Below are positions 1 through 64,000 of a stretch of DNA of 64,000 nucleotides, piece after piece. The DNA is from Promicromonospora iranensis (GTDB lineage Bacteria > Actinomycetota > Actinomycetes > Actinomycetales > Cellulomonadaceae). The notes under the pieces are model-generated. The model saw nothing but the letters and a program-made list of their open reading frames with translations. It had not been told where the DNA came from and did not search any database. The stretch lies in the NCBI RefSeq assembly GCF_028994805.1, contig NZ_JAJQQP010000014.1:62001-126000 (forward strand), given 5' to 3'. A program made the position numbers and the translations under genes. The number at the start of each line of letters is the position of its first letter. Positions within the stretch are counted from its first letter, which is position 1.

Positions 1-65
1 TCTCCACGGCATCCGGCAAATCCCCACGGCGCCGCCAGACCCCGAAGCCCACGAACTCGGGTCCG

Positions 66-1994
66 GTGAAGGGACATACGTCGAGCGACGGCGCCTCCCC
101 GCGCGCCTGGGACGGACGCAGCAAGTTCCCGCACATCGGCGAGTACGGGTTCCTCTCGGACTGCGAGACCAACGCACTGATCGCACCGTCGGGCAGCGTC
201 GAGTGGATGTGCGTGCCCCGACCCGACTCACCCAGCATCTTCGCCAAGATCCTCGACCGGGGAGCCGGCTACTTCCGCGTGGGCCCGCACGGTGTGCGCG
301 TGCCCGTCGCGCGCCGCTACCTGCCCGGCACACTCATCCTCGAGACCACGTGGCAGACACCGACCGGCTGGCTCGTGGTGCGCGACGCGATGCTGATGGG
401 CCCGTGGCACGACCTCGAGTCGCGCTCGGGCACGCACCGCCGCACCCCCACCGACGACGACGCCGAGCACATCCTGATGCGCACCATCAAGTGCGTGTCG
501 GGCACGGTGGACCTCGAGGTCGTGTGCGAGCCACGCCCGGACTACGCGCGGGACGACGTGGACTGGGAATACGAGAACAGCGGGTACTCGTCGGTGGTGG
601 CCCGCATCGGCGACTCCAACCCCGACCTGTACCTGCGGTCCAGCCTGCGGTTCGGCCTGGAGGGCAAGCGGGCCACCGCGCGCACGCGCATGACGGAGGG
701 CGCGACGCACTTCGTCGCGATGTCGTGGGGCTCGCAGAGCGCGCCGACGACGTATGCGGGCGCCCTGGACGCGATGTGGCGCACCGAGCGGTTCTGGCGC
801 GACTGGATCACGCAGGGCGAGTTCCCGGACCACCCGTGGCGCGCCTACCTCCAGCGGTCGGCGCTCACCCTGAAGGGGCTCACCTACTCCCCCACGGGCG
901 CGCTGATCGCCGCCGCGACGACGTCCCTGCCCGAGACCCCGGGTGGCGAGCGCAACTGGGACTACCGGTACGCGTGGATCCGCGACTCGACGTTCGCGCT
1001 CTGGGGGCTCTACACGCTGGGCCTGGAGCGTGAGGCGAACGACTTCTTCGCGTTCATCCAGGACGTCTGCCGCGACAACCGGCAGCTCCAGATCATGTAC
1101 GGCGTGGGCGGCGAGGAGACCCTGGAGGAGTTCGAGCTGCCGCACCTGTCGGGCTACGAGGGCGCACAGCCCGTCCGGATCGGCAACGCCGCGTACGACC
1201 AGCGGCAGCACGACGTGTGGGGCGCGGTCCTGGACTCCGTGTGGCTGCACGCCAAGTCGCGTGACCAGCTCCCCGAGTCGCTGTGGCCCATCCTCAAGCG
1301 GCAGGTCGAGGAGGCGGCGAAGCACTGGCACGAGCCCGACCGGGGCATCTGGGAGGTGCGCGGCGAGCCGCAGCACTTCACCAGCTCCAAGCTCATGTGC
1401 TGGGTGGCGATGGACCGCGGCGCCAAGCTCGCCCGGCTGTACGACGAGCCCGACTACGCCCAGTCGTGGCAGAAGATCGCCGACGAGATCTCCGACGACA
1501 TCTGCACCAAGGGCGTGGACGAGCGCGGCGTCTTCACGCAGCGCTACGGCGACCCGGCGCTCGACGCCTCGCTCCTGCTCGTGCCGCTGCTGCGGTTCCT
1601 GCCGCCGGACGACCATCGCGTCAAGGCGACGGTGCTGGCGATCGCGGACGAGCTCACCGAGGACGGCCTGGTGCTGCGCTACCGCACCGAGGAGACCGAC
1701 GACGGCCTGCAGGGCGAGGAGGGCACCTTCACCATCTGCTCGTTCTGGCTCGTGTCGGCGCTGGTCGAGATCGGTGAGGTGGAGCGCGCCAAGGCGCTGT
1801 GCGAGCGGCTGCTCGGCTACGCGTCGTCGCTCAACCTCTACGCCGAGGAGATCGAGCCGGGCAGCGGCCGGCACCTGGGGAACTTCCCGCAGGCGTTCAC
1901 GCACCTGGCGCTGATCAACGCCGTGATGCACGTGATCAAGGCGGAGAACGGCGAGGCGGAGAAGGGCTACTTCGGAGTCACCCGCCCGGTCTGA
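66..1994 (+). CDS. Glycoside hydrolase family 15 protein (trehalase/glucoamylase type)
   Basis: Predicted cytoplasmic (alpha/alpha)6-barrel hydrolase of 642 residues that acts on alpha-linked glucosides; in actinobacteria this family includes trehalases. An N-terminal beta-sandwich (about 25-230, opening with IGEYGFLSDCETNALIAPSG) precedes the barrel. Barrel signatures are NWDYRYAWIRDSTF near 300 and WEVRG near 430, where Glu is the likely general acid. YAEEIEPGSGRHLGNFPQAF near 590 carries the likely base Glu. Length is normal for the family and there is no signal peptide. The start is a GTG at the first base; the upstream 65 bases are too short to exclude a slightly earlier start outside this view. 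The gene stands alone and is followed by a long hairpin. Trehalase versus glucoamylase cannot be decided from sequence alone. Confidence 0.9.
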   Translation: MKGHTSSDGASPRAWDGRSKFPHIGEYGFLSDCETNALIAPSGSVEWMCVPRPDSPSIFAKILDRGAGYFRVGPHGVRVPVARRYLPGTLILETTWQTPTGWLVVRDAMLMGPWHDLESRSGTHRRTPTDDDAEHILMRTIKCVSGTVDLEVVCEPRPDYARDDVDWEYENSGYSSVVARIGDSNPDLYLRSSLRFGLEGKRATARTRMTEGATHFVAMSWGSQSAPTTYAGALDAMWRTERFWRDWITQGEFPDHPWRAYLQRSALTLKGLTYSPTGALIAAATTSLPETPGGERNWDYRYAWIRDSTFALWGLYTLGLEREANDFFAFIQDVCRDNRQLQIMYGVGGEETLEEFELPHLSGYEGAQPVRIGNAAYDQRQHDVWGAVLDSVWLHAKSRDQLPESLWPILKRQVEEAAKHWHEPDRGIWEVRGEPQHFTSSKLMCWVAMDRGAKLARLYDEPDYAQSWQKIADEISDDICTKGVDERGVFTQRYGDPALDASLLLVPLLRFLPPDDHRVKATVLAIADELTEDGLVLRYRTEETDDGLQGEEGTFTICSFWLVSALVEIGEVERAKALCERLLGYASSLNLYAEEIEPGSGRHLGNFPQAFTHLALINAVMHVIKAENGEAEKGYFGVTRPV

Positions 1995-2031
1995 CCTCCC
2001 ACGCCCGCCCGATCCGGGTGGTCGACCTCGT

Positions 2032-2083
2032 CCCGGTGGTCGAGCTCGTCGAGACCCAGTTCTCGACGAGCTCGACCACCGGG
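2032..2083. repeat. 23-bp perfect inverted repeat, terminator or REP-like element
   Basis: Arms 2032-2054 and 2061-2083 are exact reverse complements around a 6-base loop. The core GGTGGTCGAGCTCGTCGAGA resembles intergenic palindromes that are abundant in Micrococcales genomes. It lies just after the GH15 stop. A partial copy of the core precedes it at 2019-2030. It probably acts as an intrinsic terminator for the GH15 gene, and may also be a dispersed repeat. Confidence 0.75.
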
Positions 2084-2141
2084 ATCTTTCGTTCGCCGCA
2101 CCCCCTTGCGCCGTTTGGCTAATGCGCGTAGCTTTTTGGCT

Positions 2142-3032
2142 ATGACGACCAGCCAGCGCGAACCGCTCGCCTTCCTGCCCCGGCCCGAGGGCAACATCGC
2201 CTACACCGACGCGGGGGCAGGCCCGCTCGTGGTCGCCGTCCCCGGCATGGGCGACCTCCGGTCCACGTACGACGACGTCGCACCCGCGCTCGTCGCCGCC
2301 GGCTACCGCGTGGTCGTGGCCGACCTGCGCGGCCACGGCGACTCGGACACCACGTTCCGCACGCACGGCGACGACGCCACCGGTTCGGACCTCGTCGCGC
2401 TCGTCGAGCACCTCGACGGCGGTCCGGCGGTGCTGGTCGGCAGCTCGATGGGCGCCTCCGCCGCCACATGGGCCGCCGCCGAGCGGCCCGACCTCGTACG
2501 CGGCCTGGTCCTGCTCGGCCCGTACCTGCGCCAGCCCGGCTCCCCGGGACTGCGCACGGTCATGGGCATCGTCTACCGTGTGCTGCTCGCGCGGCCGTGG
2601 GGCGCAGCGTTCTGGGGATCCTTCTACTCCTCGATCTCCAAGGGCCGCCGCTCGCCCCGGCACGCGGAGCACGTCGCCGCGATCCGCCGCAGCATGAGCG
2701 AGCCGGGCCGGCTGCGTTCCTTCCGCGACCTCGCGATCGCCCTCGACCACTCGGTCGTCGAGGCGCGGCTGCCCGCGGTCAAGGCCCCGGCTCTCGCAAT
2801 GGTCGGCGCTATCGACCCCGACTTCTCCGACCCCGCCGCGGAGCTCGCCTGGATCACCGGGGCGATCGACGCCCGCGGGGTCCTGGTCCCCGACGTCGGC
2901 CACTACCCCCAGCACCAGGCGCCCGACGTCGTCGTGCCCGCGGTCCTCGATTTCCTCGCCGCTCTCCCGGCCCCGCCGTCCGCTCCCGGCGATACCGCCG
3001 CACCGGCCGAGGACGGCGATCGACGTGCCTAG
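2142..3032 (+). CDS. Alpha/beta hydrolase
   Basis: Predicted soluble alpha/beta-hydrolase of 296 residues. It shows the oxyanion region VVAVPGMGDLRSTYDD near 27, VVVADLRGHGDSD near 65, and nucleophile elbow VGSSMGAS near 108, where Ser is the catalytic nucleophile. An acidic member lies near IDPDFSDP and a C-terminal His is in DVGHYPQHQ. The ATG at 2142 is preferred because the 12 upstream in-frame codons look non-coding. The stop overlaps the GTG start of the downstream TetR regulator by 8 bases, so the two genes and the following membrane protein form one operon. Substrate is unknown. Confidence 0.85.
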   Translation: MTTSQREPLAFLPRPEGNIAYTDAGAGPLVVAVPGMGDLRSTYDDVAPALVAAGYRVVVADLRGHGDSDTTFRTHGDDATGSDLVALVEHLDGGPAVLVGSSMGASAATWAAAERPDLVRGLVLLGPYLRQPGSPGLRTVMGIVYRVLLARPWGAAFWGSFYSSISKGRRSPRHAEHVAAIRRSMSEPGRLRSFRDLAIALDHSVVEARLPAVKAPALAMVGAIDPDFSDPAAELAWITGAIDARGVLVPDVGHYPQHQAPDVVVPAVLDFLAALPAPPSAPGDTAAPAEDGDRRA

Positions 3033-3651
3033 GGCGGGCCTGTCCCCTGACGCCGTCGTGCGCCTGGCGGTCGAGGTGGTGGACGCGGGCGGGCCCACCG
3101 GCTTCGCCGACCTGACGCTCGCGAAGGTCGCCGCGAAGGCCGGTGTCGCCGCCCCCAGCCTCTACAAGCACGTGGGGTCGCTGGCGGACCTGCGCCGCGA
3201 GGTCACGCTGATCGCCGTCCGCGACCTCACGGCCGCCGCGTCGTCGGCGACCGTGGGCCGCGCCGGTGCCGACGCGCTCCGCGCACTGGCCGGAGCCTGG
3301 CGCGACTACGCCCACGCCCACCCCGGTCGATATGCGGCCACACAGATCGGCGCCGACCCGGACAACCCCGCCGACGCCCGGCTCCGGGAGGTGGGCACGG
3401 AGAGCGTCCAGGTGGTCGTCGCCGTCCTGCGCGGCTTCGGACTGCCGGACGACCGGGTGATCGACGCCGTCCGCGCGGTCCGCGCCGGCGTGCACGGCTT
3501 CGTGACCCTCGAGCTCGGCGGTGGCTACCGCATGCGGGAGGACGTCGACCAGAGCTTCGCCGTGCTGCTCGACATGCTCGTCGCGGGCGTCACCGCACTC
3601 AGCACCCCCGGGTCCGCACCGGTACGCGACACCACGGGGAGCCACCGATGA
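3025..3651 (+). CDS. TetR-family transcriptional regulator with WHG-type C-terminal domain
   Basis: A 208-residue repressor. The N-terminal helix-turn-helix spans about 8-55 (LTLAKVAAKAGVAAPSLYKHVGS), with the usual SLYKHV recognition helix. The C-terminal part (about 75-195) matches the TetR WHG ligand-binding type, with HPGRYAATQ and GVHGFVTLE. It is translationally coupled on both sides: 8 bases overlap with the hydrolase and ATGA overlap with the following membrane gene. Local autoregulation of this three-gene operon is the simplest inference. The ligand is not predictable. Confidence 0.88.
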   Translation: MPRAGLSPDAVVRLAVEVVDAGGPTGFADLTLAKVAAKAGVAAPSLYKHVGSLADLRREVTLIAVRDLTAAASSATVGRAGADALRALAGAWRDYAHAHPGRYAATQIGADPDNPADARLREVGTESVQVVVAVLRGFGLPDDRVIDAVRAVRAGVHGFVTLELGGGYRMREDVDQSFAVLLDMLVAGVTALSTPGSAPVRDTTGSHR

Positions 3652-4325
3652 CCGCTGCCCGCTGGACCCCGGCCGCCTTCGTGACGGCCGGCCTGGTCTT
3701 TCTCCTCTTCCCGCTGCTGCGGCCGTGGCCCGACGAGACCGCCGCCACCACCGAGCTCGCCACGGCGTTCGCGTCCGACCGCTGGGTCGTGGCGCACCTG
3801 TTCGGCATCCTCGGCCTCGGGCTCCTCGCCCCGGCACTGCTGGGCCTGCGGACGATCCTCGCCCAGGCGGGTCCGGCCGACGACGGCGGTGCCGGTACTG
3901 GGCCCGGGGCAGGCGTCGGCACCGCGACCTGGGCGCTCGTCACGGCATGGGTCGGCGCCGGGTGCGCGGCGCTCTACTTCGGTGCCGAGATCTTCGGCAT
4001 CCGCACCATCGCGGAAGCCGCGCTGCGTGACGACGACCTCGGGCTGCTCGCCGACGTCGAGGTGCTGCGCATGCAACCGTGGGCCGTCACGTTGTTCGCC
4101 GCGGGCCTGCTGCTGCTCGCGGTGGCGGGCGTGCTTGTCGCCGTCGCCCTGTGGCGCTCCGGCGCACGACCGAGGTGGGCCGGTGTGCCGCTGGCGGCTG
4201 GCCTGGTGCTCCTGCTCCCTCAGTTCTTCGGCGGCCCGGAGCTACGGATCACGCACGGGGTCCTCGTCGCCGCGGGATGCGTGCTGGTCGCCGTGGCGGC
4301 ACGCTCCCGAGCTGGTCGCGGATAG
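3648..4325 (+). CDS. Six-helix integral membrane protein of unknown function
   Basis: A 225-residue protein with about six hydrophobic segments, near residues 10-27, 45-66, 92-115, 143-167, 175-192 and 198-216. No transporter or enzyme motif is recognised; the layout resembles DUF4386-like hypothetical membrane proteins. It starts with an ATG that overlaps the TetR stop (ATGA), so it is the last gene of the hydrolase-TetR operon and probably a regulated target. A strong hairpin follows directly. Confidence 0.75.
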   Translation: MTAARWTPAAFVTAGLVFLLFPLLRPWPDETAATTELATAFASDRWVVAHLFGILGLGLLAPALLGLRTILAQAGPADDGGAGTGPGAGVGTATWALVTAWVGAGCAALYFGAEIFGIRTIAEAALRDDDLGLLADVEVLRMQPWAVTLFAAGLLLLAVAGVLVAVALWRSGARPRWAGVPLAAGLVLLLPQFFGGPELRITHGVLVAAGCVLVAVAARSRAGRG

Positions 4326-4340
4326 CCCCGCCGCATACGA

Positions 4341-4380
4341 CGACGGCCCGGCCCCCTCCGAAGAGGGTGCCGGGCCGTCG
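4341..4380. terminator. Bidirectional terminator between convergent genes
   Basis: Arms CGACGGCCCGGC (4341-4352) and GCCGGGCCGTCG (4369-4380) pair exactly, with an inner CCCTC/GAGGG extension. It separates the membrane-protein gene (+) from the Bax1-I gene (-) and can serve both. Confidence 0.8.
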
Positions 4381-4397
4381 CTGGTGCAAGCGGTGGG

Positions 4398-5300
4398 TCA
4401 GTCGCCGCTGAAGAGGCTCTGCAGGATCGTCAGCAGCCGCAGCAGCTCGATGTACAGCCAGATCAGCGTCACCAGCAGACCGAAGGCCGCCGCCCACGCC
4501 ATCTTGGCGGGCGCCCCGCCCTCGACCCCACGCTTGATGGAATCGAAGTCCAGGATCAGCATCATGGCCGCCAGGCCGACGGCCACGACGCCCACGACGA
4601 CGCCGAGCCAGCCGTTCCGCATGCCCCAGCCGTCCAGCACGCCGAACATCACGAGGCCGAAGTTGACCAGCGAGAACACGGCGTAACCGGTGACCGCGAT
4701 CAGCAGCCAGCGCGTGAACTTGGGCGTCACCCGCACGCGACCGCTCTTGAACAGGAACAGCGCGGCGGCGAAGGTCGCGATGGTGCCCAGAATTGCCTGC
4801 GGCACCACGCCGTTCGCCATCGACTCCATGACCTTCGAGATGCCGCCGACGAAGGCGCCCTCGAAGACCGTGTAGGCGAGGATGAGCGCCGGGCTCGGGT
4901 TCTTCTTGAAGGCGTTCACGAGGCCGAGGACGAGACCGCCGACCATGCCGGCGATCATCACCAGCATCAGCATCGGGGCAGGCACCAACGTCCACGTCGC
5001 CGCGGCCACCACAACCAGGAGGGCGAGCAGCCCGCCGGTCTTGATGATCACGTCGTCGTAGGTCATGCGCCTGGTGTCCGCCGTGGTGGCGGACGGCGAC
5101 TGGTACATCGCGTCGAGGTCCGACGCGTCGACCGGCTGCTGACCCGCGCCGTACCGGCCGTACTGGCCAGGCTGCGGCGGAGTGCCATATGCGGGACTCT
5201 GGTTGGGATAGGTGGCGGTGCCGCCGCGCCGTGCGCCAGCTGCACCGGTGCGACGGGGCTCACCGAAGACGTCGCTTCTCGAAAAGACGGGGTTGCTCAT
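4398..5300 (-). CDS. Bax inhibitor-1/YccA family membrane protein
   Basis: A 300-residue multi-pass membrane protein of the Bax1-I (YccA/TMBIM) family. A cytoplasmic Pro/Gly/Tyr-rich N-terminus (about 1-80) precedes about seven transmembrane helices. The family hallmark is the acidic-flanked last part, with LILDFDSIKRGVEGGAP near 240 and a terminal helix LIWLYIELLRLLTIL. Family members are calcium-leak or stress-response membrane proteins; the specific role in actinobacteria is not established. Starts at an ATG with a strong GGAGGAG site 6 bases upstream. Monocistronic. Confidence 0.9.
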   Translation of the reverse strand: MSNPVFSRSDVFGEPRRTGAAGARRGGTATYPNQSPAYGTPPQPGQYGRYGAGQQPVDASDLDAMYQSPSATTADTRRMTYDDVIIKTGGLLALLVVVAAATWTLVPAPMLMLVMIAGMVGGLVLGLVNAFKKNPSPALILAYTVFEGAFVGGISKVMESMANGVVPQAILGTIATFAAALFLFKSGRVRVTPKFTRWLLIAVTGYAVFSLVNFGLVMFGVLDGWGMRNGWLGVVVGVVAVGLAAMMLILDFDSIKRGVEGGAPAKMAWAAAFGLLVTLIWLYIELLRLLTILQSLFSGD

Positions 5301-5522
5301 CTGCTCCTCCTGGTCTGTCTGACCATCCTAGGGAACGCTGGGAAGGCCTCAGGAGTTCCCGGGTCATACCTTTGGATGAACTGAGTCCGACCTAAGGATG
5401 ATCAGTGCCTGTTATGGGTGCGGCGGGCGCCGTCGGCTCCCTAGGCTCATAGCAACCAGTCTTGTCGTGACCGACCAGTGACCGCAGAGGTCACCCCGGC
5501 GTGCCAGATGGAAGGGCAAGTG

Positions 5523-6476
5523 ATGATCGAGGCCAGAGGCCTGACGAAGAGGTACGGCTCGAAGACAGCCGTGGACGGTGTCACGTTCACCGTGCAGCCG
5601 GGCCAGGTGACGGGCTTCCTGGGCCCGAACGGCGCCGGCAAGTCGACCACCATGCGCATGATCGTGGGGCTGGACCGGCCGACGGCCGGGACGGTCACCG
5701 TGAACGGAAAGCCGTACGCCGCGCACCGGCGTCCGCTCGCCGAGGTGGGCGCGCTGCTGGACGCCAAGGCCGTGCACACCGGGCGGACCGCACGCAACCA
5801 CCTGCTCGCCATGGCAGCCACCCATGGCATCCCGACCAAGCGGGTCGACGAGGTGATCGAACTCACAGGCTTGCGACCCGTCGCGACCAAGCGGGTCGGC
5901 GGTTTCTCGCTCGGCATGGGCCAGCGCCTCGGTATCGCGGCTGCCCTGCTCGGCGACCCGCGCACGCTGATCCTCGACGAGCCCGTCAACGGGCTCGACC
6001 CCGAGGGCGTGCTGTGGGTCCGCAACATCGCGAAGTACCTGGCGTCAGAGGGCCGCACGGTCTTCCTGTCCAGCCACCTGATGAGCGAGGTCGCGCTCAC
6101 GGCCGACCACGTGCTCGTCATCGGCAAGGGCCGCATCCTCGCCGACGCCCCGGTCTCCGAGATCGTCGACGGCGCCGAGCGCAAGCTCGTGCGGGTCCGG
6201 TCGCCGCAGGCCACGGAGCTCGCGGAGCTCCTCAAGGCGCAGGACGCCCAGGTGGACGGCGTCGAGCCGGGCCTGCTGGAGGTCCGCGGCAGCACCGCGG
6301 CCGCAGTCGGCGAGCTCGCCGCCCTGTCGAGGATCGTGCTCCACGAGCTCACGCCCGTGGCGTCCACGCTCGAAGAGGCGTACATGTCACTGACCGCCGA
6401 CTCGGTGGAGTACCAGTCCGAGGGCATCGCGGGCCACGCGGGCACGCAGTCCGATCTTGAGGGGAGCAAGGCATGA
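5523..6476 (+). CDS. ABC-2 transporter ATP-binding protein
   Basis: A 317-residue nucleotide-binding domain. Walker A is GPNGAGKST near 38, the signature is FSLGMGQRLG near 128, and Walker B is LILDEP near 148, followed by GLDPEGV. The switch His is in FLSSHLMSE. The ATG at 5523 follows GAAGGGCAAGTG and begins the conserved MIEARGLTKRYG; an in-frame GTG 45 bases upstream is less likely. Its stop overlaps the permease start (ATGA), so the pair is one ABC-2 exporter. This subtype resembles drug or bacitracin-type exporters, but no substrate can be named. Confidence 0.92.
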   Translation: MIEARGLTKRYGSKTAVDGVTFTVQPGQVTGFLGPNGAGKSTTMRMIVGLDRPTAGTVTVNGKPYAAHRRPLAEVGALLDAKAVHTGRTARNHLLAMAATHGIPTKRVDEVIELTGLRPVATKRVGGFSLGMGQRLGIAAALLGDPRTLILDEPVNGLDPEGVLWVRNIAKYLASEGRTVFLSSHLMSEVALTADHVLVIGKGRILADAPVSEIVDGAERKLVRVRSPQATELAELLKAQDAQVDGVEPGLLEVRGSTAAAVGELAALSRIVLHELTPVASTLEEAYMSLTADSVEYQSEGIAGHAGTQSDLEGSKA

Positions 6477-7360
6477 GCGCCACGGTCACCGCCCCGGCAG
6501 GCGGACCTGCGCCGGGCACGACGGCGGGGTCCACCCCCGTGCAGAACGTCACCTTCTGGCGCGTGCTGCGCTCCGAGTGGATCAAGCTGTGGACGCTGCG
6601 CTCGACGTGGTGGACGCTCGCCTCGACGGTCGTGGTCATCGTCGGCTTCGCGCTCATGATGGCCCTCATCGTGCAGCTCGTCGGGAACGAGATGGAGGGC
6701 GCTGCGCCGGAGGACCAGGCCGCCATGGGCGGCATGCTCGGCGGGACGATGGTCGTGAGCGCCGGCTTCGAGATGGCGGCCCTCGTGGTCGCGGTGCTCG
6801 GTGCCCTGATGATCACCGGTGAGTACTCCACGGGGATGATCCGTTCGACGTTCGCGGCGGTTCCCGGCCGCCTCTCGGCGTTCTTCGGCAAGGCAGTGGT
6901 ACTGGCGCTCGTGACGGCGGTGCTCATCACCGTCTCGCTCGCCCTGAGCTGGCTCGTCACCTATCCGCTCCTGAACTCGAACGACGCCACGGTGGACTTC
7001 GGCGACAGCGCTCAGGTCCGGTCGCTGTTCGGCACGGTGCTGTACGTGGTGCTCGTAGCGCTCTTCGCGCTGGGGCTCGGCGCCCTGCTGCGGCACACGG
7101 CGGGTGCGATCTTCACGGTGGTCGCGATCTTCCTCGTGATCCCGACGATCGTCCAGATCGCCACCTTCGCAGCGTCCCAGCTGGAGTGGGTGGGCACGGT
7201 GAACAAGCTCCTGCCCAGCGTGGCCGGTGCGCAGATCACACCGAACGCCGGCGCGTTCCCCGACGTGCTCGACCCGTGGGTGGGCATCAGCGTCCTCGCC
7301 GGCTACACGGTGCTGGTGCTGGCCGGCGCGGCGGCGCGCCTCAAGCTCCAGGACGCGTAG
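6473..7360 (+). CDS. ABC-2 transporter permease
   Basis: A 295-residue permease. A cytoplasmic N-terminal stretch carries the typical VTFWRVLRSEWIKLWTLRST motif near 24-43. About six membrane helices follow (near 50, 105, 145, 180, 208 and 270). It is translationally coupled to the ATPase by a 4-base overlap. Together they form a homodimeric or heterodimeric exporter whose cargo is unknown. A GC-rich hairpin follows the stop. Confidence 0.9.
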   Translation: MSATVTAPAGGPAPGTTAGSTPVQNVTFWRVLRSEWIKLWTLRSTWWTLASTVVVIVGFALMMALIVQLVGNEMEGAAPEDQAAMGGMLGGTMVVSAGFEMAALVVAVLGALMITGEYSTGMIRSTFAAVPGRLSAFFGKAVVLALVTAVLITVSLALSWLVTYPLLNSNDATVDFGDSAQVRSLFGTVLYVVLVALFALGLGALLRHTAGAIFTVVAIFLVIPTIVQIATFAASQLEWVGTVNKLLPSVAGAQITPNAGAFPDVLDPWVGISVLAGYTVLVLAGAAARLKLQDA

Positions 7361-7371
7361 CGCATCTGGCC

Positions 7372-7430
7372 TCGGCCCCGTGGCCTGCACCACCGCCCCT
7401 CGGGACGGACCGTGCGGGCCACGGGGCCGA
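7372..7430. terminator. Hairpin after the ABC-2 exporter operon
   Basis: Arms TCGGCCCCGTGGCC (7372-7385) and GGCCACGGGGCCGA (7417-7430) are exact complements with a 31-base loop that can itself fold. It begins 11 bases after the permease stop, so it fits a terminator. Confidence 0.7.
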
Positions 7431-7529
7431 CGCGTTCCGGTCGCACGCCGCCGCACGCTGCGCCATCGTGGATCTGCGGACCTGAAGAAGCCGGGCCGCG
7501 ATCCTGAGCTCCCGATCGGAGGGCGCACC

Positions 7530-9581
7530 ATGGCGCGCGACAGGAACCCCGTCACCCACGAACCAGACCTCCACGCCCAGGAGGGCGACCGCCTGACGAC
7601 GGCGCAGGGCGTCGGTGTGGACGACACCGACCATTCCCTCACCGCTGGTCCCCGCGGCCCTGTGCTGCTCGAGGACCGTCACCTGCGCGAGAAGATCACG
7701 CACTTCGACCACGAGCGGATACCCGAGCGTGTGGTCCATGCCCGTGGCGCCGGTGCGCACGGCGTCTTCCGCGCGTACGGCAACGCGGCATCCGTGACGA
7801 AGGCCGCCTTCCTGGCCACGCCCGACGAGGAGACCGAGGTCTTCGTCCGGTTCTCCACGGTGCTCGGCTCCCGCGGTTCCGCGGACACGGTGCGTGACGT
7901 GCGAGGCTTCGCCACCAAGTTCCACACCCGCGAGGGCACCTTCGACCTGGTGGGCAACGACTTCCCGGTGTTCTTCATCCAGGACGCCGTGAAGTTCCCC
8001 GACATCATCCATGCGGGCAAGCCGGAGCCCGACCGGGAGATCCCGCAGGCTCAGAGCGCGCACGACACCTTCTGGGACTTCATCGGGTCCCACACGGAGT
8101 CCACGCACATGGCGATGTGGGCGATGTCGGACCGCGGCATCCCGCGCAGCTACCGCACGATGGAGGGGTTCGGCGTCCACACGTTCCGGATGGAGGCGGC
8201 CGACGGCTCGACGTCGCTCGTCAAGTTCCACTGGAAGCCCGTGCTGGGCGTGCACTCCCAGGTGTGGGAGGAAGCGCAGATCACCCAGGGCGCCGACCCG
8301 GACTTCCACCGCCGCGACCTCTACGACGCCATCGCGGCAGGCGCGTTCCCGCAGTGGGAGCTCGGGCTGCAGATCATGCCCGACTCCCCGGACGAGATGT
8401 TCGAGGGCATCGACCTGCTGGACCCCACCAAGATCGTGCCGGAGGAGATCTGCCCGGTGCAGACCGTCGGCCTCCTGACCCTCACCGAGGCCCCGGAGAA
8501 CTTCTTCGCCGAGACGGAGCAGGTGGCGTTCCACGTGGATCACGTGGTGCCCGGGATCCAGGTCACCAACGACCCGCTCATGCAGGGCCGCCTGTTCTCC
8601 TACCTGGACACGCAGCTCACGCGGCTCGGCGGCCCGAACTTCGCCCAGCTGCCGGTGAACCGCCCCCGCGCGGCGGTGAACGACATGTTCCGTGACGGCA
8701 TGCACCAGCAGGCCGTGCACAGGGGTGTCGTGACCTACAAGCCGAACCAGATCGACGACGACCGTCCGGTGACCGAGCCCGACGGTGACGGCGTGTTCGT
8801 CACGCTCCCGACGCCCGTCTCGGGCGAGAAGGGCCGCCACCACCCGGTGTCGTTCACCGACCACTTCAGCCAGGCCCGCATGTTCTGGCTGTCGCTGACA
8901 CCGGTGGAGCAGGCGCACGAGGTCGAGGCGTTCACGTTCGAGCTCGGCAAGTGCCTGCGCCAGGAGGTCAAGGAGCGCGTGCTCAAGTCGCTCGCCCGCG
9001 TCGACTCCGACCTGGTCCGGCGGGTGGCGGCCGGGCTCGGGCTCCCCGTCCCCGAGGGGGAGGTGCCCGACGGCGTCGTGCCGTCCCCCGCGCTGTCCCA
9101 GATCCCGGCCGAGCCCGGTCGCGTGGACGGTCGGGTGGTCGGGGTCCTGGTGGCCGAGGGCGGCGACCTGACGCCGGTCTCCGACCTCCGGACCGCCTAC
9201 GCCGACGAGAACGTGGTGGTCCGCGCGATCGCCGCGCACGGCGGAGAGGTCTCGGGCAGCTCTGCGGAGACGGAGACGGTGGAGCGCACGCTGCTCACCA
9301 CCCGTTCAGTGGAGTACGACGCCGTCGTGGTCGCCCCCGGCGTCGTCGGCAGCGCCCTGGCCGCGGAGCCGCGCACCGCCGTCCTGCTCCTGGAGGCGTT
9401 CCGGCACGGGAAGGCGATGGTCGCCCTCGGCGACGGCGCCGACCTGCTCACCAGCTCCGGCGTCGACACCGCGGCGCCCGGTGTGCTGACCTGCGACGGC
9501 GTGCGGGACTGCGTGCAGCCGCTGCGGGACGCGCTCGGGATGCACCGGTCCTGGGAGCGGCTGGCCATGTTCGCGGGGTGA
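7530..9581 (+). CDS. katE: Large-subunit catalase (clade 2, KatE/HPII-like)
   Basis: A 683-residue haem catalase that converts hydrogen peroxide to water and oxygen in the cytoplasm. The distal His is in [12 protein letters not shown] near 70, the distal Asn in VGNDFPVFF near 141, and the proximal haem Tyr in [12 protein letters not shown] near 357. The length and the C-terminal flavodoxin/DJ-1-like domain (about 535-680, with [14 protein letters not shown] and YDAVVVAPG) mark it as a large-subunit enzyme rather than the about 500-residue clade 3 form. ATG at 7530 follows GGAGGG at good spacing; the open frame continues upstream but without catalase-like sequence. Monocistronic. Confidence 0.95.
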
Positions 9582-9665
9582 GCCGGGTTGCCGGTGGGGT
9601 CCGCGGGCCGGGAGCCGTCGGCCGGGCGGGCGGTTCCAGCAAAGTCGCAGTGACCGCGCGATGTC

Positions 9666-9698
9666 CAAAGACTTGGTTGCAAAGAATACCTTGCAAAG
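9666..9698 (+). promoter_or_regulatory. Three direct CAAAG(A) repeats at 14-base spacing
   Basis: CAAAG occurs at 9666, 9680 and 9694, each 14 bases apart; the last two are within the exact 9-mer TTGCAAAGA (9677-9685 and 9691-9699). The array lies about 70 bases upstream of the small 71-aa gene and 350 bases upstream of the ArsR-type regulator. Regular phasing suggests an operator, perhaps for that regulator; this is inference. Confidence 0.55.
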
Positions 9699-9764
9699 AG
9701 TTATTGGCGTGCGTAGGGTGGCAACACGCGCCACCCCACCCAGCCCCGCAGTCAGGAGATCGCG

Positions 9765-9980
9765 ATGAGCGTCTACACCCCCGCCGTCCGCACCGGTGTT
9801 GTCCAGCCCTTCGGGATTCCCCTGCCGACCGCGGCCGCCAGGGTCCAGCAGCCCGCGACACCCAGGCGGCCCGACCCCGAGGCGCGGCGTCGCGAGATCG
9901 AGCGCGCCGAGCGACAGCGTGCCCAGGCCGAGCGCGTGCGCGACAACACGGCAGCTCGCCACCCGCTCTCCCTGCGCTGA
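9765..9980 (+). CDS. Small 71-residue basic protein, unknown function
   Basis: ATG is preceded by CAGGAG at 6-base spacing. The protein has a Pro/Ala-rich first half and a highly charged helix (about 36-60, RRREIERAERQRAQAERVRD) likely to form a coiled coil. No signal peptide, membrane segment or metal site is seen. It sits between the catalase and an ArsR-type regulator, downstream of the CAAAG repeat array, so it may be a target of that regulator. Coding status rests on the ribosome binding site and composition; no family is recognised. Confidence 0.6.
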   Translation: MSVYTPAVRTGVVQPFGIPLPTAAARVQQPATPRRPDPEARRREIERAERQRAQAERVRDNTAARHPLSLR

Positions 9981-10045
9981 CCGGCACGTCGCCGCGCACC
10001 GGCCGCGTCCGACCCCGGCTCCGCCGAGTGGGTAACGTCCTGCCT

Positions 10046-10747
10046 ATGGCGACAGCACGCAAGGGTTCCTCGGGCCGGCAGGCGGAACCGGACGCCCCCT
10101 CCCCGGCATCCCTGACGCCGCGCGCGGTGCCAGATCCGCCCGGGTCCCCGGCCGTGGGCCCGCCGGCCGAGCTCGGCCCCGCGGCTCTGCGTGCGCTCGC
10201 CCACCCGCTGCGCATCCGCATCCTCGACCTGCTGCCGATCCGCGGGCCGCTCACGGCCAGCAAGCTCGGCGAGATCGTGGGTGAGTCCAGCGGTTCGACG
10301 AGCTACCACCTTCGCCAGCTGGCCAAGCACGGCCTCGTCCGCGAGGTGGAGGGCAAGGGCACGGCCCGGGAACGGTGGTGGGAACGCACCCCTGGCGGGT
10401 TCAGCATCTCCAGCGCGGGAAAGGACTCCCCCGCGGGCCGGCAGACCGCAGAGGCCGTCAACATGGAGTTCCTACGGCTCCGCAACGAACGCGTGATGGC
10501 CTTCGTCCGCACGGGACAGGAGGTCGACGAAGCGACCCTGGAGACCTGGCAGGGCGCCGCCACGTTCATCACGGCCAACAAGTGGGCCACACCGGCCCAG
10601 GCCAAGGCGGTCATCGAAGCCTGGGAGCGGTTCGCGGCGGAGCATCTCGACCCGCTGAGCGGACAGGAGGGCGAGCCCGGGGCCGTCCCGTTCGAGGTCC
10701 ACTTCGACGTGTTCCCCACGATCGACCCCGAGGGCAACCCGCTCTGA
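10046..10747 (+). CDS. ArsR-type winged-helix transcriptional regulator
   Basis: A 233-residue regulator. A Pro/Ala-rich N-terminal tail (1-45) precedes a winged helix at about 50-115: LRALAHPLRIRILDLL, then TASKLGEIVGESSGSTSYHLRQLAKHGLVRE. This is the HTH_20 subtype of ArsR, without the metal-binding cysteines of classic metal sensors. The C-terminal half (about 130-233) is helical and probably a dimer or ligand domain. ATG at 10046 is the first plausible start in frame after the small gene. The upstream CAAAG array could be its operator. Confidence 0.85.
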   Translation: MATARKGSSGRQAEPDAPSPASLTPRAVPDPPGSPAVGPPAELGPAALRALAHPLRIRILDLLPIRGPLTASKLGEIVGESSGSTSYHLRQLAKHGLVREVEGKGTARERWWERTPGGFSISSAGKDSPAGRQTAEAVNMEFLRLRNERVMAFVRTGQEVDEATLETWQGAATFITANKWATPAQAKAVIEAWERFAAEHLDPLSGQEGEPGAVPFEVHFDVFPTIDPEGNPL

Positions 10748-10827
10748 CACCAGCGGTCTGCCATGAGCAGATCTGCGGCGGGCAGAGATCGCTACCGCGC
10801 AGCCGGGCGCGGGCCGATCGTGGGGAC

Positions 10828-11427
10828 ATGACCGAGACACCGCACACCCAGCCCATCGACGACCATGTCGCGTCGCGCCTGCTCCACCAGCGCATCGTGC
10901 TCATCGGCACCGAGATCGACGACGCCGTCGCCAACCGCGTGACCTCGCAGCTCCTGCTGCTCTCGGCCGAGGACGCCGGCGCGGAGATCAGCCTCTACAT
11001 CAACTCCCCCGGCGGCTCCATCAGCGCCGGGCTCGCCGTCCACGACACGATGAAGCTCCTGCCGAACGCCGTCTCGACGGTCGCCGTCGGGTTCGCGGGC
11101 AGCATGGGGCAGTTCCTGCTCGCCGCGGGCACGCAGGGCAAGCGCTACGCGCTGCCGCACGCGCGGATCATGATGCACCAGCCAGCGGGTGGGATCGGCG
11201 GGACGAGCGACGTCGTCATCCAGGCCGAGAACATCCGGCACGTCAAGGACGTGATGACCAGGTTGCAGTCCGAGCACACCGGCCAGCCCGTCGAGACGGT
11301 CGCCGCCGACTCCGAGCGCGACCGTTGGTTCACCGCAGAGCAGGCTTTGGCCTACGGCATGATCGACAAGATCGTGGACCAGGTGAACGACGTCCGGCCG
11401 GGCGGAAAGCGACGCGCCGGACTCTGA
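10828..11427 (+). CDS. clpP: ATP-dependent Clp protease proteolytic subunit
   Basis: A 199-residue ClpP serine peptidase, the barrel component that degrades proteins fed by Clp ATPases. The catalytic Ser is in GFAGSMGQFL near 91-100, the His in MMHQP near 116, and the Asp in the ADSERDRW segment near 165. The INSPGG loop is present. It is not the usual clpP1-clpP2-clpX arrangement: it is a single stand-alone copy, probably an accessory paralogue. It faces a ClgR-like regulator gene 4 bases beyond its stop, which supports a shared Clp stress circuit. ATG at 10828 is chosen because it begins the conserved protein after a short hydrophilic tail. Confidence 0.92.
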   Translation: MTETPHTQPIDDHVASRLLHQRIVLIGTEIDDAVANRVTSQLLLLSAEDAGAEISLYINSPGGSISAGLAVHDTMKLLPNAVSTVAVGFAGSMGQFLLAAGTQGKRYALPHARIMMHQPAGGIGGTSDVVIQAENIRHVKDVMTRLQSEHTGQPVETVAADSERDRWFTAEQALAYGMIDKIVDQVNDVRPGGKRRAGL

Positions 11428-11431
11428 GGTC

Positions 11432-11926
11432 TCATGCCGCCAGCAGCACTGCCTCGCCTCGCCGGCCGGGGCCGGAGGTACCGGCCGGTGCGGTGTGCTC
11501 GGGCTGCAGGGGGTGGCGGGACGACGAGAAGCCGGCCGCACGGCGAGCCGCGGACGACAGCACGCGGACCCTGCGGCTCTCCTCCTGCGCCGCCAGTGCG
11601 AGGGCGAGCTCCGCCCAGGCCCGCTCCACCAGGTCGACCAGGCGCATGCCGAGCGCCTCGCACACGGCGGCGAGCACCTCGGACGAGGCTTCCTTGCGTC
11701 CCCGCTCCACCTCGGACAGATAGGCCGTGGACACCCGGGCGTCGGTGGCGACGTCGGCCAGCGTGCGGCGCTGCTCGCGGCGGGTGCGCCGCAGGATGCC
11801 GCCCACCAGGTCACGCAGCAACGGTTCACGGGTGTGTTCGAGCGTGCCGGGTCTCGACCCTGGCCTGCCGTCGTTCGTGGTGCCGAGCCCAGCAGTGCGT
11901 GCAGTACCTGTTGAGATCATTGCCAT
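11432..11926 (-). CDS. clgR: ClgR-like XRE-family regulator
   Basis: A 164-residue regulator with one helix-turn-helix (about 35-92): [40 protein letters not shown]. The [13 protein letters not shown] signature is typical of ClgR, the activator of clp protease genes in actinobacteria. The start at 11926 is preferred over the upstream GTG/ATG codons because GGGAG lies 7 bases before it and the region further up (11943-11965) holds a GGTACC palindrome. It converges on clpP with 4 bases between stops. The symbol is a family-level assignment; a second, canonical clgR elsewhere in the genome is possible. Confidence 0.75.
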
Positions 11927-11942
11927 CTGCCCACTCCCGCCG

Positions 11943-11966
11943 TTGGTACCCGTCACGGTACCCAAC
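11943..11966. promoter_or_regulatory. GGTACC inverted repeat upstream of the ClgR-like gene
   Basis: GTTGGTACC, six bases, then GGTACCCAAC form a near-perfect palindrome 17 bases before the chosen start of the XRE regulator and in the divergent gap to the UvrA-like gene. Position and symmetry fit an autoregulatory operator. Confidence 0.45.
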
Positions 11967-12081
11967 CCCACTGACACCGCGGGTCGTTCCGGCGTCTGCT
12001 CCTGGCGTAACGCCCGAGAGCGAAGCCAGGGTGCGTGTCAGTGGCTCCTGGCACCATGGGACCACCGACCAGGAGAGGACA

Positions 12082-14322
12082 GTGGTGTTCGGATCTATCG
12101 AGGTGCGCGGAGCTCGCGAGAACAACCTGCAGGGAGTCTCGATCGACATCCCCAAGCGGAAGCTCACCGTGTTCACGGGGGTGTCCGGCTCGGGCAAGAG
12201 CTCGCTCGTGTTCGGCACCGTCGCCGCCGAGTCGCGGCGCCTGATCGACGAGACGTACCCGGCGTTTCTCCAGGGCTTCATGCCGTCCCGCCCGCGGCCC
12301 GACGTCGACACCCTGTCGAACCTGTCGGCCGCGATCGTCGTGGACCAGGAGCCCATGGGCGCCAACGCCCGCTCGACGGTCGGCACGGCCACCGACGCCT
12401 ACACGATGCTGCGGGTCATCTGGTCCCGGCTCGGCCGGCCGCACGTCGGCGGGTCGAACCTCTTCTCCTTCAACGACCCGCAGGGCATGTGCGGCAACTG
12501 CGAGGGCCTGGGCCGCGTCTCCGCCGTCGACACCGAAGCGCTCGTGGACCGCACCAAGTCGCTGAACGAGGGCGCCATCACGTTCCCCAACTTCGGGGTC
12601 GGCAGCTGGTACTGGAAGGTCTACGCCGACTCCGGCCTGTTCGACGTCGACAAGCCGCTGGCGGACTACACCGAGACCGAGTGGCACGACCTGATGTACG
12701 GCGCGGAGCGCAAGATCGTCGCGGGCGGCATCAACGTCACCTACGAGTCGCTGGTCCCCAAGATCACGCGCCTCTACCTCGTCAAGGACGTCGAGTCGAT
12801 GAAGGGCGCGATGCGGGCCGCCGTCGACCGGCTCGCCACCTTCACGGCCTGCCCGGCATGCGGCGGCACGCGGCTCAACGACCGGGCGCGGTCGTCGCTG
12901 GTCAAGGGCAAGCACATCGGCGAGGCGGCTGCCATGCAGCTCACCGACCTCGCCGAGCTGGTGCGCGACCTCGCCGACCCGCAGGTCCAGCCCATCCTCG
13001 ACGGTCTCAACGACCTGCTCGCCACGTTCGAGCGGATCGGGCTGGGGTACCTGTCGCTGGACCGGGAGTCGTCGTCGCTGTCGGGCGGCGAGGCCCAGCG
13101 CACCAAGATGGTGCGGCACATGGGGTCCGCCCTGACGGACATGACCTACGTGTTCGACGAGCCGACGATCGGGCTGCACCCCCACGACGTGCGGCAGATG
13201 AACGCGCTGCTGCAGCGCCTGCGGGACAAGGGCAACACGGTGCTCGTCGTGGAGCACAAGCCCGAGGTCATGGCCGCGGCCGACCACCTCGTCGACATGG
13301 GGCCTGGTGCCGGCACCCACGGCGGCACGGTGGTCTACGAGGGTGACATCGCAGGGCTGCGCAACTCGGGAACCGCGACGGGCAAGCACCTGGACCAGGC
13401 CGTCACGCTCAAGCAGACACCGCGCACCCGGACGGGAGCGCTCCGGATCGAGCACGCGACCCTGCACAACCTCCAGGACGTCTCGGTCGAGGTCCCGCTC
13501 GGCATGCTCGTCGCCGTGACGGGCGTGGCCGGATCGGGCAAGAGCTCCCTGATCCACGGCTGCCTGCCGCGCGACGGCGTGACGTTCGTCGACCAGTCGG
13601 TGATCCGCGGGTCGCGCCGGTCCAACCCGGCGACCTACACGGGCATCCTCGAGCCCATCCGCAAGCAGTTCGCCCGCGCGAACGGCGTCAAGCCCGCGCT
13701 GTTCAGCGCGAACTCCGCCGGCGCGTGCCCGGAGTGCAAGGGTGTCGGCCTCATCTACACCGACCTCGCCTTCATGGCGGGTGTCGCCAGTCCGTGCGAG
13801 GCGTGCGGCGGCAAGCGGTTCACGGACGAGGTGCTGGACTACACCCTGCGCGGCAAGAACATCGCTGATGTGCTCGGGATGTCCGTCGAGGAGGCGCTGG
13901 GCTTCTTCACGGAGAAGACGGTCCTGCCGATGCTGTCCCGGCTGTCCGACGTCGGGCTGCACTACATCTCCCTCGGGCAGCACCTCAACACCCTGTCCGG
14001 CGGCGAGCGGCAGCGACTCAAGCTCGCGATCGAGATGGGCAGCGACACAGCGGTCTTCGTCCTCGACGAGCCCACCGCCGGCCTGCACATGCAGGACGTC
14101 GACAACCTCGCCGGCCTGCTCGACCGACTCGTCGACTCCGGCCGGTCGGTCATCGTCGTGGAGCACAACCTCTCGGTCGTCGCCCGCGCCGACTGGGTGA
14201 TCGACATGGGCCCCGGTGGCGGGCACGACGGCGGACGTGTCGTCTTCGAGGGAACCCCCGCCGACCTCGCCCGTGAGGAGCGGTCACTGACGGGCCGCCA
14301 CCTCGCTGAGCTGGTCGCCTGA
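12082..14322 (+). CDS. UvrA-like tandem ABC ATPase (UvrA2/DrrC type)
   Basis: A 746-residue soluble protein with two ABC modules. Walker A motifs are GVSGSGKSS near 33 and GVAGSGKSS near 482; signatures are LSGGEAQR near 333 and LSGGERQR near 638; Walker B DEP motifs lie near 358 and 663. CxxC pairs occur at CGNC (136), CPAC (256), CPEC (549) and CEAC (573), as in the zinc modules of UvrA. It is about 200 residues shorter than UvrA, as in UvrA2 and drug-resistance DrrC paralogues, so a role in canonical UvrABC excision is doubtful. The start is one of two adjacent GTG codons (12082 or 12085) after AGGAG at 12071. DNA-damage or intercalating-drug tolerance is the likely role. Confidence 0.88.
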   Translation: MVFGSIEVRGARENNLQGVSIDIPKRKLTVFTGVSGSGKSSLVFGTVAAESRRLIDETYPAFLQGFMPSRPRPDVDTLSNLSAAIVVDQEPMGANARSTVGTATDAYTMLRVIWSRLGRPHVGGSNLFSFNDPQGMCGNCEGLGRVSAVDTEALVDRTKSLNEGAITFPNFGVGSWYWKVYADSGLFDVDKPLADYTETEWHDLMYGAERKIVAGGINVTYESLVPKITRLYLVKDVESMKGAMRAAVDRLATFTACPACGGTRLNDRARSSLVKGKHIGEAAAMQLTDLAELVRDLADPQVQPILDGLNDLLATFERIGLGYLSLDRESSSLSGGEAQRTKMVRHMGSALTDMTYVFDEPTIGLHPHDVRQMNALLQRLRDKGNTVLVVEHKPEVMAAADHLVDMGPGAGTHGGTVVYEGDIAGLRNSGTATGKHLDQAVTLKQTPRTRTGALRIEHATLHNLQDVSVEVPLGMLVAVTGVAGSGKSSLIHGCLPRDGVTFVDQSVIRGSRRSNPATYTGILEPIRKQFARANGVKPALFSANSAGACPECKGVGLIYTDLAFMAGVASPCEACGGKRFTDEVLDYTLRGKNIADVLGMSVEEALGFFTEKTVLPMLSRLSDVGLHYISLGQHLNTLSGGERQRLKLAIEMGSDTAVFVLDEPTAGLHMQDVDNLAGLLDRLVDSGRSVIVVEHNLSVVARADWVIDMGPGGGHDGGRVVFEGTPADLAREERSLTGRHLAELVA

Positions 14323-14370
14323 TCGTGTGCCGCGCCGACACGCCGGCGCTGGGCGCCCGGCGCCCAGCGA

Positions 14371-15309
14371 TCAGAGGCGGGTCTCGATGAACGCGGCCGT
14401 CTGCTGGGCGATCAGGTCCGGCTCATGCTGGAACACGTAGTGGCCGACATCGAGCTGCACCAGCTCCGCACCAGCCTGGCCGGCGAACTCGGTGCTGGCG
14501 GGCACCCAGAAGTCGCCGATCTCATCGCCGTCGGACACGAACATGAGCATCGGGTCGTCGGGGACGTCGCCCGCCTGCACGGTTGCCGCGTTGTCGAGGA
14601 GCGCGAGACCTTCCCCGTACTGCGAGTCGGCGAGGAAGTTCCGGTGGGTCAGCATGCTCTGCTGGGCGATCTGGTCGGAGCCGAGCCCAGCGGCCAGGTC
14701 GTCACCACCCATGAGCCTCGAGAGCCCGAGGAACTTCAGCTTTCGCCCCAGGTCCATCGTGGCCTTCTCACCTTCGAGGTCGAGCAGGTCGTAGGAGTGC
14801 GGGACAGCCATGTCGAGCCCGACGACACCGGCCACCTCGTCCGGGTAGGTCTGCGCCCAGTACAGGGCTTCGAGTCCTCCCATCGAGTGCGGCGCCAGGA
14901 CGTAGGGCGGTATCTCCCCGGCCTGCCGCAGCGCTTCGCGGGTGTCCTCGAGCATGGCGGCCACGTGCCGGTCAGTGTCGATGTCGTCGGAGTACCCGTA
15001 GCCGAACCGCTCGACCACGACCGTGCGGAATTCGTCCTCGAGGCGATCGGTGAGCGGCTTGAAGGAGTAAATCGGCGAGGCCGTCCCGGCTCCGGAGATG
15101 AAGACGATTGCCGGCTCGTCGTTCTTCGGCCCGTGCGCGCTCACTGACATCCGGTGCTCGTCGACGGTCGTCATCTGCCCGGCAGGCTCGAGCTCGTTCG
15201 CCTCGTGACGGAGCATGATGTGGTGGTATCCGGTGAAGCCGCCCACCAGGACGAGCAGGGTGGCGAGCAGGCCCGCCAGGGTCTTGCCGATGAACCTCAG
15301 GGCTCGCAT
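14371..15309 (-). CDS. Membrane-anchored alpha/beta hydrolase
   Basis: A 312-residue protein with an N-terminal membrane anchor (about 7-25, TLAGLLATLLVLVGGFTGY) and an extracytoplasmic alpha/beta-hydrolase domain. The oxyanion segment is VFISGAGTASP; the nucleophile is Ser in APHSMGGLEA near 141; the acid is probably Asp in VSDGDE; the His is in DVGHYVFQHEP near 293. ATG at 15309 follows GGGGAT. The open frame extends 50 codons upstream without coding character. A CTGGAAG inverted repeat sits just before the start. Substrate is unknown. Confidence 0.85.
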   Translation of the reverse strand: MRALRFIGKTLAGLLATLLVLVGGFTGYHHIMLRHEANELEPAGQMTTVDEHRMSVSAHGPKNDEPAIVFISGAGTASPIYSFKPLTDRLEDEFRTVVVERFGYGYSDDIDTDRHVAAMLEDTREALRQAGEIPPYVLAPHSMGGLEALYWAQTYPDEVAGVVGLDMAVPHSYDLLDLEGEKATMDLGRKLKFLGLSRLMGGDDLAAGLGSDQIAQQSMLTHRNFLADSQYGEGLALLDNAATVQAGDVPDDPMLMFVSDGDEIGDFWVPASTEFAGQAGAELVQLDVGHYVFQHEPDLIAQQTAAFIETRL

Positions 15310-15322
15310 GTCATCCCCACAG

Positions 15323-15342
15323 CTGGAAGCGCGACCTTCCAG
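15323..15342. promoter_or_regulatory. CTGGAAG inverted repeat, possible operator
   Basis: CTGGAAG (15323-15329) and CTTCCAG (15336-15342) are exact complements 6 bases apart. The palindrome begins 14 bases upstream of the hydrolase start, followed by a third TTGGAAG half at 15343. Placement fits a repressor site or a translation-blocking hairpin. Confidence 0.45.
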
Positions 15343-15488
15343 TTGGAAGTGCGTCGCTCTGCATCCAGTCTTCCGACAGCGTGACCGCTCCGACAGGGCA
15401 CCACCCCCCGAGCTGCGCCTCGGGATCACCCCACCCGGAAACGTGGGCAGACCCACCAAGACGGTGGTGAGCTCAAGGCCGACGCCGG

Positions 15489-15562
15489 TGCCCCCACCCG
15501 GATTCGAACCGGGACTGTGCCGGGTTTAAGCCGGCTGCCTCTGCCAGTTGGGCTATGGGGGC
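15489..15562 (-). tRNA. tRNA with anticodon UAA (Leu), short variable loop
   Basis: Minus strand: acceptor stem GCCCCCA pairs with TGGGGGC; anticodon stem GCCGG/CCGGC encloses loop CTTAAAC, giving anticodon UAA, which reads UUA. The T-arm is CCCGG-TTCGAAT-CCGGG. The discriminator is A, followed by CCG rather than a templated CCA. The variable loop is only five bases (ACAGT), so the body is class I although bacterial leucine tRNAs are class II with a long variable arm. The D-arm GCCC...AGGC closes with three pairs. All stems are intact, so it looks functional. Confidence 0.85.
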
Positions 15563-15623
15563 GCACCGCAGAGACTACCGAGCCCTCCGCACGAACGGGC
15601 GCCTGCCATGCGATCTCCCGCGT

Positions 15624-15671
15624 GCCATGTGATCCTCCGCGGACCACGTGGCCAGCGGAGGATCACATGGC
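15624..15671. terminator. 17-bp perfect hairpin after the NADH dehydrogenase gene
   Basis: Arms GCCATGTGATCCTCCGC (15624-15640) and 15655-15671 are exact complements around a 14-base loop. It lies 38 bases beyond the stop of the type II NADH dehydrogenase (minus strand) and upstream of the divergent side of the tRNA, fitting a terminator. Confidence 0.7.
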
Positions 15672-15708
15672 CGCGACGGCACGGCCCGAGCCCACCAGCG
15701 TCAGAGGG

Positions 15709-17166
15709 TCAGCTCGCCGAACCCGACTCCGCGCGCGAGGCGGACGACTCCGCCCGCTGATCGACCTTCTCGCCCACCGGCTTCGGCGGCACGGACGCGT
15801 TGCGGAACTCCTGGCGGGGGTCGTGCAGCGAGCCGAGCGACACAAGCTCACGACCCATGAGGAACTGCCCGATCCAGCCGATCAGGATGCGGATCTTGCG
15901 GTTGCCGGTCGGCATCGCCATGACGTGGTAGCCACGGTGCGCGACCCAGGCCAGGAACCCACGAAGCTTGATGAAGCCGAACAGCTCGGCGACGCCCTTG
16001 TACAGACCCAGCGACGCGACGACACCCAGGTTCTTGTGGTCGTAGTCGACGGCGGGCTTGTCCTTGTAGAGCGCCACGATGTTGTCGGCGAGGCGCACGG
16101 CCTCGCGGATCGCGTGCTGCGCGTTCGGCGGGCAGAACTTGCCCGGGTTGTTCACGTCCGGCACGGCGGCGCAGTCACCGGCGGCCCAGGCGCCCTCGAC
16201 GACCTCACCGTCCTCCGTCGCGACCTGCAGCGTCGGCAGCACGATGGCGCGGCCCATCTTGTCGAACGGGAGGTCGGACGCCTCCTTGATGACCGGGTTC
16301 GCCTTGACGCCGGCGGTCCACACGATCGTCTCGGTGTCGAACTCGACGCCCGTCGAGGTGACGACGTGCCCGTCCACGCAGGACGAGAGGAACGTGTTGA
16401 GGTGGAACTCGATGCCGCGCTTCTTCAGCTCGGCGAGCGCGTACTCGCCCATCGGCTCCGTGACCTCCGGCAGGATGCGGCCGGCGCCCTCGATCATGAC
16501 GAACCGCAGGTCGGACGCCTCGATCGTGTTGTACTGCCGCGTCGCGTAGCGCGCCATGTCCTCGATCTCGGCGAGGGCCTCGATACCGGCGAACCCGCCA
16601 CCCACGAACGTGAACGTGAGCATGCGCTTGCGCAGGTCGGCGTCCCACGTGGAGGACGCGACGTCCATCCGGTTGATCACGTGGTTGCGGACGGCGATGG
16701 CCTCTTCGACGTTCTTGAAGCCGATGGCCGACTCCGCGAGGCCGGGGATGGGCAGCGTGCGCGACACCGAGCCGAGGCCGACGACCAGCTGGTCGTACGA
16801 CACCTCGTACTCGTCGCCCGACTCGGGCTGGATCTTCACGGCCTTGCGGCCGTGCTCGATCGCGGCGACCTTGCCCTGCAGCACGTCGATGCCCTTGAGG
16901 GCCTTGCGGTGCGGTGCGACGACGTCGCGGGCGTCGATCGACCCAGCGGCCGCCTCGGGCAGGAAGGGGGCGTACGTCATATACGGCCGCGGGTCGACGA
17001 CGACAATGGCCGCCTCCCGCTTCTTCAGCTTCTTACGCAGGCGGCGCGCCACGTAGAGGCCGACGGACCCGCCGCCGAGCACCACGATGCGCGGCACCTT
17101 CCGCGGGCGCGGCGTGCTCGCCGCATCGGAAGCATGGCTGACCGAGGTCAGGTCGTTCTGAGGCAT
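15709..17166 (-). CDS. ndh: Type II NADH dehydrogenase (NDH-2)
   Basis: A 485-residue FAD enzyme that passes electrons from NADH to the quinone pool without pumping protons, bound to the inner face of the membrane. The FAD-binding motif VLGGGSVGLYVARRL is near 29, the NADH-binding motif FTFVGGGFAGIEALAE near 187, and the second FAD contact WAAGDCAAVPD near 325. The C-terminal amphipathic region WIGQFLMGRELVSLGS is the usual membrane contact. ATG at 17166 begins the protein after an open frame of 43 non-conserved codons. A 40-residue hydrophilic C-terminal tail is typical of actinobacterial forms. Monocistronic. Confidence 0.92.
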   Translation of the reverse strand: MPQNDLTSVSHASDAASTPRPRKVPRIVVLGGGSVGLYVARRLRKKLKKREAAIVVVDPRPYMTYAPFLPEAAAGSIDARDVVAPHRKALKGIDVLQGKVAAIEHGRKAVKIQPESGDEYEVSYDQLVVGLGSVSRTLPIPGLAESAIGFKNVEEAIAVRNHVINRMDVASSTWDADLRKRMLTFTFVGGGFAGIEALAEIEDMARYATRQYNTIEASDLRFVMIEGAGRILPEVTEPMGEYALAELKKRGIEFHLNTFLSSCVDGHVVTSTGVEFDTETIVWTAGVKANPVIKEASDLPFDKMGRAIVLPTLQVATEDGEVVEGAWAAGDCAAVPDVNNPGKFCPPNAQHAIREAVRLADNIVALYKDKPAVDYDHKNLGVVASLGLYKGVAELFGFIKLRGFLAWVAHRGYHVMAMPTGNRKIRILIGWIGQFLMGRELVSLGSLHDPRQEFRNASVPPKPVGEKVDQRAESSASRAESGSAS

Positions 17167-17287
17167 GATTCCCAGGGTACCGCGAGCGTCGCATCCGTAT
17201 CGACACGACAAAGAGCGGCGTGGGCGTGATGCACACCACGCCGTCGTCGCCGCTGCAGGAACGTCCTCGATCCTCTGGCACCCACAA

Positions 17288-17328
17288 CGGACCACCGCCG
17301 CCGGAAGTTCCCGGCGGACGGCGGTCCG
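17288..17328. terminator. GC-rich hairpin after the HAAS-like membrane gene
   Basis: CGGACC...CCGCCGCCGG and CCGGCGG...CGGCGGTCCG pair with a small internal bulge. It lies 22 bases downstream of the stop at 17350 on the minus strand and upstream of ndh. Confidence 0.65.
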
Positions 17329-17349
17329 TGAGCGGCATCGGAACCGGTG

Positions 17350-18663
17350 TCAGTCGGCCTGCGTCGCCTCGAGCGTCGGCTCCCGGGTCCCGCTGTCCGA
17401 CGTCGCCCGCTCGCCCGGACGCACCAGGTCCCTTGCGGGGTCGCTCGCCGGGTGGTCGCTGCCAGGACGTGCCGGGGTCGTCGCGCCGGGGTCGTCGCGG
17501 TCTGCCACGCCGTTCTCGATCGCCGTCGGTGCCTTGAGGAACGGCCAGGGCATCTCCTGCGGCTGGACCCCCGTGGGCGGGACCGGGTGCCCCTGCTCCT
17601 CGGGGCCGTGGATGTCACCGTTGCCGTCGTCCACTCCGACCTGTTCGCCGGGCACGGCGCTGAGGGGGTAGACGTTCCAACGGGTGCGACCGTCGGACGC
17701 GATGGCGGGCTGGAAGCTCCAGTCGCCCGGGACGTCGGGCACGGACCAGGTGTCCCAGGTCGCGTCGCTGCCGATCGTGCGCACGGGCCGGCCCCGGTCG
17801 TCGAAGAGCTGCACGTCGCGGATCGGGTCGCCCGCCGCGTCGTAGGCGAAGAGGTTGCTGACCCGCACGCCGTCGACCCAGACGCCGTCCACCTCCGGGC
17901 CGTTCCCCGGGCCGCCCCGAGAGACCAGTGCGTTGTTGAAACCCTCGTCGAAGCCCGAGTCGTAGCCCGAGTAGTAGTCGGCCACGACCGGTCGCGAGTC
18001 GGCCTCGACGTCGATCACCATGGGGATCGCGAGGAGGGCCGCGGCGACCGATGCGACGGCGTTGGCCCGCGGGAACCAGGTCCAGCGCGGGACCCACCGG
18101 CCACGCCCCCACTGGACGCTCACGACGATCGCCGCGATGACCACGATCTGCCCACCGGTCGAGGACGGCCAGAGCGTGACATCGCTCATCCCGAACGGCC
18201 ACATGACGACCTGTGCACCGACCCAGCCGCGCAGGATCCACCAGGCCGGGGCGAGCGACCGCGCGAACTCCACGAACGCCGTCCAGCCCGGCGTGCTCGT
18301 CAGCGGCCGCCAGGAGGAGCGCCACCGCTCGGACACCCCGGCCCAGGCCTCCCCGATCACCCGGCCCGGCCCCCGCCCGGCCCGTGCCCCGGCGGGGGCC
18401 GGCGGCAGACCCGCCGCCGTGCGCAGCTCGGTCGCGTACTCGTCCGCGGGCCCGAAGCGCGCTGCCAGGTCGAAGGCCTGGGTCCCCGCTCCGTCGGCAG
18501 GTGGCGCCGCCTCGTCCAGGACCGCCTCGGTGAGGTCGGCCTCGAGCCCGTCCGTGAGGTCGTCGACCACGTCCTGGCCGAGGTGCGCCAGGTGCAGGCG
18601 CACCGCCTGCGCATAGCCACGCACATGGGCGGACAGGGCGTCACTGCTGGTGATGGTGCTCAT
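17350..18663 (-). CDS. HAAS-type membrane protein paired with PadR
   Basis: A 437-residue protein. The N-terminal helical domain (about 1-90, AQAVRLHLAHLGQDVVDDLT then FDLAARFGPADEYATEL) resembles HAAS/DUF1700 domains often encoded next to PadR regulators. Three membrane segments follow (about 150-172, 185-202 and 215-235), then an extracytoplasmic region of about 200 residues rich in Gly, Asp and Pro with no recognised enzyme motif. Its ATG overlaps the stop of the PadR gene (ATGA), so the two are translationally coupled. It is probably a signalling or envelope-stress protein under PadR control. Confidence 0.75.
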   Translation of the reverse strand: MSTITSSDALSAHVRGYAQAVRLHLAHLGQDVVDDLTDGLEADLTEAVLDEAAPPADGAGTQAFDLAARFGPADEYATELRTAAGLPPAPAGARAGRGPGRVIGEAWAGVSERWRSSWRPLTSTPGWTAFVEFARSLAPAWWILRGWVGAQVVMWPFGMSDVTLWPSSTGGQIVVIAAIVVSVQWGRGRWVPRWTWFPRANAVASVAAALLAIPMVIDVEADSRPVVADYYSGYDSGFDEGFNNALVSRGGPGNGPEVDGVWVDGVRVSNLFAYDAAGDPIRDVQLFDDRGRPVRTIGSDATWDTWSVPDVPGDWSFQPAIASDGRTRWNVYPLSAVPGEQVGVDDGNGDIHGPEEQGHPVPPTGVQPQEMPWPFLKAPTAIENGVADRDDPGATTPARPGSDHPASDPARDLVRPGERATSDSGTREPTLEATQAD

Positions 18664-18992
18664 CGAGCTGCCTCGTTCCTCTCGCCGAGAAGTCCGGCCA
18701 CCGTGCCGGCGAACTCCTGCCACTCCTTGCGCTGGATCTTCAGCGCCTCCCGTCCGTGCGGGGTGATGCCGTAGTACTTGCGGTGCGGCCCTTCTTCCGA
18801 CGGCACCACGTAGCTCGTGAGCGAGCCGCTCGCGTAGAGGCGGCGCAACGTCCCGTAGACGGAGGCCTCACCGGACTCGACGCCGCGGGCGCGCAGGCGC
18901 CGGACGATGTCGTACCCGTACCCGTCCTCCTGCTCGACGACCGCGAGCACCGCGGCGTCAAGCACTCCCTTGAGCAGCTGTGTCGTATCCAC
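18660..18992 (-). CDS. PadR-family transcriptional regulator
   Basis: A winged-helix repressor of about 110 residues: LLKGVLDAAVLAVVEQEDGYGYDIV, then GEASVYGTLRRLYASGSL and the wing HRKYYGITPHGRE. All PadR N-terminal motifs are present; the short C-terminal helix is the dimerisation arm. The start is uncertain: GTG at 18992 gives the family-typical MDTTQLLKG, GTG at 19001 and TTG at 19013 are in frame, and none has a clear Shine-Dalgarno site, so a leaderless message is possible. It is coupled to the HAAS-like membrane gene. Confidence 0.88.
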   Translation of the reverse strand: MDTTQLLKGVLDAAVLAVVEQEDGYGYDIVRRLRARGVESGEASVYGTLRRLYASGSLTSYVVPSEEGPHRKYYGITPHGREALKIQRKEWQEFAGTVAGLLGERNEAAR

Positions 18993-19073
18993 GGACAGCA
19001 CGGTACCGCGCAATGCGTAATAGCGCGACGAGACACGCCGCGCCGGCCCGCCGGCTGGTGCATGCCGGGCGGT

Positions 19074-20024
19074 TCACGCCATGGACAGCGCGATCCCGTC
19101 GAGGATGTCGTGCTCGCTGGTCACCACGCTCGTGAGCGAACCGCCGGCCGCCGCGACGTCGGACGCGACACGGGAGATCACCTCGGACCAGACAAGGGCC
19201 CCCGCAGCGATCACGTCGACCCGGCCCGGGTGCAGGAATCCCATGGCCACCCGCTCGGCCCGCGGCGCCTCCACCAGGGCAGCGCAGGAGTCCAGCACCG
19301 TCTGCACGGGCAGCTCCGCCTGGTTCACGCGCTCGCGCCGGTACTCCGTCAGCCCCAGCGCGTGCGCTGTCACGGTGGTGATCGACCCGGCCAGCCCGAC
19401 CAGGGTGGCCGTCTTCGCGAGCGGGACCACGCGGGCGGCGTCGTCCAGGTGGGCTCGCACGTCCGCGCGGGCGGCCTCGATCTCGGCGGCCGACGGCGGA
19501 TCGCTGTGCAGGTGCCGTTCCGTCATCCGCACCGACCCGATGTCCATGGAGACGCTCGCGTCCACCGAACCGGTGCCGAGCACGAGCTCCGTGGACCCGC
19601 CACCGAGGTCGACCACGAGGAACGGGCCGGCGTGCGCCTCGGCGACCGCGCCGGTGGCTCCGCGGAACGACAGCTCGGCCTCTTCGCTGCCCGTGATGAC
19701 CTCGACGTCGACACCGAGCGCCGCCCGGACGCCGTCGAAGAACTCGTCCCGGTTCCGTGCGTCCCGCGTGGCCGACGTCGCCACGAACCGCACCTGCTGC
19801 GCCCCTGCAGCCTCGATCGCGGCCGCGTACTCACGGGTCGCCGCGAGCGTGCGTGCCAGCGCCTCGGGGGCGAGCTCGCCGGTGCGGTCCACACCCTGGC
19901 CCAGCCGCACGACCTCCATGCGGCGGTCGAGCTCGGTGAGGTTTCCGGCGGCGTCGACGTCCGCGAGGAGCAGGCGGATCGAGTTGGTGCCGCAGTCGAT
20001 CGCGGCTACGCGAGAGAAAGTCAC
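19074..20024 (-). CDS. ppx: Ppx/GppA family exopolyphosphatase
   Basis: A 316-residue phosphatase of the actin-like ASKHA fold that releases phosphate from polyphosphate or acts on pppGpp. N-terminal phosphate loop AIDCGTNSIRLLLAD near 8-22; second motif VVDLGGGSTELVLG near 137; GLAGSITTVTAHALGL near 220. Length is normal for the short actinobacterial form. GTG start. It is the last gene of the conserved eno-ftsB-DUF501-ppx order on this strand. Confidence 0.92.
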   Translation of the reverse strand: MTFSRVAAIDCGTNSIRLLLADVDAAGNLTELDRRMEVVRLGQGVDRTGELAPEALARTLAATREYAAAIEAAGAQQVRFVATSATRDARNRDEFFDGVRAALGVDVEVITGSEEAELSFRGATGAVAEAHAGPFLVVDLGGGSTELVLGTGSVDASVSMDIGSVRMTERHLHSDPPSAAEIEAARADVRAHLDDAARVVPLAKTATLVGLAGSITTVTAHALGLTEYRRERVNQAELPVQTVLDSCAALVEAPRAERVAMGFLHPGRVDVIAAGALVWSEVISRVASDVAAAGGSLTSVVTSEHDILDGIALSMA

Positions 20025-20096
20025 GGGAGGATTCTCCCAGCCCCTCCGCCCCGAGGCGGTCGGACGTGCCGTTCCGCGAGAAACCTCACGTGGTTG

Positions 20097-20149
20097 TGAG
20101 CGCGACCGTTGCGCCGAGAACAGCCGCGTCGCCGCAACGGTCGCGCTCA
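20097..20149. repeat. Dispersed palindrome TGAGCGCGACCGTTGCG, copy 1
   Basis: Arms TGAGCGCGACCGTTGCG (20097-20113) and its exact complement (20133-20149) enclose 19 bases. It lies between ppx and the DUF501 gene. The same 17-mer recurs at 43968 in another intergenic gap, so it is a mobile or selected intergenic repeat as well as a hairpin. Confidence 0.75.
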
Positions 20150-20158
20150 GGCCAAGGT

Positions 20159-20659
20159 TCAGCAGGTGCAGCGGTCCGGGCGCCAGGTGTCCTTGGCCAG
20201 CTCGAGCGCCTCGTCACCGAGGGGGTTCACGCCCGGCCCGGCGGCCAGCGCGTGCGCGAAGAGCACGTGGAGGCACTTGACGCGGGTCGGCATGCCCCCG
20301 GCCGAGATCCCCGAGATCTCCTCGACATGGCCGATCGCCTCGCGCTCGGCGAGGTAGTGCTCGTGCGCCTTCCGGTACGCGGCGGCGAGCTCCTCGTCCG
20401 TCTCGAGCCGCGCCGTCATCTCCTTCATCACGCCGTTCGCCTCCAGCGTCGAGGCCGCGGCGACCGCCCCGGGGTGCGTCAGGTAGAAGACGGTCGGGAA
20501 CGGCGTACCGTCGGGCAGGCGGGGCGCGGTGCGCGCCACCGTCGGACGGCCGCACACGCAGCGTGCCGCGATCCCCACGACACCGCGCGGCTCGCGGCCG
20601 AGCTGCTCGGCCAGGACGCGCAGATCGTCGTCGGACACGGTCTCAGTCGCGGTGTTCAC
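20159..20659 (-). CDS. DUF501 domain-containing protein
   Basis: A 166-residue conserved actinobacterial protein of unknown function. It contains CVCGRPTVARTAPRLPDGTPFPT near 42 and KCLHVLFAHALAAGPGVNPLGDEAL near 130, and ends with paired cysteines (CTC). Several Cys/His residues could bind metal. It is always found next to ftsB and eno in this lineage, suggesting a link to cell division or envelope metabolism. GTG at 20659 is chosen because the longer open frame upstream runs antisense through ftsB. Confidence 0.85.
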   Translation of the reverse strand: MNTATETVSDDDLRVLAEQLGREPRGVVGIAARCVCGRPTVARTAPRLPDGTPFPTVFYLTHPGAVAAASTLEANGVMKEMTARLETDEELAAAYRKAHEHYLAEREAIGHVEEISGISAGGMPTRVKCLHVLFAHALAAGPGVNPLGDEALELAKDTWRPDRCTC

Positions 20660-20730
20660 CCACCCATTGTCTCCCAGGACGCGGACTGCCCGGCGGCCGG
20701 GCGAGGAAGGGCACGGGCGGCCCCGCCGGC

Positions 20731-21741
20731 CTACTCGTCGCCGCCGGCGATCCGCACGGAGTCCCACACGTTCGTGAACCAGGGGGCGTCCGTATCCTCG
20801 GACGCCTCGGGCGACGGCTCGACGACGCCCGGACCCGGCTCCTCCTGCTCGACGGAGTCGGTGTCGAGCGGGCGCCACACCTTGTCCCCGGGCATGACGA
20901 ACCGCAGCCGCGACCGCGCCTGCTCGATCACGTACGACCGGTCGTCCCAGCGCTCGAGCTCGGTCTCGAGCTGCTCCTTCTGGTCCTGCTGCTGGCTCAG
21001 CTCGGACCGCAGCTCGCGCAGCTCGGCCTGCTGCGTCACGACGGCACGAACCGTCGGCAGCAGCAGCACCACCGCGAGAAGGACCACCACGGACAGCACC
21101 ATCGCGCGGACCGTCAGCACCTCCGGCAGCACGAGGCCGAAGCTGCCGCGCTTGCGCTCGGCACGCGGCGGCAAACCACCGGAGCTGAGCGCGGTACGGC
21201 GACGCGGCTGGGTGGGGCGCTTCGCCCCGCCGCCCGACGTCGGCCGCGCGGCCCTGGGAGCCGCCGTACCCGGACGCGCGGCGGCCCGGGCCGGGGCGCT
21301 CCGGGGCGCGGCCGTGCGGCGACCCGCGGACGACGACGCGGCGGGCTTGCGGCCGGCGGACGCAGCGGACGCCGACCGCGGCGTCGCCCTGCTCTGCGAC
21401 GAGCCGGCTGCCCGCGCGGACGAGCCGCCCGGCTTCCGGGCGGCACCCTTCGCCGTCGTGCTCTTGCTCGTCGTGCTCTTGCCCGTCGCGCTCTTGCCCG
21501 TCGTCCCCTTGCTCGCCGTCCTGCCTGCCGTCCCCCTGCTCGCCGTCCCTCGGGGCGTGGCGCCCTTCGCCGTGGAGCCGGACGGCTTCTTCGGTGCGGC
21601 CTTGCCGGTGGGCGCCGGAGCCGACCCCTTGGTCTTCTTCGCGCCCGAGGCTCCCGAGCCCGCACGCGGGGTCGATGACGGGCGCGCAGCCGAGCCGCGC
21701 GCCGCACCCGAGGGTCGCGCCGGGCGACGTGAGGAAGGCAT
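20731..21741 (-). CDS. ftsB: FtsB/DivIC-type septum formation initiator with long basic extension
   Basis: A 336-residue bitopic division protein. The C-terminal third holds the membrane helix (about 212-235, MVLSVVVLLAVVLLLPTV) and a coiled coil (about 237-270, ELRELRSELSQQQDQKEQLE), followed by the FtsB-type YVIEQARSRLRFVMPGDKVW. The first 200 residues are a low-complexity Lys/Ser/Thr/Ala/Arg/Gly tract with KSTTSKSTT-like repeats, much longer than in FtsB of other phyla. It would sit in the cytoplasm and may bind DNA or FtsZ partners. Conserved between eno and DUF501. Confidence 0.88.
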   Translation of the reverse strand: MPSSRRPARPSGAARGSAARPSSTPRAGSGASGAKKTKGSAPAPTGKAAPKKPSGSTAKGATPRGTASRGTAGRTASKGTTGKSATGKSTTSKSTTAKGAARKPGGSSARAAGSSQSRATPRSASAASAGRKPAASSSAGRRTAAPRSAPARAAARPGTAAPRAARPTSGGGAKRPTQPRRRTALSSGGLPPRAERKRGSFGLVLPEVLTVRAMVLSVVVLLAVVLLLPTVRAVVTQQAELRELRSELSQQQDQKEQLETELERWDDRSYVIEQARSRLRFVMPGDKVWRPLDTDSVEQEEPGPGVVEPSPEASEDTDAPWFTNVWDSVRIAGGDE

Positions 21742-21911
21742 GGGTCGATTGTGCCGATTCGCCAGGCCTTTGTAGCGGCATTACCTCCGGCGCGCCGTGT
21801 GTCAAAGCAAAGGTCCGCCCCGACCAAGCCCTCCGGCACACGTCTCGGACGAGACACATGCCGGATCGCTCGGTCGAAGCGGACTCTTCAGGGTCGCCCA
21901 GCCAGCAGGGC

Positions 21912-23225
<1,314 letters not shown>

Positions 23226-23328
23226 TTACGGACTCAGCGTAGGACGTCCGGCAGCAGGGCGCGGAACCGTCCACTGTCCGCTCGCGCCGGCGCGTGCCAC
23301 CCGCCGGACGCCGCCGACGGTCGGCATG

Positions 23329-23381
23329 TACCCAGCGATCTGGCCCGAAGCGGTGCGGATCTCGGGCCAGATCGCTGGGTA
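23329..23381. repeat. 20-bp perfect palindrome between eno and the xylanase
   Basis: Arms TACCCAGCGATCTGGCCCGA (23329-23348) and its exact complement (23362-23381) enclose 13 bases. It lies in the gap between the divergent eno and xylanase genes, so it is not at a gene end; a regulatory or dispersed-repeat role is more likely than termination. Confidence 0.6.
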
Positions 23382-23519
23382 GGCGCCGGCCTTGAGCCCC
23401 GCATAGCTTCCCGCCACCTCTCGACGAACGGCGCGCGCGCTGGCTACGCTGCCCCTGTCCGCCGCAGCACTGTCGCTCCGGCGTTCGACCCACCGGAAAC
23501 ACGCGCAAGGGAGCGCCGC

Positions 23520-26500
23520 ATGCCTGATAGAAATCGTTTCACCCCGCCCGGTCCGCCATTTCGAAATCGTTTCACAGCCGCAGGCTTGGCACTGCTCGTC
23601 GCTGCCGGAGCCCTCACGGCGGCGCCCGCGAGCGCCGCCGGCGCCACCACGGCTCCGACCACCACGGCCACGACCACCACCGCAGCCGCCGACACCGTCG
23701 TCACCTCCGTCGACTTCGAGGACGGCACCACCGGCACCTGGGCGCCCAGCGGCGGTGCGGGCCTCGAGGTGGTAGCCGACCCCGGCCCCGACGGCGCGGG
23801 CAAGGTCCTCGCCATCACCCGGGCGGCCGACTACGAGGGCGTCCAGTCCCCCACCGGGATCTTCCAGCCCGGCGTCACCTACACCTTCAGCATGCGCGCC
23901 CGCCTCGCCGAGGGCACCGACCCCGGCCAGCCCGCGCCGACCAGCTCCGGCGTCCGGTTCGTCATGAAGCCGTCCTACGCCTGGATCGGCAACACGACCA
24001 TCGGCTCGGACTGGACCACCGTCACCGGCACGTACACGGCCGACGGGGACCCGGCCGAGCTGCAGGCCTACGTCGGCAGCGCCGACCAGGACGCGCCCTA
24101 CACCCTCCTCGTGGACGACATCATGGTGACCACCTCTGACACCGTCCCGCCGGACGACGTCGTACCCGGCGGCGCGATCAACCCCGTGCCCACCCCCGCC
24201 CATCTCGCGGACGGCAGCGGTGACGTCTCGGCCCTGACCTTCGACGACGGCCCCAACCCCGGCACGACACCCGCCCTGCTCGACTTCCTCGCGGAGCACG
24301 ACATCAGGGCGGTGTTCTGCGTGATCGGCCAGAACATCCAGGCCGACGGCGGCGCCGCGCTCCTGCGCCGGATCGTCGCGGACGGCCACGTGCTGTGCAA
24401 CCACTCGACGGGCTACGCCGACATGGGCTCCTGGTCCGAGGGGCAGGTGCGCGCGGACCTGGTCGCGAACCTGGGCATCATCCGCGAGGCGCTCGACAAC
24501 CCGAACCAGAAGGTCCCCTTCTGGCGTGCCCCGAACGGTTCGTGGGGCGTCACCCCCGGCGTCGCCGTCGAGCTGGGCATGCAGCCGCTCGCCGTCCGGA
24601 ACACGATCGCCGACTGGGAGACGCAGGACGTCGACACCCTGACCGCCAACCTGCGCTCCGCGATGGTCCCGGGTGAGCTCGTGCTGGCCCACGACGGCGG
24701 CGGCGACCGGTCGGGCACCCTCGCCGCGGTCCGGACGGTGGTCACCGAGCGGCTGGCCGAGGGCTGGACGTTCGTCCTTCCCCAGGGCGCTCCCCCGGCG
24801 TCAGGCCCGGTGATCAGCACCGACTTCGAGGACGGCACGCTCGGCGGCTGGGCACCGCGCAACGGCACCGAGGCCTCGGACTTCGTCCTCGCGGTCACCG
24901 ACTCCGACGGCCACGACTCCACCCGCTCGGCGGCGCTCACCGGCCGCGACGTCACGGGTGACGGCATCGGCCGGGACGTCACGGGCGTGCTGCGCGCGGG
25001 CGTCACCTACGACGTCTCCGCATGGGTCCGCTACCCCGAGGGGCAGGCGACCGGCGACATCTGGCTGAGCCTGGCGACCACCACCGGTGACGCCCAGACC
25101 TTCGCGACGCTCGGCCAGTTCGACGGCATCACCAGCACCGGCTGGACCCAGGTGACCGCCACCTTCTCCATGCCGGCCCACGACAGCGCCCTGCTGTACT
25201 TCGAGACCGCCTACAACGGCGGTATCACCAGTGACTGGCTCATCGACGACATCGTGGTCTCGGTCCCCGAGCCGCCGTTGATCGAGGACCTGACCGGCAT
25301 CCAGGAGACGACCGACTTCCCCGTGGGCGTCGCGATCGACAGCCGCGAGACGTCGGGTGCGGCTGCCCAGCTCCTGGACCGCCACTTCGGCCAGATCACC
25401 CCCGAGAACCACATGAAGCCGGAGGCCTGGTACGACGCCGACGGCGCCTTCCGCCGGCATCCCGAGGCGACGGCGCTCATGGACTTCGCCCAGGCGAACG
25501 ACCTGCAGGTCTACGGTCACGTCCTGGCCTGGCACAGCCAGACGCCCGACTGGTTCTTCCAGGACGACGCCGGCGAGCCGCTGCCCGCCGACGAGACGGG
25601 CAAGGAGATCCTCCGCGAGCGCCTGCGCACCCACGTGTTCGACATCGCGGAGAGTCTCAGCTCGGACTACGGGCTCTTCGGCTCGGACACCAACCCGCTG
25701 GTCGCGTTCGACGTGGTCAACGAGGTCGTGTCCGACGGCGGCGAGAACGCGGACGGCCTGCGCCGCAGCGAGTGGTTCCGGGTCCTGGGCGAGGAGTTCA
25801 TCGACCTGACGTTCCGGTACGCGGACGAGGCGTTCAACGAGACGTACGCCGCTCCGGCCGGTGCCGACCGGCCCGTGACCCTGTTCATCAACGACTACAA
25901 CACGGAGCAGGGCGGCAAGCAGGACCGGTACCGCGCGCTGGTGGAGCGGCTGCTGGAGCGCGGGGTGCCGGTGGACGGTGTGGGGCACCAGTTCCACGTG
26001 TCGCTCGCGATGCCGGTGAGCGCCCTGGAGGGTGCGATCGAGCGGTTCGCGGACCTGCCGGTGACGCAGGCGGTCACCGAGCTCGACGTGACGACGGGCA
26101 CGCCGGTGAGCCAGGCCCGGCTGATCGACCAGGGGTACTACTTCCGGGACGCGTTCGACGTGTTCCGCACCCACGCCGAGGACCTGTTCTGCGTGACGGT
26201 GTGGGGCCTGACCGACGGGCGGTCGTGGCGCGTCGACAGCGGTGCGCCGCTGATCTTCGACGACCGGTACCAGGCCAAGCCCGCGTACCACGGTGCGGTC
26301 GGGGCAGAGCTCCCCGCGCGTCTGCGCACCGCGAACGTGTTCGCGGGCGACGTGCCGCTGGACGGGGACGCCGCGGCGTCCCCCGAGTGGGACCGGCTGC
26401 CGCGGCACACGTTCGCCGCGCCGGACGGCGGCGAGGCCGCGTTCCAGCTCCGCTGGGCGTCCGACCACCTGACGGCGTTCGTCTCCGTGGACGACGCCGA

Positions 26501-27635
26501 GCCCGCCGCCGGCGATGCCGTCACGCTGGTGCTCGGTGGCACGGAGGTCGGGCCGGACGCGGAGTACGTGGTCGGCCGCGACGGTGCGGTGACCGGCACC
26601 GGCGCGGACGCCGTGGTGACGGAGCGGGAGGGCGGCTACGACGCCGTCGTGCACCTGCCCGGTGCCCTCGAAGAGGGCACTACCGTCACCTTCGATGCCC
26701 GGGTGACCAGCGGCGACGCGACGACGGCGTGGAACACGCCGGGTGCTCTCGGCACGCTGACGCTGGTCGAGGAGCTGTCGTACCTGGAGGTCCCGCAGGC
26801 CGCCGCGGCACCGGAGATCGACGGCGAGGTCGACGACGTGTGGGCCACGGCCGGCGAGGTGTCCACCACCAAGGAGGTGGAGGGCTCGGGCGGCGCGGTG
26901 GCCACGGTCAGCACGGTGTGGCGGGACGGCACGCTGTTCGTCCTGGCGGACGTCGCCGACCCCGTCGTCGACGTCTCCGGCTCCGACCCGTGGATCCAGG
27001 ACTCCGTGGAGATCTACGTGGACGGGGGCAACGCGAAGAACGGCGGCTACCGGGCTGACGACACGCAGATCCGCATCTCTGCCGAGAACGCCGTGTCGTT
27101 CGGGACGGGCGACGAGGCGGCGCAGCGCGCTCGCGTGGCGAGCGCCACCACCCGGACCGACGGCGGGTACCGGGTCGAGGCATCGGTCGACCTGCTGTCC
27201 TACGGCGGGCTCGGCACGTTCCACGGCCTGGACTTCCAGGTCAACGACGCGACGGACGGTGCACGGACGGCCGTCCGGAACTGGGCGGACCCGACCGGGA
27301 CCGGTTACCAGTCCACCGCCCGCTGGGGTGTGGGCCAGCTCGTGGCCGACACCGGGCTGGTCAGCCTCACCCCGCCGGTGGTGACGGGCCGCGCGGTCAA
27401 GGGCAAGATCCTCACGGCCGACCCGGGCACGTGGTCGCAGGAGGCGACGTACACGTACCGGTGGCTCCGGGACGGCGAGCCGGTCCACGGCGGCGGCAAG
27501 TCGTCCGGCGACGGGACGACCTACAAGGTGAAGCCGTGGGACGTCGGGCACGCGCTTTCCGTGCAGGTCACGGCCCGGGCCGCGGACGGCACGACGGCGT
27601 CCGCGACGAGTGATCCGGTGACCGTGCGGCGGTGA
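23520..27635 (+). CDS. Secreted multidomain xylanase: NodB deacetylase plus GH10
   Basis: A 1371-residue secreted enzyme. Order: signal peptide (1-42, ending APASAAG); Thr/Ala linker; CBM4/9-like module (about 55-210); NodB carbohydrate esterase 4 (about 234-417) with TFDDG, NHSTGYADM, WRAPNG and LVLAHD; second CBM4/9-like module (432-585); GH10 xylanase (590-928) with HVLAWHSQTP, acid/base Glu in FDVVNEVV and nucleophile Glu in VTELDV; two CBM9-like modules (about 937-1083 and 1088-1273); C-terminal Ig-like domain. It would deacetylate and cut xylan. The usual second zinc His of NodB motif 2 is Tyr here. ATG follows AAGGGAG. Two GAAATCGTTTC sites lie in the first 54 bases. Confidence 0.93.
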   Translation: MPDRNRFTPPGPPFRNRFTAAGLALLVAAGALTAAPASAAGATTAPTTTATTTTAAADTVVTSVDFEDGTTGTWAPSGGAGLEVVADPGPDGAGKVLAITRAADYEGVQSPTGIFQPGVTYTFSMRARLAEGTDPGQPAPTSSGVRFVMKPSYAWIGNTTIGSDWTTVTGTYTADGDPAELQAYVGSADQDAPYTLLVDDIMVTTSDTVPPDDVVPGGAINPVPTPAHLADGSGDVSALTFDDGPNPGTTPALLDFLAEHDIRAVFCVIGQNIQADGGAALLRRIVADGHVLCNHSTGYADMGSWSEGQVRADLVANLGIIREALDNPNQKVPFWRAPNGSWGVTPGVAVELGMQPLAVRNTIADWETQDVDTLTANLRSAMVPGELVLAHDGGGDRSGTLAAVRTVVTERLAEGWTFVLPQGAPPASGPVISTDFEDGTLGGWAPRNGTEASDFVLAVTDSDGHDSTRSAALTGRDVTGDGIGRDVTGVLRAGVTYDVSAWVRYPEGQATGDIWLSLATTTGDAQTFATLGQFDGITSTGWTQVTATFSMPAHDSALLYFETAYNGGITSDWLIDDIVVSVPEPPLIEDLTGIQETTDFPVGVAIDSRETSGAAAQLLDRHFGQITPENHMKPEAWYDADGAFRRHPEATALMDFAQANDLQVYGHVLAWHSQTPDWFFQDDAGEPLPADETGKEILRERLRTHVFDIAESLSSDYGLFGSDTNPLVAFDVVNEVVSDGGENADGLRRSEWFRVLGEEFIDLTFRYADEAFNETYAAPAGADRPVTLFINDYNTEQGGKQDRYRALVERLLERGVPVDGVGHQFHVSLAMPVSALEGAIERFADLPVTQAVTELDVTTGTPVSQARLIDQGYYFRDAFDVFRTHAEDLFCVTVWGLTDGRSWRVDSGAPLIFDDRYQAKPAYHGAVGAELPARLRTANVFAGDVPLDGDAAASPEWDRLPRHTFAAPDGGEAAFQLRWASDHLTAFVSVDDAEPAAGDAVTLVLGGTEVGPDAEYVVGRDGAVTGTGADAVVTEREGGYDAVVHLPGALEEGTTVTFDARVTSGDATTAWNTPGALGTLTLVEELSYLEVPQAAAAPEIDGEVDDVWATAGEVSTTKEVEGSGGAVATVSTVWRDGTLFVLADVADPVVDVSGSDPWIQDSVEIYVDGGNAKNGGYRADDTQIRISAENAVSFGTGDEAAQRARVASATTRTDGGYRVEASVDLLSYGGLGTFHGLDFQVNDATDGARTAVRNWADPTGTGYQSTARWGVGQLVADTGLVSLTPPVVTGRAVKGKILTADPGTWSQEATYTYRWLRDGEPVHGGGKSSGDGTTYKVKPWDVGHALSVQVTARAADGTTASATSDPVTVRR
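23530..23573. promoter_or_regulatory. Two LacI-type operator-like palindromes in the xylanase start
   Basis: GAAATCGTTTC occurs at 23530-23540 and 23563-23573, 33 bases centre to centre (about three helical turns). GAAANCGNTTTC-type palindromes are typical LacI-family operators. They lie inside the first codons of the xylanase, which creates a repeated RNRFT peptide, so binding would block elongation or initiation. No LacI gene is in the window. Confidence 0.6.
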
Positions 27636-27640
27636 GCGAA

Positions 27641-27692
27641 GGGCCGGAGTTGTTGCTGTCTCAGAAGGTTGAAACAGAAACAACTCCGGCCC
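27641..27692. terminator. Hairpin after the xylanase gene
   Basis: Arms GGGCCGGAGTTGTT (27641-27654) and AACAACTCCGGCCC (27679-27692) are exact complements. The hairpin starts 6 bases after the xylanase stop and insulates it from the importer operon. Confidence 0.75.
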
Positions 27693-27853
27693 GGACCTGG
27701 TCTGGACCTGGTTCCTCCTGCCTCGAACAGGAAGGGGTCCTGACGAATCGTTACAGATGGTTTACACGAGTTTCCAGGCAACCGGCCTCCCGTGGCGATA
27801 TGGTCCAAACCTCCCCACCCACAGACGGGGGAGACGAACTGGGGAGGCAAGCA

Positions 27854-29509
27854 ATGACGCATGCACGAGCAGGACGAAAGGCGCCACTCGCCACGGTTGC
27901 CGCGTGCGCCACCGTGGCGCTGGCGGTCGCAGGATGCAGCCCGAGCCAGACCACGGACGACGACGCCGAGGGCCCGGTCACGCTGGAGACCTGGATCAGC
28001 CAGGACATGGAGACGCTGTTCCCCGGCGACGCCGGTGCGTACGACAACATCAGCGTTCTCGACGTCGTCTACGACGGACTGGTCCGGTACGACCCGGAGA
28101 CCACCGAGCCGTACAACTACGTGGCCGAGTCGATCGAGCCGAACGACGACAACACGGTCTGGACCATCAAGATCAAGCCGGACCTCACGTTCCAGAACGG
28201 TGAGCCCGTCGACGCCGAGGCGTTCGCCCGTGGCTGGAACTACACCGCCGACGGTGACAACGGTCTGTATTCCGGTTACTTCTTCAGCATCATCCAGGGT
28301 TACGACGAGATGCAGCCGGAGACGGACGAGAACGACGAGATCGTCAAGGAGGGTGCGACTGACGAGCTGTCCGGGCTGAACGTCGTCGACCCCCTGACGC
28401 TTGAGGTTACGCTGAACTCTCCGTTCGCCGGCTTCGCGACGATGCTCGGCTACACCGGCTTCTTCCCCGTCGCGCAGGAGTGCCTGGACGACGTCGAGAA
28501 GTGCGCCCTCGAACCCATCGGCAACGGCCCCTTCCGGGTCACCGAGTGGTCGCAGGGTCAGGAGCTCACCGCGGAGAAGTGGGTGGACTACCCGCTCGAC
28601 GAGACCCCTGAGTACGACGCGATCCACTGGACCGAGTACGCGACGGGCGAGACCGCGGGGTGGGCCGACTTCAAGACCGGCGACCTCGACCTCTCGTTCC
28701 CGCCGACCGCAGAGGTCGAGGCGGCCAAGAACGACCCCGAGCTCGCCGAACGCTACGTCGAGCGCCCCGGGGCCGCTCTGACGTACCTCGGTTTCTCGGG
28801 CTACACCGAGGGCCCGTGGAACGACAAGGAGTTCCGCAAGGCCATCTCGATGGCGATCGACCGCGAGGGCATCATCGGCTCGCTGGGCAGCGGCCAGGCC
28901 ACCCCTGCCGACTCCTGGGTGGTCCCTGGTGGCGTGCCCGGTGGCGAGGCGGGCACCTGCGAGTGGTGCGTCTTCGACCCGGAGGCCGCCCAGGCGGCGC
29001 TGGAGAAGGCGGGCGGCTGGCCCGAGGGCGGGAAGCTGCAGATCAGCCTGGGCGACGACGAGGCGGAGGTGGAGTACTTCACCGCGATCGGCAACTCGAT
29101 CGAGGAGGTGCTCGGCATCCCGTACGAGCTCAACATCGACCCTGACTACTTCACCACCCGTGCGGAGCAGGGCTATGACGGCATGTTCCGGAACAACTGG
29201 TTCCCGGACTACCCGCTGAACGAGAACTACCTCAGCTTCTACGCCTCGGGCGAGCCCGGAGCGGGGCACTGGGGCTGGTACAGCGAGGAGTTCGAGGACA
29301 AGCTGGACGAGGCGGCCGCGGCCGGCTCGCTGGACGAGTCCGTCGCCCTCTACCAGGAGGCGGAGAGCATCCTGGCCGAGGACTTCCCGACCATCCCGTT
29401 CCGCTGGAGCTTCAGCGCCACGTACTACAGCGAGCGGCTCGACAACGTGATCCTGAACCCGTTCTCGGGTGCGCCGATCCTGCGTGAGATCGAGGTCTCG
29501 GCACGCTGA
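27854..29509 (+). CDS. ABC transporter substrate-binding lipoprotein, family 5
   Basis: A 551-residue lipoprotein. The lipobox AVAGC places the acylated Cys near residue 28. The family 5 (peptide/nickel) fold follows: VVYDGLVRYDPET, PDLTFQNGEPVDAEAFARGW, and WFPDYPLNENYLSFYAS near 450. Family members bind oligopeptides, nickel chelates or some oligosaccharides; adjacency to the xylanase makes a sugar ligand possible but unproven. ATG follows GGGGAGG. First gene of a five-gene importer operon, separated from the permeases by a 16-bp hairpin. Confidence 0.9.
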   Translation: MTHARAGRKAPLATVAACATVALAVAGCSPSQTTDDDAEGPVTLETWISQDMETLFPGDAGAYDNISVLDVVYDGLVRYDPETTEPYNYVAESIEPNDDNTVWTIKIKPDLTFQNGEPVDAEAFARGWNYTADGDNGLYSGYFFSIIQGYDEMQPETDENDEIVKEGATDELSGLNVVDPLTLEVTLNSPFAGFATMLGYTGFFPVAQECLDDVEKCALEPIGNGPFRVTEWSQGQELTAEKWVDYPLDETPEYDAIHWTEYATGETAGWADFKTGDLDLSFPPTAEVEAAKNDPELAERYVERPGAALTYLGFSGYTEGPWNDKEFRKAISMAIDREGIIGSLGSGQATPADSWVVPGGVPGGEAGTCEWCVFDPEAAQAALEKAGGWPEGGKLQISLGDDEAEVEYFTAIGNSIEEVLGIPYELNIDPDYFTTRAEQGYDGMFRNNWFPDYPLNENYLSFYASGEPGAGHWGWYSEEFEDKLDEAAAAGSLDESVALYQEAESILAEDFPTIPFRWSFSATYYSERLDNVILNPFSGAPILREIEVSAR

Positions 29510-29525
29510 CCACCCGCACGTGATC

Positions 29526-29570
29526 ACCGCGAGGTAGTGCCACCGACGCACCACGGCACTACCTCGCGGT
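29526..29570 (+). terminator. Intra-operon hairpin with GAGGTAGT core
   Basis: Arms ACCGCGAGGTAGTGCC (29526-29541) and its exact complement (29555-29570) enclose 13 bases. It lies between the binding-protein gene and the first permease of the same operon. Such placement commonly gives partial termination or 3'-end protection and so an excess of binding protein. The GAGGTAGT core is shared with two other hairpins in this window. Confidence 0.7.
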
Positions 29571-29591
29571 CATGGACGACCGAAGGAATCC

Positions 29592-30596
29592 ATGGGCCGC
29601 TACATCTTCAGACGTGTGCTGCAGGCCGTCGGCACGCTGCTGCTCGTGATGCTCCTGCTCCACCTGCTCACGACAGTCGCCATCCAGCTCAACGGCAACC
29701 CGGCGCAGGCGTTCTTCGGGGACAAGGTGGCGTCGCCGGCCCAGATCGCCGTCGTCGAGCAGCGCTTCAACCTCGACGACCCCTGCTTCGACCAGGTGGG
29801 CAACCCGTGCCTCGGCCCGTTCGTCGAACGCCTCGGCCAGTACGCCCAGGGCGACTTCGGCACCAACCTGCGCGGGCGTGAGGTCTCGGACATCGTCGCG
29901 ACCGCGGCGCCGAACACGCTCCGCCTGTTCTGCGTGGTCCTGGTCACCTGGCTGGCGCTCGGCATGGTGCTCGGCTCCGTCGCCGCCCGCTGGCGCGGCT
30001 CTCCGGGAGACCACGGCATCCGCCTCACGTCGGTGCTCATCGACGCCTTCCCCGTCTTCGTGCTGCTGATCGTCTACCGCTACGTGGTCGCCGTCCCCCT
30101 CAGCAGGTGGGCCGAGGAGACGTTCGGCGAGGACAGCTGGCCGCCGTACTGGTTCAAGCCGTCGTTCGACCCGGAGCATCCGTGGGCCACGGTGCTCGTG
30201 CCGGGCATCCTGCTGGGCCTGGCCGGTTCGGCGGCGTTCATCCGCCTGGTCCGCGCGGGCCAGCTCGAGTCCTACCAGGGCGACCACGTGCGGACGGCAC
30301 GGTCGAAGGGCCTGGGCGAGCGGCACGTCGTCGTGCACCACGTGGTGCGCAACTCCTCGGTCCCCGTGGTGACCGCCGTCGGCCTCACCTTCACGGAAGC
30401 CCTGGGTGGCGCCGTGATCACCGAGGGCCTGATGAACATCTACGGGATGGGCGGCGTCCTGTGGGGCGCCGTGCGCGACGACGACGTCGGGCTCGTGCTC
30501 GGCATCGTCACCCTGCTGGCCGCCGTGACCGTCGTGGTGATGATCGTCGTCGACATCGCCTACGCCCTGCTCGACCCGAGGATCCGCTATGAGTGA
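29592..30596 (+). CDS. ABC transporter permease (DppB/OppB type)
   Basis: A 334-residue inner-membrane permease with about six helices. The N-terminus YIFRRVLQAVGTLLLVMLLL is the standard first helix. The EAA-like cytoplasmic loop GDHVRTARSKGLGERHVVVH near 234 contacts the ATPase. ATG follows AAGGA at 6 bases. Its stop overlaps the next gene by 8 bases. Confidence 0.93.
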   Translation: MGRYIFRRVLQAVGTLLLVMLLLHLLTTVAIQLNGNPAQAFFGDKVASPAQIAVVEQRFNLDDPCFDQVGNPCLGPFVERLGQYAQGDFGTNLRGREVSDIVATAAPNTLRLFCVVLVTWLALGMVLGSVAARWRGSPGDHGIRLTSVLIDAFPVFVLLIVYRYVVAVPLSRWAEETFGEDSWPPYWFKPSFDPEHPWATVLVPGILLGLAGSAAFIRLVRAGQLESYQGDHVRTARSKGLGERHVVVHHVVRNSSVPVVTAVGLTFTEALGGAVITEGLMNIYGMGGVLWGAVRDDDVGLVLGIVTLLAAVTVVVMIVVDIAYALLDPRIRYE

Positions 30597-31518
30597 CGCC
30601 GCCACCCCCACCCCTACGGTGCCGCGGGGAGCCGGTGCGTCGTCGAGCCCGATGGCCGACGCCTGGCGCACGCTCCGGCGCAGGCCCGACACGATCGCCG
30701 CGGCGGCCGTCCTCGTCTTCTTCGCCGTGATGGCGGCCTTCCCCCGGCTGTTCACGGACACCAGCCCGCGGAGCTGCCCCATCCGGGAGGCTCGGACGGC
30801 GCCCCAGGGCTGGGGCGGCGAGCACCCGCTGGGCACCGATGCGCTCGGCTGCGACGTGCTGGCCACGATGGTGCACGGCGTCCGCCCGTCGCTGCTGCTG
30901 GCCATCGTCGTGGTCGGCGTCTCGCTGGTCATCGGCGTCACGCTCGGGCTGCTCGCCGGGTACTACCTCGGCTGGGTGGACTATCTGGTGTCCCGCACCG
31001 TCGAGGTGTTCCTCGTGATCCCGCTGCTGCTCGCCGCGCTGCTGGTGCTGTCCCTGTTCAAGGGTGTCGACCTGGGAGCCGGGACGTTCGACGTCATCCT
31101 GCTGCCCGCGGTCGTGCTCATCCTGTTCGGCTGGATGCCGTACGCCCGCTACGTCCGGGCCGCCACGCTGGAGGCCAAGAACCTCGACTACGTGACCGCC
31201 GCGCGGTCCCTCGGCGCCTCCGACCTGCGCATCATGGGCCGGCACGTGCTGCCGAACGCGATAGGCACGGTCACGGCGCTGCTGCCCACCTCGGTAGCCG
31301 GCGTGATCAGCGCGGAGGCGGTGCTGTCGTTCCTCGGTATCGGGGTGCGCCCCCCGGCGACGAGCTGGGGCATCCAGATCGAGCAGGGGTCGCAGTGGGT
31401 GCTCGGCGGCTCGCCGCACGTGCTGCTCGCACCCCTGATCTGCCTGGTCGCCACCGTGCTTGCCCTCGTCGTGCTCGGTGACGCCCTGCGTGACGCCCTC
31501 GACCCGAGGCTGAGCTGA
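30589..31518 (+). CDS. ABC transporter permease (DppC/OppC type)
   Basis: A 309-residue permease. A short cytoplasmic tail precedes the OppC N-terminal helix (about 30-50), followed by EHPLGTDALGCDVLATMVHG and about five more helices. The EAA loop is LDYVTAARSLGASDLRIMGR near 200. It overlaps the upstream permease by 8 bases and the ATPase by 1 base (TGATG), so translation is coupled. Confidence 0.93.
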   Translation: MSDAATPTPTVPRGAGASSSPMADAWRTLRRRPDTIAAAAVLVFFAVMAAFPRLFTDTSPRSCPIREARTAPQGWGGEHPLGTDALGCDVLATMVHGVRPSLLLAIVVVGVSLVIGVTLGLLAGYYLGWVDYLVSRTVEVFLVIPLLLAALLVLSLFKGVDLGAGTFDVILLPAVVLILFGWMPYARYVRAATLEAKNLDYVTAARSLGASDLRIMGRHVLPNAIGTVTALLPTSVAGVISAEAVLSFLGIGVRPPATSWGIQIEQGSQWVLGGSPHVLLAPLICLVATVLALVVLGDALRDALDPRLS

Positions 31519-32612
31519 TGAGCCGCACGCAGAGCGCGGCGGAGGAGAAGACCGTGCACAAGGACGAGAGCTCCGCGCCTCCACCGCTGCTGGAGGTGAC
31601 CGACCTCAGCGTCGAGTTCCGCACCTCGGCCGGCCAGGTGCGTGCCGTGGACGGGCTGTCCTACCGGGTGGAGGCAGGCCGCACCCTCGCCATCGTCGGC
31701 GAGTCCGGCTCGGGCAAGTCGGTCTCGTCGCTGGCCGTGCTGGGCCTGCTGCCCGACACGGCCACCGTGACAGCGGGCACGGCCCGCCTCGACGGCGTGG
31801 ACCTCCTCGCGCTGAGCCGCAAGGAGCACCGCGCACGCTGTGGCGACCAGGTGGCGATGGTGTTCCAGGACGCGCTGGCCGCGCTCAACCCCGTGCACAC
31901 CGTGGGCTACCAGCTCACGGAGGCGCTGCGGGCGCGGCGGGGGATGTCCCGCGCGGACGCCCGCAAGCGGGCCGTGGAGCTGCTCGACCTGGTCAAGGTG
32001 CCGAACGCGAAGGCACGGGTCAAGGAATACCCGCACGAGTTCTCCGGCGGCATGCGGCAGCGCGTCATGATCGCCTCCGCCCTGTCCTTGGACCCGGCGG
32101 TGCTCATCGCGGACGAGCCCACGACCGCCCTCGACGTCACCGTCCAGGCGCAGGTGCTGCGGCTGCTCGCCGAGATCCAGGCGGAGCGGCAGATGGGCCT
32201 GGTGCTGATCACCCACGATCTCGGCGTCGTCGCCGGCGTCGCGGACGACGTCACGGTCATGTACGCGGGCCGCGCCGTCGAGCAGGCACCCGTGGTGCCC
32301 GTCTACACGGCGCCCGCGCACCCCTACACGCGGGCGCTCCTGCGCTCGATCCCGTCCGCGTCCGGGACGGGGCGCCTGCCCGTGATCCCGGGCCGACCGC
32401 CGAGCCCTGCCGCCATGCCGTCCGGCTGCCCGTTCCACCCGCGCTGCGACGCCGTCCGCGGCGTGTGCCGGACCGAGGTACCGCCCCACGCCGTGCCCGC
32501 CGAGGGCCGCATGTCGGCGTGCCACTTCGCGGACGACATCCTGGCGGGCCGGGACCCGGCACCGGACGGTAGCGGGAACGACCGCGGAGACTCTGGAGGG
32601 GACCATGGCTGA
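31518..32612 (+). CDS. ABC transporter ATPase (DppD/OppD type)
   Basis: A 364-residue ATPase. Walker [10 protein letters not shown] near 60, Q-loop VFQDAL, signature FSGGMRQRV near 178, Walker [13 protein letters not shown] near 195, and switch His in ITHDLGVV. The C-terminal oligopeptide/dipeptide extension carries Cys residues ([19 protein letters not shown]) that in this family can bind an iron-sulfur cluster. Coupled to its neighbours by overlaps on both sides. Confidence 0.93.
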
Positions 32613-33789
32613 GCCCGTGCTCGAGGTACGTGACCTCGTCAAGCACTACCCCGTGCGCAACGGTCTGCTGCGCCGTTCGGTCAGCGCGGTCAAGGCGGTC
32701 GACGGCGTCTCGCTCACCCTGGACCGGGGCCGCACCCTCGGGCTGGTGGGCGAGTCCGGTTCGGGCAAGTCGACGCTCGCGCGCGTGCTGGTCGGTGTCG
32801 AGCCGCCGACCAGCGGCCAGGTGCTCGTGGACGGCGAGGACGTCTCACGCCTGTCCCGGGCCGGGCGCAAGCAGCTGCGCCGCGACGTGCAGATGGTGTT
32901 CCAGGACCCGTACACCTCGCTGAACCCGCGGATGTCGGTGAGCGAGATCGTGGGCGAGCCGTTCGCCATCCACGGCATCAGCCCCGCGGGTGGACGGCGG
33001 GCCGCGGTGGGCGAGCTGCTGGAGCTCGTGGGCCTGGACCCGGACCATGCGGCCCGGTATCCCCACCAGTTCTCGGGCGGGCAGCGGCAGCGCGTCGGGA
33101 TCGCCCGCGCGCTGGCGCTGCGGCCGAAGATCCTGGTGTGCGACGAGCCCGTGTCCGCGCTCGACGTGTCGGTGCAGGGGCAGGTCATCAACCTCCTGGA
33201 GGACCTCCAGGCGGAGCTGGGCCTGTCGTACCTGTTCGTGGCGCACGACCTGGGCGTGGTGCGGCACATCGCCCACGACGTCGCGGTGATGTATCTGGGG
33301 CGCATCGTGGAGCAGGGGGCCGAGGCCGAGGTGTACGACGGGGCACAGCACCCGTACACCCAGGCGCTGCTGTCGGCCGTGCCCGTGCCGGACCCGTCGG
33401 TCCGCCTGGTGGCCACCGGCGGCGCGCGGGTCGAGCCGGCCGGCACCACGGACCCGGTCACGGGCGCCGGTGCGACCGGCAGCGTCGGCGCGATCGTCCT
33501 GGAGGGCGACCCGCCCTCCCCCGTGGACCCGCCGTCCGGCTGCCCGTTCCACACGCGCTGCTGGCTCGCGCCGACGCTGCCCGAGGCGCGTACGGAACCG
33601 GCCTCGGCGCAGCCGCCTGCCGACCGGCCCGACCTGGGTCTGCGGCAGGTCCCGACCGTGTGCGAGACGGACGTGCCCGCGCTGGCCCCCCGCTCCCCCG
33701 GCACCTCTCCTGGTGCTGCCGGGGGCGCTTCCCACGTGGTGGCCTGCCACTTCGCGCGAGAGCTGGTGGACCCTAGGGTCGAGGTATGA
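32605..33789 (+). CDS. ABC transporter ATPase (DppF/OppF type)
   Basis: A 394-residue ATPase, partner of the preceding one. Walker [11 protein letters not shown] near 50, [15 protein letters not shown], signature [10 protein letters not shown] near 155, Walker [13 protein letters not shown] near 175, HDLGVVRHI. The C-terminal extension again has [10 protein letters not shown] and a terminal VACHFA. It contains a Pro/Gly/Thr-rich insert (about 275-300) not usual in the family. It overlaps both neighbours, ending in ATGA with the amidotransferase. Confidence 0.93.
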
Positions 33790-34499
33790 CGCGTGTCCTG
33801 GTTGTCCTGAACTCGCCCACCAGCCTGATGGGCCGGCTCGAACAATGGCTGCCCGAGGCCGGCCTCGAGCCGGTCCTGGTTCCCGGCGCCGAGCTCCCCG
33901 AGAACCTCGACGGGTTCGGGGGCATGATCCTGCTGGGCGGCGGCTTCATGCCGGACGACGACGCGCACCACCCGTTCCTGGCGCGCGAGCGGCGGCTGAC
34001 CAGCGAGGCGCTGGCCGCGGGTCTGCCGCTGCTCGGCCTGTGCCTCGGCGGCCAGCTGCTGGCGCACGTCACGGGCGGCGGCGTGACGGCGCGGTCCGGC
34101 GAGACCGAGCGTGGCATGTGCCCGCTCACGGTGCTGCCCGCCGCCGCCGACGACCCGGTCTTCGGCGGGCTGCCAGGAGTTCCGGACGAGCCGCTGTGGA
34201 TGATCGAGAACCATGAGGACTCGGTGACCACCCTGCCGCCGTCGGCGACGCTGCTGGTCTCGAGCGGCGAGTGCCCGATCCAGGCCTTCCGCGTGGGTGA
34301 GCGGGCCTGGGGCCTGCAGTTCCATCCCGAGGCGCGGCCGGAACGCGTGGCGACGTGGGACGAGGCGGCACTCTCCGAGCAGGGCATCGACCGGGAGGCG
34401 CTGGCCGCGGCGGCGCTGGTCCATGCGGCCGAGAACGAGGCGCAGTCCCGCGCGCTGGTCCACGCGTGGGCCGACGTCGTCCGCGAGGCCGCGAAGTAG
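33786..34499 (+). CDS. Class I glutamine amidotransferase
   Basis: A 237-residue stand-alone GATase domain. The nucleophile Cys is in [12 protein letters not shown] near 83 and the His-Glu pair in [11 protein letters not shown] near 180. Such proteins hydrolyse gamma-glutamyl compounds, or glutamine when a synthetase partner exists; none is adjacent. It starts by ATGA overlap with the DppF-like gene, so it is the sixth gene of the importer operon, which suggests processing of an imported gamma-glutamyl or peptide substrate. Confidence 0.85.
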
Positions 34500-34581
34500 G
34501 AGCCAGGGCGGTGCAGGACCAGGGCGGAGCAGAGCCCGGCGAGGGACAGCCAGGCGAGGATCGACGAGAGGACGGACCGAG

Positions 34582-35370
34582 ATGGTATCCACAGGGACGC
34601 ACAGCGACGGGGTACCCGTGCTGGCCTACCGGATAGCCCGGGCGTCGGGCGACGTGCTGGCGGCGCGCCAGGACTACCTGGACTTCTACGCGGCCTCGAC
34701 GGTGAAGCTCGCGGTGCTGGTGGCCGCGGCCCGCGAGCTCGACGCCGGGACGGCGAGCCTGGACGAGACCTGCACCGCCACCCGCACCTTCACGTCCCAG
34801 GTGCCCGGCGCGGGCGACTACACGATCGAACCCGACGACGTCGACAGCGGGCTGCCGCCGGACGGCACGCCGATGCCGCTGGGCGACGTCGTCGAACGCA
34901 TGGTCGTGGTGTCCTCCAACGAAGCGACGAACATGGTCGTAGAGCGTGTCGGCCTGCCCGCGGTGAACAAGGTCCTGGCCGACGCCGGCGCCATCGACTC
35001 GGTGTTCGGCCGCAAGTACTCCGACCTGGCGGCCGAGCAGGCGGGGGCCTCGCACCGGACGACGGCGGCCGACCTGTGCCTCCTCATGTCCGCGCTGGTG
35101 ACGGGCAGGCTGGCCGGCGTGGAGCGGACGACCTGGATGTGCGAGATGCTCGGCCGCCAGACGGACCGCCTGCTCACGGCCGCCGTGCCGCACGGCATCC
35201 CGTTCGGCTCCAAGTCCGGCTGGGTCGACGGCATCCGGCACGACGTCGCGTTCGTCGGCGAACCCGGTCCGGACGCGCTGGTGATCTCGGTGTGCTCCCG
35301 CGGTTACGACGAGCAGGCCGCGGAAGAGACCCTCAAGTCCCTGGGTGCCCTGGCCACCACCCTGACCTGA
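34582..35370 (+). CDS. Class A beta-lactamase-fold serine hydrolase, no signal peptide
   Basis: A 262-residue protein with penicillin-recognising motifs: nucleophile Ser in ASTVK near 38-42 (SxxK), SSN near 112 in the place of SDN, and KSG in FGSKSGWVDG near 212. It lacks any signal peptide or lipobox, so it should be cytoplasmic, unlike resistance beta-lactamases. ATG at 34582 follows GAGAGGACGG. It lies 82 bases after the amidotransferase, probably in the same transcript. A peptidase or amide hydrolase role fits the peptide-importer context. A 33-pair hairpin follows. Confidence 0.82.
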   Translation: MVSTGTHSDGVPVLAYRIARASGDVLAARQDYLDFYAASTVKLAVLVAAARELDAGTASLDETCTATRTFTSQVPGAGDYTIEPDDVDSGLPPDGTPMPLGDVVERMVVVSSNEATNMVVERVGLPAVNKVLADAGAIDSVFGRKYSDLAAEQAGASHRTTAADLCLLMSALVTGRLAGVERTTWMCEMLGRQTDRLLTAAVPHGIPFGSKSGWVDGIRHDVAFVGEPGPDALVISVCSRGYDEQAAEETLKSLGALATTLT

Positions 35371-35395
35371 CCCGCTGTGTCCCGTAGCGTCGGGT

Positions 35396-35465
35396 CCCTT
35401 TTCGAGGTCTAAGTTTCTCCGTTCTGAATCGGTTCAGAGCGGAGAAACTTAGACCTCGAAAAGGG
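35396..35465. terminator. Very long hairpin, 33 paired positions with a TCGG loop
   Basis: Outer arms 35396-35421 and 35440-35465 are exact 26-base complements. A T/G wobble and an inner 6-base stem (TCTGAA 35423-35428, TTCAGA 35433-35438) continue it to a TCGG tetraloop. It lies 26 bases after the serine hydrolase stop and before the acyl-CoA synthetase gene. It is clearly AT-richer than its surroundings. Confidence 0.8.
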
Positions 35466-35582
35466 CGTGTCGGACGGCGACCGCCGGGAGCCTCTTGCCC
35501 CCCGGGGTTGATCCGGGGTTGATCCGGGCGCGGCTTTCCTCTTGAATGCGAGTGCAATAGCGGCGAGCCAAAGGGGGCCTGC

Positions 35583-37232
35583 GTGGCGACCACCGAAGCG
35601 ACCACCAAAGCGACAGGGACACGACCCGACGGCCTCGCGCAGGTCGAACGCCGGGAGAACCTGCTCAACCAGGGCTTCCATCTCGTCCGGTCGGGCGTCC
35701 TCGCCCCGGGCCTGCGCGTGCACCGGGACGTCGGCGCGATCTGGCAGCTGGTCACCTGGGGACCGTCGATCGCGGGCGGGTACCGCGCCTCCGCCGTCCG
35801 CGCCCCGCACCAGACCGCGGTCGTCGACGACGGACGCACCCTGACCTTCCGCGAGCTCGACGACCGCACCAACCGGCTGGCCAACACCCTCCGGGACCTG
35901 GGCGTCGACGTCGGCACCCCGGTCGGCCTGATGTGCCGCAACCACGGCGGCCTGATCGAGGCGATGGTGGCGCTGGCCAAGGTCGGCGCGACGACGCTGC
36001 TGTTCAACTCCGGCCTCTCCCCCGCCCAGGTCTCGGCCATCGTGGCCGAGCAGCGCCCCGCGCTCTTCCTCGCCGACCAGGAGTTCCTCGACAAGGAGCC
36101 CGAGCTGCCCTCGACCCTGCGGGTCCTGAGCACCTGGTCGGACGACGGCCCTCCCGGCCTCGCGGAGCTCGTCAGCTCGGGCGACCCTGCCAAGGCCCCC
36201 GTACCCGCGAAGCCCGGCCGGACGGTCGTCATGACGTCCGGCACGACGAGCACACCGAAGGGTGCCCGCCGCCCGCAGCCCCACGGCCTGAGCGAGGCGG
36301 CGTCGCTGCTGTCGGTCATCCCGCTGCGGACCGGCGACCGGATGATGGTCACCACGCCCATCTTCCACACGTGAGGGCTCGCGGCCCTGCAGCTGGGCAT
36401 GGCGCTGCACGCCGAGCTGGTGCTCCAGCGCCGGTTCGACCCGGAGCAGGTGCTCCGGACCATCGCGGAACGCCGGGTGACCGCCCTGATCGCGGTGCCC
36501 GTCATGCTGCAGCGCATCCTCGACCTGCCGGCCGAGGTGAAGGCCCGGTACGACACGTCCTCGCTACGCGTCGTCGCCTACTCCGGCTCCGCCATGCCGC
36601 CCGACCGGGTCACCCAGTTCCTCGACGAGTTCGGCCCGGTCCTCTACGGGCTGTACGGCTCGACGGAGGCCTCGTGGGCCTCGATCTCCACGCCCGAGGA
36701 CCTGGCCGCCGAGCCCACGACGGCGGGCCGTCCACCTCTGGGTACCCGCATCGGCATCCTGGACGACGACGGCCGCCCGGTCCCCCGGGGCGAGGTCGGC
36801 CAGATCTGCGTCGGCAACGGCATGCTCTTCGAGGGGTACACCAGCGGGGCGGGCAAGCCGATGTTCGGCGACCTGATGGCCACCGGCGACCGCGGCCGGC
36901 TCGACGGCGAGGGCCGGCTCTACGTGGTCGGTCGTGCCGACGACATGATCGTCTCCGGCGGCGAGAACGTCTTCCCCCGTCCCGTCGAGGACGCGATCAC
37001 CGCCCTGCCGGAGGTCGCGGACGTCGCCGTCTTCGGCGTGCCCGACGACGAGTTCGGCACCCGGTTCGCCGCGTACGTGGTGCTGCACGACGGCGCGACA
37101 CTCACCGCCGACGCCCTGCTCGACCGGCTGCGCGACCGCCTCCCGCGGTTCTCGCTGCCGCGCGACATCCACTTCCTGAAGTCGCTCCCCCGCAACCCGA
37201 CGGGCAAGGTCCTCCGCCGAGACCTCCCCTGA
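35583..37232 (+). pseudogene. Acyl-CoA synthetase (AMP-binding) interrupted by one in-frame TGA
   Basis: The reading frame would encode about 549 residues of an ANL-superfamily adenylating enzyme. Motifs span both sides of a TGA at 36372-36374: VMTSGTTSTPKGAR (ATP loop, near 218), then after the stop YGSTEASW, TGDRGRLDGEGRLYVVGRAD, SGGENVFP and the catalytic Lys in NPTGKVLRRDL. The stop replaces the expected Trp in PIFHT-W-GLAALQ, so TGG probably became TGA. No frameshift is present and the frame is otherwise intact. GTG start after AAAGGGGG. Either a recent nonsense mutation, a sequence error, or read-through; a downstream product from 36399 would lack the ATP loop. Confidence 0.88.
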
Positions 37233-37240
37233 CCCCACAT

Positions 37241-37304
37241 CGTTGAGTGCTGGTTATTTGTGGGGTCAGAACGTTTCGAGACCACAAATACCCAGCACTC
37301 AACG
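37241..37304. terminator. 23-bp hairpin between convergent genes
   Basis: Arms 37241-37263 and 37282-37304 pair at 22 of 23 positions around an 18-base loop. It begins 8 bases after the synthetase stop and its right arm overlaps the last codons of kynureninase on the other strand. It serves both convergent genes. Confidence 0.75.
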
Positions 37305-38588
37305 AAGCTGGTTGTTCAGAAGGTCTCGGATGAGCCAGAGGCCGTTCGCGACCTCGGTGAAGCTCGTGCTCAGGGGCGAGAGGCCGACGCGCAGGCCTTG
37401 CGGCGGCCGGAAGTCCGGCACCACGCCGCGCTCCCAGGCCTCCGCCACCACGCGCCTGAAGTCCGGGTGGTCGAGCATGATGTGGCTCCCCCGGCGCTCC
37501 GGGTCACGCGGCGAGGCCACGTGCACGCCGGCGAGGTGCTCGTCGGCGATCTCCATCGCGAACCCGGTCAGCGCGAGCGACTTCGCGCGTACCGCCGCCA
37601 TGCCGGCCTCCTCGATGAGCGCGAGCATGTCGCGCATCGGCAGCATCCCGATCACGGGCGGCGTACCGCTGATGAGCTGGCGGATCCCGGTGGCGGGCTC
37701 GTACGCGGCGCTCATCGCGAACGGCTCGGCGGCGCCCATCCAGCCCTGGACCGGCTGGCGCACCTCGCCCTGCAGGCCGGCGGCCAGGTAGGCGAAGGCG
37801 GGCGAGCCCGGCCCGCCGTTGAGGTACTTGTACGTGCAGCCGACGGCGATGTCCACGCCGTCGGCGTCGAGGTCCAGCGGGACCGAGCCCGCCGAGTGGC
37901 ACAGGTCCCACAGGACGAGCGCGCCGGCGTCGTGCACGATCCGCGTGATCGCCGGGAGGTCCGCGACGTACCCGGACTTGTAGGCGACGTGGCTGAGCAG
38001 CACCAGGGCGGTGTCCTGCCCGACGGCGGCCGCGACCTCCTCCGGTGTCACGCCCGCCTCGGCGTCGGGCGTGATCCAGCGGAGCTCCAGGCCGCGCTCG
38101 GCGGCGATGCCCTGGAGCACGAACCGGTCGGTGGGGAAGTTCTCCGTGTCCGCGACGATCACCCGGCGCCCCGGGCGGGCGTCCACCGCGGCGCGGGCCA
38201 GCTTGTAGAGCAGCACCGTCGTGGAGTCGGCGACGACCGTCTGCCCCGCGGCCGCTCCGAGGACCACCCGGCCGAGCGTGTCGCCGAGCTCGGTCGGGGC
38301 GTCCATCCAGCCCTCGTCCCAGGAGCGGATCAGGCGCGCGGCCCACGGCCCGTCCACGAAGGAGGCCAGCCGCTCGCGCGTGGCGGCCAGCGGCCGGCCC
38401 AGCGAGTTGCCGTCCAGGTAGGCGATGAGGCCGTCGCTCGGGGCGAAACGGGCCCGGTAGGGGGCCAGCGGATCGTCGGCGTCGAGCGCGGCGGCCCGGT
38501 CGCGCAGGGCGTCGGGCAGGTTCAGCGACAGGTTCTCGGGCAGGGCTGCGGGTGCTGCGGGTGCGGCAGGCGCGGCGGGGTCGGTCAC
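37299..38588 (-). CDS. kynU: Kynureninase
   Basis: A 429-residue PLP enzyme that cleaves kynurenine to anthranilate and alanine in tryptophan catabolism. The PLP Lys is in CTYKYLNGGPGSPAF near 250, the phosphate-binding region in ADSTTVLLYKLA, and WDLCHSAGS near 224 holds the conserved Asp and His. An Ala/Pro-rich N-terminal tail of about 18 residues is unusual. GTG start. The other tryptophan-catabolic genes lie 3.6 kb away on the same strand beyond an inserted plus-strand gene. Confidence 0.95.
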   Translation of the reverse strand: MTDPAAPAAPAAPAALPENLSLNLPDALRDRAAALDADDPLAPYRARFAPSDGLIAYLDGNSLGRPLAATRERLASFVDGPWAARLIRSWDEGWMDAPTELGDTLGRVVLGAAAGQTVVADSTTVLLYKLARAAVDARPGRRVIVADTENFPTDRFVLQGIAAERGLELRWITPDAEAGVTPEEVAAAVGQDTALVLLSHVAYKSGYVADLPAITRIVHDAGALVLWDLCHSAGSVPLDLDADGVDIAVGCTYKYLNGGPGSPAFAYLAAGLQGEVRQPVQGWMGAAEPFAMSAAYEPATGIRQLISGTPPVIGMLPMRDMLALIEEAGMAAVRAKSLALTGFAMEIADEHLAGVHVASPRDPERRGSHIMLDHPDFRRVVAEAWERGVVPDFRPPQGLRVGLSPLSTSFTEVANGLWLIRDLLNNQLR

Positions 38589-38820
38589 AGGTGCTCCAGG
38601 TCGTTCGGCTTCGGCCGAGCGTACGTGCTGGACCGGTTCAGCCGAAGCACTCCACGACGTCGGACCCTTGACGCCCTCTCCGTGCCGTCAGTACTGTCCA
38701 AGACGTTCGTACGCAAGAACTCGACAAGGTACTGCGTTTTTATCAACAGAGCCTCGGCAAGTACCGACGATTGATCCAGTGACGACGCCCGTCAACGACG
38801 ACGGGAGATCGGGGACGACG

Positions 38821-41800
38821 ATGTTCCGCTCCGCCACACCACGCCACGCACCGGGCCCGGTGCCCAGACCGGGACGAGCTCCCGCCCTCCTGTCCGTGCT
38901 CACCGCGGCCGCCCTCACGGCGGTGACCCTCGTGCCGGTGACGGCCGTCGCCGCTCCAGGTGTCCTCTCCGCGGGTGCGCCCGCGGCAGCCAGCAGCAAC
39001 AACGCGCCCTACCTCGCCGACAACCTGACGGACGGCGACCCGGCCACCTACTGGGAGTCGGCCAACGACAACTTCCCGCAGTGGGCACAGGTGGACCTGG
39101 GCACGGGCGCGACGGTCGAAGAGGTGGTCCTCCGCCTGCCGGCCACGTGGGAGGCACGGACCCAGACCCTGTCCGTCCAGGCCGGTACCGACGGCTCCGC
39201 CTTCACGACCCTCGCGGCGAGCGCCCAGCGACGGTTCGACCCGGCGTCGGGGAACACGGTGACCATCGACGTCCCGGACACGAAGGCGCGCTACCTGCGG
39301 GTCGCCGTCTCCGCGAACAGCGGCTGGCCGGCGGGCCAGCTGTCCGAGCTCGAGGTCCGCGGCACGCGGGCGGCTCCTGACCCGGACGAGCCGGTGGAGG
39401 GCACCGACCTCGCGGCGGGCCGCGGTATCCAGGCGTCGTCGACGCAGTGGACGTACGTCGCCACGAACGCCAACGACGGCGACACCGCCACGTACTGGGA
39501 GGGTGCGGGCGGGCAGTACCCGAGCACGCTCGCGGTGACGCTGGAGTCCGCGGCCGAGCTGAGCGCCGTCGTGGTGAAGCTGCCGCCGGCCACGGCCTGG
39601 GGGCCGCGGACGCAGACCTTCGAGGTGCAGGGCCGCGCGGGCTCCGGGGATGCGTGGGCCACGCTCGCGCCGTCGGCCGGCCGTGCCTTCTCACCGGCGA
39701 CGGGCAACACCGTGACCGTTCCCGTCAGCGGGACCGCGCGCGAGGTGCGGCTGCGGTTCACCGGCAACACGGGCTCGGGCAACGGACAGGTGGCCGAGCT
39801 GCAGGTGTTCGGCGCACCCGCGGCGAACCCGAACCTGACGGTCACCGGCATCAGCGCCGACCCGGCGTCGCCCACGGAGTCGGACGACGTCACCCTGTCC
39901 GCCGTCGTGAAGAACGTCGGGTCGAAGGCCTCGGCCGCGACGGACGTGTCGTTCACCGTCGACGGAGACCCGGTGGCGACCGGCCGGGTGGGTGCGCTCG
40001 ACCCGGGCGCCGAGGCGACGGTCACCGCCGACATCGGCTCGCAGGAGGCGGGGTCCTACGAGATCGGCGCCGTCGCCGACCCGTCGGGGGCGGTCGCGGA
40101 GCAGTCCGAGACGGACAACGCCTCCGTGCACCCGGACCCGCTGGTGGTGACCGAGATCCCCAGCTCGGACCTGGTCCCGACGGTGTCGTGGACACCGACC
40201 ACCCCGGCGGCGGGCGAGACCGTGAAGTTCTCGGCCCGGATCGCGAACCGGGGCACGCTCGCCACCAGCTCCGGCGCGCACGGCCTCACGCTCTCCGTGA
40301 AGAACGACCGGGGCGCCGTGGTCCGCACCCTGACGGGATCCGTCTCGGGCGCCATCGCGGCGGGCGGCACCAGCCAGAGCGTGGACCTCGGCTCCTGGAC
40401 TGCCGCCGACGGCTCCTTCGACGTCACCGTGACGGCGGCCGCCGACTCGACGGAGGTCGCGGCCAAGCGCGCGAACAACGAGGTCACGCAGTCGTTGTTC
40501 ATCGGCCGTGGTGCGGACCTGCCGTTCGACACCTACGAGGCGGAGGACGGCGTCTCGGGTGGCGGTGCGGTCGCCGTCGGGCCGAACCGCGTGGTCGGTG
40601 ACGTCGCCGGCGAGGCGTCCGGGCGCCGGGCGGTCACGCTGGGCACGACAGGCGCGTACGTCGAGTGGACCACGCGGGCGACCGCCAACTCCCTCGTGGT
40701 GCGGTTCTCCATGCCGGACGCCGCGGGCGGTGGCGGCACCGACGCCACGCTGGCGGTCTACGTCGACGGTGAGTTCCTCAAGAACATCGACCTGACCTCG
40801 CGGTACGCGTGGCTGTACGGCCCCGAGGCGAACCCGGGCAACCAGCCCGGTCAGGGCGCACCACGGCACATCTACGACGAGGCGAACACCCTGCTCGGCA
40901 CGACCGTCGAGGCAGGGTCGACCATCCGGCTGCAGAAGACCGCGAGCAGCACGAGCCGGTACACCGTCGACTTCGTCGACCTGGAGCAGGCGACGCCGCA
41001 GGCCAACCCCGACCCGGCCCGGTACGTGGAGCCCGCCGGGTTCTCCCACCAGGCCGTCCAGGCCGCGCTCGACCGGTTCCGGATGGACACGACGGGCAAC
41101 CTGGCCGGGGTCTACCTCCCCGCCGGCGACTACCAGACGGCCAACAAGTTCCAGGTCTACGGCAAGGCGGTCGACATCGTGGGTGCCGGGCCGTGGTTCA
41201 CGCGGTTCCATGCGCCGGCCTCGCAGGAGAACACGGACATCGGGTTCCGGGCCGAGGGGACGGCCAACGGCTCGACGTTCCGCGACTTCGCCTACTTCGG
41301 CAACTACACCTCGCGGATCGACGGCCCTGGCAAGGTGTTCGACTTCGCGAACATCTCCGACATGACCATCGACAACATCTGGGTCGAGCACATGATCTGC
41401 ATGTTCTGGGCCGCCAACATGGACGACTCGGAGATCAAGGACTCCCGGATCCGCAACACGTTCGCCGACGCCCTGAACATGACCAACGGCAGCGCGAACA
41501 ACCACGTGCACAACAACCAGGCGCGGGGCACCGGGGACGACTCGTTCGCGCTCTTCGCCGCCACCGACGCCGGTGGCAGCGGCCAGCGGGGCAACGTGTT
41601 CGAGAACCTGACGTCGACGAACACCTGGCGGGCCGCCGGTCTCGCCGTCTACGGCGGGCAGGACAACACGTTCCGCAACATCTACATCGCGGACACGCTC
41701 GTCTACTCCGGCGTGACCATCAGCTCGCTGGACTTCGGGTACCCGATGGAGGGGTTCGGCCCGGCTCCGACCACCTTCGAGGGCATCTCCGTGGTGCGCT

Positions 41801-42183
41801 CCGGCGGGCACTTCTGGGGTGACCAGGTGTTCCCGGCGGTGTGGATGTTCTCGGCCTCGAAGGTGTTCACCGCCATCCGGGTCAACGACCTCGACATCGT
41901 GGACCCGACGTACTCCGGGATCATGTTCCAGACCCAGTACATCGGCGGACAACCGGTGAACCCGATCCAGGACACGGTGTTCACCGACGTGTCGATCACC
42001 GGCGCCCAGCGCAGCGGCGACCGGTACGACGAGCGGTCCGGATACGGGATCTGGGCCAACCCGATGCCGGAGGCGGGCCAAGGACCGGCGGTCGGCTCGG
42101 TGACGTTCACCAACCTGACCCTGGAGAACAACTACCGCGACATCGTGAACGACACCTCGACGTTCACGATCACCCGCAACTGA
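38821..42183 (+). CDS. Secreted GH87-like alpha-1,3-glucanase with discoidin, CARDB and CBM modules
   Basis: A 1120-residue secreted protein. Order: signal peptide (1-46); two discoidin/F5-8-type modules (about 50-185 and 195-335); two CARDB modules (340-445 and 447-560, SDDVTLSAVVKNVGS and GETVKFSARIANRG); a CBM35-like module (568-725, YEAEDG); and a right-handed beta-helix catalytic domain (733-1120). The helix carries MICMFWAANMDDSEIKDSRI and RGTGDDSFALF, matching the paired catalytic Asp region of mycodextranase/alpha-1,3-glucanase family GH87. It would cut fungal cell-wall alpha-glucan. ATG at 38821 opens the signal peptide. It separates kynU from the dioxygenase genes. Confidence 0.85.
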   Translation: MFRSATPRHAPGPVPRPGRAPALLSVLTAAALTAVTLVPVTAVAAPGVLSAGAPAAASSNNAPYLADNLTDGDPATYWESANDNFPQWAQVDLGTGATVEEVVLRLPATWEARTQTLSVQAGTDGSAFTTLAASAQRRFDPASGNTVTIDVPDTKARYLRVAVSANSGWPAGQLSELEVRGTRAAPDPDEPVEGTDLAAGRGIQASSTQWTYVATNANDGDTATYWEGAGGQYPSTLAVTLESAAELSAVVVKLPPATAWGPRTQTFEVQGRAGSGDAWATLAPSAGRAFSPATGNTVTVPVSGTAREVRLRFTGNTGSGNGQVAELQVFGAPAANPNLTVTGISADPASPTESDDVTLSAVVKNVGSKASAATDVSFTVDGDPVATGRVGALDPGAEATVTADIGSQEAGSYEIGAVADPSGAVAEQSETDNASVHPDPLVVTEIPSSDLVPTVSWTPTTPAAGETVKFSARIANRGTLATSSGAHGLTLSVKNDRGAVVRTLTGSVSGAIAAGGTSQSVDLGSWTAADGSFDVTVTAAADSTEVAAKRANNEVTQSLFIGRGADLPFDTYEAEDGVSGGGAVAVGPNRVVGDVAGEASGRRAVTLGTTGAYVEWTTRATANSLVVRFSMPDAAGGGGTDATLAVYVDGEFLKNIDLTSRYAWLYGPEANPGNQPGQGAPRHIYDEANTLLGTTVEAGSTIRLQKTASSTSRYTVDFVDLEQATPQANPDPARYVEPAGFSHQAVQAALDRFRMDTTGNLAGVYLPAGDYQTANKFQVYGKAVDIVGAGPWFTRFHAPASQENTDIGFRAEGTANGSTFRDFAYFGNYTSRIDGPGKVFDFANISDMTIDNIWVEHMICMFWAANMDDSEIKDSRIRNTFADALNMTNGSANNHVHNNQARGTGDDSFALFAATDAGGSGQRGNVFENLTSTNTWRAAGLAVYGGQDNTFRNIYIADTLVYSGVTISSLDFGYPMEGFGPAPTTFEGISVVRSGGHFWGDQVFPAVWMFSASKVFTAIRVNDLDIVDPTYSGIMFQTQYIGGQPVNPIQDTVFTDVSITGAQRSGDRYDERSGYGIWANPMPEAGQGPAVGSVTFTNLTLENNYRDIVNDTSTFTITRN

Positions 42184-42201
42184 CCACCCCCACCGGCAAC
42201 C

Positions 42202-42231
42202 CGCCGAGGTAGTCAGCTGACTACCTCGGCG
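42202..42231. repeat. Perfect 30-base palindrome of the CCGAGGTAG family
   Basis: CGCCGAGGTAGTCAG is followed immediately by its exact complement, with no loop. It lies 19 bases after the GH87-like stop. Its right half contains the stop codon and last two codons of the convergent amidohydrolase. It matches the hairpin at 54444-54542 over 12 to 15 bases per arm. Confidence 0.8.
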
Positions 42232-43084
42232 TGGGGATGCGGCGGGCCGAGCGGAGCCAGGCGATCAGCTCGGCCGCCGTTCCCGGCATCGGGAGCGGCG
42301 CCGTCAGCACCAGGGCGTCCGCCGGGCCCAGCACCGCGCGCCGCAGCTGCTCCCCCGTCAGGCCCACGGCACCCAGCAGCTCGATCTCGCGCTCGTTCAC
42401 CCCCACCGGCGTCGGGCCGTTGCCCATGTCCGTGCCGTAGACGAGCGTGCCGCCCGCCGCGACGAACCGCCGCGCGTTGTCGAGCGCCAGCTCCAGACCG
42501 GCCCTCCGGCCCGGCCCGTCGTGGATCGCGAGCGTGGAGATCCAGGTCATGGGGGCCCCGCGGGCGATCAGCTCCGACGACAGCGACTCCGTCCAGGGCA
42601 CGTGCACCAAGGTGTCCGCCCCCGCGTCGAGCGCACGCTCGGCCTGGCCCGCACCCTCGGCGTGCACGACCACCGGCAGCCCTGCCGCGTGCGCCTCGTC
42701 AGCCAGCGCCCGCAGGACGTCGTCGGGCAGCAGGACCATGCCCGCGTGCAGAGCCACCTTGACCGCGAAGCCGCCCCCGGCGACGACGTCCGCCACCGCC
42801 TCGGCGGCGGCCCGCGGCGAGGCGACGTGCCGCACGGCGGCGTCCGGCGCCCACGAGCGGCCGCTCGGGTACCCGCCGGGCGCGGTGTGGAACGGCCCGA
42901 CGTACCGCACCCGGACGCCCGACGGCGGCGTGGCCGCCCACCCGGTCGTCTCGCGCGGGTCCCAGCCCAGGTCGTGCACCTCGGTGACCGGGCCGTCGGC
43001 CAGGAGCGCCCGGTCGACAAGGCCCAGGTGCACGTGGCGGTCGACGACGCCCGGGAGCGTCACCTCCGGCACGCCGTCAGGCAC
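42221..43084 (-). CDS. Amidohydrolase-superfamily protein in the kynurenine gene cluster
   Basis: A 287-residue metal-dependent hydrolase. Ligand motifs are complete: HxH in VVDRHVHLG near 16-20, Lys in [10 protein letters not shown] near 110, His in VVVHAEG near 141, His in LVHVPW near 160, and Asp in [10 protein letters not shown] near 219, indicating a binuclear site. It starts at the first strand of the barrel and lacks the usual N-terminal beta-sandwich. GTG start; it overlaps the dioxygenase stop by 8 bases, so the two are co-translated. No kynurenine formamidase gene is present, so it is a candidate for that step. The last residues TPR and the stop come from a repeat element. Confidence 0.8.
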
Positions 43085-43937
43085 CGAGCGGGCCGTCGAT
43101 CTCGGTGCGCACCGAGATGAGCTCGGGGAAGAACGTCAGGTCCAGGGCACGCTTGAGGAAGCCCACGCCGCTCGAGCCACCCGTGCCGGTCTTGAAGCCG
43201 ATGGTGCGCTGCACGGTGCGCAGGTGGCGGAAGCGCCACAGCTGGAACGCATCCTCGATGTCGACCAGGTCCTCGCAGGCCTCGTACAGCTCCCAGTTGC
43301 CGTGCGGGTCCTCGTAGATCGTCTTGAAGACGGCGATCAGCTCCGGGTGCTCGGCCCAGGCCTGCGTCACGTCGCGGTCCAGGATCTCGGCCGGGACGGG
43401 ATGTCCGCGCCGCGCCAGCAGGCGCAGGAACGCGTCGTACACGGTGGGCTCCGCCAGGAGCTGGGCCAGCTGCGCGTGCACCTCGGGCTTGTCGCGGAAC
43501 ACCTGCAGCATCCCGGCGTTCTTGTTGCCCAGCAAGAACTCCACGGCTCGGTACTGGTGCGACTGGAAGCCGGAGGACTGCCCCAGCGACCCCCGGAACT
43601 CCGCGTACTCGCTGGGCGTGAGCGTCGCCAGCACCGACCACTGCTCGGTGATGGTGCGCTGGATGTGCTTCACCCGGGCCAGCCCCTTGAGCGCCCGCGA
43701 CAGGTCGTCGCCGTCGAGGAACCCGCGCACGGCACGCAGCTCGTGCACCACGAGCTTGAGCCACAGCTCGGTGGTCTGGTGCTGGATGATGAACAGCAGC
43801 TCGTCGTGGTGCGGCGGGTCGCTCATCGGGTGCTGCGCCGAGAGGAGCTCGTCGAGCCCCAGGTAGGAGCCGTAGTCCATCTCGTCGCGGAAGTCCGTGC
43901 GGAGGGAGGCCTCGATGGGTCGGGTGTTACCAGTCAC
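43077..43937 (-). CDS. kynA: Tryptophan 2,3-dioxygenase
   Basis: A 286-residue haem enzyme that oxidises tryptophan to N-formylkynurenine. Conserved motifs: [52 protein letters not shown], and [20 protein letters not shown], which carries the proximal haem His. Length is normal. The chosen GTG at 43937 gives a short N-terminus; the open frame continues upstream into a dispersed repeat, which is unlikely to be coding. Co-translated with the amidohydrolase; kynureninase is further along the strand. Confidence 0.93.
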
Positions 43938-43967
43938 CTCTGGAGCGTAACCCCGCCCTGTTGGCTG

Positions 43968-44020
43968 TGAGCGCGACCGTTGCGACTGTCTGCCCGGTTG
44001 AGGCGCAATGATCACGCTCA
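43968..44020. repeat. Dispersed palindrome TGAGCGCGACCGTTGCG, copy 2
   Basis: The left arm TGAGCGCGACCGTTGCG (43968-43984) is identical to that at 20097. The right arm (44004-44020) differs from a perfect complement at three positions. Flanks TTGG and CCAA extend the symmetry. It lies between the divergent tail of hipA and the dioxygenase start. Confidence 0.7.
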
Positions 44021-44030
44021 CGACCAAGGG

Positions 44031-45284
44031 TCAGGCTGCTCGGGCCTCGTCACCGTTCGGGTTCTCGAAAGCCTCCGCCATCAGTGCGATCTCCTCGGGC
44101 GGGAGCGACATGTCGTGCGCGATGCGCGTCCAGCCGGACGTCGCCGCCGCGACCTCGGCGAGCACCCGGCGCGCGTCGTCCTGCCGAAGGCCGTAGGAGT
44201 CCGCGGTGGCCAGCAGCTCCCGCACGTCCCGGTCGATGCGGCTCCCGCCGGGGCGCAGCGGCGTCGACTCGGCGACCGTGAACGGGTTGGGGTTCACGTC
44301 GAACAGCGGAGAGAGCGACCAGCCGTCCGGACGGCGCAGGAAGCCGTGGTTCTTCATGTGGTCGTCCACGTTGCGCACGAGCAGCGTGAACGCGACGCGG
44401 CGGAACAGGTCGTGCCCGTCCGTGGCCGGCCGGCCCGAGTGGTCCGCCAGCGTCTCCGCGAGCGTCCGGTAGTCGATGACCTCGAAGAAGGCCTTCTGCG
44501 TGAGGCTGTCGGCGGACAGGAAGCCGATGCGTCCGCCGTCCGGCCGCCGGTCGAAGCGCCGCGTCAGCAGGATGGACCGTGCGGGGCCGATGCGGTGCAG
44601 GCGTGCCACGGGCACCTCGATGCCCGCGTCCGAGGCCAGCCGCAGCGTCAGGTACTCCCAGGCCTGGACGTCCCACCGGTCGCCGCTCTCGGGCAGCTTG
44701 GCCATCCACAGGTCGCCGGCGCTGTCCTTCACCGTCACCTTGGGCCGCGCTCCGCCCATCGAGGTCCCGGCGGCGACCAGGAGCCGCACGTCGTGGTCGG
44801 TCTCCCGGTGCTGCGCGACGGCGTCCGCGGCGGCCGTCAGCGACGGCAGGTCCACCAGGTCGGGGACCTCCGCCCGCGGCGGGCCCATGAAGGTCCTGCC
44901 CTCGTCGAGCGAGAACCGCAGCGCCCCCAGGCGGGTCTCGTCCTGCACCCCGAGCAGGAAGTCCACCTCGGTGAGGGTCATGAAACCGCGGCCCTCGGCG
45001 CGAGCGGCACGCCGCTCCGCGTGGAACAGCAGGGTGCGGCCCCACTGGTCGGGCTGACAGTCCGCGAGGACGCCGAACAGGGGCCGGTCGCTGCCGGAGG
45101 GGATGTTCCCCGGCGTCAGCGGCAGCTCCGGGCACAGGGCGTACGCGCGCGGGTCGCGCAGGTAGGCGGCGTCGTAGCGGAACGTGCAGCCCACCAGGGC
45201 ACCGCCCCGGTTGAGGTGCATGTCGAGGTCACCGGCGCGCGCCTGACCCCCGCCCGGCAGCTCGACCTCGACGTGTATCGACAC
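44031..45284 (-). CDS. hipA: HipA-family toxin kinase
   Basis: A 417-residue Ser/Thr kinase-fold toxin. N-terminal HipA domain (about 5-100), SMGGARPKVTVKD near 175 (the P-loop-like region with the ATP Lys further on in LWMAKLP), catalytic RNVDDHMKNHGFL near 305 with Asp and Asn, and metal-binding SPLFDVNPN near 328. HipA toxins phosphorylate aminoacyl-tRNA synthetases and slow growth. GTG start, 14 bases after the antitoxin stop, which fits co-translation. All catalytic residues are present, so it should be active. Confidence 0.92.
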   Translation of the reverse strand: MSIHVEVELPGGGQARAGDLDMHLNRGGALVGCTFRYDAAYLRDPRAYALCPELPLTPGNIPSGSDRPLFGVLADCQPDQWGRTLLFHAERRAARAEGRGFMTLTEVDFLLGVQDETRLGALRFSLDEGRTFMGPPRAEVPDLVDLPSLTAAADAVAQHRETDHDVRLLVAAGTSMGGARPKVTVKDSAGDLWMAKLPESGDRWDVQAWEYLTLRLASDAGIEVPVARLHRIGPARSILLTRRFDRRPDGGRIGFLSADSLTQKAFFEVIDYRTLAETLADHSGRPATDGHDLFRRVAFTLLVRNVDDHMKNHGFLRRPDGWSLSPLFDVNPNPFTVAESTPLRPGGSRIDRDVRELLATADSYGLRQDDARRVLAEVAAATSGWTRIAHDMSLPPEEIALMAEAFENPNGDEARAA

Positions 45285-45298
45285 CGCGGCTCACCTTC

Positions 45299-45601
45299 TC
45301 AGCTCGGCACCCTGACGCGCTGCGGCAGGGCGCGTTCCGCGTGGAACCTGCCCATCTCGGTGGTCAGCGGGTCGGTGGCGCCGACGACGGCGTCCGCCAC
45401 CCCGAGCACCCGCAGCACCGCGAACGTGTTCTCCAGGCTCACCGTTCCGGTGCCCGTCTCGATCGCGCGGAGCGTGGTGCGGGTGATGCCCGCACGGTCG
45501 GCGACGAGCTGGGCCGTGAGACCGTGGATCTTGCGCCAGGCACGGACGTGGTCGCCGAGTGTGGCGAGGTCACGCCGGGTCCGGAGGGAAGTTCTGGCCA
45601 T
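45299..45601 (-). CDS. hipB: HipB-family XRE antitoxin
   Basis: A 100-residue DNA-binding antitoxin. Helix-turn-helix at about 15-70: LGDHVRAWRKIHGLTAQLVADRAGI, TRTTLRAIETGTGTVSLENT. It neutralises HipA and represses the operon. ATG follows AAAGGAG. Palindromic GGTCAC sites lie just upstream. Confidence 0.9.
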   Translation of the reverse strand: MARTSLRTRRDLATLGDHVRAWRKIHGLTAQLVADRAGITRTTLRAIETGTGTVSLENTFAVLRVLGVADAVVGATDPLTTEMGRFHAERALPQRVRVPS

Positions 45602-45614
45602 GACTGCTCCTTTC

Positions 45615-45665
45615 GGTCACCAGGCTAGCCGACGGACCGCGTAATGGTCACTAGGGTGACCGTTA
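45615..45665. promoter_or_regulatory. GGTCAC operator sites upstream of hipB
   Basis: GGTCACTAGGGTGACC (45646-45661) is a palindrome extended by TAAT/GTTA on its flanks, and a further half-site GGTCAC lies at 45615-45620, 14 bases before the hipB start. This matches the multi-site autorepression expected of HipB. Confidence 0.6.
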
Positions 45666-45710
45666 TTCGCGCGGTCCCGGCGAGTGGACCCACCGACAGG
45701 ACCGGACACG

Positions 45711-45750
45711 GCAGAACGGGCCGCCCCACCATGGGGGCGGCCCGTTCTGC
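45711..45750. terminator. 17-bp hairpin after the amino-acid binding lipoprotein gene
   Basis: Arms GCAGAACGGGCCGCCCC (45711-45727) and its exact complement (45734-45750) enclose a 6-base loop. It begins 19 bases downstream of the stop at 45769 on the minus strand and separates that gene from hipBA. Confidence 0.85.
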
Positions 45751-45768
45751 AGGACGTTCAGCGGTGCG

Positions 45769-46683
45769 CTACGGCTGCTGGTTGTTGACCGTGGCCGTCG
45801 CCAGAGCACCCTCGGAGAGGTCGTGCTTCTCGAGGATCTGGGCGTACGTACCGTCGTCGATGATGCTCTGCAGCGCCGCCTGATACGCCCCGACCAGCTG
45901 GACGTCACCCTTGAGGAACCGGAAGCCGAGCGGCGTCGGGTTGATGATCTCGGTGTTGCCGACCTCGAAGACGTCACCGGAGCCGATCTGCTTCGCGTTG
46001 TACGCGCCGGTGGACCACTGCGTGAGCTCGGCGTCGGCCTTGCCGGCCTGGACCTGGGCGAGCGCGTCGGCGTCGGTCTCGAACTCGACGATCTTGACCG
46101 GCTTCGCCCGGCAGTCACCCGCGTTGAGCCCGGTGAGCGCCTCCGCCTGCGTGGTCTCGACGAGCACGGCCACCGTGCGGCCGCACAGGTCAGTGAGCTT
46201 CGTGATGCCCTCGGGGTTGCCGGCCGGGACCATGATGGCGTCGCTGTCGTTGTAGTAGTCGACGAAGTCGGAGTCGGCTCGGCGCTCGGCCGTGTCCGAC
46301 ATGGCCGCGGCGACGATGTCGACGTTGCTCGCGTACAGCTCGTCGACGAGCGAGTCCCACGGCATGTCGTGGAACGTGTACTTCAGGCCCAGCCGGTCCG
46401 AGGCAGCGTCGAACAGGTCGATCTCGAACCCGACGATGCGCCCGGCCTCGTTGGTGTACTCGAAGGGCGGGTAGCCCGACTCCGTACCGACCGTGATGCG
46501 CGTGGACTCCGCCAGCAGCTCACCCGGCAGCATCGCGCGCAGCTGCGGATCGACCTCGACCGTCTGCTCAGCGGCTTCCGCCGACTCGTCCGAGCTGGTC
46601 GAGCAGCCGGTCATCAGTGCCCCGAGCGCGGTGGTGACCGCGATAGAGCCAATGACCGCAAGCGCGCGGTGTCCGAGAGCCAT
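45769..46683 (-). CDS. ABC transporter substrate-binding lipoprotein, family 3 (amino acid)
   Basis: A 304-residue lipoprotein. Lipobox LMTGC near 27 gives the lipidated Cys. Family 3 motifs: ITVGTESGYPPFEYTNEAGR near 62, VGFEIDLFDAASDRLG, DIVAAAMSDTAERR near 122, and CGRTVAVLVETTQ near 168. The ligand is probably an amino acid or related compound. ATG at 46683 follows GGAGG; the longer open frame is not supported. No permease or ATPase is adjacent, so it is an orphan binding protein. A GTGAAtccgagtTTCAC palindrome lies at 46759-46775 in its promoter region. Confidence 0.88.
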   Translation of the reverse strand: MALGHRALAVIGSIAVTTALGALMTGCSTSSDESAEAAEQTVEVDPQLRAMLPGELLAESTRITVGTESGYPPFEYTNEAGRIVGFEIDLFDAASDRLGLKYTFHDMPWDSLVDELYASNVDIVAAAMSDTAERRADSDFVDYYNDSDAIMVPAGNPEGITKLTDLCGRTVAVLVETTQAEALTGLNAGDCRAKPVKIVEFETDADALAQVQAGKADAELTQWSTGAYNAKQIGSGDVFEVGNTEIINPTPLGFRFLKGDVQLVGAYQAALQSIIDDGTYAQILEKHDLSEGALATATVNNQQP

Positions 46684-46803
46684 GCGGGGTCCTCCACACA
46701 AAAAAGACATGATGAGCGAGTTACGCGGGTGGAGCCTATACGGTCCTGGCGGATTACTGTGAATCCGAGTTTCACCTACGCCCACGGGCCGTGACACCGG
46801 GGC

Positions 46804-49800
46804 TCAAGCGCTGGTGCCGACCTTAGCCGCAGCCCCCACGTCCGCCAGAATCACCGCATCAATGAGACCCCGCGCCCACTCCAGCACCTCGGTACCCCGC
46901 AGCGGTCGGCCACCGATCCGCGCGGTCGTCGGGAACGGGACGAGGATCGCCCGGATGGCCGGCTTGAGCACCGTCCCGGGGTAGAGCCGCTTGAGTCGCA
47001 GCTGCGCCGACTCGGGCAGGTTCACGGGCGCGAACCGGACGTACTTGCCCTGTGCGGTGATGTCCGTGAGCCCCGCCTGGCGGGCGTGGTTCCGGAAGCT
47101 CGCGACGTCGAACAGGGCGCCCGCGACGTCGGGCAGGGCGCCGTAGCGGTCGGTGAGCTCGGCGCGTACCTCGTCGAGGGCCGCGGCGTCGTGGGCCGTG
47201 GCGATCTTCTTGTACGCCTCCAGCCGCAGCCGCTCCGTGGCGATGTACGCCTCCGGCAGGTGGGCGTCGACGGGCAGCTCGATGGTGACCTCGGGCGCCT
47301 CTTCCTCGGCGTCGCCGCGGAAGGCGGAGACCGCCTCGCCCACCATGCGCACGTAGAGGTCGAACCCGACGCCGGCGATGTGCCCGGACTGCTCGCCGCC
47401 GAGCAGGTTGCCCGCCCCGCGGATCTCGAGGTCCTTCATGGCGATCTGCATGCCGGCGCCCAGGTCGGTGTGCGCGGCCATGGTGGCGAGCCGGTCGTGC
47501 GCCGTCTCGGTGAGCGGCTTCTCCGGCGGGTAGAGGAAGTACGCGTAGGCGCGCTCGCGCCCGCGGCCCACCCGACCGCGGAGCTGGTGCAGCTGGGACA
47601 GGCCCAGCATGTCGGAACGCTCCAGGATCAGGGTGTTGGCATTGGAGATGTCCAGGCCGGTCTCGATGATCGTGGTGCACACCAGGACGTCGAGCTCCTT
47701 CTCCCAGAAGGCGCGGATGACCTGGTCGAGCTGGTGCTCGCTCATCTTGCCGTGGGCGACGCCGACACGGGCCTCCGGCACCAGCTCGTTCAGTCGTGAG
47801 GCGGTGCGCTGGATGGTCTCCACCTTGTTGTGCACGTAGAAGACCTGCCCCTCGCGGAGCAGCTCGCGCCGCAGGGCGGCGGCGATCTGCTTCTCCTCGA
47901 AGGCGCCCACGTAGGTGAGCACGGGGTGGCGCTCCTCCGGGGGCGTGGCCAGCGTGGACATCTCACGGATGCCGGTCACCGCCATCTCCAGCGTGCGCGG
48001 GATCGGGGTCGCGGACATGGCCAGCACGTCCACGTTGGTGCGCAGCTGCTTGAGCGTCTCCTTGTGCTCGACGCCGAAGCGCTGCTCCTCGTCGACGACC
48101 ACCAGGCCCAGGTCCTTGAACACCACGGAACCGGTGATGAGACGGTGGGTACCGATGACGACGTCGACGCTGCCGTCCTTGAGACCGGCGAGCGTCTCCT
48201 CCGACTCCTTCGCCGACTGGAACCGGCTCAGCGCCCGCACGTTGACGGGGAACCCGGTGTACCGCTCGGAGAACGTCTCGAAGTGCTGCTGCACCAGGAG
48301 CGTGGTGGGGACCAGGATGGCGACCTGCTTGCCGTCCTGCACCGCCTTGAACGCTGCCCGGATCGCGATCTCCGTCTTGCCGTACCCGACATCGCCGCAC
48401 ACCAGGCGGTCCATCGGCACGGACTTCTCCATGTCGGCCTTGACCTCGTCGATCGTCGCCAGCTGGTCCGGGGTCTCGACGTAGGCGAAGGCGTCCTCGA
48501 GCTCGCGCTGCCACGGGGTGTCGGGGCCGTAGGCGTGGCCCTGCGTCGCCATGCGCGCGCTGTACAGCCGGATCAGCTCGCTCGCGATCTCCTTGACGTG
48601 CTTGCGCGCCTTGGCCTTGGTGTTCTTCCAGTCGGCGCCGCCCATCTTGGACAGCGATGGCGACTCCCCGCCGGTGTACTTGGTGACCTGGTCGAGCTGG
48701 TCGGTGGGGACGAACAGCCGGTCGCCCGGCTGGCCGCGCTTGCTGCTCGCGTACTCGATCACGAGGTACTCGCGGGTGGCCCGGTTGCCGCCGGTGCCCA
48801 TGGTGCGCTGCGCCATCTCGACGAACCGGCCCACACCGTGCTGCTCGTGCACCACGAAGTCGCCGGCCTTGAGCTGGAGCGGGTCCACCACGTTGCGCCG
48901 TCGGCTGGGCATCTTGCGCATGTCGCGTGTGCCGGAGCCCGCACGCCCGGTCAGGTCCTGCTCGGAGAAGACCGCGAGCCGCAGGTCGGGCGCCACGAAC
49001 CCCTTACCCGCACCGCCCGCGACGACGTGGACGACGCCGGGCTCCGGCTCGTCGTCGAGCGACACGGCCAGCCGGGCAGCGGTACCCGCCTCGGACAGCT
49101 GCTCGGTCATGCGCTTGGCGGGACCGTGCCCCTCCGTGGTCAGCACGAGGCGCCAGCTCGCGACCTGCAGACCGCGCACGTCGTCGAGGGCGCGCGCGAG
49201 GTCTCCGCGGTACGACTCGACGTCCCGGGCGCTGATCGTGAACACGGTCTCGCCCGCCCCGCCGGGCTCGTCGTCACCGGCCGGTCCCAGCTCGATGTCC
49301 TGCGTGAACGACGAGAGCGTCCACCAGCCCAGGCCGCGCCGGGCCGCCACCTCACGCACCTCGGCGAACGTCGCGAAGGACGCGGCGGACAGGTCGATCG
49401 GTGCCGCGCCGCCGGCCACCGCCCCCGTCCAGGCGGCGGCGAGGAACTCCTCGGTGGTCGCCACCAGGTCGTGGGCGCGGCGGCGCACGCGCTCGGGCTC
49501 GTTGACCACGAGCAGCGCGTCGTCGGGCACCAGCTCCAGGACCGAGATCATGCGGTCCACCAGGACGGGCGCCAGCGACTCCATGCCCTCGACGGCGACA
49601 CCGGCGGCCAGCTTGTCGAGCATCTCGACGGCGCCCGGCAGGGTCTCGACGAGCTCCGCTGCGCGTGCCCGGACGGCGTCGTCCAGCAGGATCTCGCGGC
49701 AGGGCGGCGCCCAGAGCCCGCGCTCGGCGATCTCCAGGCTGCGCTGGTCGGCCACGGCGAACCAGCGGATCTCCGTGACCTCGTCGCCCCAGAACTCGCA

Positions 49801-50403
49801 CCGCAGCGGGTGGTCCTCCGTGGGCGGGAAGATGTCGAGGATGCCACCGCGGACCGCGTACTCGCCGCGCCGCTCCACCATGTCGACGCGGGTGTAGGCG
49901 GCTGCGGTGAGGCGCTCGGCGACGTCGGTCAGGTCGGCCGTGGCGCCGATGTCGAGCTGGACCGGCTCGAGCTCCCCCAGGCCCTCGACCACCGGCTGCA
50001 GCAGTGCCCGGACCGGCATCACCAGGACCCGGATCTCGGCCGCCTGCCCGTGCCCCTCCGCCGGGTGGGCCAGGCGGCGGAACACCGCGAGGCGCTTGGC
50101 CACGGTGTCCGCGCGCGGGCTGAGCCGCTCGTGCGGCAGCGTCTCCCAGGCGGGGAGCACCGCGACGTCGTCGGCACGGCCCTCCGGGAGGTACCCGCGC
50201 AGGCTCGCGGCCAGGTCGTCGGCCTCACGACCGGTCGCGGTGACCACCACGAGCGGACGCTTCTCGGACGCCGCGACCAGCAGGGGCGGGCGCACGCCTG
50301 CGGGGCCCACCACATCGGCGAAGCCACGCGCACGCACGTGCTCCACCGCGGCAGCAGCGCCAGGATCACGCAGGAGGGTAGGAAGCAGGCCGGTGAGGTT
50401 CAT
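46804..50403 (-). CDS. mfd: Transcription-repair coupling factor
   Basis: A 1199-residue translocase that removes RNA polymerase stalled at DNA lesions and recruits UvrA. N-terminal UvrB-homology modules (about 1-370), RNA polymerase interaction domain near 490-560 (FVVHEQHGVGRF), helicase motor (about 640-1000) with Walker A GDVGYGKTEIA near 667 and DEEQRFG near 766, RecG-like motifs, and a C-terminal TRCF domain. ATG at 50403 is chosen; the longer open frame upstream runs antisense through the acyltransferase gene. Typical actinobacterial location near pth-rplY-prs-glmU. Confidence 0.97.
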   Translation of the reverse strand: MNLTGLLPTLLRDPGAAAAVEHVRARGFADVVGPAGVRPPLLVAASEKRPLVVVTATGREADDLAASLRGYLPEGRADDVAVLPAWETLPHERLSPRADTVAKRLAVFRRLAHPAEGHGQAAEIRVLVMPVRALLQPVVEGLGELEPVQLDIGATADLTDVAERLTAAAYTRVDMVERRGEYAVRGGILDIFPPTEDHPLRCEFWGDEVTEIRWFAVADQRSLEIAERGLWAPPCREILLDDAVRARAAELVETLPGAVEMLDKLAAGVAVEGMESLAPVLVDRMISVLELVPDDALLVVNEPERVRRRAHDLVATTEEFLAAAWTGAVAGGAAPIDLSAASFATFAEVREVAARRGLGWWTLSSFTQDIELGPAGDDEPGGAGETVFTISARDVESYRGDLARALDDVRGLQVASWRLVLTTEGHGPAKRMTEQLSEAGTAARLAVSLDDEPEPGVVHVVAGGAGKGFVAPDLRLAVFSEQDLTGRAGSGTRDMRKMPSRRRNVVDPLQLKAGDFVVHEQHGVGRFVEMAQRTMGTGGNRATREYLVIEYASSKRGQPGDRLFVPTDQLDQVTKYTGGESPSLSKMGGADWKNTKAKARKHVKEIASELIRLYSARMATQGHAYGPDTPWQRELEDAFAYVETPDQLATIDEVKADMEKSVPMDRLVCGDVGYGKTEIAIRAAFKAVQDGKQVAILVPTTLLVQQHFETFSERYTGFPVNVRALSRFQSAKESEETLAGLKDGSVDVVIGTHRLITGSVVFKDLGLVVVDEEQRFGVEHKETLKQLRTNVDVLAMSATPIPRTLEMAVTGIREMSTLATPPEERHPVLTYVGAFEEKQIAAALRRELLREGQVFYVHNKVETIQRTASRLNELVPEARVGVAHGKMSEHQLDQVIRAFWEKELDVLVCTTIIETGLDISNANTLILERSDMLGLSQLHQLRGRVGRGRERAYAYFLYPPEKPLTETAHDRLATMAAHTDLGAGMQIAMKDLEIRGAGNLLGGEQSGHIAGVGFDLYVRMVGEAVSAFRGDAEEEAPEVTIELPVDAHLPEAYIATERLRLEAYKKIATAHDAAALDEVRAELTDRYGALPDVAGALFDVASFRNHARQAGLTDITAQGKYVRFAPVNLPESAQLRLKRLYPGTVLKPAIRAILVPFPTTARIGGRPLRGTEVLEWARGLIDAVILADVGAAAKVGTSA

Positions 50404-50607
50404 GGGTTCTGTCCTTCGAGGGCGCACGACGACGGGCCCACCACGAGGGCGACCGGGTGCGGCCGACGGGGTGAGGGGCTGATCCCAGGCTACTCCCGAC
50501 CACCGACACCGCCGTCCGGCACGGTGTGGAGCACGGTGTCGAACAGGGCGTCCGACGTCGCGGCCGGCACTGCCCTTCGAACGGCTCTGCACGTACGATG
50601 ACCCGCG

Positions 50608-51756
50608 ATGTTCACCCCCTCCGGGTCCCCACGGCACGCAGGCGCGCCGAAGCCGGGACGAGACGCCGCCGTCGGGCCGCGCACGCCTGGCCGCCTCGCC
50701 TGGCCGGACGCCGCCCGCGGCCTCGCCATCGGTCTCGTGGTGCTGTACCACGCGACCAACTGGACCTGGTCCACCGGGTACGAGGTGAGCGTGCTGCGGG
50801 AGGTCAACGAGACCCTTCGCAGCCTGCGCATGCCGCTGTTCTTCGCGGTCGCCGGCATGTTCGCCGGAAAGTGGATGACGGTGCCGTGGTCGCGGCTGGC
50901 CCGCGGCAAGCTGCTCTTCTTCGCGTGGGTGTTCGTGCTGTGGGAGCCGATCTCCCTGGTGGTCCGCCTGCTCACCGGCTACTACCAGGTGGCTGACGCC
51001 GACTGGGGCACCCTGGGCCACGACCTCGCCTGGTCGCTCCTGGTCCCCCGCTCGGAGCTGTGGTTCGTCTGGACGCTTGCGGCGTTCTTCGTGATCGCGC
51101 GGGCGCTGCGCCGTATCCCGGCACCCGTGCAGCTCGTGCTCGCCGCCTGCGTGAGCGGGTGGGCGCTCGCCGGCTGGGAGCCGGAGAGCATCGCGTGGCG
51201 CGGCACCGCACAGTTCGTGCTGTTCTTCCTGGGCGGGCTGCACCTGCGGCCGCTGCTCGAACGGTTCGCCCGGCGAGTCACCTGGCTCTGGGCGGTGGGC
51301 GCCGTCGTCGTCTGGCTCGGGATCCAGATGGCGGTGCGCGAGCTCGGTCTCGCCGGCGTCCCCGGGCTCTACCTGCTGGCGAACATCGCGGGCGTGCCGG
51401 CCGGGGTGGCGGTGAGTGTGCTGGCCTCCCGGGTGCCCGGGGTCGGGTATCTACCCAGGTCGCTCGGGTTGCAGTGGCTCGGAGCGCGGACACTGCCCGT
51501 GTTCGTGACGCACACGTCGGTGGTGCTCGGGCTCCTGTGCCTGCTCTATCGCAACGCCGTCTGGATCCCCGCCCCGCAGTCGCAGTGGCTGCCGGTCATC
51601 CTCTGGGTGGCGGCGATCACCGTCGGGCTGGGGCTGGGCGCCCTCGCGCCCCGGATCGGCGCACGCTGGCTGTTCGCCCCACCGAGGGGGCTGTCGGGCT
51701 CCACGGATGGTGTGCGGCATCCAGGGAACGCGGCGTCGAAGCCGGGGGAACGGTGA
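50608..51756 (+). CDS. Acyltransferase 3 family membrane protein
   Basis: A 382-residue membrane protein with about ten helices. The family hallmark is near the N-terminus: WPDAARGLAIGLVVLYHATNW, where His and nearby residues form the acyl-transfer site, followed by RMPLFFAVAGMFAG. A second conserved region, PVFVTHTSVV, is near 295. Members acylate cell-surface sugars or small molecules. It is monocistronic and divergent from mfd. The hydrophilic first 30 residues are probably cytoplasmic. Confidence 0.88.
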   Translation: MFTPSGSPRHAGAPKPGRDAAVGPRTPGRLAWPDAARGLAIGLVVLYHATNWTWSTGYEVSVLREVNETLRSLRMPLFFAVAGMFAGKWMTVPWSRLARGKLLFFAWVFVLWEPISLVVRLLTGYYQVADADWGTLGHDLAWSLLVPRSELWFVWTLAAFFVIARALRRIPAPVQLVLAACVSGWALAGWEPESIAWRGTAQFVLFFLGGLHLRPLLERFARRVTWLWAVGAVVVWLGIQMAVRELGLAGVPGLYLLANIAGVPAGVAVSVLASRVPGVGYLPRSLGLQWLGARTLPVFVTHTSVVLGLLCLLYRNAVWIPAPQSQWLPVILWVAAITVGLGLGALAPRIGARWLFAPPRGLSGSTDGVRHPGNAASKPGER

Positions 51757-51823
51757 CCGACCTGGTAGCCGGGGACCCGAGCCGGACCACGAGGGGCGGG
51801 CTGAGCGACGACCGCAGCGCCCG

Positions 51824-52549
51824 TCAGCCCTGTTCCGCGGCGGTCGCAGCGTAGTCGGTCGGGGTCTGACCGTAGCGATCCCGGAAGGCACGGGTGAAGT
51901 GGCCGCTGTCCGCGAACTGCCAACGGGCGGCGATCTCCGTGATGGTCGTGCGCCGAGGCCCGGCGACGAGCGCACGACGGGCCTCGTCGAGGCGACGGGC
52001 CCGGATGTACGTGCTCGGTGTCTACCCCTCGGCCGCGAACGCCCGCTGCAGTGTCCGCACGGAGACGTTCAGCTGCCGCGCCAGGATCGTCGGCGAGAGG
52101 GTGGGATCGGTGAGCCGCCGGTCGGCGATGTCCCGAGCGGCCTGTGCCAGCGCCGCCGCCAGGCGAGGCTCGACGTCGTCGAGGCCGCCGTGCACCACGG
52201 CCCGGGCCAGCTCGGCCAGGGTCTCCCGTGCGGCGTCCACGCCGGCCGGCTCCAGATCGTCCAGCAGCCGGCTCACCATGGTGGCGTGCGCGGTCAGCAG
52301 GCGCACCCCCGCGGCGTCGGCGCTGCCGGCCGCCGCGGTGCCCCCCACCCCGGCGGACGATCCACAGGCGCAGGTTGTCCTCCGCGCCGACCCGCGGGAC
52401 CGTACCCGGAAGCCGGAGACGGTCTCCCGGCTGTAGGGCGGCAGCGCGAACCTCTCGCCCATCCGGGAGCGCCACACGCGGGCGAACTCGCTGAAGGCGT
52501 TCCCGCCGCTCGGACTCATCGAGAACGTGCCGTCCATCGTGTCGCGCAT
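51824..52549 (-). pseudogene. AraC-family regulator broken by a TAG and two compensating frameshifts
   Basis: A gene of about 242 codons. The AraC-binding-like N-terminal part starts at 52549. The DNA-binding region begins DIADRRLTDPTLSPTILARQ and LNVSVRTLQRAF, then an in-frame TAG at 52022-52024 follows FAAEG. The frame continues in STYIRARRLDEARRALV, then FADSGHFTRAFRDRYGQTP to a stop at 51824, so the second helix-turn-helix is cut off. The change is probably GAG to TAG. Between about 52345 and 52395 the family-like segment VGAEDNLRLWIVRR lies in another frame, implying two compensating single-base changes. The truncated product would lack half the DNA-binding domain. Confidence 0.75.
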
Positions 52550-52760
52550 CTTCCCGGGCAGCCTGCGACCTCGACCGGGTTCAGGGTCCAGCGGCGGGCC
52601 CGGACAGCGGCGGTCCTGACCCGCACGAGCGCAATGTTGCTTTTTACCGACATCTACCCCGTACGTGGCATGTCCTGTTACTGTGTCCCACTCAGCAACG
52701 GCAAAGGCGCCGTCGCGACCGGCGGAGCCCTGGCCTCGCCCCGGTACAGCGGGAGGTCCT
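52550..52760. promoter_or_regulatory. Divergent promoter region between the AraC remnant and the dipeptidase
   Basis: The 211-base gap holds an AT-richer block at 52630-52690 (GCAATGTTGCTTTTTACC). It is the likely promoter region for the secreted dipeptidase and the AraC remnant. No clear palindromic operator is seen. Confidence 0.4.
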
Positions 52761-54455
52761 GTGCAACGCCTGCGACGCATCAGACGAACGGCTGTCCTCG
52801 CAGCTGTGGTCGCCGCCGCCTGCCTCAGCAGCACGGCGCTGGTGGCGCCGGCGTCGGCCAGCGGACCGGACGCCGGACCGCCCGCCGGCCCCGTCGCCCT
52901 GGCCGAGCCGGCGCTCCCCAGCCCGGAGTCCGAGGTCAATGCCACGGGCGTCCCCTTCACCGGCACCCGCCCGGACGGCACCGTGTACGGCCTCATCGAC
53001 GCGCACAGCCACCTGTTCATGCAGGACGGCATGGGCGGGGCCGCCCTGTGCGGCAAGGTCTTCTCGGAGCGCGGGATCGAGGCCGCGCTGCGGGACTGCC
53101 CGTCGCACGAGCCCCACGGCCTGGGCGCCCTGCTCGAGAACCTGACCCGGGACGGCTCCCCCCTCGGCACGCACGACACCACGGGGTGGCCCACGTTCTC
53201 CGACTGGCCCGCCCACGACTCGCTCACCCACCAGCAGATGTACTACCGCTGGGTCGAGCGGGCCTGGCGCGGCGGACAGCGGGTGCTCGTCAACGACCTC
53301 GTCACCAACGGGCTCCTGTGCTCCATCAACCCGGGCACCCACCAGAGCTGTGACGAGATGACGGCGATCCGGCGCCAGGCGCAGGACACCTACGACCTGC
53401 AGGCCTACGTCGACGCACAGTACGGCGGGCCGGGCAGGGGCTGGTTCCGGATCGTGACGAGCAGCGAGCAGGCACGCCAGGTGATCGAGGAGGGCAAGCT
53501 CGCCGTCGTGCTCGGCGTCGAGACGTCGGAGCCGTTCGGGTGCAAGCAGACCCTGCGGATCCCACGGTGCTCCCGGGCCGACATCGACGCCGGCCTCGAC
53601 GAGCTGTACGACCTGGGTGTCCGCTCGATGTACCTGTGCCACAAGTTCGACAACGCGCTGTGCGGCGTGCGGTTCGACGAGGGGTCCATGGGCGCGATCA
53701 TCAACGCCGGCCAGTTCCTCTCCACGGGCACGTGGTGGGACGCGCGCTCCTGCCCCGCGGACCAGCCGCACGACCACAACCCGGGCAACGGGGAGCTCCC
53801 GCCGGAGCTGGAGGACGACCTCCCGCCGGTCCTGCCCCTCTACCCGCCGGGAACGCTCTGCAACACGCGTGGCCTGACGGGGCTGGGCGCGTACGCGGTC
53901 CGCGGCCTGGTCGAGCGCAACATGATGATCGAGATCGACCACATGAGCGCCAAGGCCGCCGACCAGACGCTCGACATCCTGGAGGCGGAGGACTACCCGG
54001 GCGTCCTGTCCACGCACTCCTGGATGGACGAGCGGTATCTCGACCGGCTCTACGCCCTCGGCGGGTTCGCCACGATCTACGGGCATGCCGCCCACGAGTT
54101 CGTCGCGGAGTACGAGCGCACGGCGCCCGTCCGCGACCGGTACGGCGCGGGCATCGGGTTCGGCTTCGACATGAACGGGTTCGGCGGTACCCCACCGCCC
54201 CGGGGTGACGCGGCGGCGAACCCGGTCACGTACCCGTTCCGGTCGTTCGACGGCGGGACGGTGCTCGACCGCCAGACCACCGGCGAGCGCACCTGGGACG
54301 TCAACGTGGACGGCGTCGCGCACTACGGTCTGGTGCCCGACTACGTCGAGGACCTGCGCCTCGTGGGCGGGCAGGAGGTCGTCGACGACCTGGCGCGGGG
54401 CCCGGAGAGCTACCTGACGACATGGGCAGGAGCAGAAGCCGCCACGCCGAGGTAG
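52761..54455 (+). CDS. Secreted M19-like membrane dipeptidase family protein
   Basis: A 564-residue exported protein. Signal peptide 1-34 (RRIRRTAVLAAVVAAACLSS, ending PASAS). The catalytic barrel resembles renal dipeptidase: HxH-like DAHSHLFM near 78, Glu in VVLGVETSEP near 250, MMIEIDHMSAKAADQTLDIL near 390, and VLSTHSWMDERY near 420. Cys residues in GCKQTL, SMYLCHKF and CGVRF may form disulfides, fitting an extracytoplasmic location. GTG start follows GGGAGG. The last residues TPR and stop lie in a repeat hairpin. The substrate may be a dipeptide or a cyclic amide. Confidence 0.8.
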   Translation: MQRLRRIRRTAVLAAVVAAACLSSTALVAPASASGPDAGPPAGPVALAEPALPSPESEVNATGVPFTGTRPDGTVYGLIDAHSHLFMQDGMGGAALCGKVFSERGIEAALRDCPSHEPHGLGALLENLTRDGSPLGTHDTTGWPTFSDWPAHDSLTHQQMYYRWVERAWRGGQRVLVNDLVTNGLLCSINPGTHQSCDEMTAIRRQAQDTYDLQAYVDAQYGGPGRGWFRIVTSSEQARQVIEEGKLAVVLGVETSEPFGCKQTLRIPRCSRADIDAGLDELYDLGVRSMYLCHKFDNALCGVRFDEGSMGAIINAGQFLSTGTWWDARSCPADQPHDHNPGNGELPPELEDDLPPVLPLYPPGTLCNTRGLTGLGAYAVRGLVERNMMIEIDHMSAKAADQTLDILEAEDYPGVLSTHSWMDERYLDRLYALGGFATIYGHAAHEFVAEYERTAPVRDRYGAGIGFGFDMNGFGGTPPPRGDAAANPVTYPFRSFDGGTVLDRQTTGERTWDVNVDGVAHYGLVPDYVEDLRLVGGQEVVDDLARGPESYLTTWAGAEAATPR

Positions 54456-54542
54456 TCATCTGGCGAGGTAGTCATGCAGCGGGTAGTCAACTGGGTGACT
54501 GTCTCGCTGCATGACTACCTCGCCGGATGACTACCTCGGCGT
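54444..54542. repeat. 38-bp hairpin of the CCGAGGTAG family spanning two stop codons
   Basis: Arms 54444-54481 and 54505-54542 pair at 37 of 38 positions, the remaining one being a G/T wobble. The arm contains GAGGTAGTCAT twice. The left arm holds the TAG stop of the dipeptidase gene and the right arm the TAG stop of pth on the other strand. It would terminate both transcripts. Confidence 0.85.
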
Positions 54543-55139
54543 AGCCGTGTGGAACTTTCCCTGGGCGGCGAGCAGACCCTCGGTGACCAGCAGCTCGACG
54601 GCGTCGGCGGCGTCGTCCACCAGGATCGGCAGGTCCTTCTTCTCCGTGGCGGAGAAGTCCTTGAGCACGTGGTCCGCGGTGTCCATCCGGCCCGGCGGGC
54701 GACCGACGCCGACCCGCACCCGGTGGTAGTCCTTGGTCCCCAGCGCCTTGGTGGTGTCGCGCAGCCCGTTGTGACCGCCCTCGCCCCCGCCGATCTTGAG
54801 CTTGATCGTGTCGAAGGGGATGTCCACCTCGTCGTGCACCATGACCACCTGCTCGGGGGCGATGTCGTAGTACTTCGCGAGCGCGCTGACCGGGCCGCCC
54901 GACGTGTTCATGTACGTGGTCGGCTTCGCGAGGACCACCCGTGGCCCCGGCGCCCCGCCGGGGAGCACCCCGAGCCGCGCCTCGGCGACGACGGCCTGCG
55001 CGCGGGGGTGCTTGGAGAAGCGCGCGCCCGTGCGCTCGGCGAGCAGGTCGAGCACCATCTGCCCCACGTTGTGCCGGTTGCCGGCGTACTTGGGGCCCGG
55101 ATTGCCGAGCCCGACGACGAGCCAGGGCCGGTCACTCAT
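54531..55139 (-). CDS. pth: Peptidyl-tRNA hydrolase
   Basis: A 202-residue essential hydrolase that frees tRNA from aborted peptidyl-tRNA. Motifs: [17 protein letters not shown] near 9-25, where His is the catalytic base; [11 protein letters not shown] near 78; and [17 protein letters not shown] near 105 with the catalytic Asp. ATG at 55139 follows AAAGGA; an in-frame ATG 15 bases upstream is less likely. Its C-terminal TPR and stop are supplied by a palindromic repeat. Neighbour of rplY, as in most actinobacteria. Confidence 0.95.
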
Positions 55140-55229
55140 GTCGCGTCCTTTCAAGACAACGGACTTGCCAACAGCAGACGTCTCACGGCAGAGGTTCTCC
55201 TGCCGCAGCCGCTACGAGCGGAAACAGGT

Positions 55230-55299
55230 CGGGCCGAGGCAGAACCCGCGCCGCGCACGATCTTCTCGTGCGCGCGCCTGAAGGCTCTACCTCGGCCCG
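55230..55299 (-). terminator. Nested hairpin between rplY and pth
   Basis: Outer arms CGGGCCGAGG (55230-55239) and CCTCGGCCCG (55290-55299) enclose an inner exact stem GCGCACGA/TCGTGCGC (55253-55260 and 55266-55273). It lies 46 bases downstream of the rplY stop, so it is the likely terminator or an attenuator before pth. Confidence 0.65.
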
Positions 55300-55344
55300 G
55301 TGCGCTCCGGCTCACGCCGGGTCGCTCTGGGTGCTGCCGGGGAC

Positions 55345-55950
55345 TCAGCCCACCGAGGAGGCCTCGGCGGGCGACTCGGCGGACGCGGCGGACTCCTCGT
55401 CGTCGCCGGCCTCGCCGCGCGGCTCGGTGACGAGCACGACGACGGCCTTCGGGTCGGTGAGCAGCGTCGAGCCCTCGGGCAGGGGGACGTCCTCGGCGTG
55501 GATCTGCGCGCCGGACTCGAGACCCTCGATGGAGACGTCGACGAACTCGGGCAGGTGCGTGGCCTCGGCCTCGACCGAGAGCGTCTGCTCCTCGACCAGG
55601 TGGATGGTACCGGGGGCCGACTCGCCCACGATGTTCACGGAGATGTCGACGGTGATCTTCTCGCCGGCGCGCACGACCTGGAGGTCGATGTGCTCGATGG
55701 TGTTCTTCACCGGGTCGCGCTGGACGTCCTTGGCGACGGCCAGCTGGCCCTTGCCGTCCACGTCGATGTTGAGCAGCACGTTGGTCTGGCGCAGCGCCAG
55801 CATCGACTCGTGGCCGGGCAGCGTGACGTGCACCGGGTCGCCGCCGTGCCCGTAGAGGACGGCGGGGATCTTGTTGTCGCGGCGGATGCGGCGGGCCGCA
55901 CCCTTGCCGAACTCGGTACGGGGCTCAGCGGCGAGCTTGATCTCGGCCAT
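55345..55950 (-). CDS. rplY: 50S ribosomal protein L25/general stress protein Ctc
   Basis: A 201-residue 5S rRNA-binding protein. The N-terminal L25 domain (about 1-95) begins IKLAAEPRTEFGKGAARRIR and contains AVLYGHGGDPVHVTLPG; the C-terminal beta-barrel TL5 domain covers about 96-185, followed by an acidic Ala/Ser/Glu tail. Such two-domain forms are standard in actinobacteria. ATG follows AGGAGTG. Located between prs and pth. Confidence 0.95.
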   Translation of the reverse strand: MAEIKLAAEPRTEFGKGAARRIRRDNKIPAVLYGHGGDPVHVTLPGHESMLALRQTNVLLNIDVDGKGQLAVAKDVQRDPVKNTIEHIDLQVVRAGEKITVDISVNIVGESAPGTIHLVEEQTLSVEAEATHLPEFVDVSIEGLESGAQIHAEDVPLPEGSTLLTDPKAVVVLVTEPRGEAGDDEESAASAESPAEASSVG

Positions 55951-56170
55951 GGGAATTCACTCCTGGAAGGTCTGTGTGTGCAACTCGGTCGGCGGCTGCG
56001 TCGGCGCGGGACACGTGACGGGCGCGGAGCGGGCACGTGGGACGGAGTGCTGGAGGGAACTCCACCCAGGGGCCGCCGACGGCCGCCCAGTCGATCACGG
56101 ACGCCGTCCGGGTGCTAGCGGGATCGAGTCCCGCCGCGGCCGTCAAGCGTCCCTCGCCGAGGCAACCTGA
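55951..56170 (-). promoter_or_regulatory. rplY leader and promoter region
   Basis: The 220-base gap upstream of rplY is unusually rich in complementary stretches, for example GACGGCC/GGCCGTC (56078-56084 and 56138-56144) and GCGGG-ATCGAGT-CCCGC (about 56118-56134). This could be a structured 5' leader of a ribosomal protein gene. No promoter elements are clear and no conserved leader family is recognised. Confidence 0.3.
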
Positions 56171-57376
56171 CTACTGTACCCGCTCGTCGAGGCGGTCCGC
56201 ACCGATAGGCGGTGTGACGCCGATCGGCGGCTGCGTGCGGCGCGGCCGGTAGACCACCTGGACGTGGAACACGAACCGCAGCAGGAACGCCACGACGAGC
56301 GTCACCGCCTGCACGAGCACCGGCCACATGCCCGTGAACTCGACCAGCCACCACAGCACGGGCAGGCGGATCGCCGCCTCGGTGCCGTTGAACGCGAACG
56401 AGTGCGCGAACCTCGACCAGACGCCGCGGCCCTCGCTCCGCAGGTCCCGGAACACGAACCGCTCCTGCAGCAGGAAGTTCGTCAGGATCGTCACGACGGC
56501 GGAGATCACCGCGCCCGCCACGTAGTGGACGCCCAGCCCGGTCAGGGCCCACAGGATGAGGATGTTGAGCACCGCGCCGAAGCCGCCGATGATCGCGAAC
56601 CGCGACATCCGCCCGAACCGCAGGGCCGCGAGCTGCTCGAGGTAGCGCAGGCCCGTCGTGAAGGTCGCCTTGGAGTGTCCGGCGTACCGCTCGCCGAACA
56701 CGAACGGCTCCTCCCCCACGGCCAGCGTGTTGCGGGTGAGGAGCTCCAGCAGGATCTTGAAGCCGCGCGGGTGCAGCGAGTCCAGGTCCAGCCGGTCCAC
56801 CCGCGTGGCGAAGAACCCGGTCAGCGGGTCGGTCACGTTGCGCAGCCGCACCGGGAACATCGACCGCGCGAGCAGCGCCGAGGCGATCGACACACCGTGC
56901 CGCCACCAGCCGTCCAGGCCCCCGGCGTCGCCGTCGCCCGTGTACCGGGAGGCGACGACGAGGTCCAGCCCCGACTCCCGTCCGCGCGTGACGAGCGCGG
57001 GCACGAGCTCCGGCGGGTGCTGCAGGTCGCCGTCCATGACCACTGCCCACTCGGTGGTCACGGTCCGCAGCCCGTCCACGACGGCACCGCTGAGCCCGCC
57101 CTGCGGCGTCTCGCGGTGCAGCAGGCGCACCGGGACGGGCGCGGTGGCCGCGACCTCACGGATCAGGTCGGGGGTGTCGTCCGTCGAGTCGTCGACGAAG
57201 AGGATCTCCGACAGACCGGGCGCCCCGACGGGAGCCGGGCCGCCCTCGGGGCCGTGCACGGCGCCCGAGGTGCGACCGTCGTCGGGCAGCACACCGAAGG
57301 CGGCGCACAGCCGCTCCGTGAGCACCCGGACGTTGGGCCCCTCGTTGAACGTGGGCACCACGACGGTGACGGTCAC
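56171..57376 (-). CDS. Family 2 glycosyltransferase fused to a GtrA-like membrane domain
   Basis: A 401-residue fusion. The N-terminal GT2 domain (about 1-240) resembles dolichol/polyprenyl-phosphate mannosyl or glucosyl transferases: VVVPTFNEGPNV, FVDDSTDDTPDLI and VVMDGDLQHPPELV, which carries the metal-binding Asp residues. The C-terminal GtrA-like domain (about 258-380) has four helices (RFAIIGGFGAVLNILILWAL). It loads a sugar onto a polyprenyl lipid and probably flips or presents it. GTG start follows GGGAGG. It interrupts the usual prs-rplY adjacency. A Pro/Ala/Gly-rich insert lies near residues 33-55. Confidence 0.9.
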   Translation of the reverse strand: MTVTVVVPTFNEGPNVRVLTERLCAAFGVLPDDGRTSGAVHGPEGGPAPVGAPGLSEILFVDDSTDDTPDLIREVAATAPVPVRLLHRETPQGGLSGAVVDGLRTVTTEWAVVMDGDLQHPPELVPALVTRGRESGLDLVVASRYTGDGDAGGLDGWWRHGVSIASALLARSMFPVRLRNVTDPLTGFFATRVDRLDLDSLHPRGFKILLELLTRNTLAVGEEPFVFGERYAGHSKATFTTGLRYLEQLAALRFGRMSRFAIIGGFGAVLNILILWALTGLGVHYVAGAVISAVVTILTNFLLQERFVFRDLRSEGRGVWSRFAHSFAFNGTEAAIRLPVLWWLVEFTGMWPVLVQAVTLVVAFLLRFVFHVQVVYRPRRTQPPIGVTPPIGADRLDERVQ

Positions 57377-57481
57377 TGACCCTCCCAGATCGTTGTCAAG
57401 ACACGGTCCTCCGTTGACCGTATCTGAGTCAAGAGTCAGACCGTATACCCAGACGGGTGCCCGGACGGACGCCCCGGCAGA

Positions 57482-58465
57482 TCAGGAGTTGCCGTCGAAG
57501 AGCGACGTCACCGAGCCGTCCGAGTGGACCTCGTTGATCGCGGACGCGAGCAGCGGTGCGATGGAGAGCACCTTGAGGTTCGGGAACCGGCGGTCGTCCT
57601 CGATCGGGAGGGTGTCGGTCACGACGACCTCGCGCGCCCCGCACTCCGTGAGCCGCTGCGCGGCCGGGCCGGACAGCACGCCGTGCGTCGCCGCGACGGT
57701 CACGGACTTGGCCCCGGCGGCCATGATGACCTTGACCGCCTCGGCGATGGTGCCGCCGGTGTCGATCAGGTCGTCCACCAGCACGCAGTCGCGGCCCTCG
57801 ACGTCGCCCACCACGCGGTTGGCCACCGACTGGTTGGGCCGCGTGACGTCGCGCGTCTTGTGCACGAACGCCAGCGGGCCGCCGCCCAGCTTGGAGGCCC
57901 AGATCTCGGCGACGCGGATGCGGCCGGCGTCCGGCGAGACGACGGTGACGTTCTCGACGTCCACGCGGGTGCGCACGTAGTCGACGAGGATCGGCATGGC
58001 CCACAGGTGGTCCACCGGCCCGTCGAAGAAGCCCTGGATCTGCGCGGTGTGCAGGTCCACGCTCATCAGGCGGTCCGCACCCGCCGTCTTGAACATGTCG
58101 GCGATGAGGCGGGCCGAGATCGGCTCACGGCCACGGCTCTTCTTGTCCTGCCGCGCGTAGCCGAAGAACGGCGCGACGACGGTGACGGAGTGCGCCGAGG
58201 CCCGCTTGGCGGCGTCGACCATGAGCAGCTGCTCCATGATCCACTGGTTGACCGGCATCGTGTGCGACTGCAGCAGGAACAGGTCCATGCCGCGCACCGA
58301 GTCGCTGAAGCGGACGTAGGTCTCGCTGTTCGCGAAGTCGTACGCGGACACGCCGAGCAGATCGATGCCCAGCTCCTTCGCGACGTTCCGCGCCAGCTCG
58401 GGGTGTGCCCGTCCCGATGCGAGGACGAGCGGATGACGGTTCGGGCCGGGAGCGATGCTGGACAT
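57482..58465 (-). CDS. prs: Ribose-phosphate pyrophosphokinase
   Basis: A 327-residue enzyme that makes PRPP for nucleotide, histidine and tryptophan synthesis. Motifs: SDSVRGMDLFLLQSH, the ATP-binding KRASAHSVTVVAPFFGYARQ, the catalytic loop RQDKKSRGREPIS, and the PRPP loop CVLVDDLIDTGGT near 220. Length is standard. Its ATG overlaps the glmU stop by one base (TGATG), so the two are co-translated. Confidence 0.96.
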   Translation of the reverse strand: MSSIAPGPNRHPLVLASGRAHPELARNVAKELGIDLLGVSAYDFANSETYVRFSDSVRGMDLFLLQSHTMPVNQWIMEQLLMVDAAKRASAHSVTVVAPFFGYARQDKKSRGREPISARLIADMFKTAGADRLMSVDLHTAQIQGFFDGPVDHLWAMPILVDYVRTRVDVENVTVVSPDAGRIRVAEIWASKLGGGPLAFVHKTRDVTRPNQSVANRVVGDVEGRDCVLVDDLIDTGGTIAEAVKVIMAAGAKSVTVAATHGVLSGPAAQRLTECGAREVVVTDTLPIEDDRRFPNLKVLSIAPLLASAINEVHSDGSVTSLFDGNS

Positions 58466-60105
58466 CAGTGGGACTTTCCTTCCTTGTCGGCCCCGGGTAC
58501 GGGGGCCAGGTCGGCCGGCTCGGCCTGGGTGGCCGCGGCCTGCGGGGCCACAGGGGCCCCGGCAGCATTCTGCTGGGCAAGCTGACGCTGTGCCTGATCA
58601 CCGAGACCGGCCACCCGTCCGTGGGCGTTCGCTGCGGCGTCCGCCGCGGCCGTCCCCGGCCGACGACGAGCGACCCAGCCCTCGATGTTCCGCTGCTGCC
58701 CGGCCGTGACGCCGAGGGCGCCCGCGGGCACGTCCCGACGGATCACGGAGCCGGCGGCGGTGTACGCGCCGTCGCCCACCGTCACGGGTGCCACGAACAT
58801 GTTGTCCGCACCCGTGCGAGCGTGCGAGCCGATCACCGTACGGTGCTTGTGCACGCCGTCGTAGTTGACGGTCACCGACGCGGCACCGATGTTGGAGTGC
58901 TCGCCGATCGTGGCGTCACCCACGTAGGACAGGTGCGGCACCTTGCTGCCCGCACCGATCTCGGCGTTCTTCGTCTCGACGAACGTGCCGATCTTGCCCT
59001 TGCGGCCCAGGCTGGTCCCGGGACGCAGGTACGCGAACGGGCCGACGGACGCGCCCTCACCGATGACCGCGAGCGAGCCGTGCGTGCGGACGACCGTCGC
59101 GCCCACGCCCACCTCGACGTCGGTCAGCGTGGTGTCCGGGCCGATGGTGGCGCCCGTGCCGACCACGGTGGCGCCCTGGAGCTGCGTGTTCGGCAGGAGC
59201 GTGACGTCGGGAGCGAGCTCGACGTCGACGTCGATCCACGTCGTCGCCGGGTCCTGCACCGTCACGCCCGCGCGCTGCCACTCCTCGACGATGCGCCGGT
59301 TCATCTCGCGTGCCAGGACCGAGAGGGCCACCCGGTCGTTGACGCCCTCGACCAGCATCGGGTCGTCGGCGAGCAGCGCCCGCACGTGCAGGCCCTCGGT
59401 ACGCGCGAACGCGATGACGTCGGTCAGGTAGACCTCGCCCTGCGCGTTGCGGCTGTCGAGACCACCCAGACCGCGGCGCAGCGTGGCGGCGTCGAACACG
59501 TAGACCGACGAGTTGATCTCGCGGATCTCGAGCTGGTCCGCGCTCGCGTCCTTGTGCTCCACGATCTCGAGCACGTCGCCGCTGTCCGGCTCGCGGACGA
59601 TCCGGCCGTACCCGGTGGCGTCGGCGACCTCGGTGGTGAGGACGGTCACCGCGTTGCCGTCGGCGTGGTGCGCCGCGAGCAGCTGGCCGAGGGTGGCGCC
59701 GTCGAGCAGCGGGACGTCGCCCGCCACCACGACGACGGCGCCGTCGACGCCGTCGCCCACGGTCTCGCCGTCAGCGATGCCCGCGGCGGCCACGGCCGCC
59801 TGCGCCTTGGAGTCGAGCGCCGCGAGGGCGCACTGCACCGCTCGGCCGGTGCCGGGGATGTCGTCCTGGTCCACGAGGACCGCCCCGGGGTCGAGCTGCC
59901 CGACCGCCTCGGCGACCAGCTGACGCTCGTGCCGGACCACCACGGCCACCTGCAACGGCTCGAGCTCACGAGCGGCCGTCAGCGCGTGCCCGACCATCGG
60001 CTTGCCGCCGAGCGGGTGCAGGATCTTCGGCAACGCTGACTTCATGCGGGTGCCCTGGCCAGCGGCAAGAACGATGACTGCTGCCGGCTGAGGTGTCTCG
60101 GTCAC
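58465..60105 (-). CDS. glmU: Bifunctional GlcNAc-1-phosphate uridyltransferase/glucosamine-1-phosphate acetyltransferase
   Basis: A 546-residue enzyme that makes UDP-GlcNAc for peptidoglycan. N-terminal pyrophosphorylase domain (about 8-235) with VLAAGQGTRMKSALPK, and a C-terminal left-handed beta-helix acetyltransferase (about 255-480) with LRPGTSLGRKGKIGTFVETK and the catalytic His region SYVGDATIGEHSNIGA. A C-terminal tail of about 60 residues is rich in Ala, Gln and Pro, longer than in E. coli. GTG start. First gene of glmU-prs. Confidence 0.96.
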   Translation of the reverse strand: MTETPQPAAVIVLAAGQGTRMKSALPKILHPLGGKPMVGHALTAARELEPLQVAVVVRHERQLVAEAVGQLDPGAVLVDQDDIPGTGRAVQCALAALDSKAQAAVAAAGIADGETVGDGVDGAVVVVAGDVPLLDGATLGQLLAAHHADGNAVTVLTTEVADATGYGRIVREPDSGDVLEIVEHKDASADQLEIREINSSVYVFDAATLRRGLGGLDSRNAQGEVYLTDVIAFARTEGLHVRALLADDPMLVEGVNDRVALSVLAREMNRRIVEEWQRAGVTVQDPATTWIDVDVELAPDVTLLPNTQLQGATVVGTGATIGPDTTLTDVEVGVGATVVRTHGSLAVIGEGASVGPFAYLRPGTSLGRKGKIGTFVETKNAEIGAGSKVPHLSYVGDATIGEHSNIGAASVTVNYDGVHKHRTVIGSHARTGADNMFVAPVTVGDGAYTAAGSVIRRDVPAGALGVTAGQQRNIEGWVARRRPGTAAADAAANAHGRVAGLGDQAQRQLAQQNAAGAPVAPQAAATQAEPADLAPVPGADKEGKSH

Positions 60106-60139
60106 GAGTGCTCCGATCGGTGGGTTCGTCAGATCCGGA

Positions 60140-60214
60140 TGGCTCCGCCCCCAGGATTCGAACCTGGACTAAAGGCACCAAAAACCTCTGTGCTGCCGAT
60201 TACACCAAGGCGGA
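60140..60214 (-). tRNA. tRNA-Gln, anticodon UUG
   Basis: Minus strand. Acceptor TCCGCCT pairs with GGGCGGA-type 3' arm, discriminator G, and templated CCA (60140-60142). The anticodon arm is GAGGT-TTTTGGT-GCCTT with anticodon UUG. The T-arm is CCAGG-TTCGAAT-CCTGG. D-arm GGTGTAATCGGCAGC is typical of glutamine tRNA. It lies just upstream of glmU, a conserved location in this lineage. Confidence 0.95.
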
Positions 60215-60401
60215 CCGGGCGCGCGGGGGGCTCCGTCGTGACCCGAAGCGGGCGTGTGCCACCGTCGCACGTCCGTGAACAGTCTGCCAGGTCCCGGGGC
60301 ATGCCCTCGCCCGCGCCCCGCGAGTCGTCAGCCACATCCGCGTCCGGCCGAGCGCACCGCACCGACGCGTTCCGGACATGTCCCGAGCCGACCCGGACCC
60401 G

Positions 60402-60445
60402 TCCGGAACTGCCCCTCGGGCACTCCGGAACTGCCCCTCGGGCAC
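60402..60445 (+). repeat. Tandem 22-base duplication upstream of a TetR gene
   Basis: The 22-base unit at 60402-60423 (beginning TCCGGAACTGCCCC) is exactly repeated at 60424-60445, and a degenerate third copy starts near 60370. Each unit contains a TGCCC...GGGCA palindrome. The array ends 10 bases before the TetR start, so it probably is a duplicated operator for autoregulation. Confidence 0.6.
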
Positions 60446-60455
60446 AATGAACACC

Positions 60456-61094
60456 ATGGCCGCCGACAACCGACGCACCCACCGACCTCGCATGACGGCC
60501 AGTCAGCGCCGTGAGCAGCTCCTCGCGGTGAGCCGCGGGCTGTTCGCCGGGAAAGGCTTCGAAGGCACGAGCGTCGAGGAGATCGCGGCGCGTGCCGAGG
60601 TCTCCAAGCCCGTCGTCTACGAGCACTTCGGCGGCAAGGAGGGCATCTACGCCGTCGTCGTGGACCGCGAGGTGCAGGCACTGACCACGGCGCTGACCGG
60701 GGCGCTCGGTTCGGGTGGCCACCCGAAGGTGCTCCTGGAGCGCACGGCGCTCGCCCTCCTGGACTACATCGAGTCGTCCGAGGACGGTTTCCGCATCCTC
60801 GTGCGCGACTCCCCCGTGGCGCAGGCGACCGGCACGTTCTCGAGCCTGATCGGAGACGTCGCCACCCAGGTCGAGGCGATCCTGGAGCCGCAGCTCCGGC
60901 AGAACGGCCTCGAGACCAAGGCCGCCCCGCTCTACGCGCAGATGCTGGTCGGCATGATCGCGCTCACCGGCCAGTACTGGCTGGACGCGCGCAGCCCCCG
61001 GAAGACCGAGGTAGCGGCTCACCTCGTCAACCTGGCGTGGAACGGCCTGCACAACATGGAAAAGAAGCCGGCGCTGACCAAGCACTCGCGCTGA
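60456..61094 (+). CDS. TetR/AcrR-family transcriptional regulator
   Basis: A 212-residue repressor. Helix-turn-helix at about 15-60: RREQLLAVSRGLFAGKGFEGTS, then EIAARAEVSKPVVYEHFGGKEG. The C-terminal helical ligand domain (about 75-205) is of the type seen in many actinobacterial fatty-acid or stress regulators. ATG at 60456 is chosen; an ATG 9 bases upstream is also possible, and the 26-codon extension covers the tandem repeat. It is not close to an obvious target. Confidence 0.88.
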   Translation: MAADNRRTHRPRMTASQRREQLLAVSRGLFAGKGFEGTSVEEIAARAEVSKPVVYEHFGGKEGIYAVVVDREVQALTTALTGALGSGGHPKVLLERTALALLDYIESSEDGFRILVRDSPVAQATGTFSSLIGDVATQVEAILEPQLRQNGLETKAAPLYAQMLVGMIALTGQYWLDARSPRKTEVAAHLVNLAWNGLHNMEKKPALTKHSR

Positions 61095-61149
61095 GGCGGA
61101 GAGCGCGAACAGGCTGATGTGCCGTCAATACCGGCACCACTGCCACCCC

Positions 61150-61235
61150 GCGCCCGAAATGTCCTTGCAAGAGCATGCAAGTGTGCGTGGGGCGCATCTA
61201 TTCTTGCGTGAGAGCAAAAAGAGTGCGCTCTGCAT
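61150..61235. other. AT-rich gap with short repeats after the TetR gene
   Basis: The 61095-61240 stretch is clearly less GC-rich than its surroundings. It contains TTGCAAGAGCATGCAAGTG near 61165 and AGAGC...GCTCT near 61212-61232. No gene is supported. It may hold the TetR terminator or a small RNA. Confidence 0.3.
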
Positions 61236-61241
61236 TTATAT

Positions 61242-61281
61242 AACGAACACCCCTCGCGAAAAGTCGCGAGGGGTGTTCGTT
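61242..61281. terminator. 18-bp perfect hairpin with AAAG loop
   Basis: Arms AACGAACACCCCTCGCGA (61242-61259) and its exact complement (61264-61281) enclose AAAG. It lies 57 bases downstream of the 27-residue peptide gene on the minus strand. It can also end the TetR transcript from the plus strand. Confidence 0.9.
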
Positions 61282-61337
61282 CAGCTGGGGATGCTACTTG
61301 TGCCGCTGCGGCATATCGCTAACGGCGTTGCTGCAGG

Positions 61338-61421
61338 TCAGAGACCCAGCAGGCAGAGGATCTGCTCGACGGTGTAGCCAAGGTTGTGCAGCAGGTCCGA
61401 GAGAATGTCGACAACAGTCAT
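61338..61421 (-). CDS. 27-residue hydrophobic peptide with its own promoter and terminator
   Basis: ATG at 61421 with GGAAGGAA 7 bases upstream encodes 27 residues, too short for routine calling. It begins MTVVDILSDLL and ends QILCLLGL; a Gly-Tyr lies in the middle and the single Cys is five residues from the end. The pattern is amphipathic, alternating hydrophobic and acidic or polar residues, without a basic signal-peptide start. A promoter-like TTGCAG-17-TAATGT lies 72 bases upstream and an 18-bp terminator 57 bases downstream. No modification or export gene is adjacent. It is not a recognised family; a signalling, membrane-active or toxin-like role is possible. Confidence 0.55.
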   Translation of the reverse strand: MTVVDILSDLLHNLGYTVEQILCLLGL

Positions 61422-61492
61422 GGTGCTATTCCTTCCAGAAAACGGGAATCACAGGATGATCACCTGCGAGCGGAACAGTGTTCGCGTTCCAT

Positions 61493-61521
61493 ACATTAAG
61501 CACACGACACGGACTCTGCAA
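61493..61521 (-). promoter_or_regulatory. Promoter-like elements for the 27-residue peptide
   Basis: On the minus strand TTGCAG (61516-61521) and TAATGT (61493-61498) are 17 bases apart, close to a sigma-70-type consensus. The predicted leader is about 65 bases and contains the GGAAGGAA ribosome site. The whole region 61430-61560 is AT-rich for this genome. Confidence 0.5.
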
Positions 61522-61684
61522 CGGGAAATGGATATTCACCTTTAATGCGCGCCTTGTTTCACCCTGTGATAGTGGGTCAGGAATCGAAGCACGGTTCGCC
61601 CCAAAGCGGACATATCCTTGAACGGAGGTCAGCCCGGGAGGACGCCGGCCGAGGTTCCCCGACGTCGCACCTAGGCTGCGCCAC

Positions 61685-62338
61685 GTGACGTCTTCCGAAC
61701 ATCTCGCGATCGTCCGCACCGACTACGACGACATGGCCGACGCCTATACGGCGTTCGTCGGGGAAGCGTTCGCCAGCCGGCCGCTGAACCACGTCATGGT
61801 CCAGGCCTTCGCCGACCTGGTCCGGCAGGCCGGCGGCGGAGCGGTCGCCGACGTCGGCTGCGGGCCCGGGCACGTCACCGCGTACCTGCGGGACCGCGGC
61901 GTCGACGCGTTCGGCATCGACCTCTCGCCGCAGCTCGTGGCGATCGCTCGTGCGGCCCACCCCGGTATCCGCTTCGACGTCGGCGACATGGGTGCGCTCG
62001 AGGCCGCCCCGGGAAGTCTCGCCGGGGTGCTGGCGAACTACTCGATCATCCACACGCCGCCCGCCGTGCTGCCGACGACGCTGGCCGGGCTGAGCCGGGT
62101 CCTGGCGCCCGGCGGTCATCTCCTGGTGTCGTTCCAGGCGCTGGTCGGTGCCGGACCGGCTGCCGAGGCGTTCGACCACAAGGTGTCGCCCGCCTGGCGG
62201 TACTCGCCCGACCACGTCGCCGGGCTGTTGCGGGAGAACGGCGCGGACGAGGTGGCCCGCCTCGTGATCGCGCCGGACGAGGACCCGGTGCGCGGCTTCC
62301 CGCAGACGCATCTCCTCGCCCGCACGGCGGGCGGCTGA
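61685..62338 (+). CDS. Class I SAM-dependent methyltransferase
   Basis: A 217-residue methyltransferase. SAM-binding motif I is VADVGCGPGHVTAYL near 54-68; motif II is FGIDLSPQLV near 76; DVGDMGAL near 98 contacts the adenine; PGGHLLVSFQ near 140 is the post-motif strand. The acceptor is unknown. GTG start. It stands alone between the peptide locus and the convergent maleylacetate reductase. Confidence 0.88.
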   Translation: MTSSEHLAIVRTDYDDMADAYTAFVGEAFASRPLNHVMVQAFADLVRQAGGGAVADVGCGPGHVTAYLRDRGVDAFGIDLSPQLVAIARAAHPGIRFDVGDMGALEAAPGSLAGVLANYSIIHTPPAVLPTTLAGLSRVLAPGGHLLVSFQALVGAGPAAEAFDHKVSPAWRYSPDHVAGLLRENGADEVARLVIAPDEDPVRGFPQTHLLARTAGG

Positions 62339-62350
62339 CGCTCGCCAGGC

Positions 62351-63442
62351 TCACCAGGCGGCGACCAGCAGCTCCTCCACGCCGTCGGCCGTCACGGGCC
62401 GGGGGTTCGGGTACGGGTCGTCCGCCACCCGCTCCGCCACCTCGCGCAGGGCGGTGCGCGGCACGCCGAGCGCGCCGAGCGTCGTCGGGCCCTCGTGCCT
62501 CGCGGCGAGGGAGGCGACGGCGAGCGTCGGGTCGCCACCGGCGACGCGCGCCAGTCGCGCGGCGGTGTCCGGCGTCGCGACCAGGTTGAACCGCATGACG
62601 TGCGCCAGGAGCAGCGCGTGCAGCTCCGCGTGCGGCAGGCCGAAGGTCCCGCCGAGCGCGTGCGCGAGCTGGTGGTGCAGGCCCATCTGGGCCTGCGCCA
62701 GGCAGGCGCCCCCCAGCCACGCCGCCTCCTGCAACCGGCCACGGGCGACGACGTCGGACGGGCGGTCCAGCACCACGGGGAGCGCCGCCAGGATGCCGTC
62801 GGCGGACTCGACCGCGTACGCCCGGGTCGCCGCGCTCGCCCCGGTGTCCCACAGGGCCTCGACGGCGTGCGCCAGGGCATTGAGGGCCGAGGTCAGCGTC
62901 AGGCCGCGCGGCAGCGACAGCGTGAGCTCCGGGTCGTACACGACGGTGCCGGGAGCGAAGGCCGGGTCGCGCCGCGTCGTCTTGACGCCGTTCTCCGTCT
63001 CGCCGAGCACCGGCGTGGCCTCCGAGCCCGCGTAGGTGGTCGGTACCGCCACCTGGGGCATGCCGGTCCGGATGGCCAGCGCCTTCGACAGCCCGATGGC
63101 GGAGCCGCCGCCGATCGCGACGATCGCGTCGGCCCGGACCTCCCCGGCCAGTGCGAGCGCCTCGGCGGTCACCTCGACCGGCGTGTGCTGGGCCGGGCGC
63201 CCGAAGGTCGCGGCGTACCGCTCCCCCAGGGCTGCGGCCAGGTCCCGGGCCACCTCGGCCGACGACGGCGCCGCCACCAGCAGCACCCGCTGCGACCCGA
63301 GCCGCTCGACCTCGTCGGGCACGAGGAACCGTGCGCCCGGACCGTGCAGCACTCGACCGGCGAAGACCTGGTGCACCCTGATATCTGTTCCCACGAGGGC
63401 TGAGCCTACGGTCGCCGCGGCCCCGCTGATCACGAACGACAT
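62351..63442 (-). CDS. Maleylacetate reductase (iron-containing alcohol dehydrogenase fold)
   Basis: A 363-residue NAD(P)H-dependent enzyme that reduces maleylacetate to 3-oxoadipate at the end of hydroxyquinol or chlorocatechol degradation. The nucleotide motif IVAIGGGSAIGLSKALA is near 110, VPTTYAGSEATP near 133 is typical of this family, and metal-site His residues lie in LNALAHAVEALW and LHHQLAHALGGTFGLPHAELHA. ATG at 63442 has a weak ribosome site; an in-frame GTG at 63394 is an alternative. Divergent from a MarR gene, its likely regulator. Confidence 0.9.
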   Translation of the reverse strand: MSFVISGAAATVGSALVGTDIRVHQVFAGRVLHGPGARFLVPDEVERLGSQRVLLVAAPSSAEVARDLAAALGERYAATFGRPAQHTPVEVTAEALALAGEVRADAIVAIGGGSAIGLSKALAIRTGMPQVAVPTTYAGSEATPVLGETENGVKTTRRDPAFAPGTVVYDPELTLSLPRGLTLTSALNALAHAVEALWDTGASAATRAYAVESADGILAALPVVLDRPSDVVARGRLQEAAWLGGACLAQAQMGLHHQLAHALGGTFGLPHAELHALLLAHVMRFNLVATPDTAARLARVAGGDPTLAVASLAARHEGPTTLGALGVPRTALREVAERVADDPYPNPRPVTADGVEELLVAAW

Positions 63443-63464
63443 CGGACGGACCTGCTATCGAGAT

Positions 63465-63478
63465 TCTTGATGTCGAGA
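63465..63478. promoter_or_regulatory. MarR-type palindrome in the divergent promoter
   Basis: TCTTGATGTCGAGA is a near-perfect inverted repeat of the TCTTGAnnTCAAGA class often bound by MarR/OhrR-family repressors. It sits midway in the 55-base gap between the reductase and MarR starts, so one dimer could control both. Confidence 0.6.
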
Positions 63479-63497
63479 CATCCGGTAGCCTCTCGTC

Positions 63498-64000
63498 ATG
63501 GAGCACACAGGTCCCGCCGACGAGGTCGACCGCATCGTCGCCGCGTGGCACCACGTGCGCCCGGACCTCGCGCTCGAACCTCTCACGGTGTTCAGCCGCG
63601 TCTCCCGGCTCGCCCGGCACCTCGATCTCGCGCGGCGCACGGCCTTCGCGCGGCACAGCCTCGAGACCTGGGAGTTCGACGTGCTCTCCGCGCTGCGCCG
63701 CGCAGGTGAGCCGTTCCGGCTCTCGCCCGGCACGCTCGTCACGCAGACCCTGGTCACCAGCGGCACCATGACGAACCGGATAGACCGCCTGGAGTCGCGC
63801 GGGTTCGTGCAGCGGCACCGCTCCCCCGACGACCGCCGGGGGGTGCTGGTCCAGCTCACCGAGGAAGGGCTGGCACGGGTCGATGCGGCGATGAGCGACC
63901 TGCTGGACATCGAGGCCAAGGTACTGGCCGCCCTGTCCCCCGCGGAGCGCCCGCAGCTCGCGAACCTGCTGCGCACGGTCACGGCCCAGTTCGACGAGTG
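63498..64000 (+). CDS. MarR-family transcriptional regulator (3' end at window edge)
   Basis: A winged-helix repressor readable for 167 codons; the window ends on TG, so the stop is probably the next base. The winged helix is about 58-125: LETWEFDVLSALRRAGEPFRL, LVTSGTMTNRIDRLESRGFV and the wing HRSPDDRRGVLVQLTEEG. Length to this point is normal for MarR. Divergent from maleylacetate reductase with a shared palindrome, so it is likely to sense an aromatic pathway compound. Confidence 0.88.
   Translation, partial: MEHTGPADEVDRIVAAWHHVRPDLALEPLTVFSRVSRLARHLDLARRTAFARHSLETWEFDVLSALRRAGEPFRLSPGTLVTQTLVTSGTMTNRIDRLESRGFVQRHRSPDDRRGVLVQLTEEGLARVDAAMSDLLDIEAKVLAALSPAERPQLANLLRTVTAQFDE

Follow-up and report, generated by a model that had tools for sequence, protein, structure and literature searches.

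Intrinsic terminators that lack a U tract are known as I-shaped terminators. REP elements are repeated extragenic palindromes that occur with a RAYT transposase and have a GTAG or GGAG tetranucleotide 5' of the hairpin. DNA uptake sequences, according to the accessible part of PMC1852404, are generally present in 1,000 or more copies, and their inverted pairs form terminators at convergent gene ends. Template switching creates and repairs perfect stems in a single step, as described for RNA genes in the accessible part of PMC8794818.

The GAGGTAG element of the soil bacterium Promicromonospora iranensis described here resembles the DNA uptake terminators of Neisseria and Pasteurellaceae, as portrayed in the accessible part of PMC1852404, in its short conserved motif, its inverted pairs, its greatest abundance between convergent genes, and its terminator-like hairpins. 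It differs from them in that its copies are fewer, each arm carries 16-bp units in tandem, a T tail is lacking, and the motif itself varies between sister species. Like the I-shaped terminators, and like the hairpin-cluster terminators in the available text of PMC8355165, the element is a gene-end hairpin without a T tract in a high-GC actinobacterium, but it differs from them in being sequence conserved, dispersed, and modular. It shares with REP elements the character of a repeated extragenic palindrome that is the exact insertion target of an insertion sequence (IS), and other ISs target REP sequences likewise (PMC1525189, available part); unlike the REP/RAYT system, the genus is without a Y1 transposase, and GTAG sits within the paired stem of the element and not at a 5' foot. 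The stem-loop sequence families of PMC2267715 are also repeated stem-loops, some of them perhaps terminators, and the three high-GC Gram-positive bacteria that appear in the accessible part of that study (a Corynebacterium and two Mycobacterium) include none of the Cellulomonadaceae. Bidirectional terminators of Bacillus cereus show paired stem changes as well, including in terminators common to convergent genes, but the available text of PMC5381666 presents ordinary, single, poly-U terminators in which neither repeat units nor swaps of family appear. In contrast to the template switching described for RNA genes, the mechanism here would act on gene-end repeats. The element is a variant of the known stem-loop/terminator repeats and, by the tests reported below, is neither a REP element nor a DNA uptake sequence. 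No earlier description of it was found among the matches listed for open-access titles and the starts of abstracts, which is weak evidence of absence.

Elements in the window and anatomy of the repeat unit

The window, that is, the whole 64,000-nt stretch of P. iranensis DNA that was analyzed, contains a perfect one-unit palindrome, CGCCGAGGTAGTCAGCTGACTACCTCGGCG, at 42202-42231, where the flanking genes are convergent (RNA fold z scores, -6.0 on the plus strand and -6.5 on the minus strand). The last codons of the amidohydrolase gene (42221-43084, minus strand), ACG CCG AGG TAG, lie inside it. A hairpin with two units per arm occupies 54444-54542 between the convergent genes for an M19-type dipeptidase (52806-54455, plus strand) and the peptidyl-tRNA hydrolase Pth (54531-55154, minus strand) and is the source of both stop codons, the dipeptidase C terminus (...EAATPR-stop) falling in the left arm and the pth C terminus (...FHTATPR-stop) in the right arm, again with ACG CCG AGG TAG as the last codons. 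The two left-arm cores, CGAGGTAGTC, are at 54448-54457 and 54464-54473 on the plus strand, and the two right-arm cores are at 54513-54522 and 54529-54538 on the minus strand, with an offset of 16 bp in each arm. Over 54441-54545 the arms are 41 nt each, with a complementarity of 95% and a spacing of 23 nt, and as plus-strand RNA the 54444-54542 hairpin has a folding energy of -97.8 kcal/mol (z, -13.8). The earlier note had reported these three genes, whose names come from Pfam, as ending in identical codons within palindromes, and both the coordinates and the codons were verified. A third hairpin that it listed, a single-copy GAGGTAGTGCC hairpin at 29526-29570 flanked by the genes for a solute-binding protein and a permease (Pfam names), is indeed present but supplies no stop codon. 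The arms of this hairpin are 19 nt each and 95% complementary over 29523-29573, and it is common to P. iranensis and its closest relative, G012, with other hairpins at this position in G002, G004, and G001. A scan of the window with Rfam 15 at the gathering score returned two tRNAs only and matched no known RNA family to the element.

When up to one mismatch is allowed, CGAGGTAGTC occurs 19 times in the window, versus a mean of 5.2 and a maximum of 11 in 100 shuffles. Exact CGAGGTAGTC sites in the P. iranensis genome number 214 (104 + 110), compared with 28 (16 + 12) for the reversed control, and palindromes of the form CGAGGTAGT-N(0-30)-ACTACCTCG give 42 matches at 39 places (three pairs are nested), with 0 in the control. 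The unit is 16 bp long, mostly GAGGTAG-TCA-YNYRGC, and recurs along one arm, with mirror-image copies on the opposite arm; its middle triplet, mostly TCA or AAC and followed by YNYRGC, is typical of the lineage. The outer closure of the element is usually GCC...GGC, and the inner closure is often CACCCAG-6 nt-CTGGGTG. Exact tandem units at a 16-bp spacing number 34 in a strict form and 58 (26 + 32) in a looser form, with 0 in both controls. Arms hold one to four units in P. iranensis and up to about six in Promicromonospora citrea (G007) and Promicromonospora panici (G008), and the two arms of one element can hold unequal numbers.

Abundance differs sharply within the genus: against the 58 tandem pairs of P. 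iranensis there are 243 in P. citrea, 322 in P. panici, 15 in G012, and 0 to 8 in nine other genomes. For CGAGGTAGTC sites, coding sites included, P. citrea has the genus maximum of 436, and eleven other genus genomes have 71 to 96. P. iranensis and P. citrea use mostly TCA as the middle triplet and P. panici mostly AAC or GAC, in a tally of the places listed (about 100 each for P. citrea and P. panici). The units of G004, GAAGTAG and GAGATAG, fall outside the search patterns and hence are uncounted. In the family, the palindrome reaches 34 of 221 genomes and 13 of 25 genera; in other families of the order, it occurs once in each of 3 of 361 genomes. Genera other than Promicromonospora have a different inner stem, and their unit spacing can be 20 bp; conservation of the CGAGGTAGT foot there is partly by construction, because the search pattern demanded it.

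Placement at gene ends and supply of stop codons

The 42 clusters in P. iranensis, each with cores in the two orientations and drawn from the window and 39 fetched loci, comprised 25 at convergent and 17 at co-directional junctions, with none divergent and none intragenic; selection of the loci by palindrome and tandem patterns left degenerate copies out. Sixteen of the 17 co-directional clusters are closer to the upstream stop than to the downstream start, the exception being L059. In other genera, 21 clusters divided into 11 convergent and 10 co-directional, again with none divergent or intragenic. A dispersed element enriched at 3' ends throughout the genome, as the earlier note had proposed, is thus what was found.

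Hairpins of any family were surveyed in 464 kb of P. iranensis picked regardless of gene context, except for the stretch C3, which was chosen as element rich. With a score of at least 14 as the cutoff and gene starts from a simple, purpose-made gene caller, they occurred at 25 of the 53 convergent junctions, 37 of the 241 co-directional ones, and 2 of the 52 divergent ones (convergent versus divergent, p = 2e-7; shuffled-gap expectation, 0.0), and three fell inside called genes. GAGGTAG elements occupied 6 convergent, 6 co-directional, and 0 of the 52 divergent junctions in this sample. The GAGGTAG element is one among several hairpin families at gene-end sites. Other families seen in P. iranensis are CTTCGAGGTCTAAGTTTCTCC, TGAGTGCGGGATATTTG, GTTGTGGGCGTGATCGTTGCG, GGTCGGCAGAACGTCAGG, and GGTCGAGCTYG.

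As in intrinsic terminators, a stable hairpin follows directly after the stop codon. Across all families in the 464-kb sample, no more than 2 of the 8 nt after the stem are T in 113 of 132 flanks, and 5 are T in 3. T-tailed terminators were rejected for these loci, since a consensus scan gave 5 in 40000-56000 versus 2.7 expected and none at the window palindromes. The elements are most likely terminators without a U tail, often bidirectional.

At 9 of the 67 neighboring gene ends in P. iranensis (two ends per convergent cluster and one per co-directional cluster), TAG comes from the first unit, always as xPR-stop. The proposal that the element doubles as a stop codon therefore holds for a minority of ends, and the stop codon seems to be a side effect. 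The shared TPR ending is likewise correct for the window genes, but genome-wide the elements also give PPR and SPR, so that the general form is xPR-stop. Because the unit contains TAG and 16 equals 1 modulo 3, a gene entering an array is stopped at unit 1, 2, or 3 according to its frame; at 24 loci of P. citrea the stops came from unit 1 in seven cases, unit 2 in one, and unit 3 in one, and at 14 loci of P. panici they came from unit 1 in four cases and unit 2 in one. Of 348 sample genes, 6 end in PR-stop, 4 of them within an element; the TPR C termini, three in number, are those of the window genes.

Orthologs without the palindrome end differently. In 13 Promicromonospora genomes, the pth C terminus is AKA or ARA in 11, and the two with the element have TPR and APR; the latter belongs to P. 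panici, in which an element occupies the pth junction and the dipeptidase ends in PPR. Element-free orthologs of the dipeptidase (5 of 5 relatives) and of the amidohydrolase (4 of 4) have other C termini as well. TPR as a feature of the proteins themselves was rejected on these grounds, and some proteins owe their final residues (xPR-stop) to the repeat and not to the history of the gene itself.

Turnover and concerted change of the hairpins

The junctions of C3, a single 200-kb stretch of P. iranensis chosen for element richness, were mapped onto six relatives with one hairpin threshold (14) throughout. Where P. iranensis has a hairpin, the relative also had a hairpin at that junction in 55 of 72 comparisons (similar in sequence in 20 and dissimilar in 35, under a strict similarity threshold that scored some same-family pairs as dissimilar) and had none in 17; junctions without a P. 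iranensis hairpin had one in 17 of 362. At a threshold of 12, a hairpin was kept in 76 of 94 comparisons (40 similar and 36 dissimilar) versus 21 of 340 at hairpin-free junctions. Between P. iranensis and G012, the hairpins were similar at 10 of 16 junctions (with a looser threshold for relatives), and G012 had an unrelated hairpin at four of the five comparable GAGGTAG junctions. The three window junctions showed the same sort of swap among relatives when inspected by eye. Orthologous junctions were mostly occupied by other hairpins rather than being clean empty sites. At C3:101273, the units of G004 and G005 flank an inner CTGGGGCG..ACC hairpin, and G001 has the inner hairpin alone. From one related species to another, the hairpin element at a gene end has often been exchanged or rewritten.

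Changes also occur in pairs and in concert. Double changes that keep pairing numbered 21 in G000, 11 in P. citrea, and 5 in P. panici, versus 0.5, 0.2, and 0.1 expected for independent arms, an excess that is overstated because the hairpin finder prefers complementary arms and that includes runs at L044, L061, and L301 that may be phase errors. Single-arm changes were found in 28, 10, and 7 columns, respectively. At C3:29695, GAGGTAGTC is present in four of four units in P. iranensis and GAGGTGGTC in four of four in G012, with flanks about 96% identical. The core itself varies in concert, being GAGGTGG in G012 and GAAGTAG or GAGATAG in G004. The paired and concerted patterns fit slippage plus template switching.

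Proposed explanation and alternatives

The explanation that we consider probable, and that builds on anatomy, location, paired changes, turnover, and stops that were each observed directly, is that these are dispersed, modular gene-end hairpins of a terminator type without a U tract, which are grown and rewritten at socket sites, turn over fast and partly in concert, and yield stop codons as a by-product. The hairpins at 3' ends would act as intrinsic-type terminators or as blocks at the 3' ends of mRNAs, and between convergent genes one hairpin would work on both strands. Slippage in one arm would add 16-bp units, and intrastrand template switching would copy the added units onto the opposite arm and also put point changes on both arms, sometimes in all units; long perfect stems are hard to derive from single point changes. 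The sites would be sockets at which selection retains a hairpin while the occupying sequence family turns over between species, and the stop codon would be a by-product of the TAG in the unit. The description of the element in the earlier note as one that lands at gene ends captures part of this story and is incomplete, because elements can also gain 16-bp units and be rewritten at the site that they occupy.

More tentatively, and on balance with some doubt, the data may reflect a turnover system in which existing terminators are invaded at the foot, in step on both arms, by a 16-bp unit that multiplies, becomes homogenized both within a locus and among many loci of one species, and later gives way to other hairpin families, the site tending to keep a hairpin. 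If so, terminators would be modular and semiautonomous and would undergo concerted evolution like satellite DNA, with stops in all frames as a by-product. Since a single junction can be read across species with its hairpin grown, rewritten, or swapped, the birth and maintenance of terminators become directly visible, and the elements provide an explanation, open to testing, of how high-GC bacteria without U tracts terminate transcription.

A selfish palindrome of the REP or miniature inverted-repeat (MITE) type, moved by a transposase and found at 3' ends because insertion is tolerated there, is unlikely. It would account for a near-identical unit at about 40 loci, with far fewer in most sister species, and for the situation in P. 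citrea, where five array-abutting contig ends carry an identical IS end exactly at GAGG|TAG, so that some transposase recognizes the unit. The left and right ends of this IS, each observed on a different copy, are consistent with duplication of TAG, and a 39-amino-acid piece of it had no NCBIfam match; we take it to be IS30-like. However, the Y1 (RAYT-type) transposase PF01797 was absent from 13 of 13 genus genomes, with a control profile positive in 5 of 14 known genomes, and a REP/RAYT route is not supported. Nor does tolerance alone predict the replacement hairpins of G012, the 52 divergent junctions, likewise nongenic targets, hold no GAGGTAG element, and inspection of the window junctions by eye revealed no cleanly duplicated target site for the element.

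Slightly less plausible still are binding sites for a nucleoid, uptake, or recombination protein that would double as terminators, by analogy with Neisseria. Palindromes with the CGAGGTAGT foot at gene ends in other genera, where the inner stem is different, would suit such sites, although the foot was demanded by the search, and the inverted pairs at convergent ends (25 of 42) resemble the uptake-sequence terminators in the accessible part of PMC1852404. Against this, the 214 copies in P. iranensis and 436 in P. citrea are few beside those of uptake sequences, which have a 9- to 11-nt motif and, by the account given there, generally number 1,000 or more, and a core that varies in concert is unlike a fixed protein site. 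A chance or coding signal, CGAGGTAGTC being complementary to the frequent codons GAC TAC CTC G, would explain the background of sites in the eleven genomes besides P. citrea and the several single P. iranensis sites that appear coding by eye, but as an origin of the palindromes it is ruled out by the control counts (42 palindromes and 58 tandem pairs versus 0) and by the position of all 42 clusters outside genes.

Insertion-sequence end at array units in Promicromonospora citrea

Five contig ends that abut arrays of the 16-bp unit were seen in P. citrea (G007), at loci L288, L289, L290, L295, and L298, and in all of them one shared insertion-sequence end lay exactly between GAGG and TAG of the unit. 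A duplication of TAG fits the left and right insertion-sequence ends in this genome, the two ends having been observed on different copies. The insertion sequence abutting the arrays is presumably IS30-like; a 39-aa piece from its end had no match in NCBIfam. Also in P. citrea, locus L092 contained, near position 602, six units in a single direction with the mirrored arm absent, perhaps representing a stage before or after loss of the other arm.

Hairpins and inverted repeats in other gene gaps

The hairpin at 29526-29570, between the solute-binding protein and permease genes, was common to the source genome and its closest relative, G012, and unrelated hairpins occupied the matching spot in the relatives G002, G004, and G001. 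This recurrence suggests that the hairpin has a conserved function, namely making expression across the operon uneven. The 20-bp inverted repeat at 23329-23381, one of only two located between divergent genes in the 464-kb source-genome sample (taken regardless of gene context, with its C3 region chosen as element-rich), is perhaps an operator. An inverted repeat at 61242-61281, whose 18-bp arms match perfectly around a loop of 4 nt, was located between co-directional genes.

Additional hairpin families in the window

The hairpin at 35396-35465, which has a 4-nt loop, belongs to a family, TTCGAGGTCTAAGTTTCTCCG, that is distinct from the GAGGTAG element; seven copies of this family were counted by eye in the 464-kb sample, none of them between divergent genes. 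The hairpin at 37240-37305 belongs to a family with GAGTGC..TATTTG-like stems (11 copies in the same sample, also counted by eye). Two further families, GGTCGAGCTYGTCGAGA and GACCGTTGCG, were represented at 2031-2084 and 20097-20149, and in relatives they occupied part of the same set of junctions.
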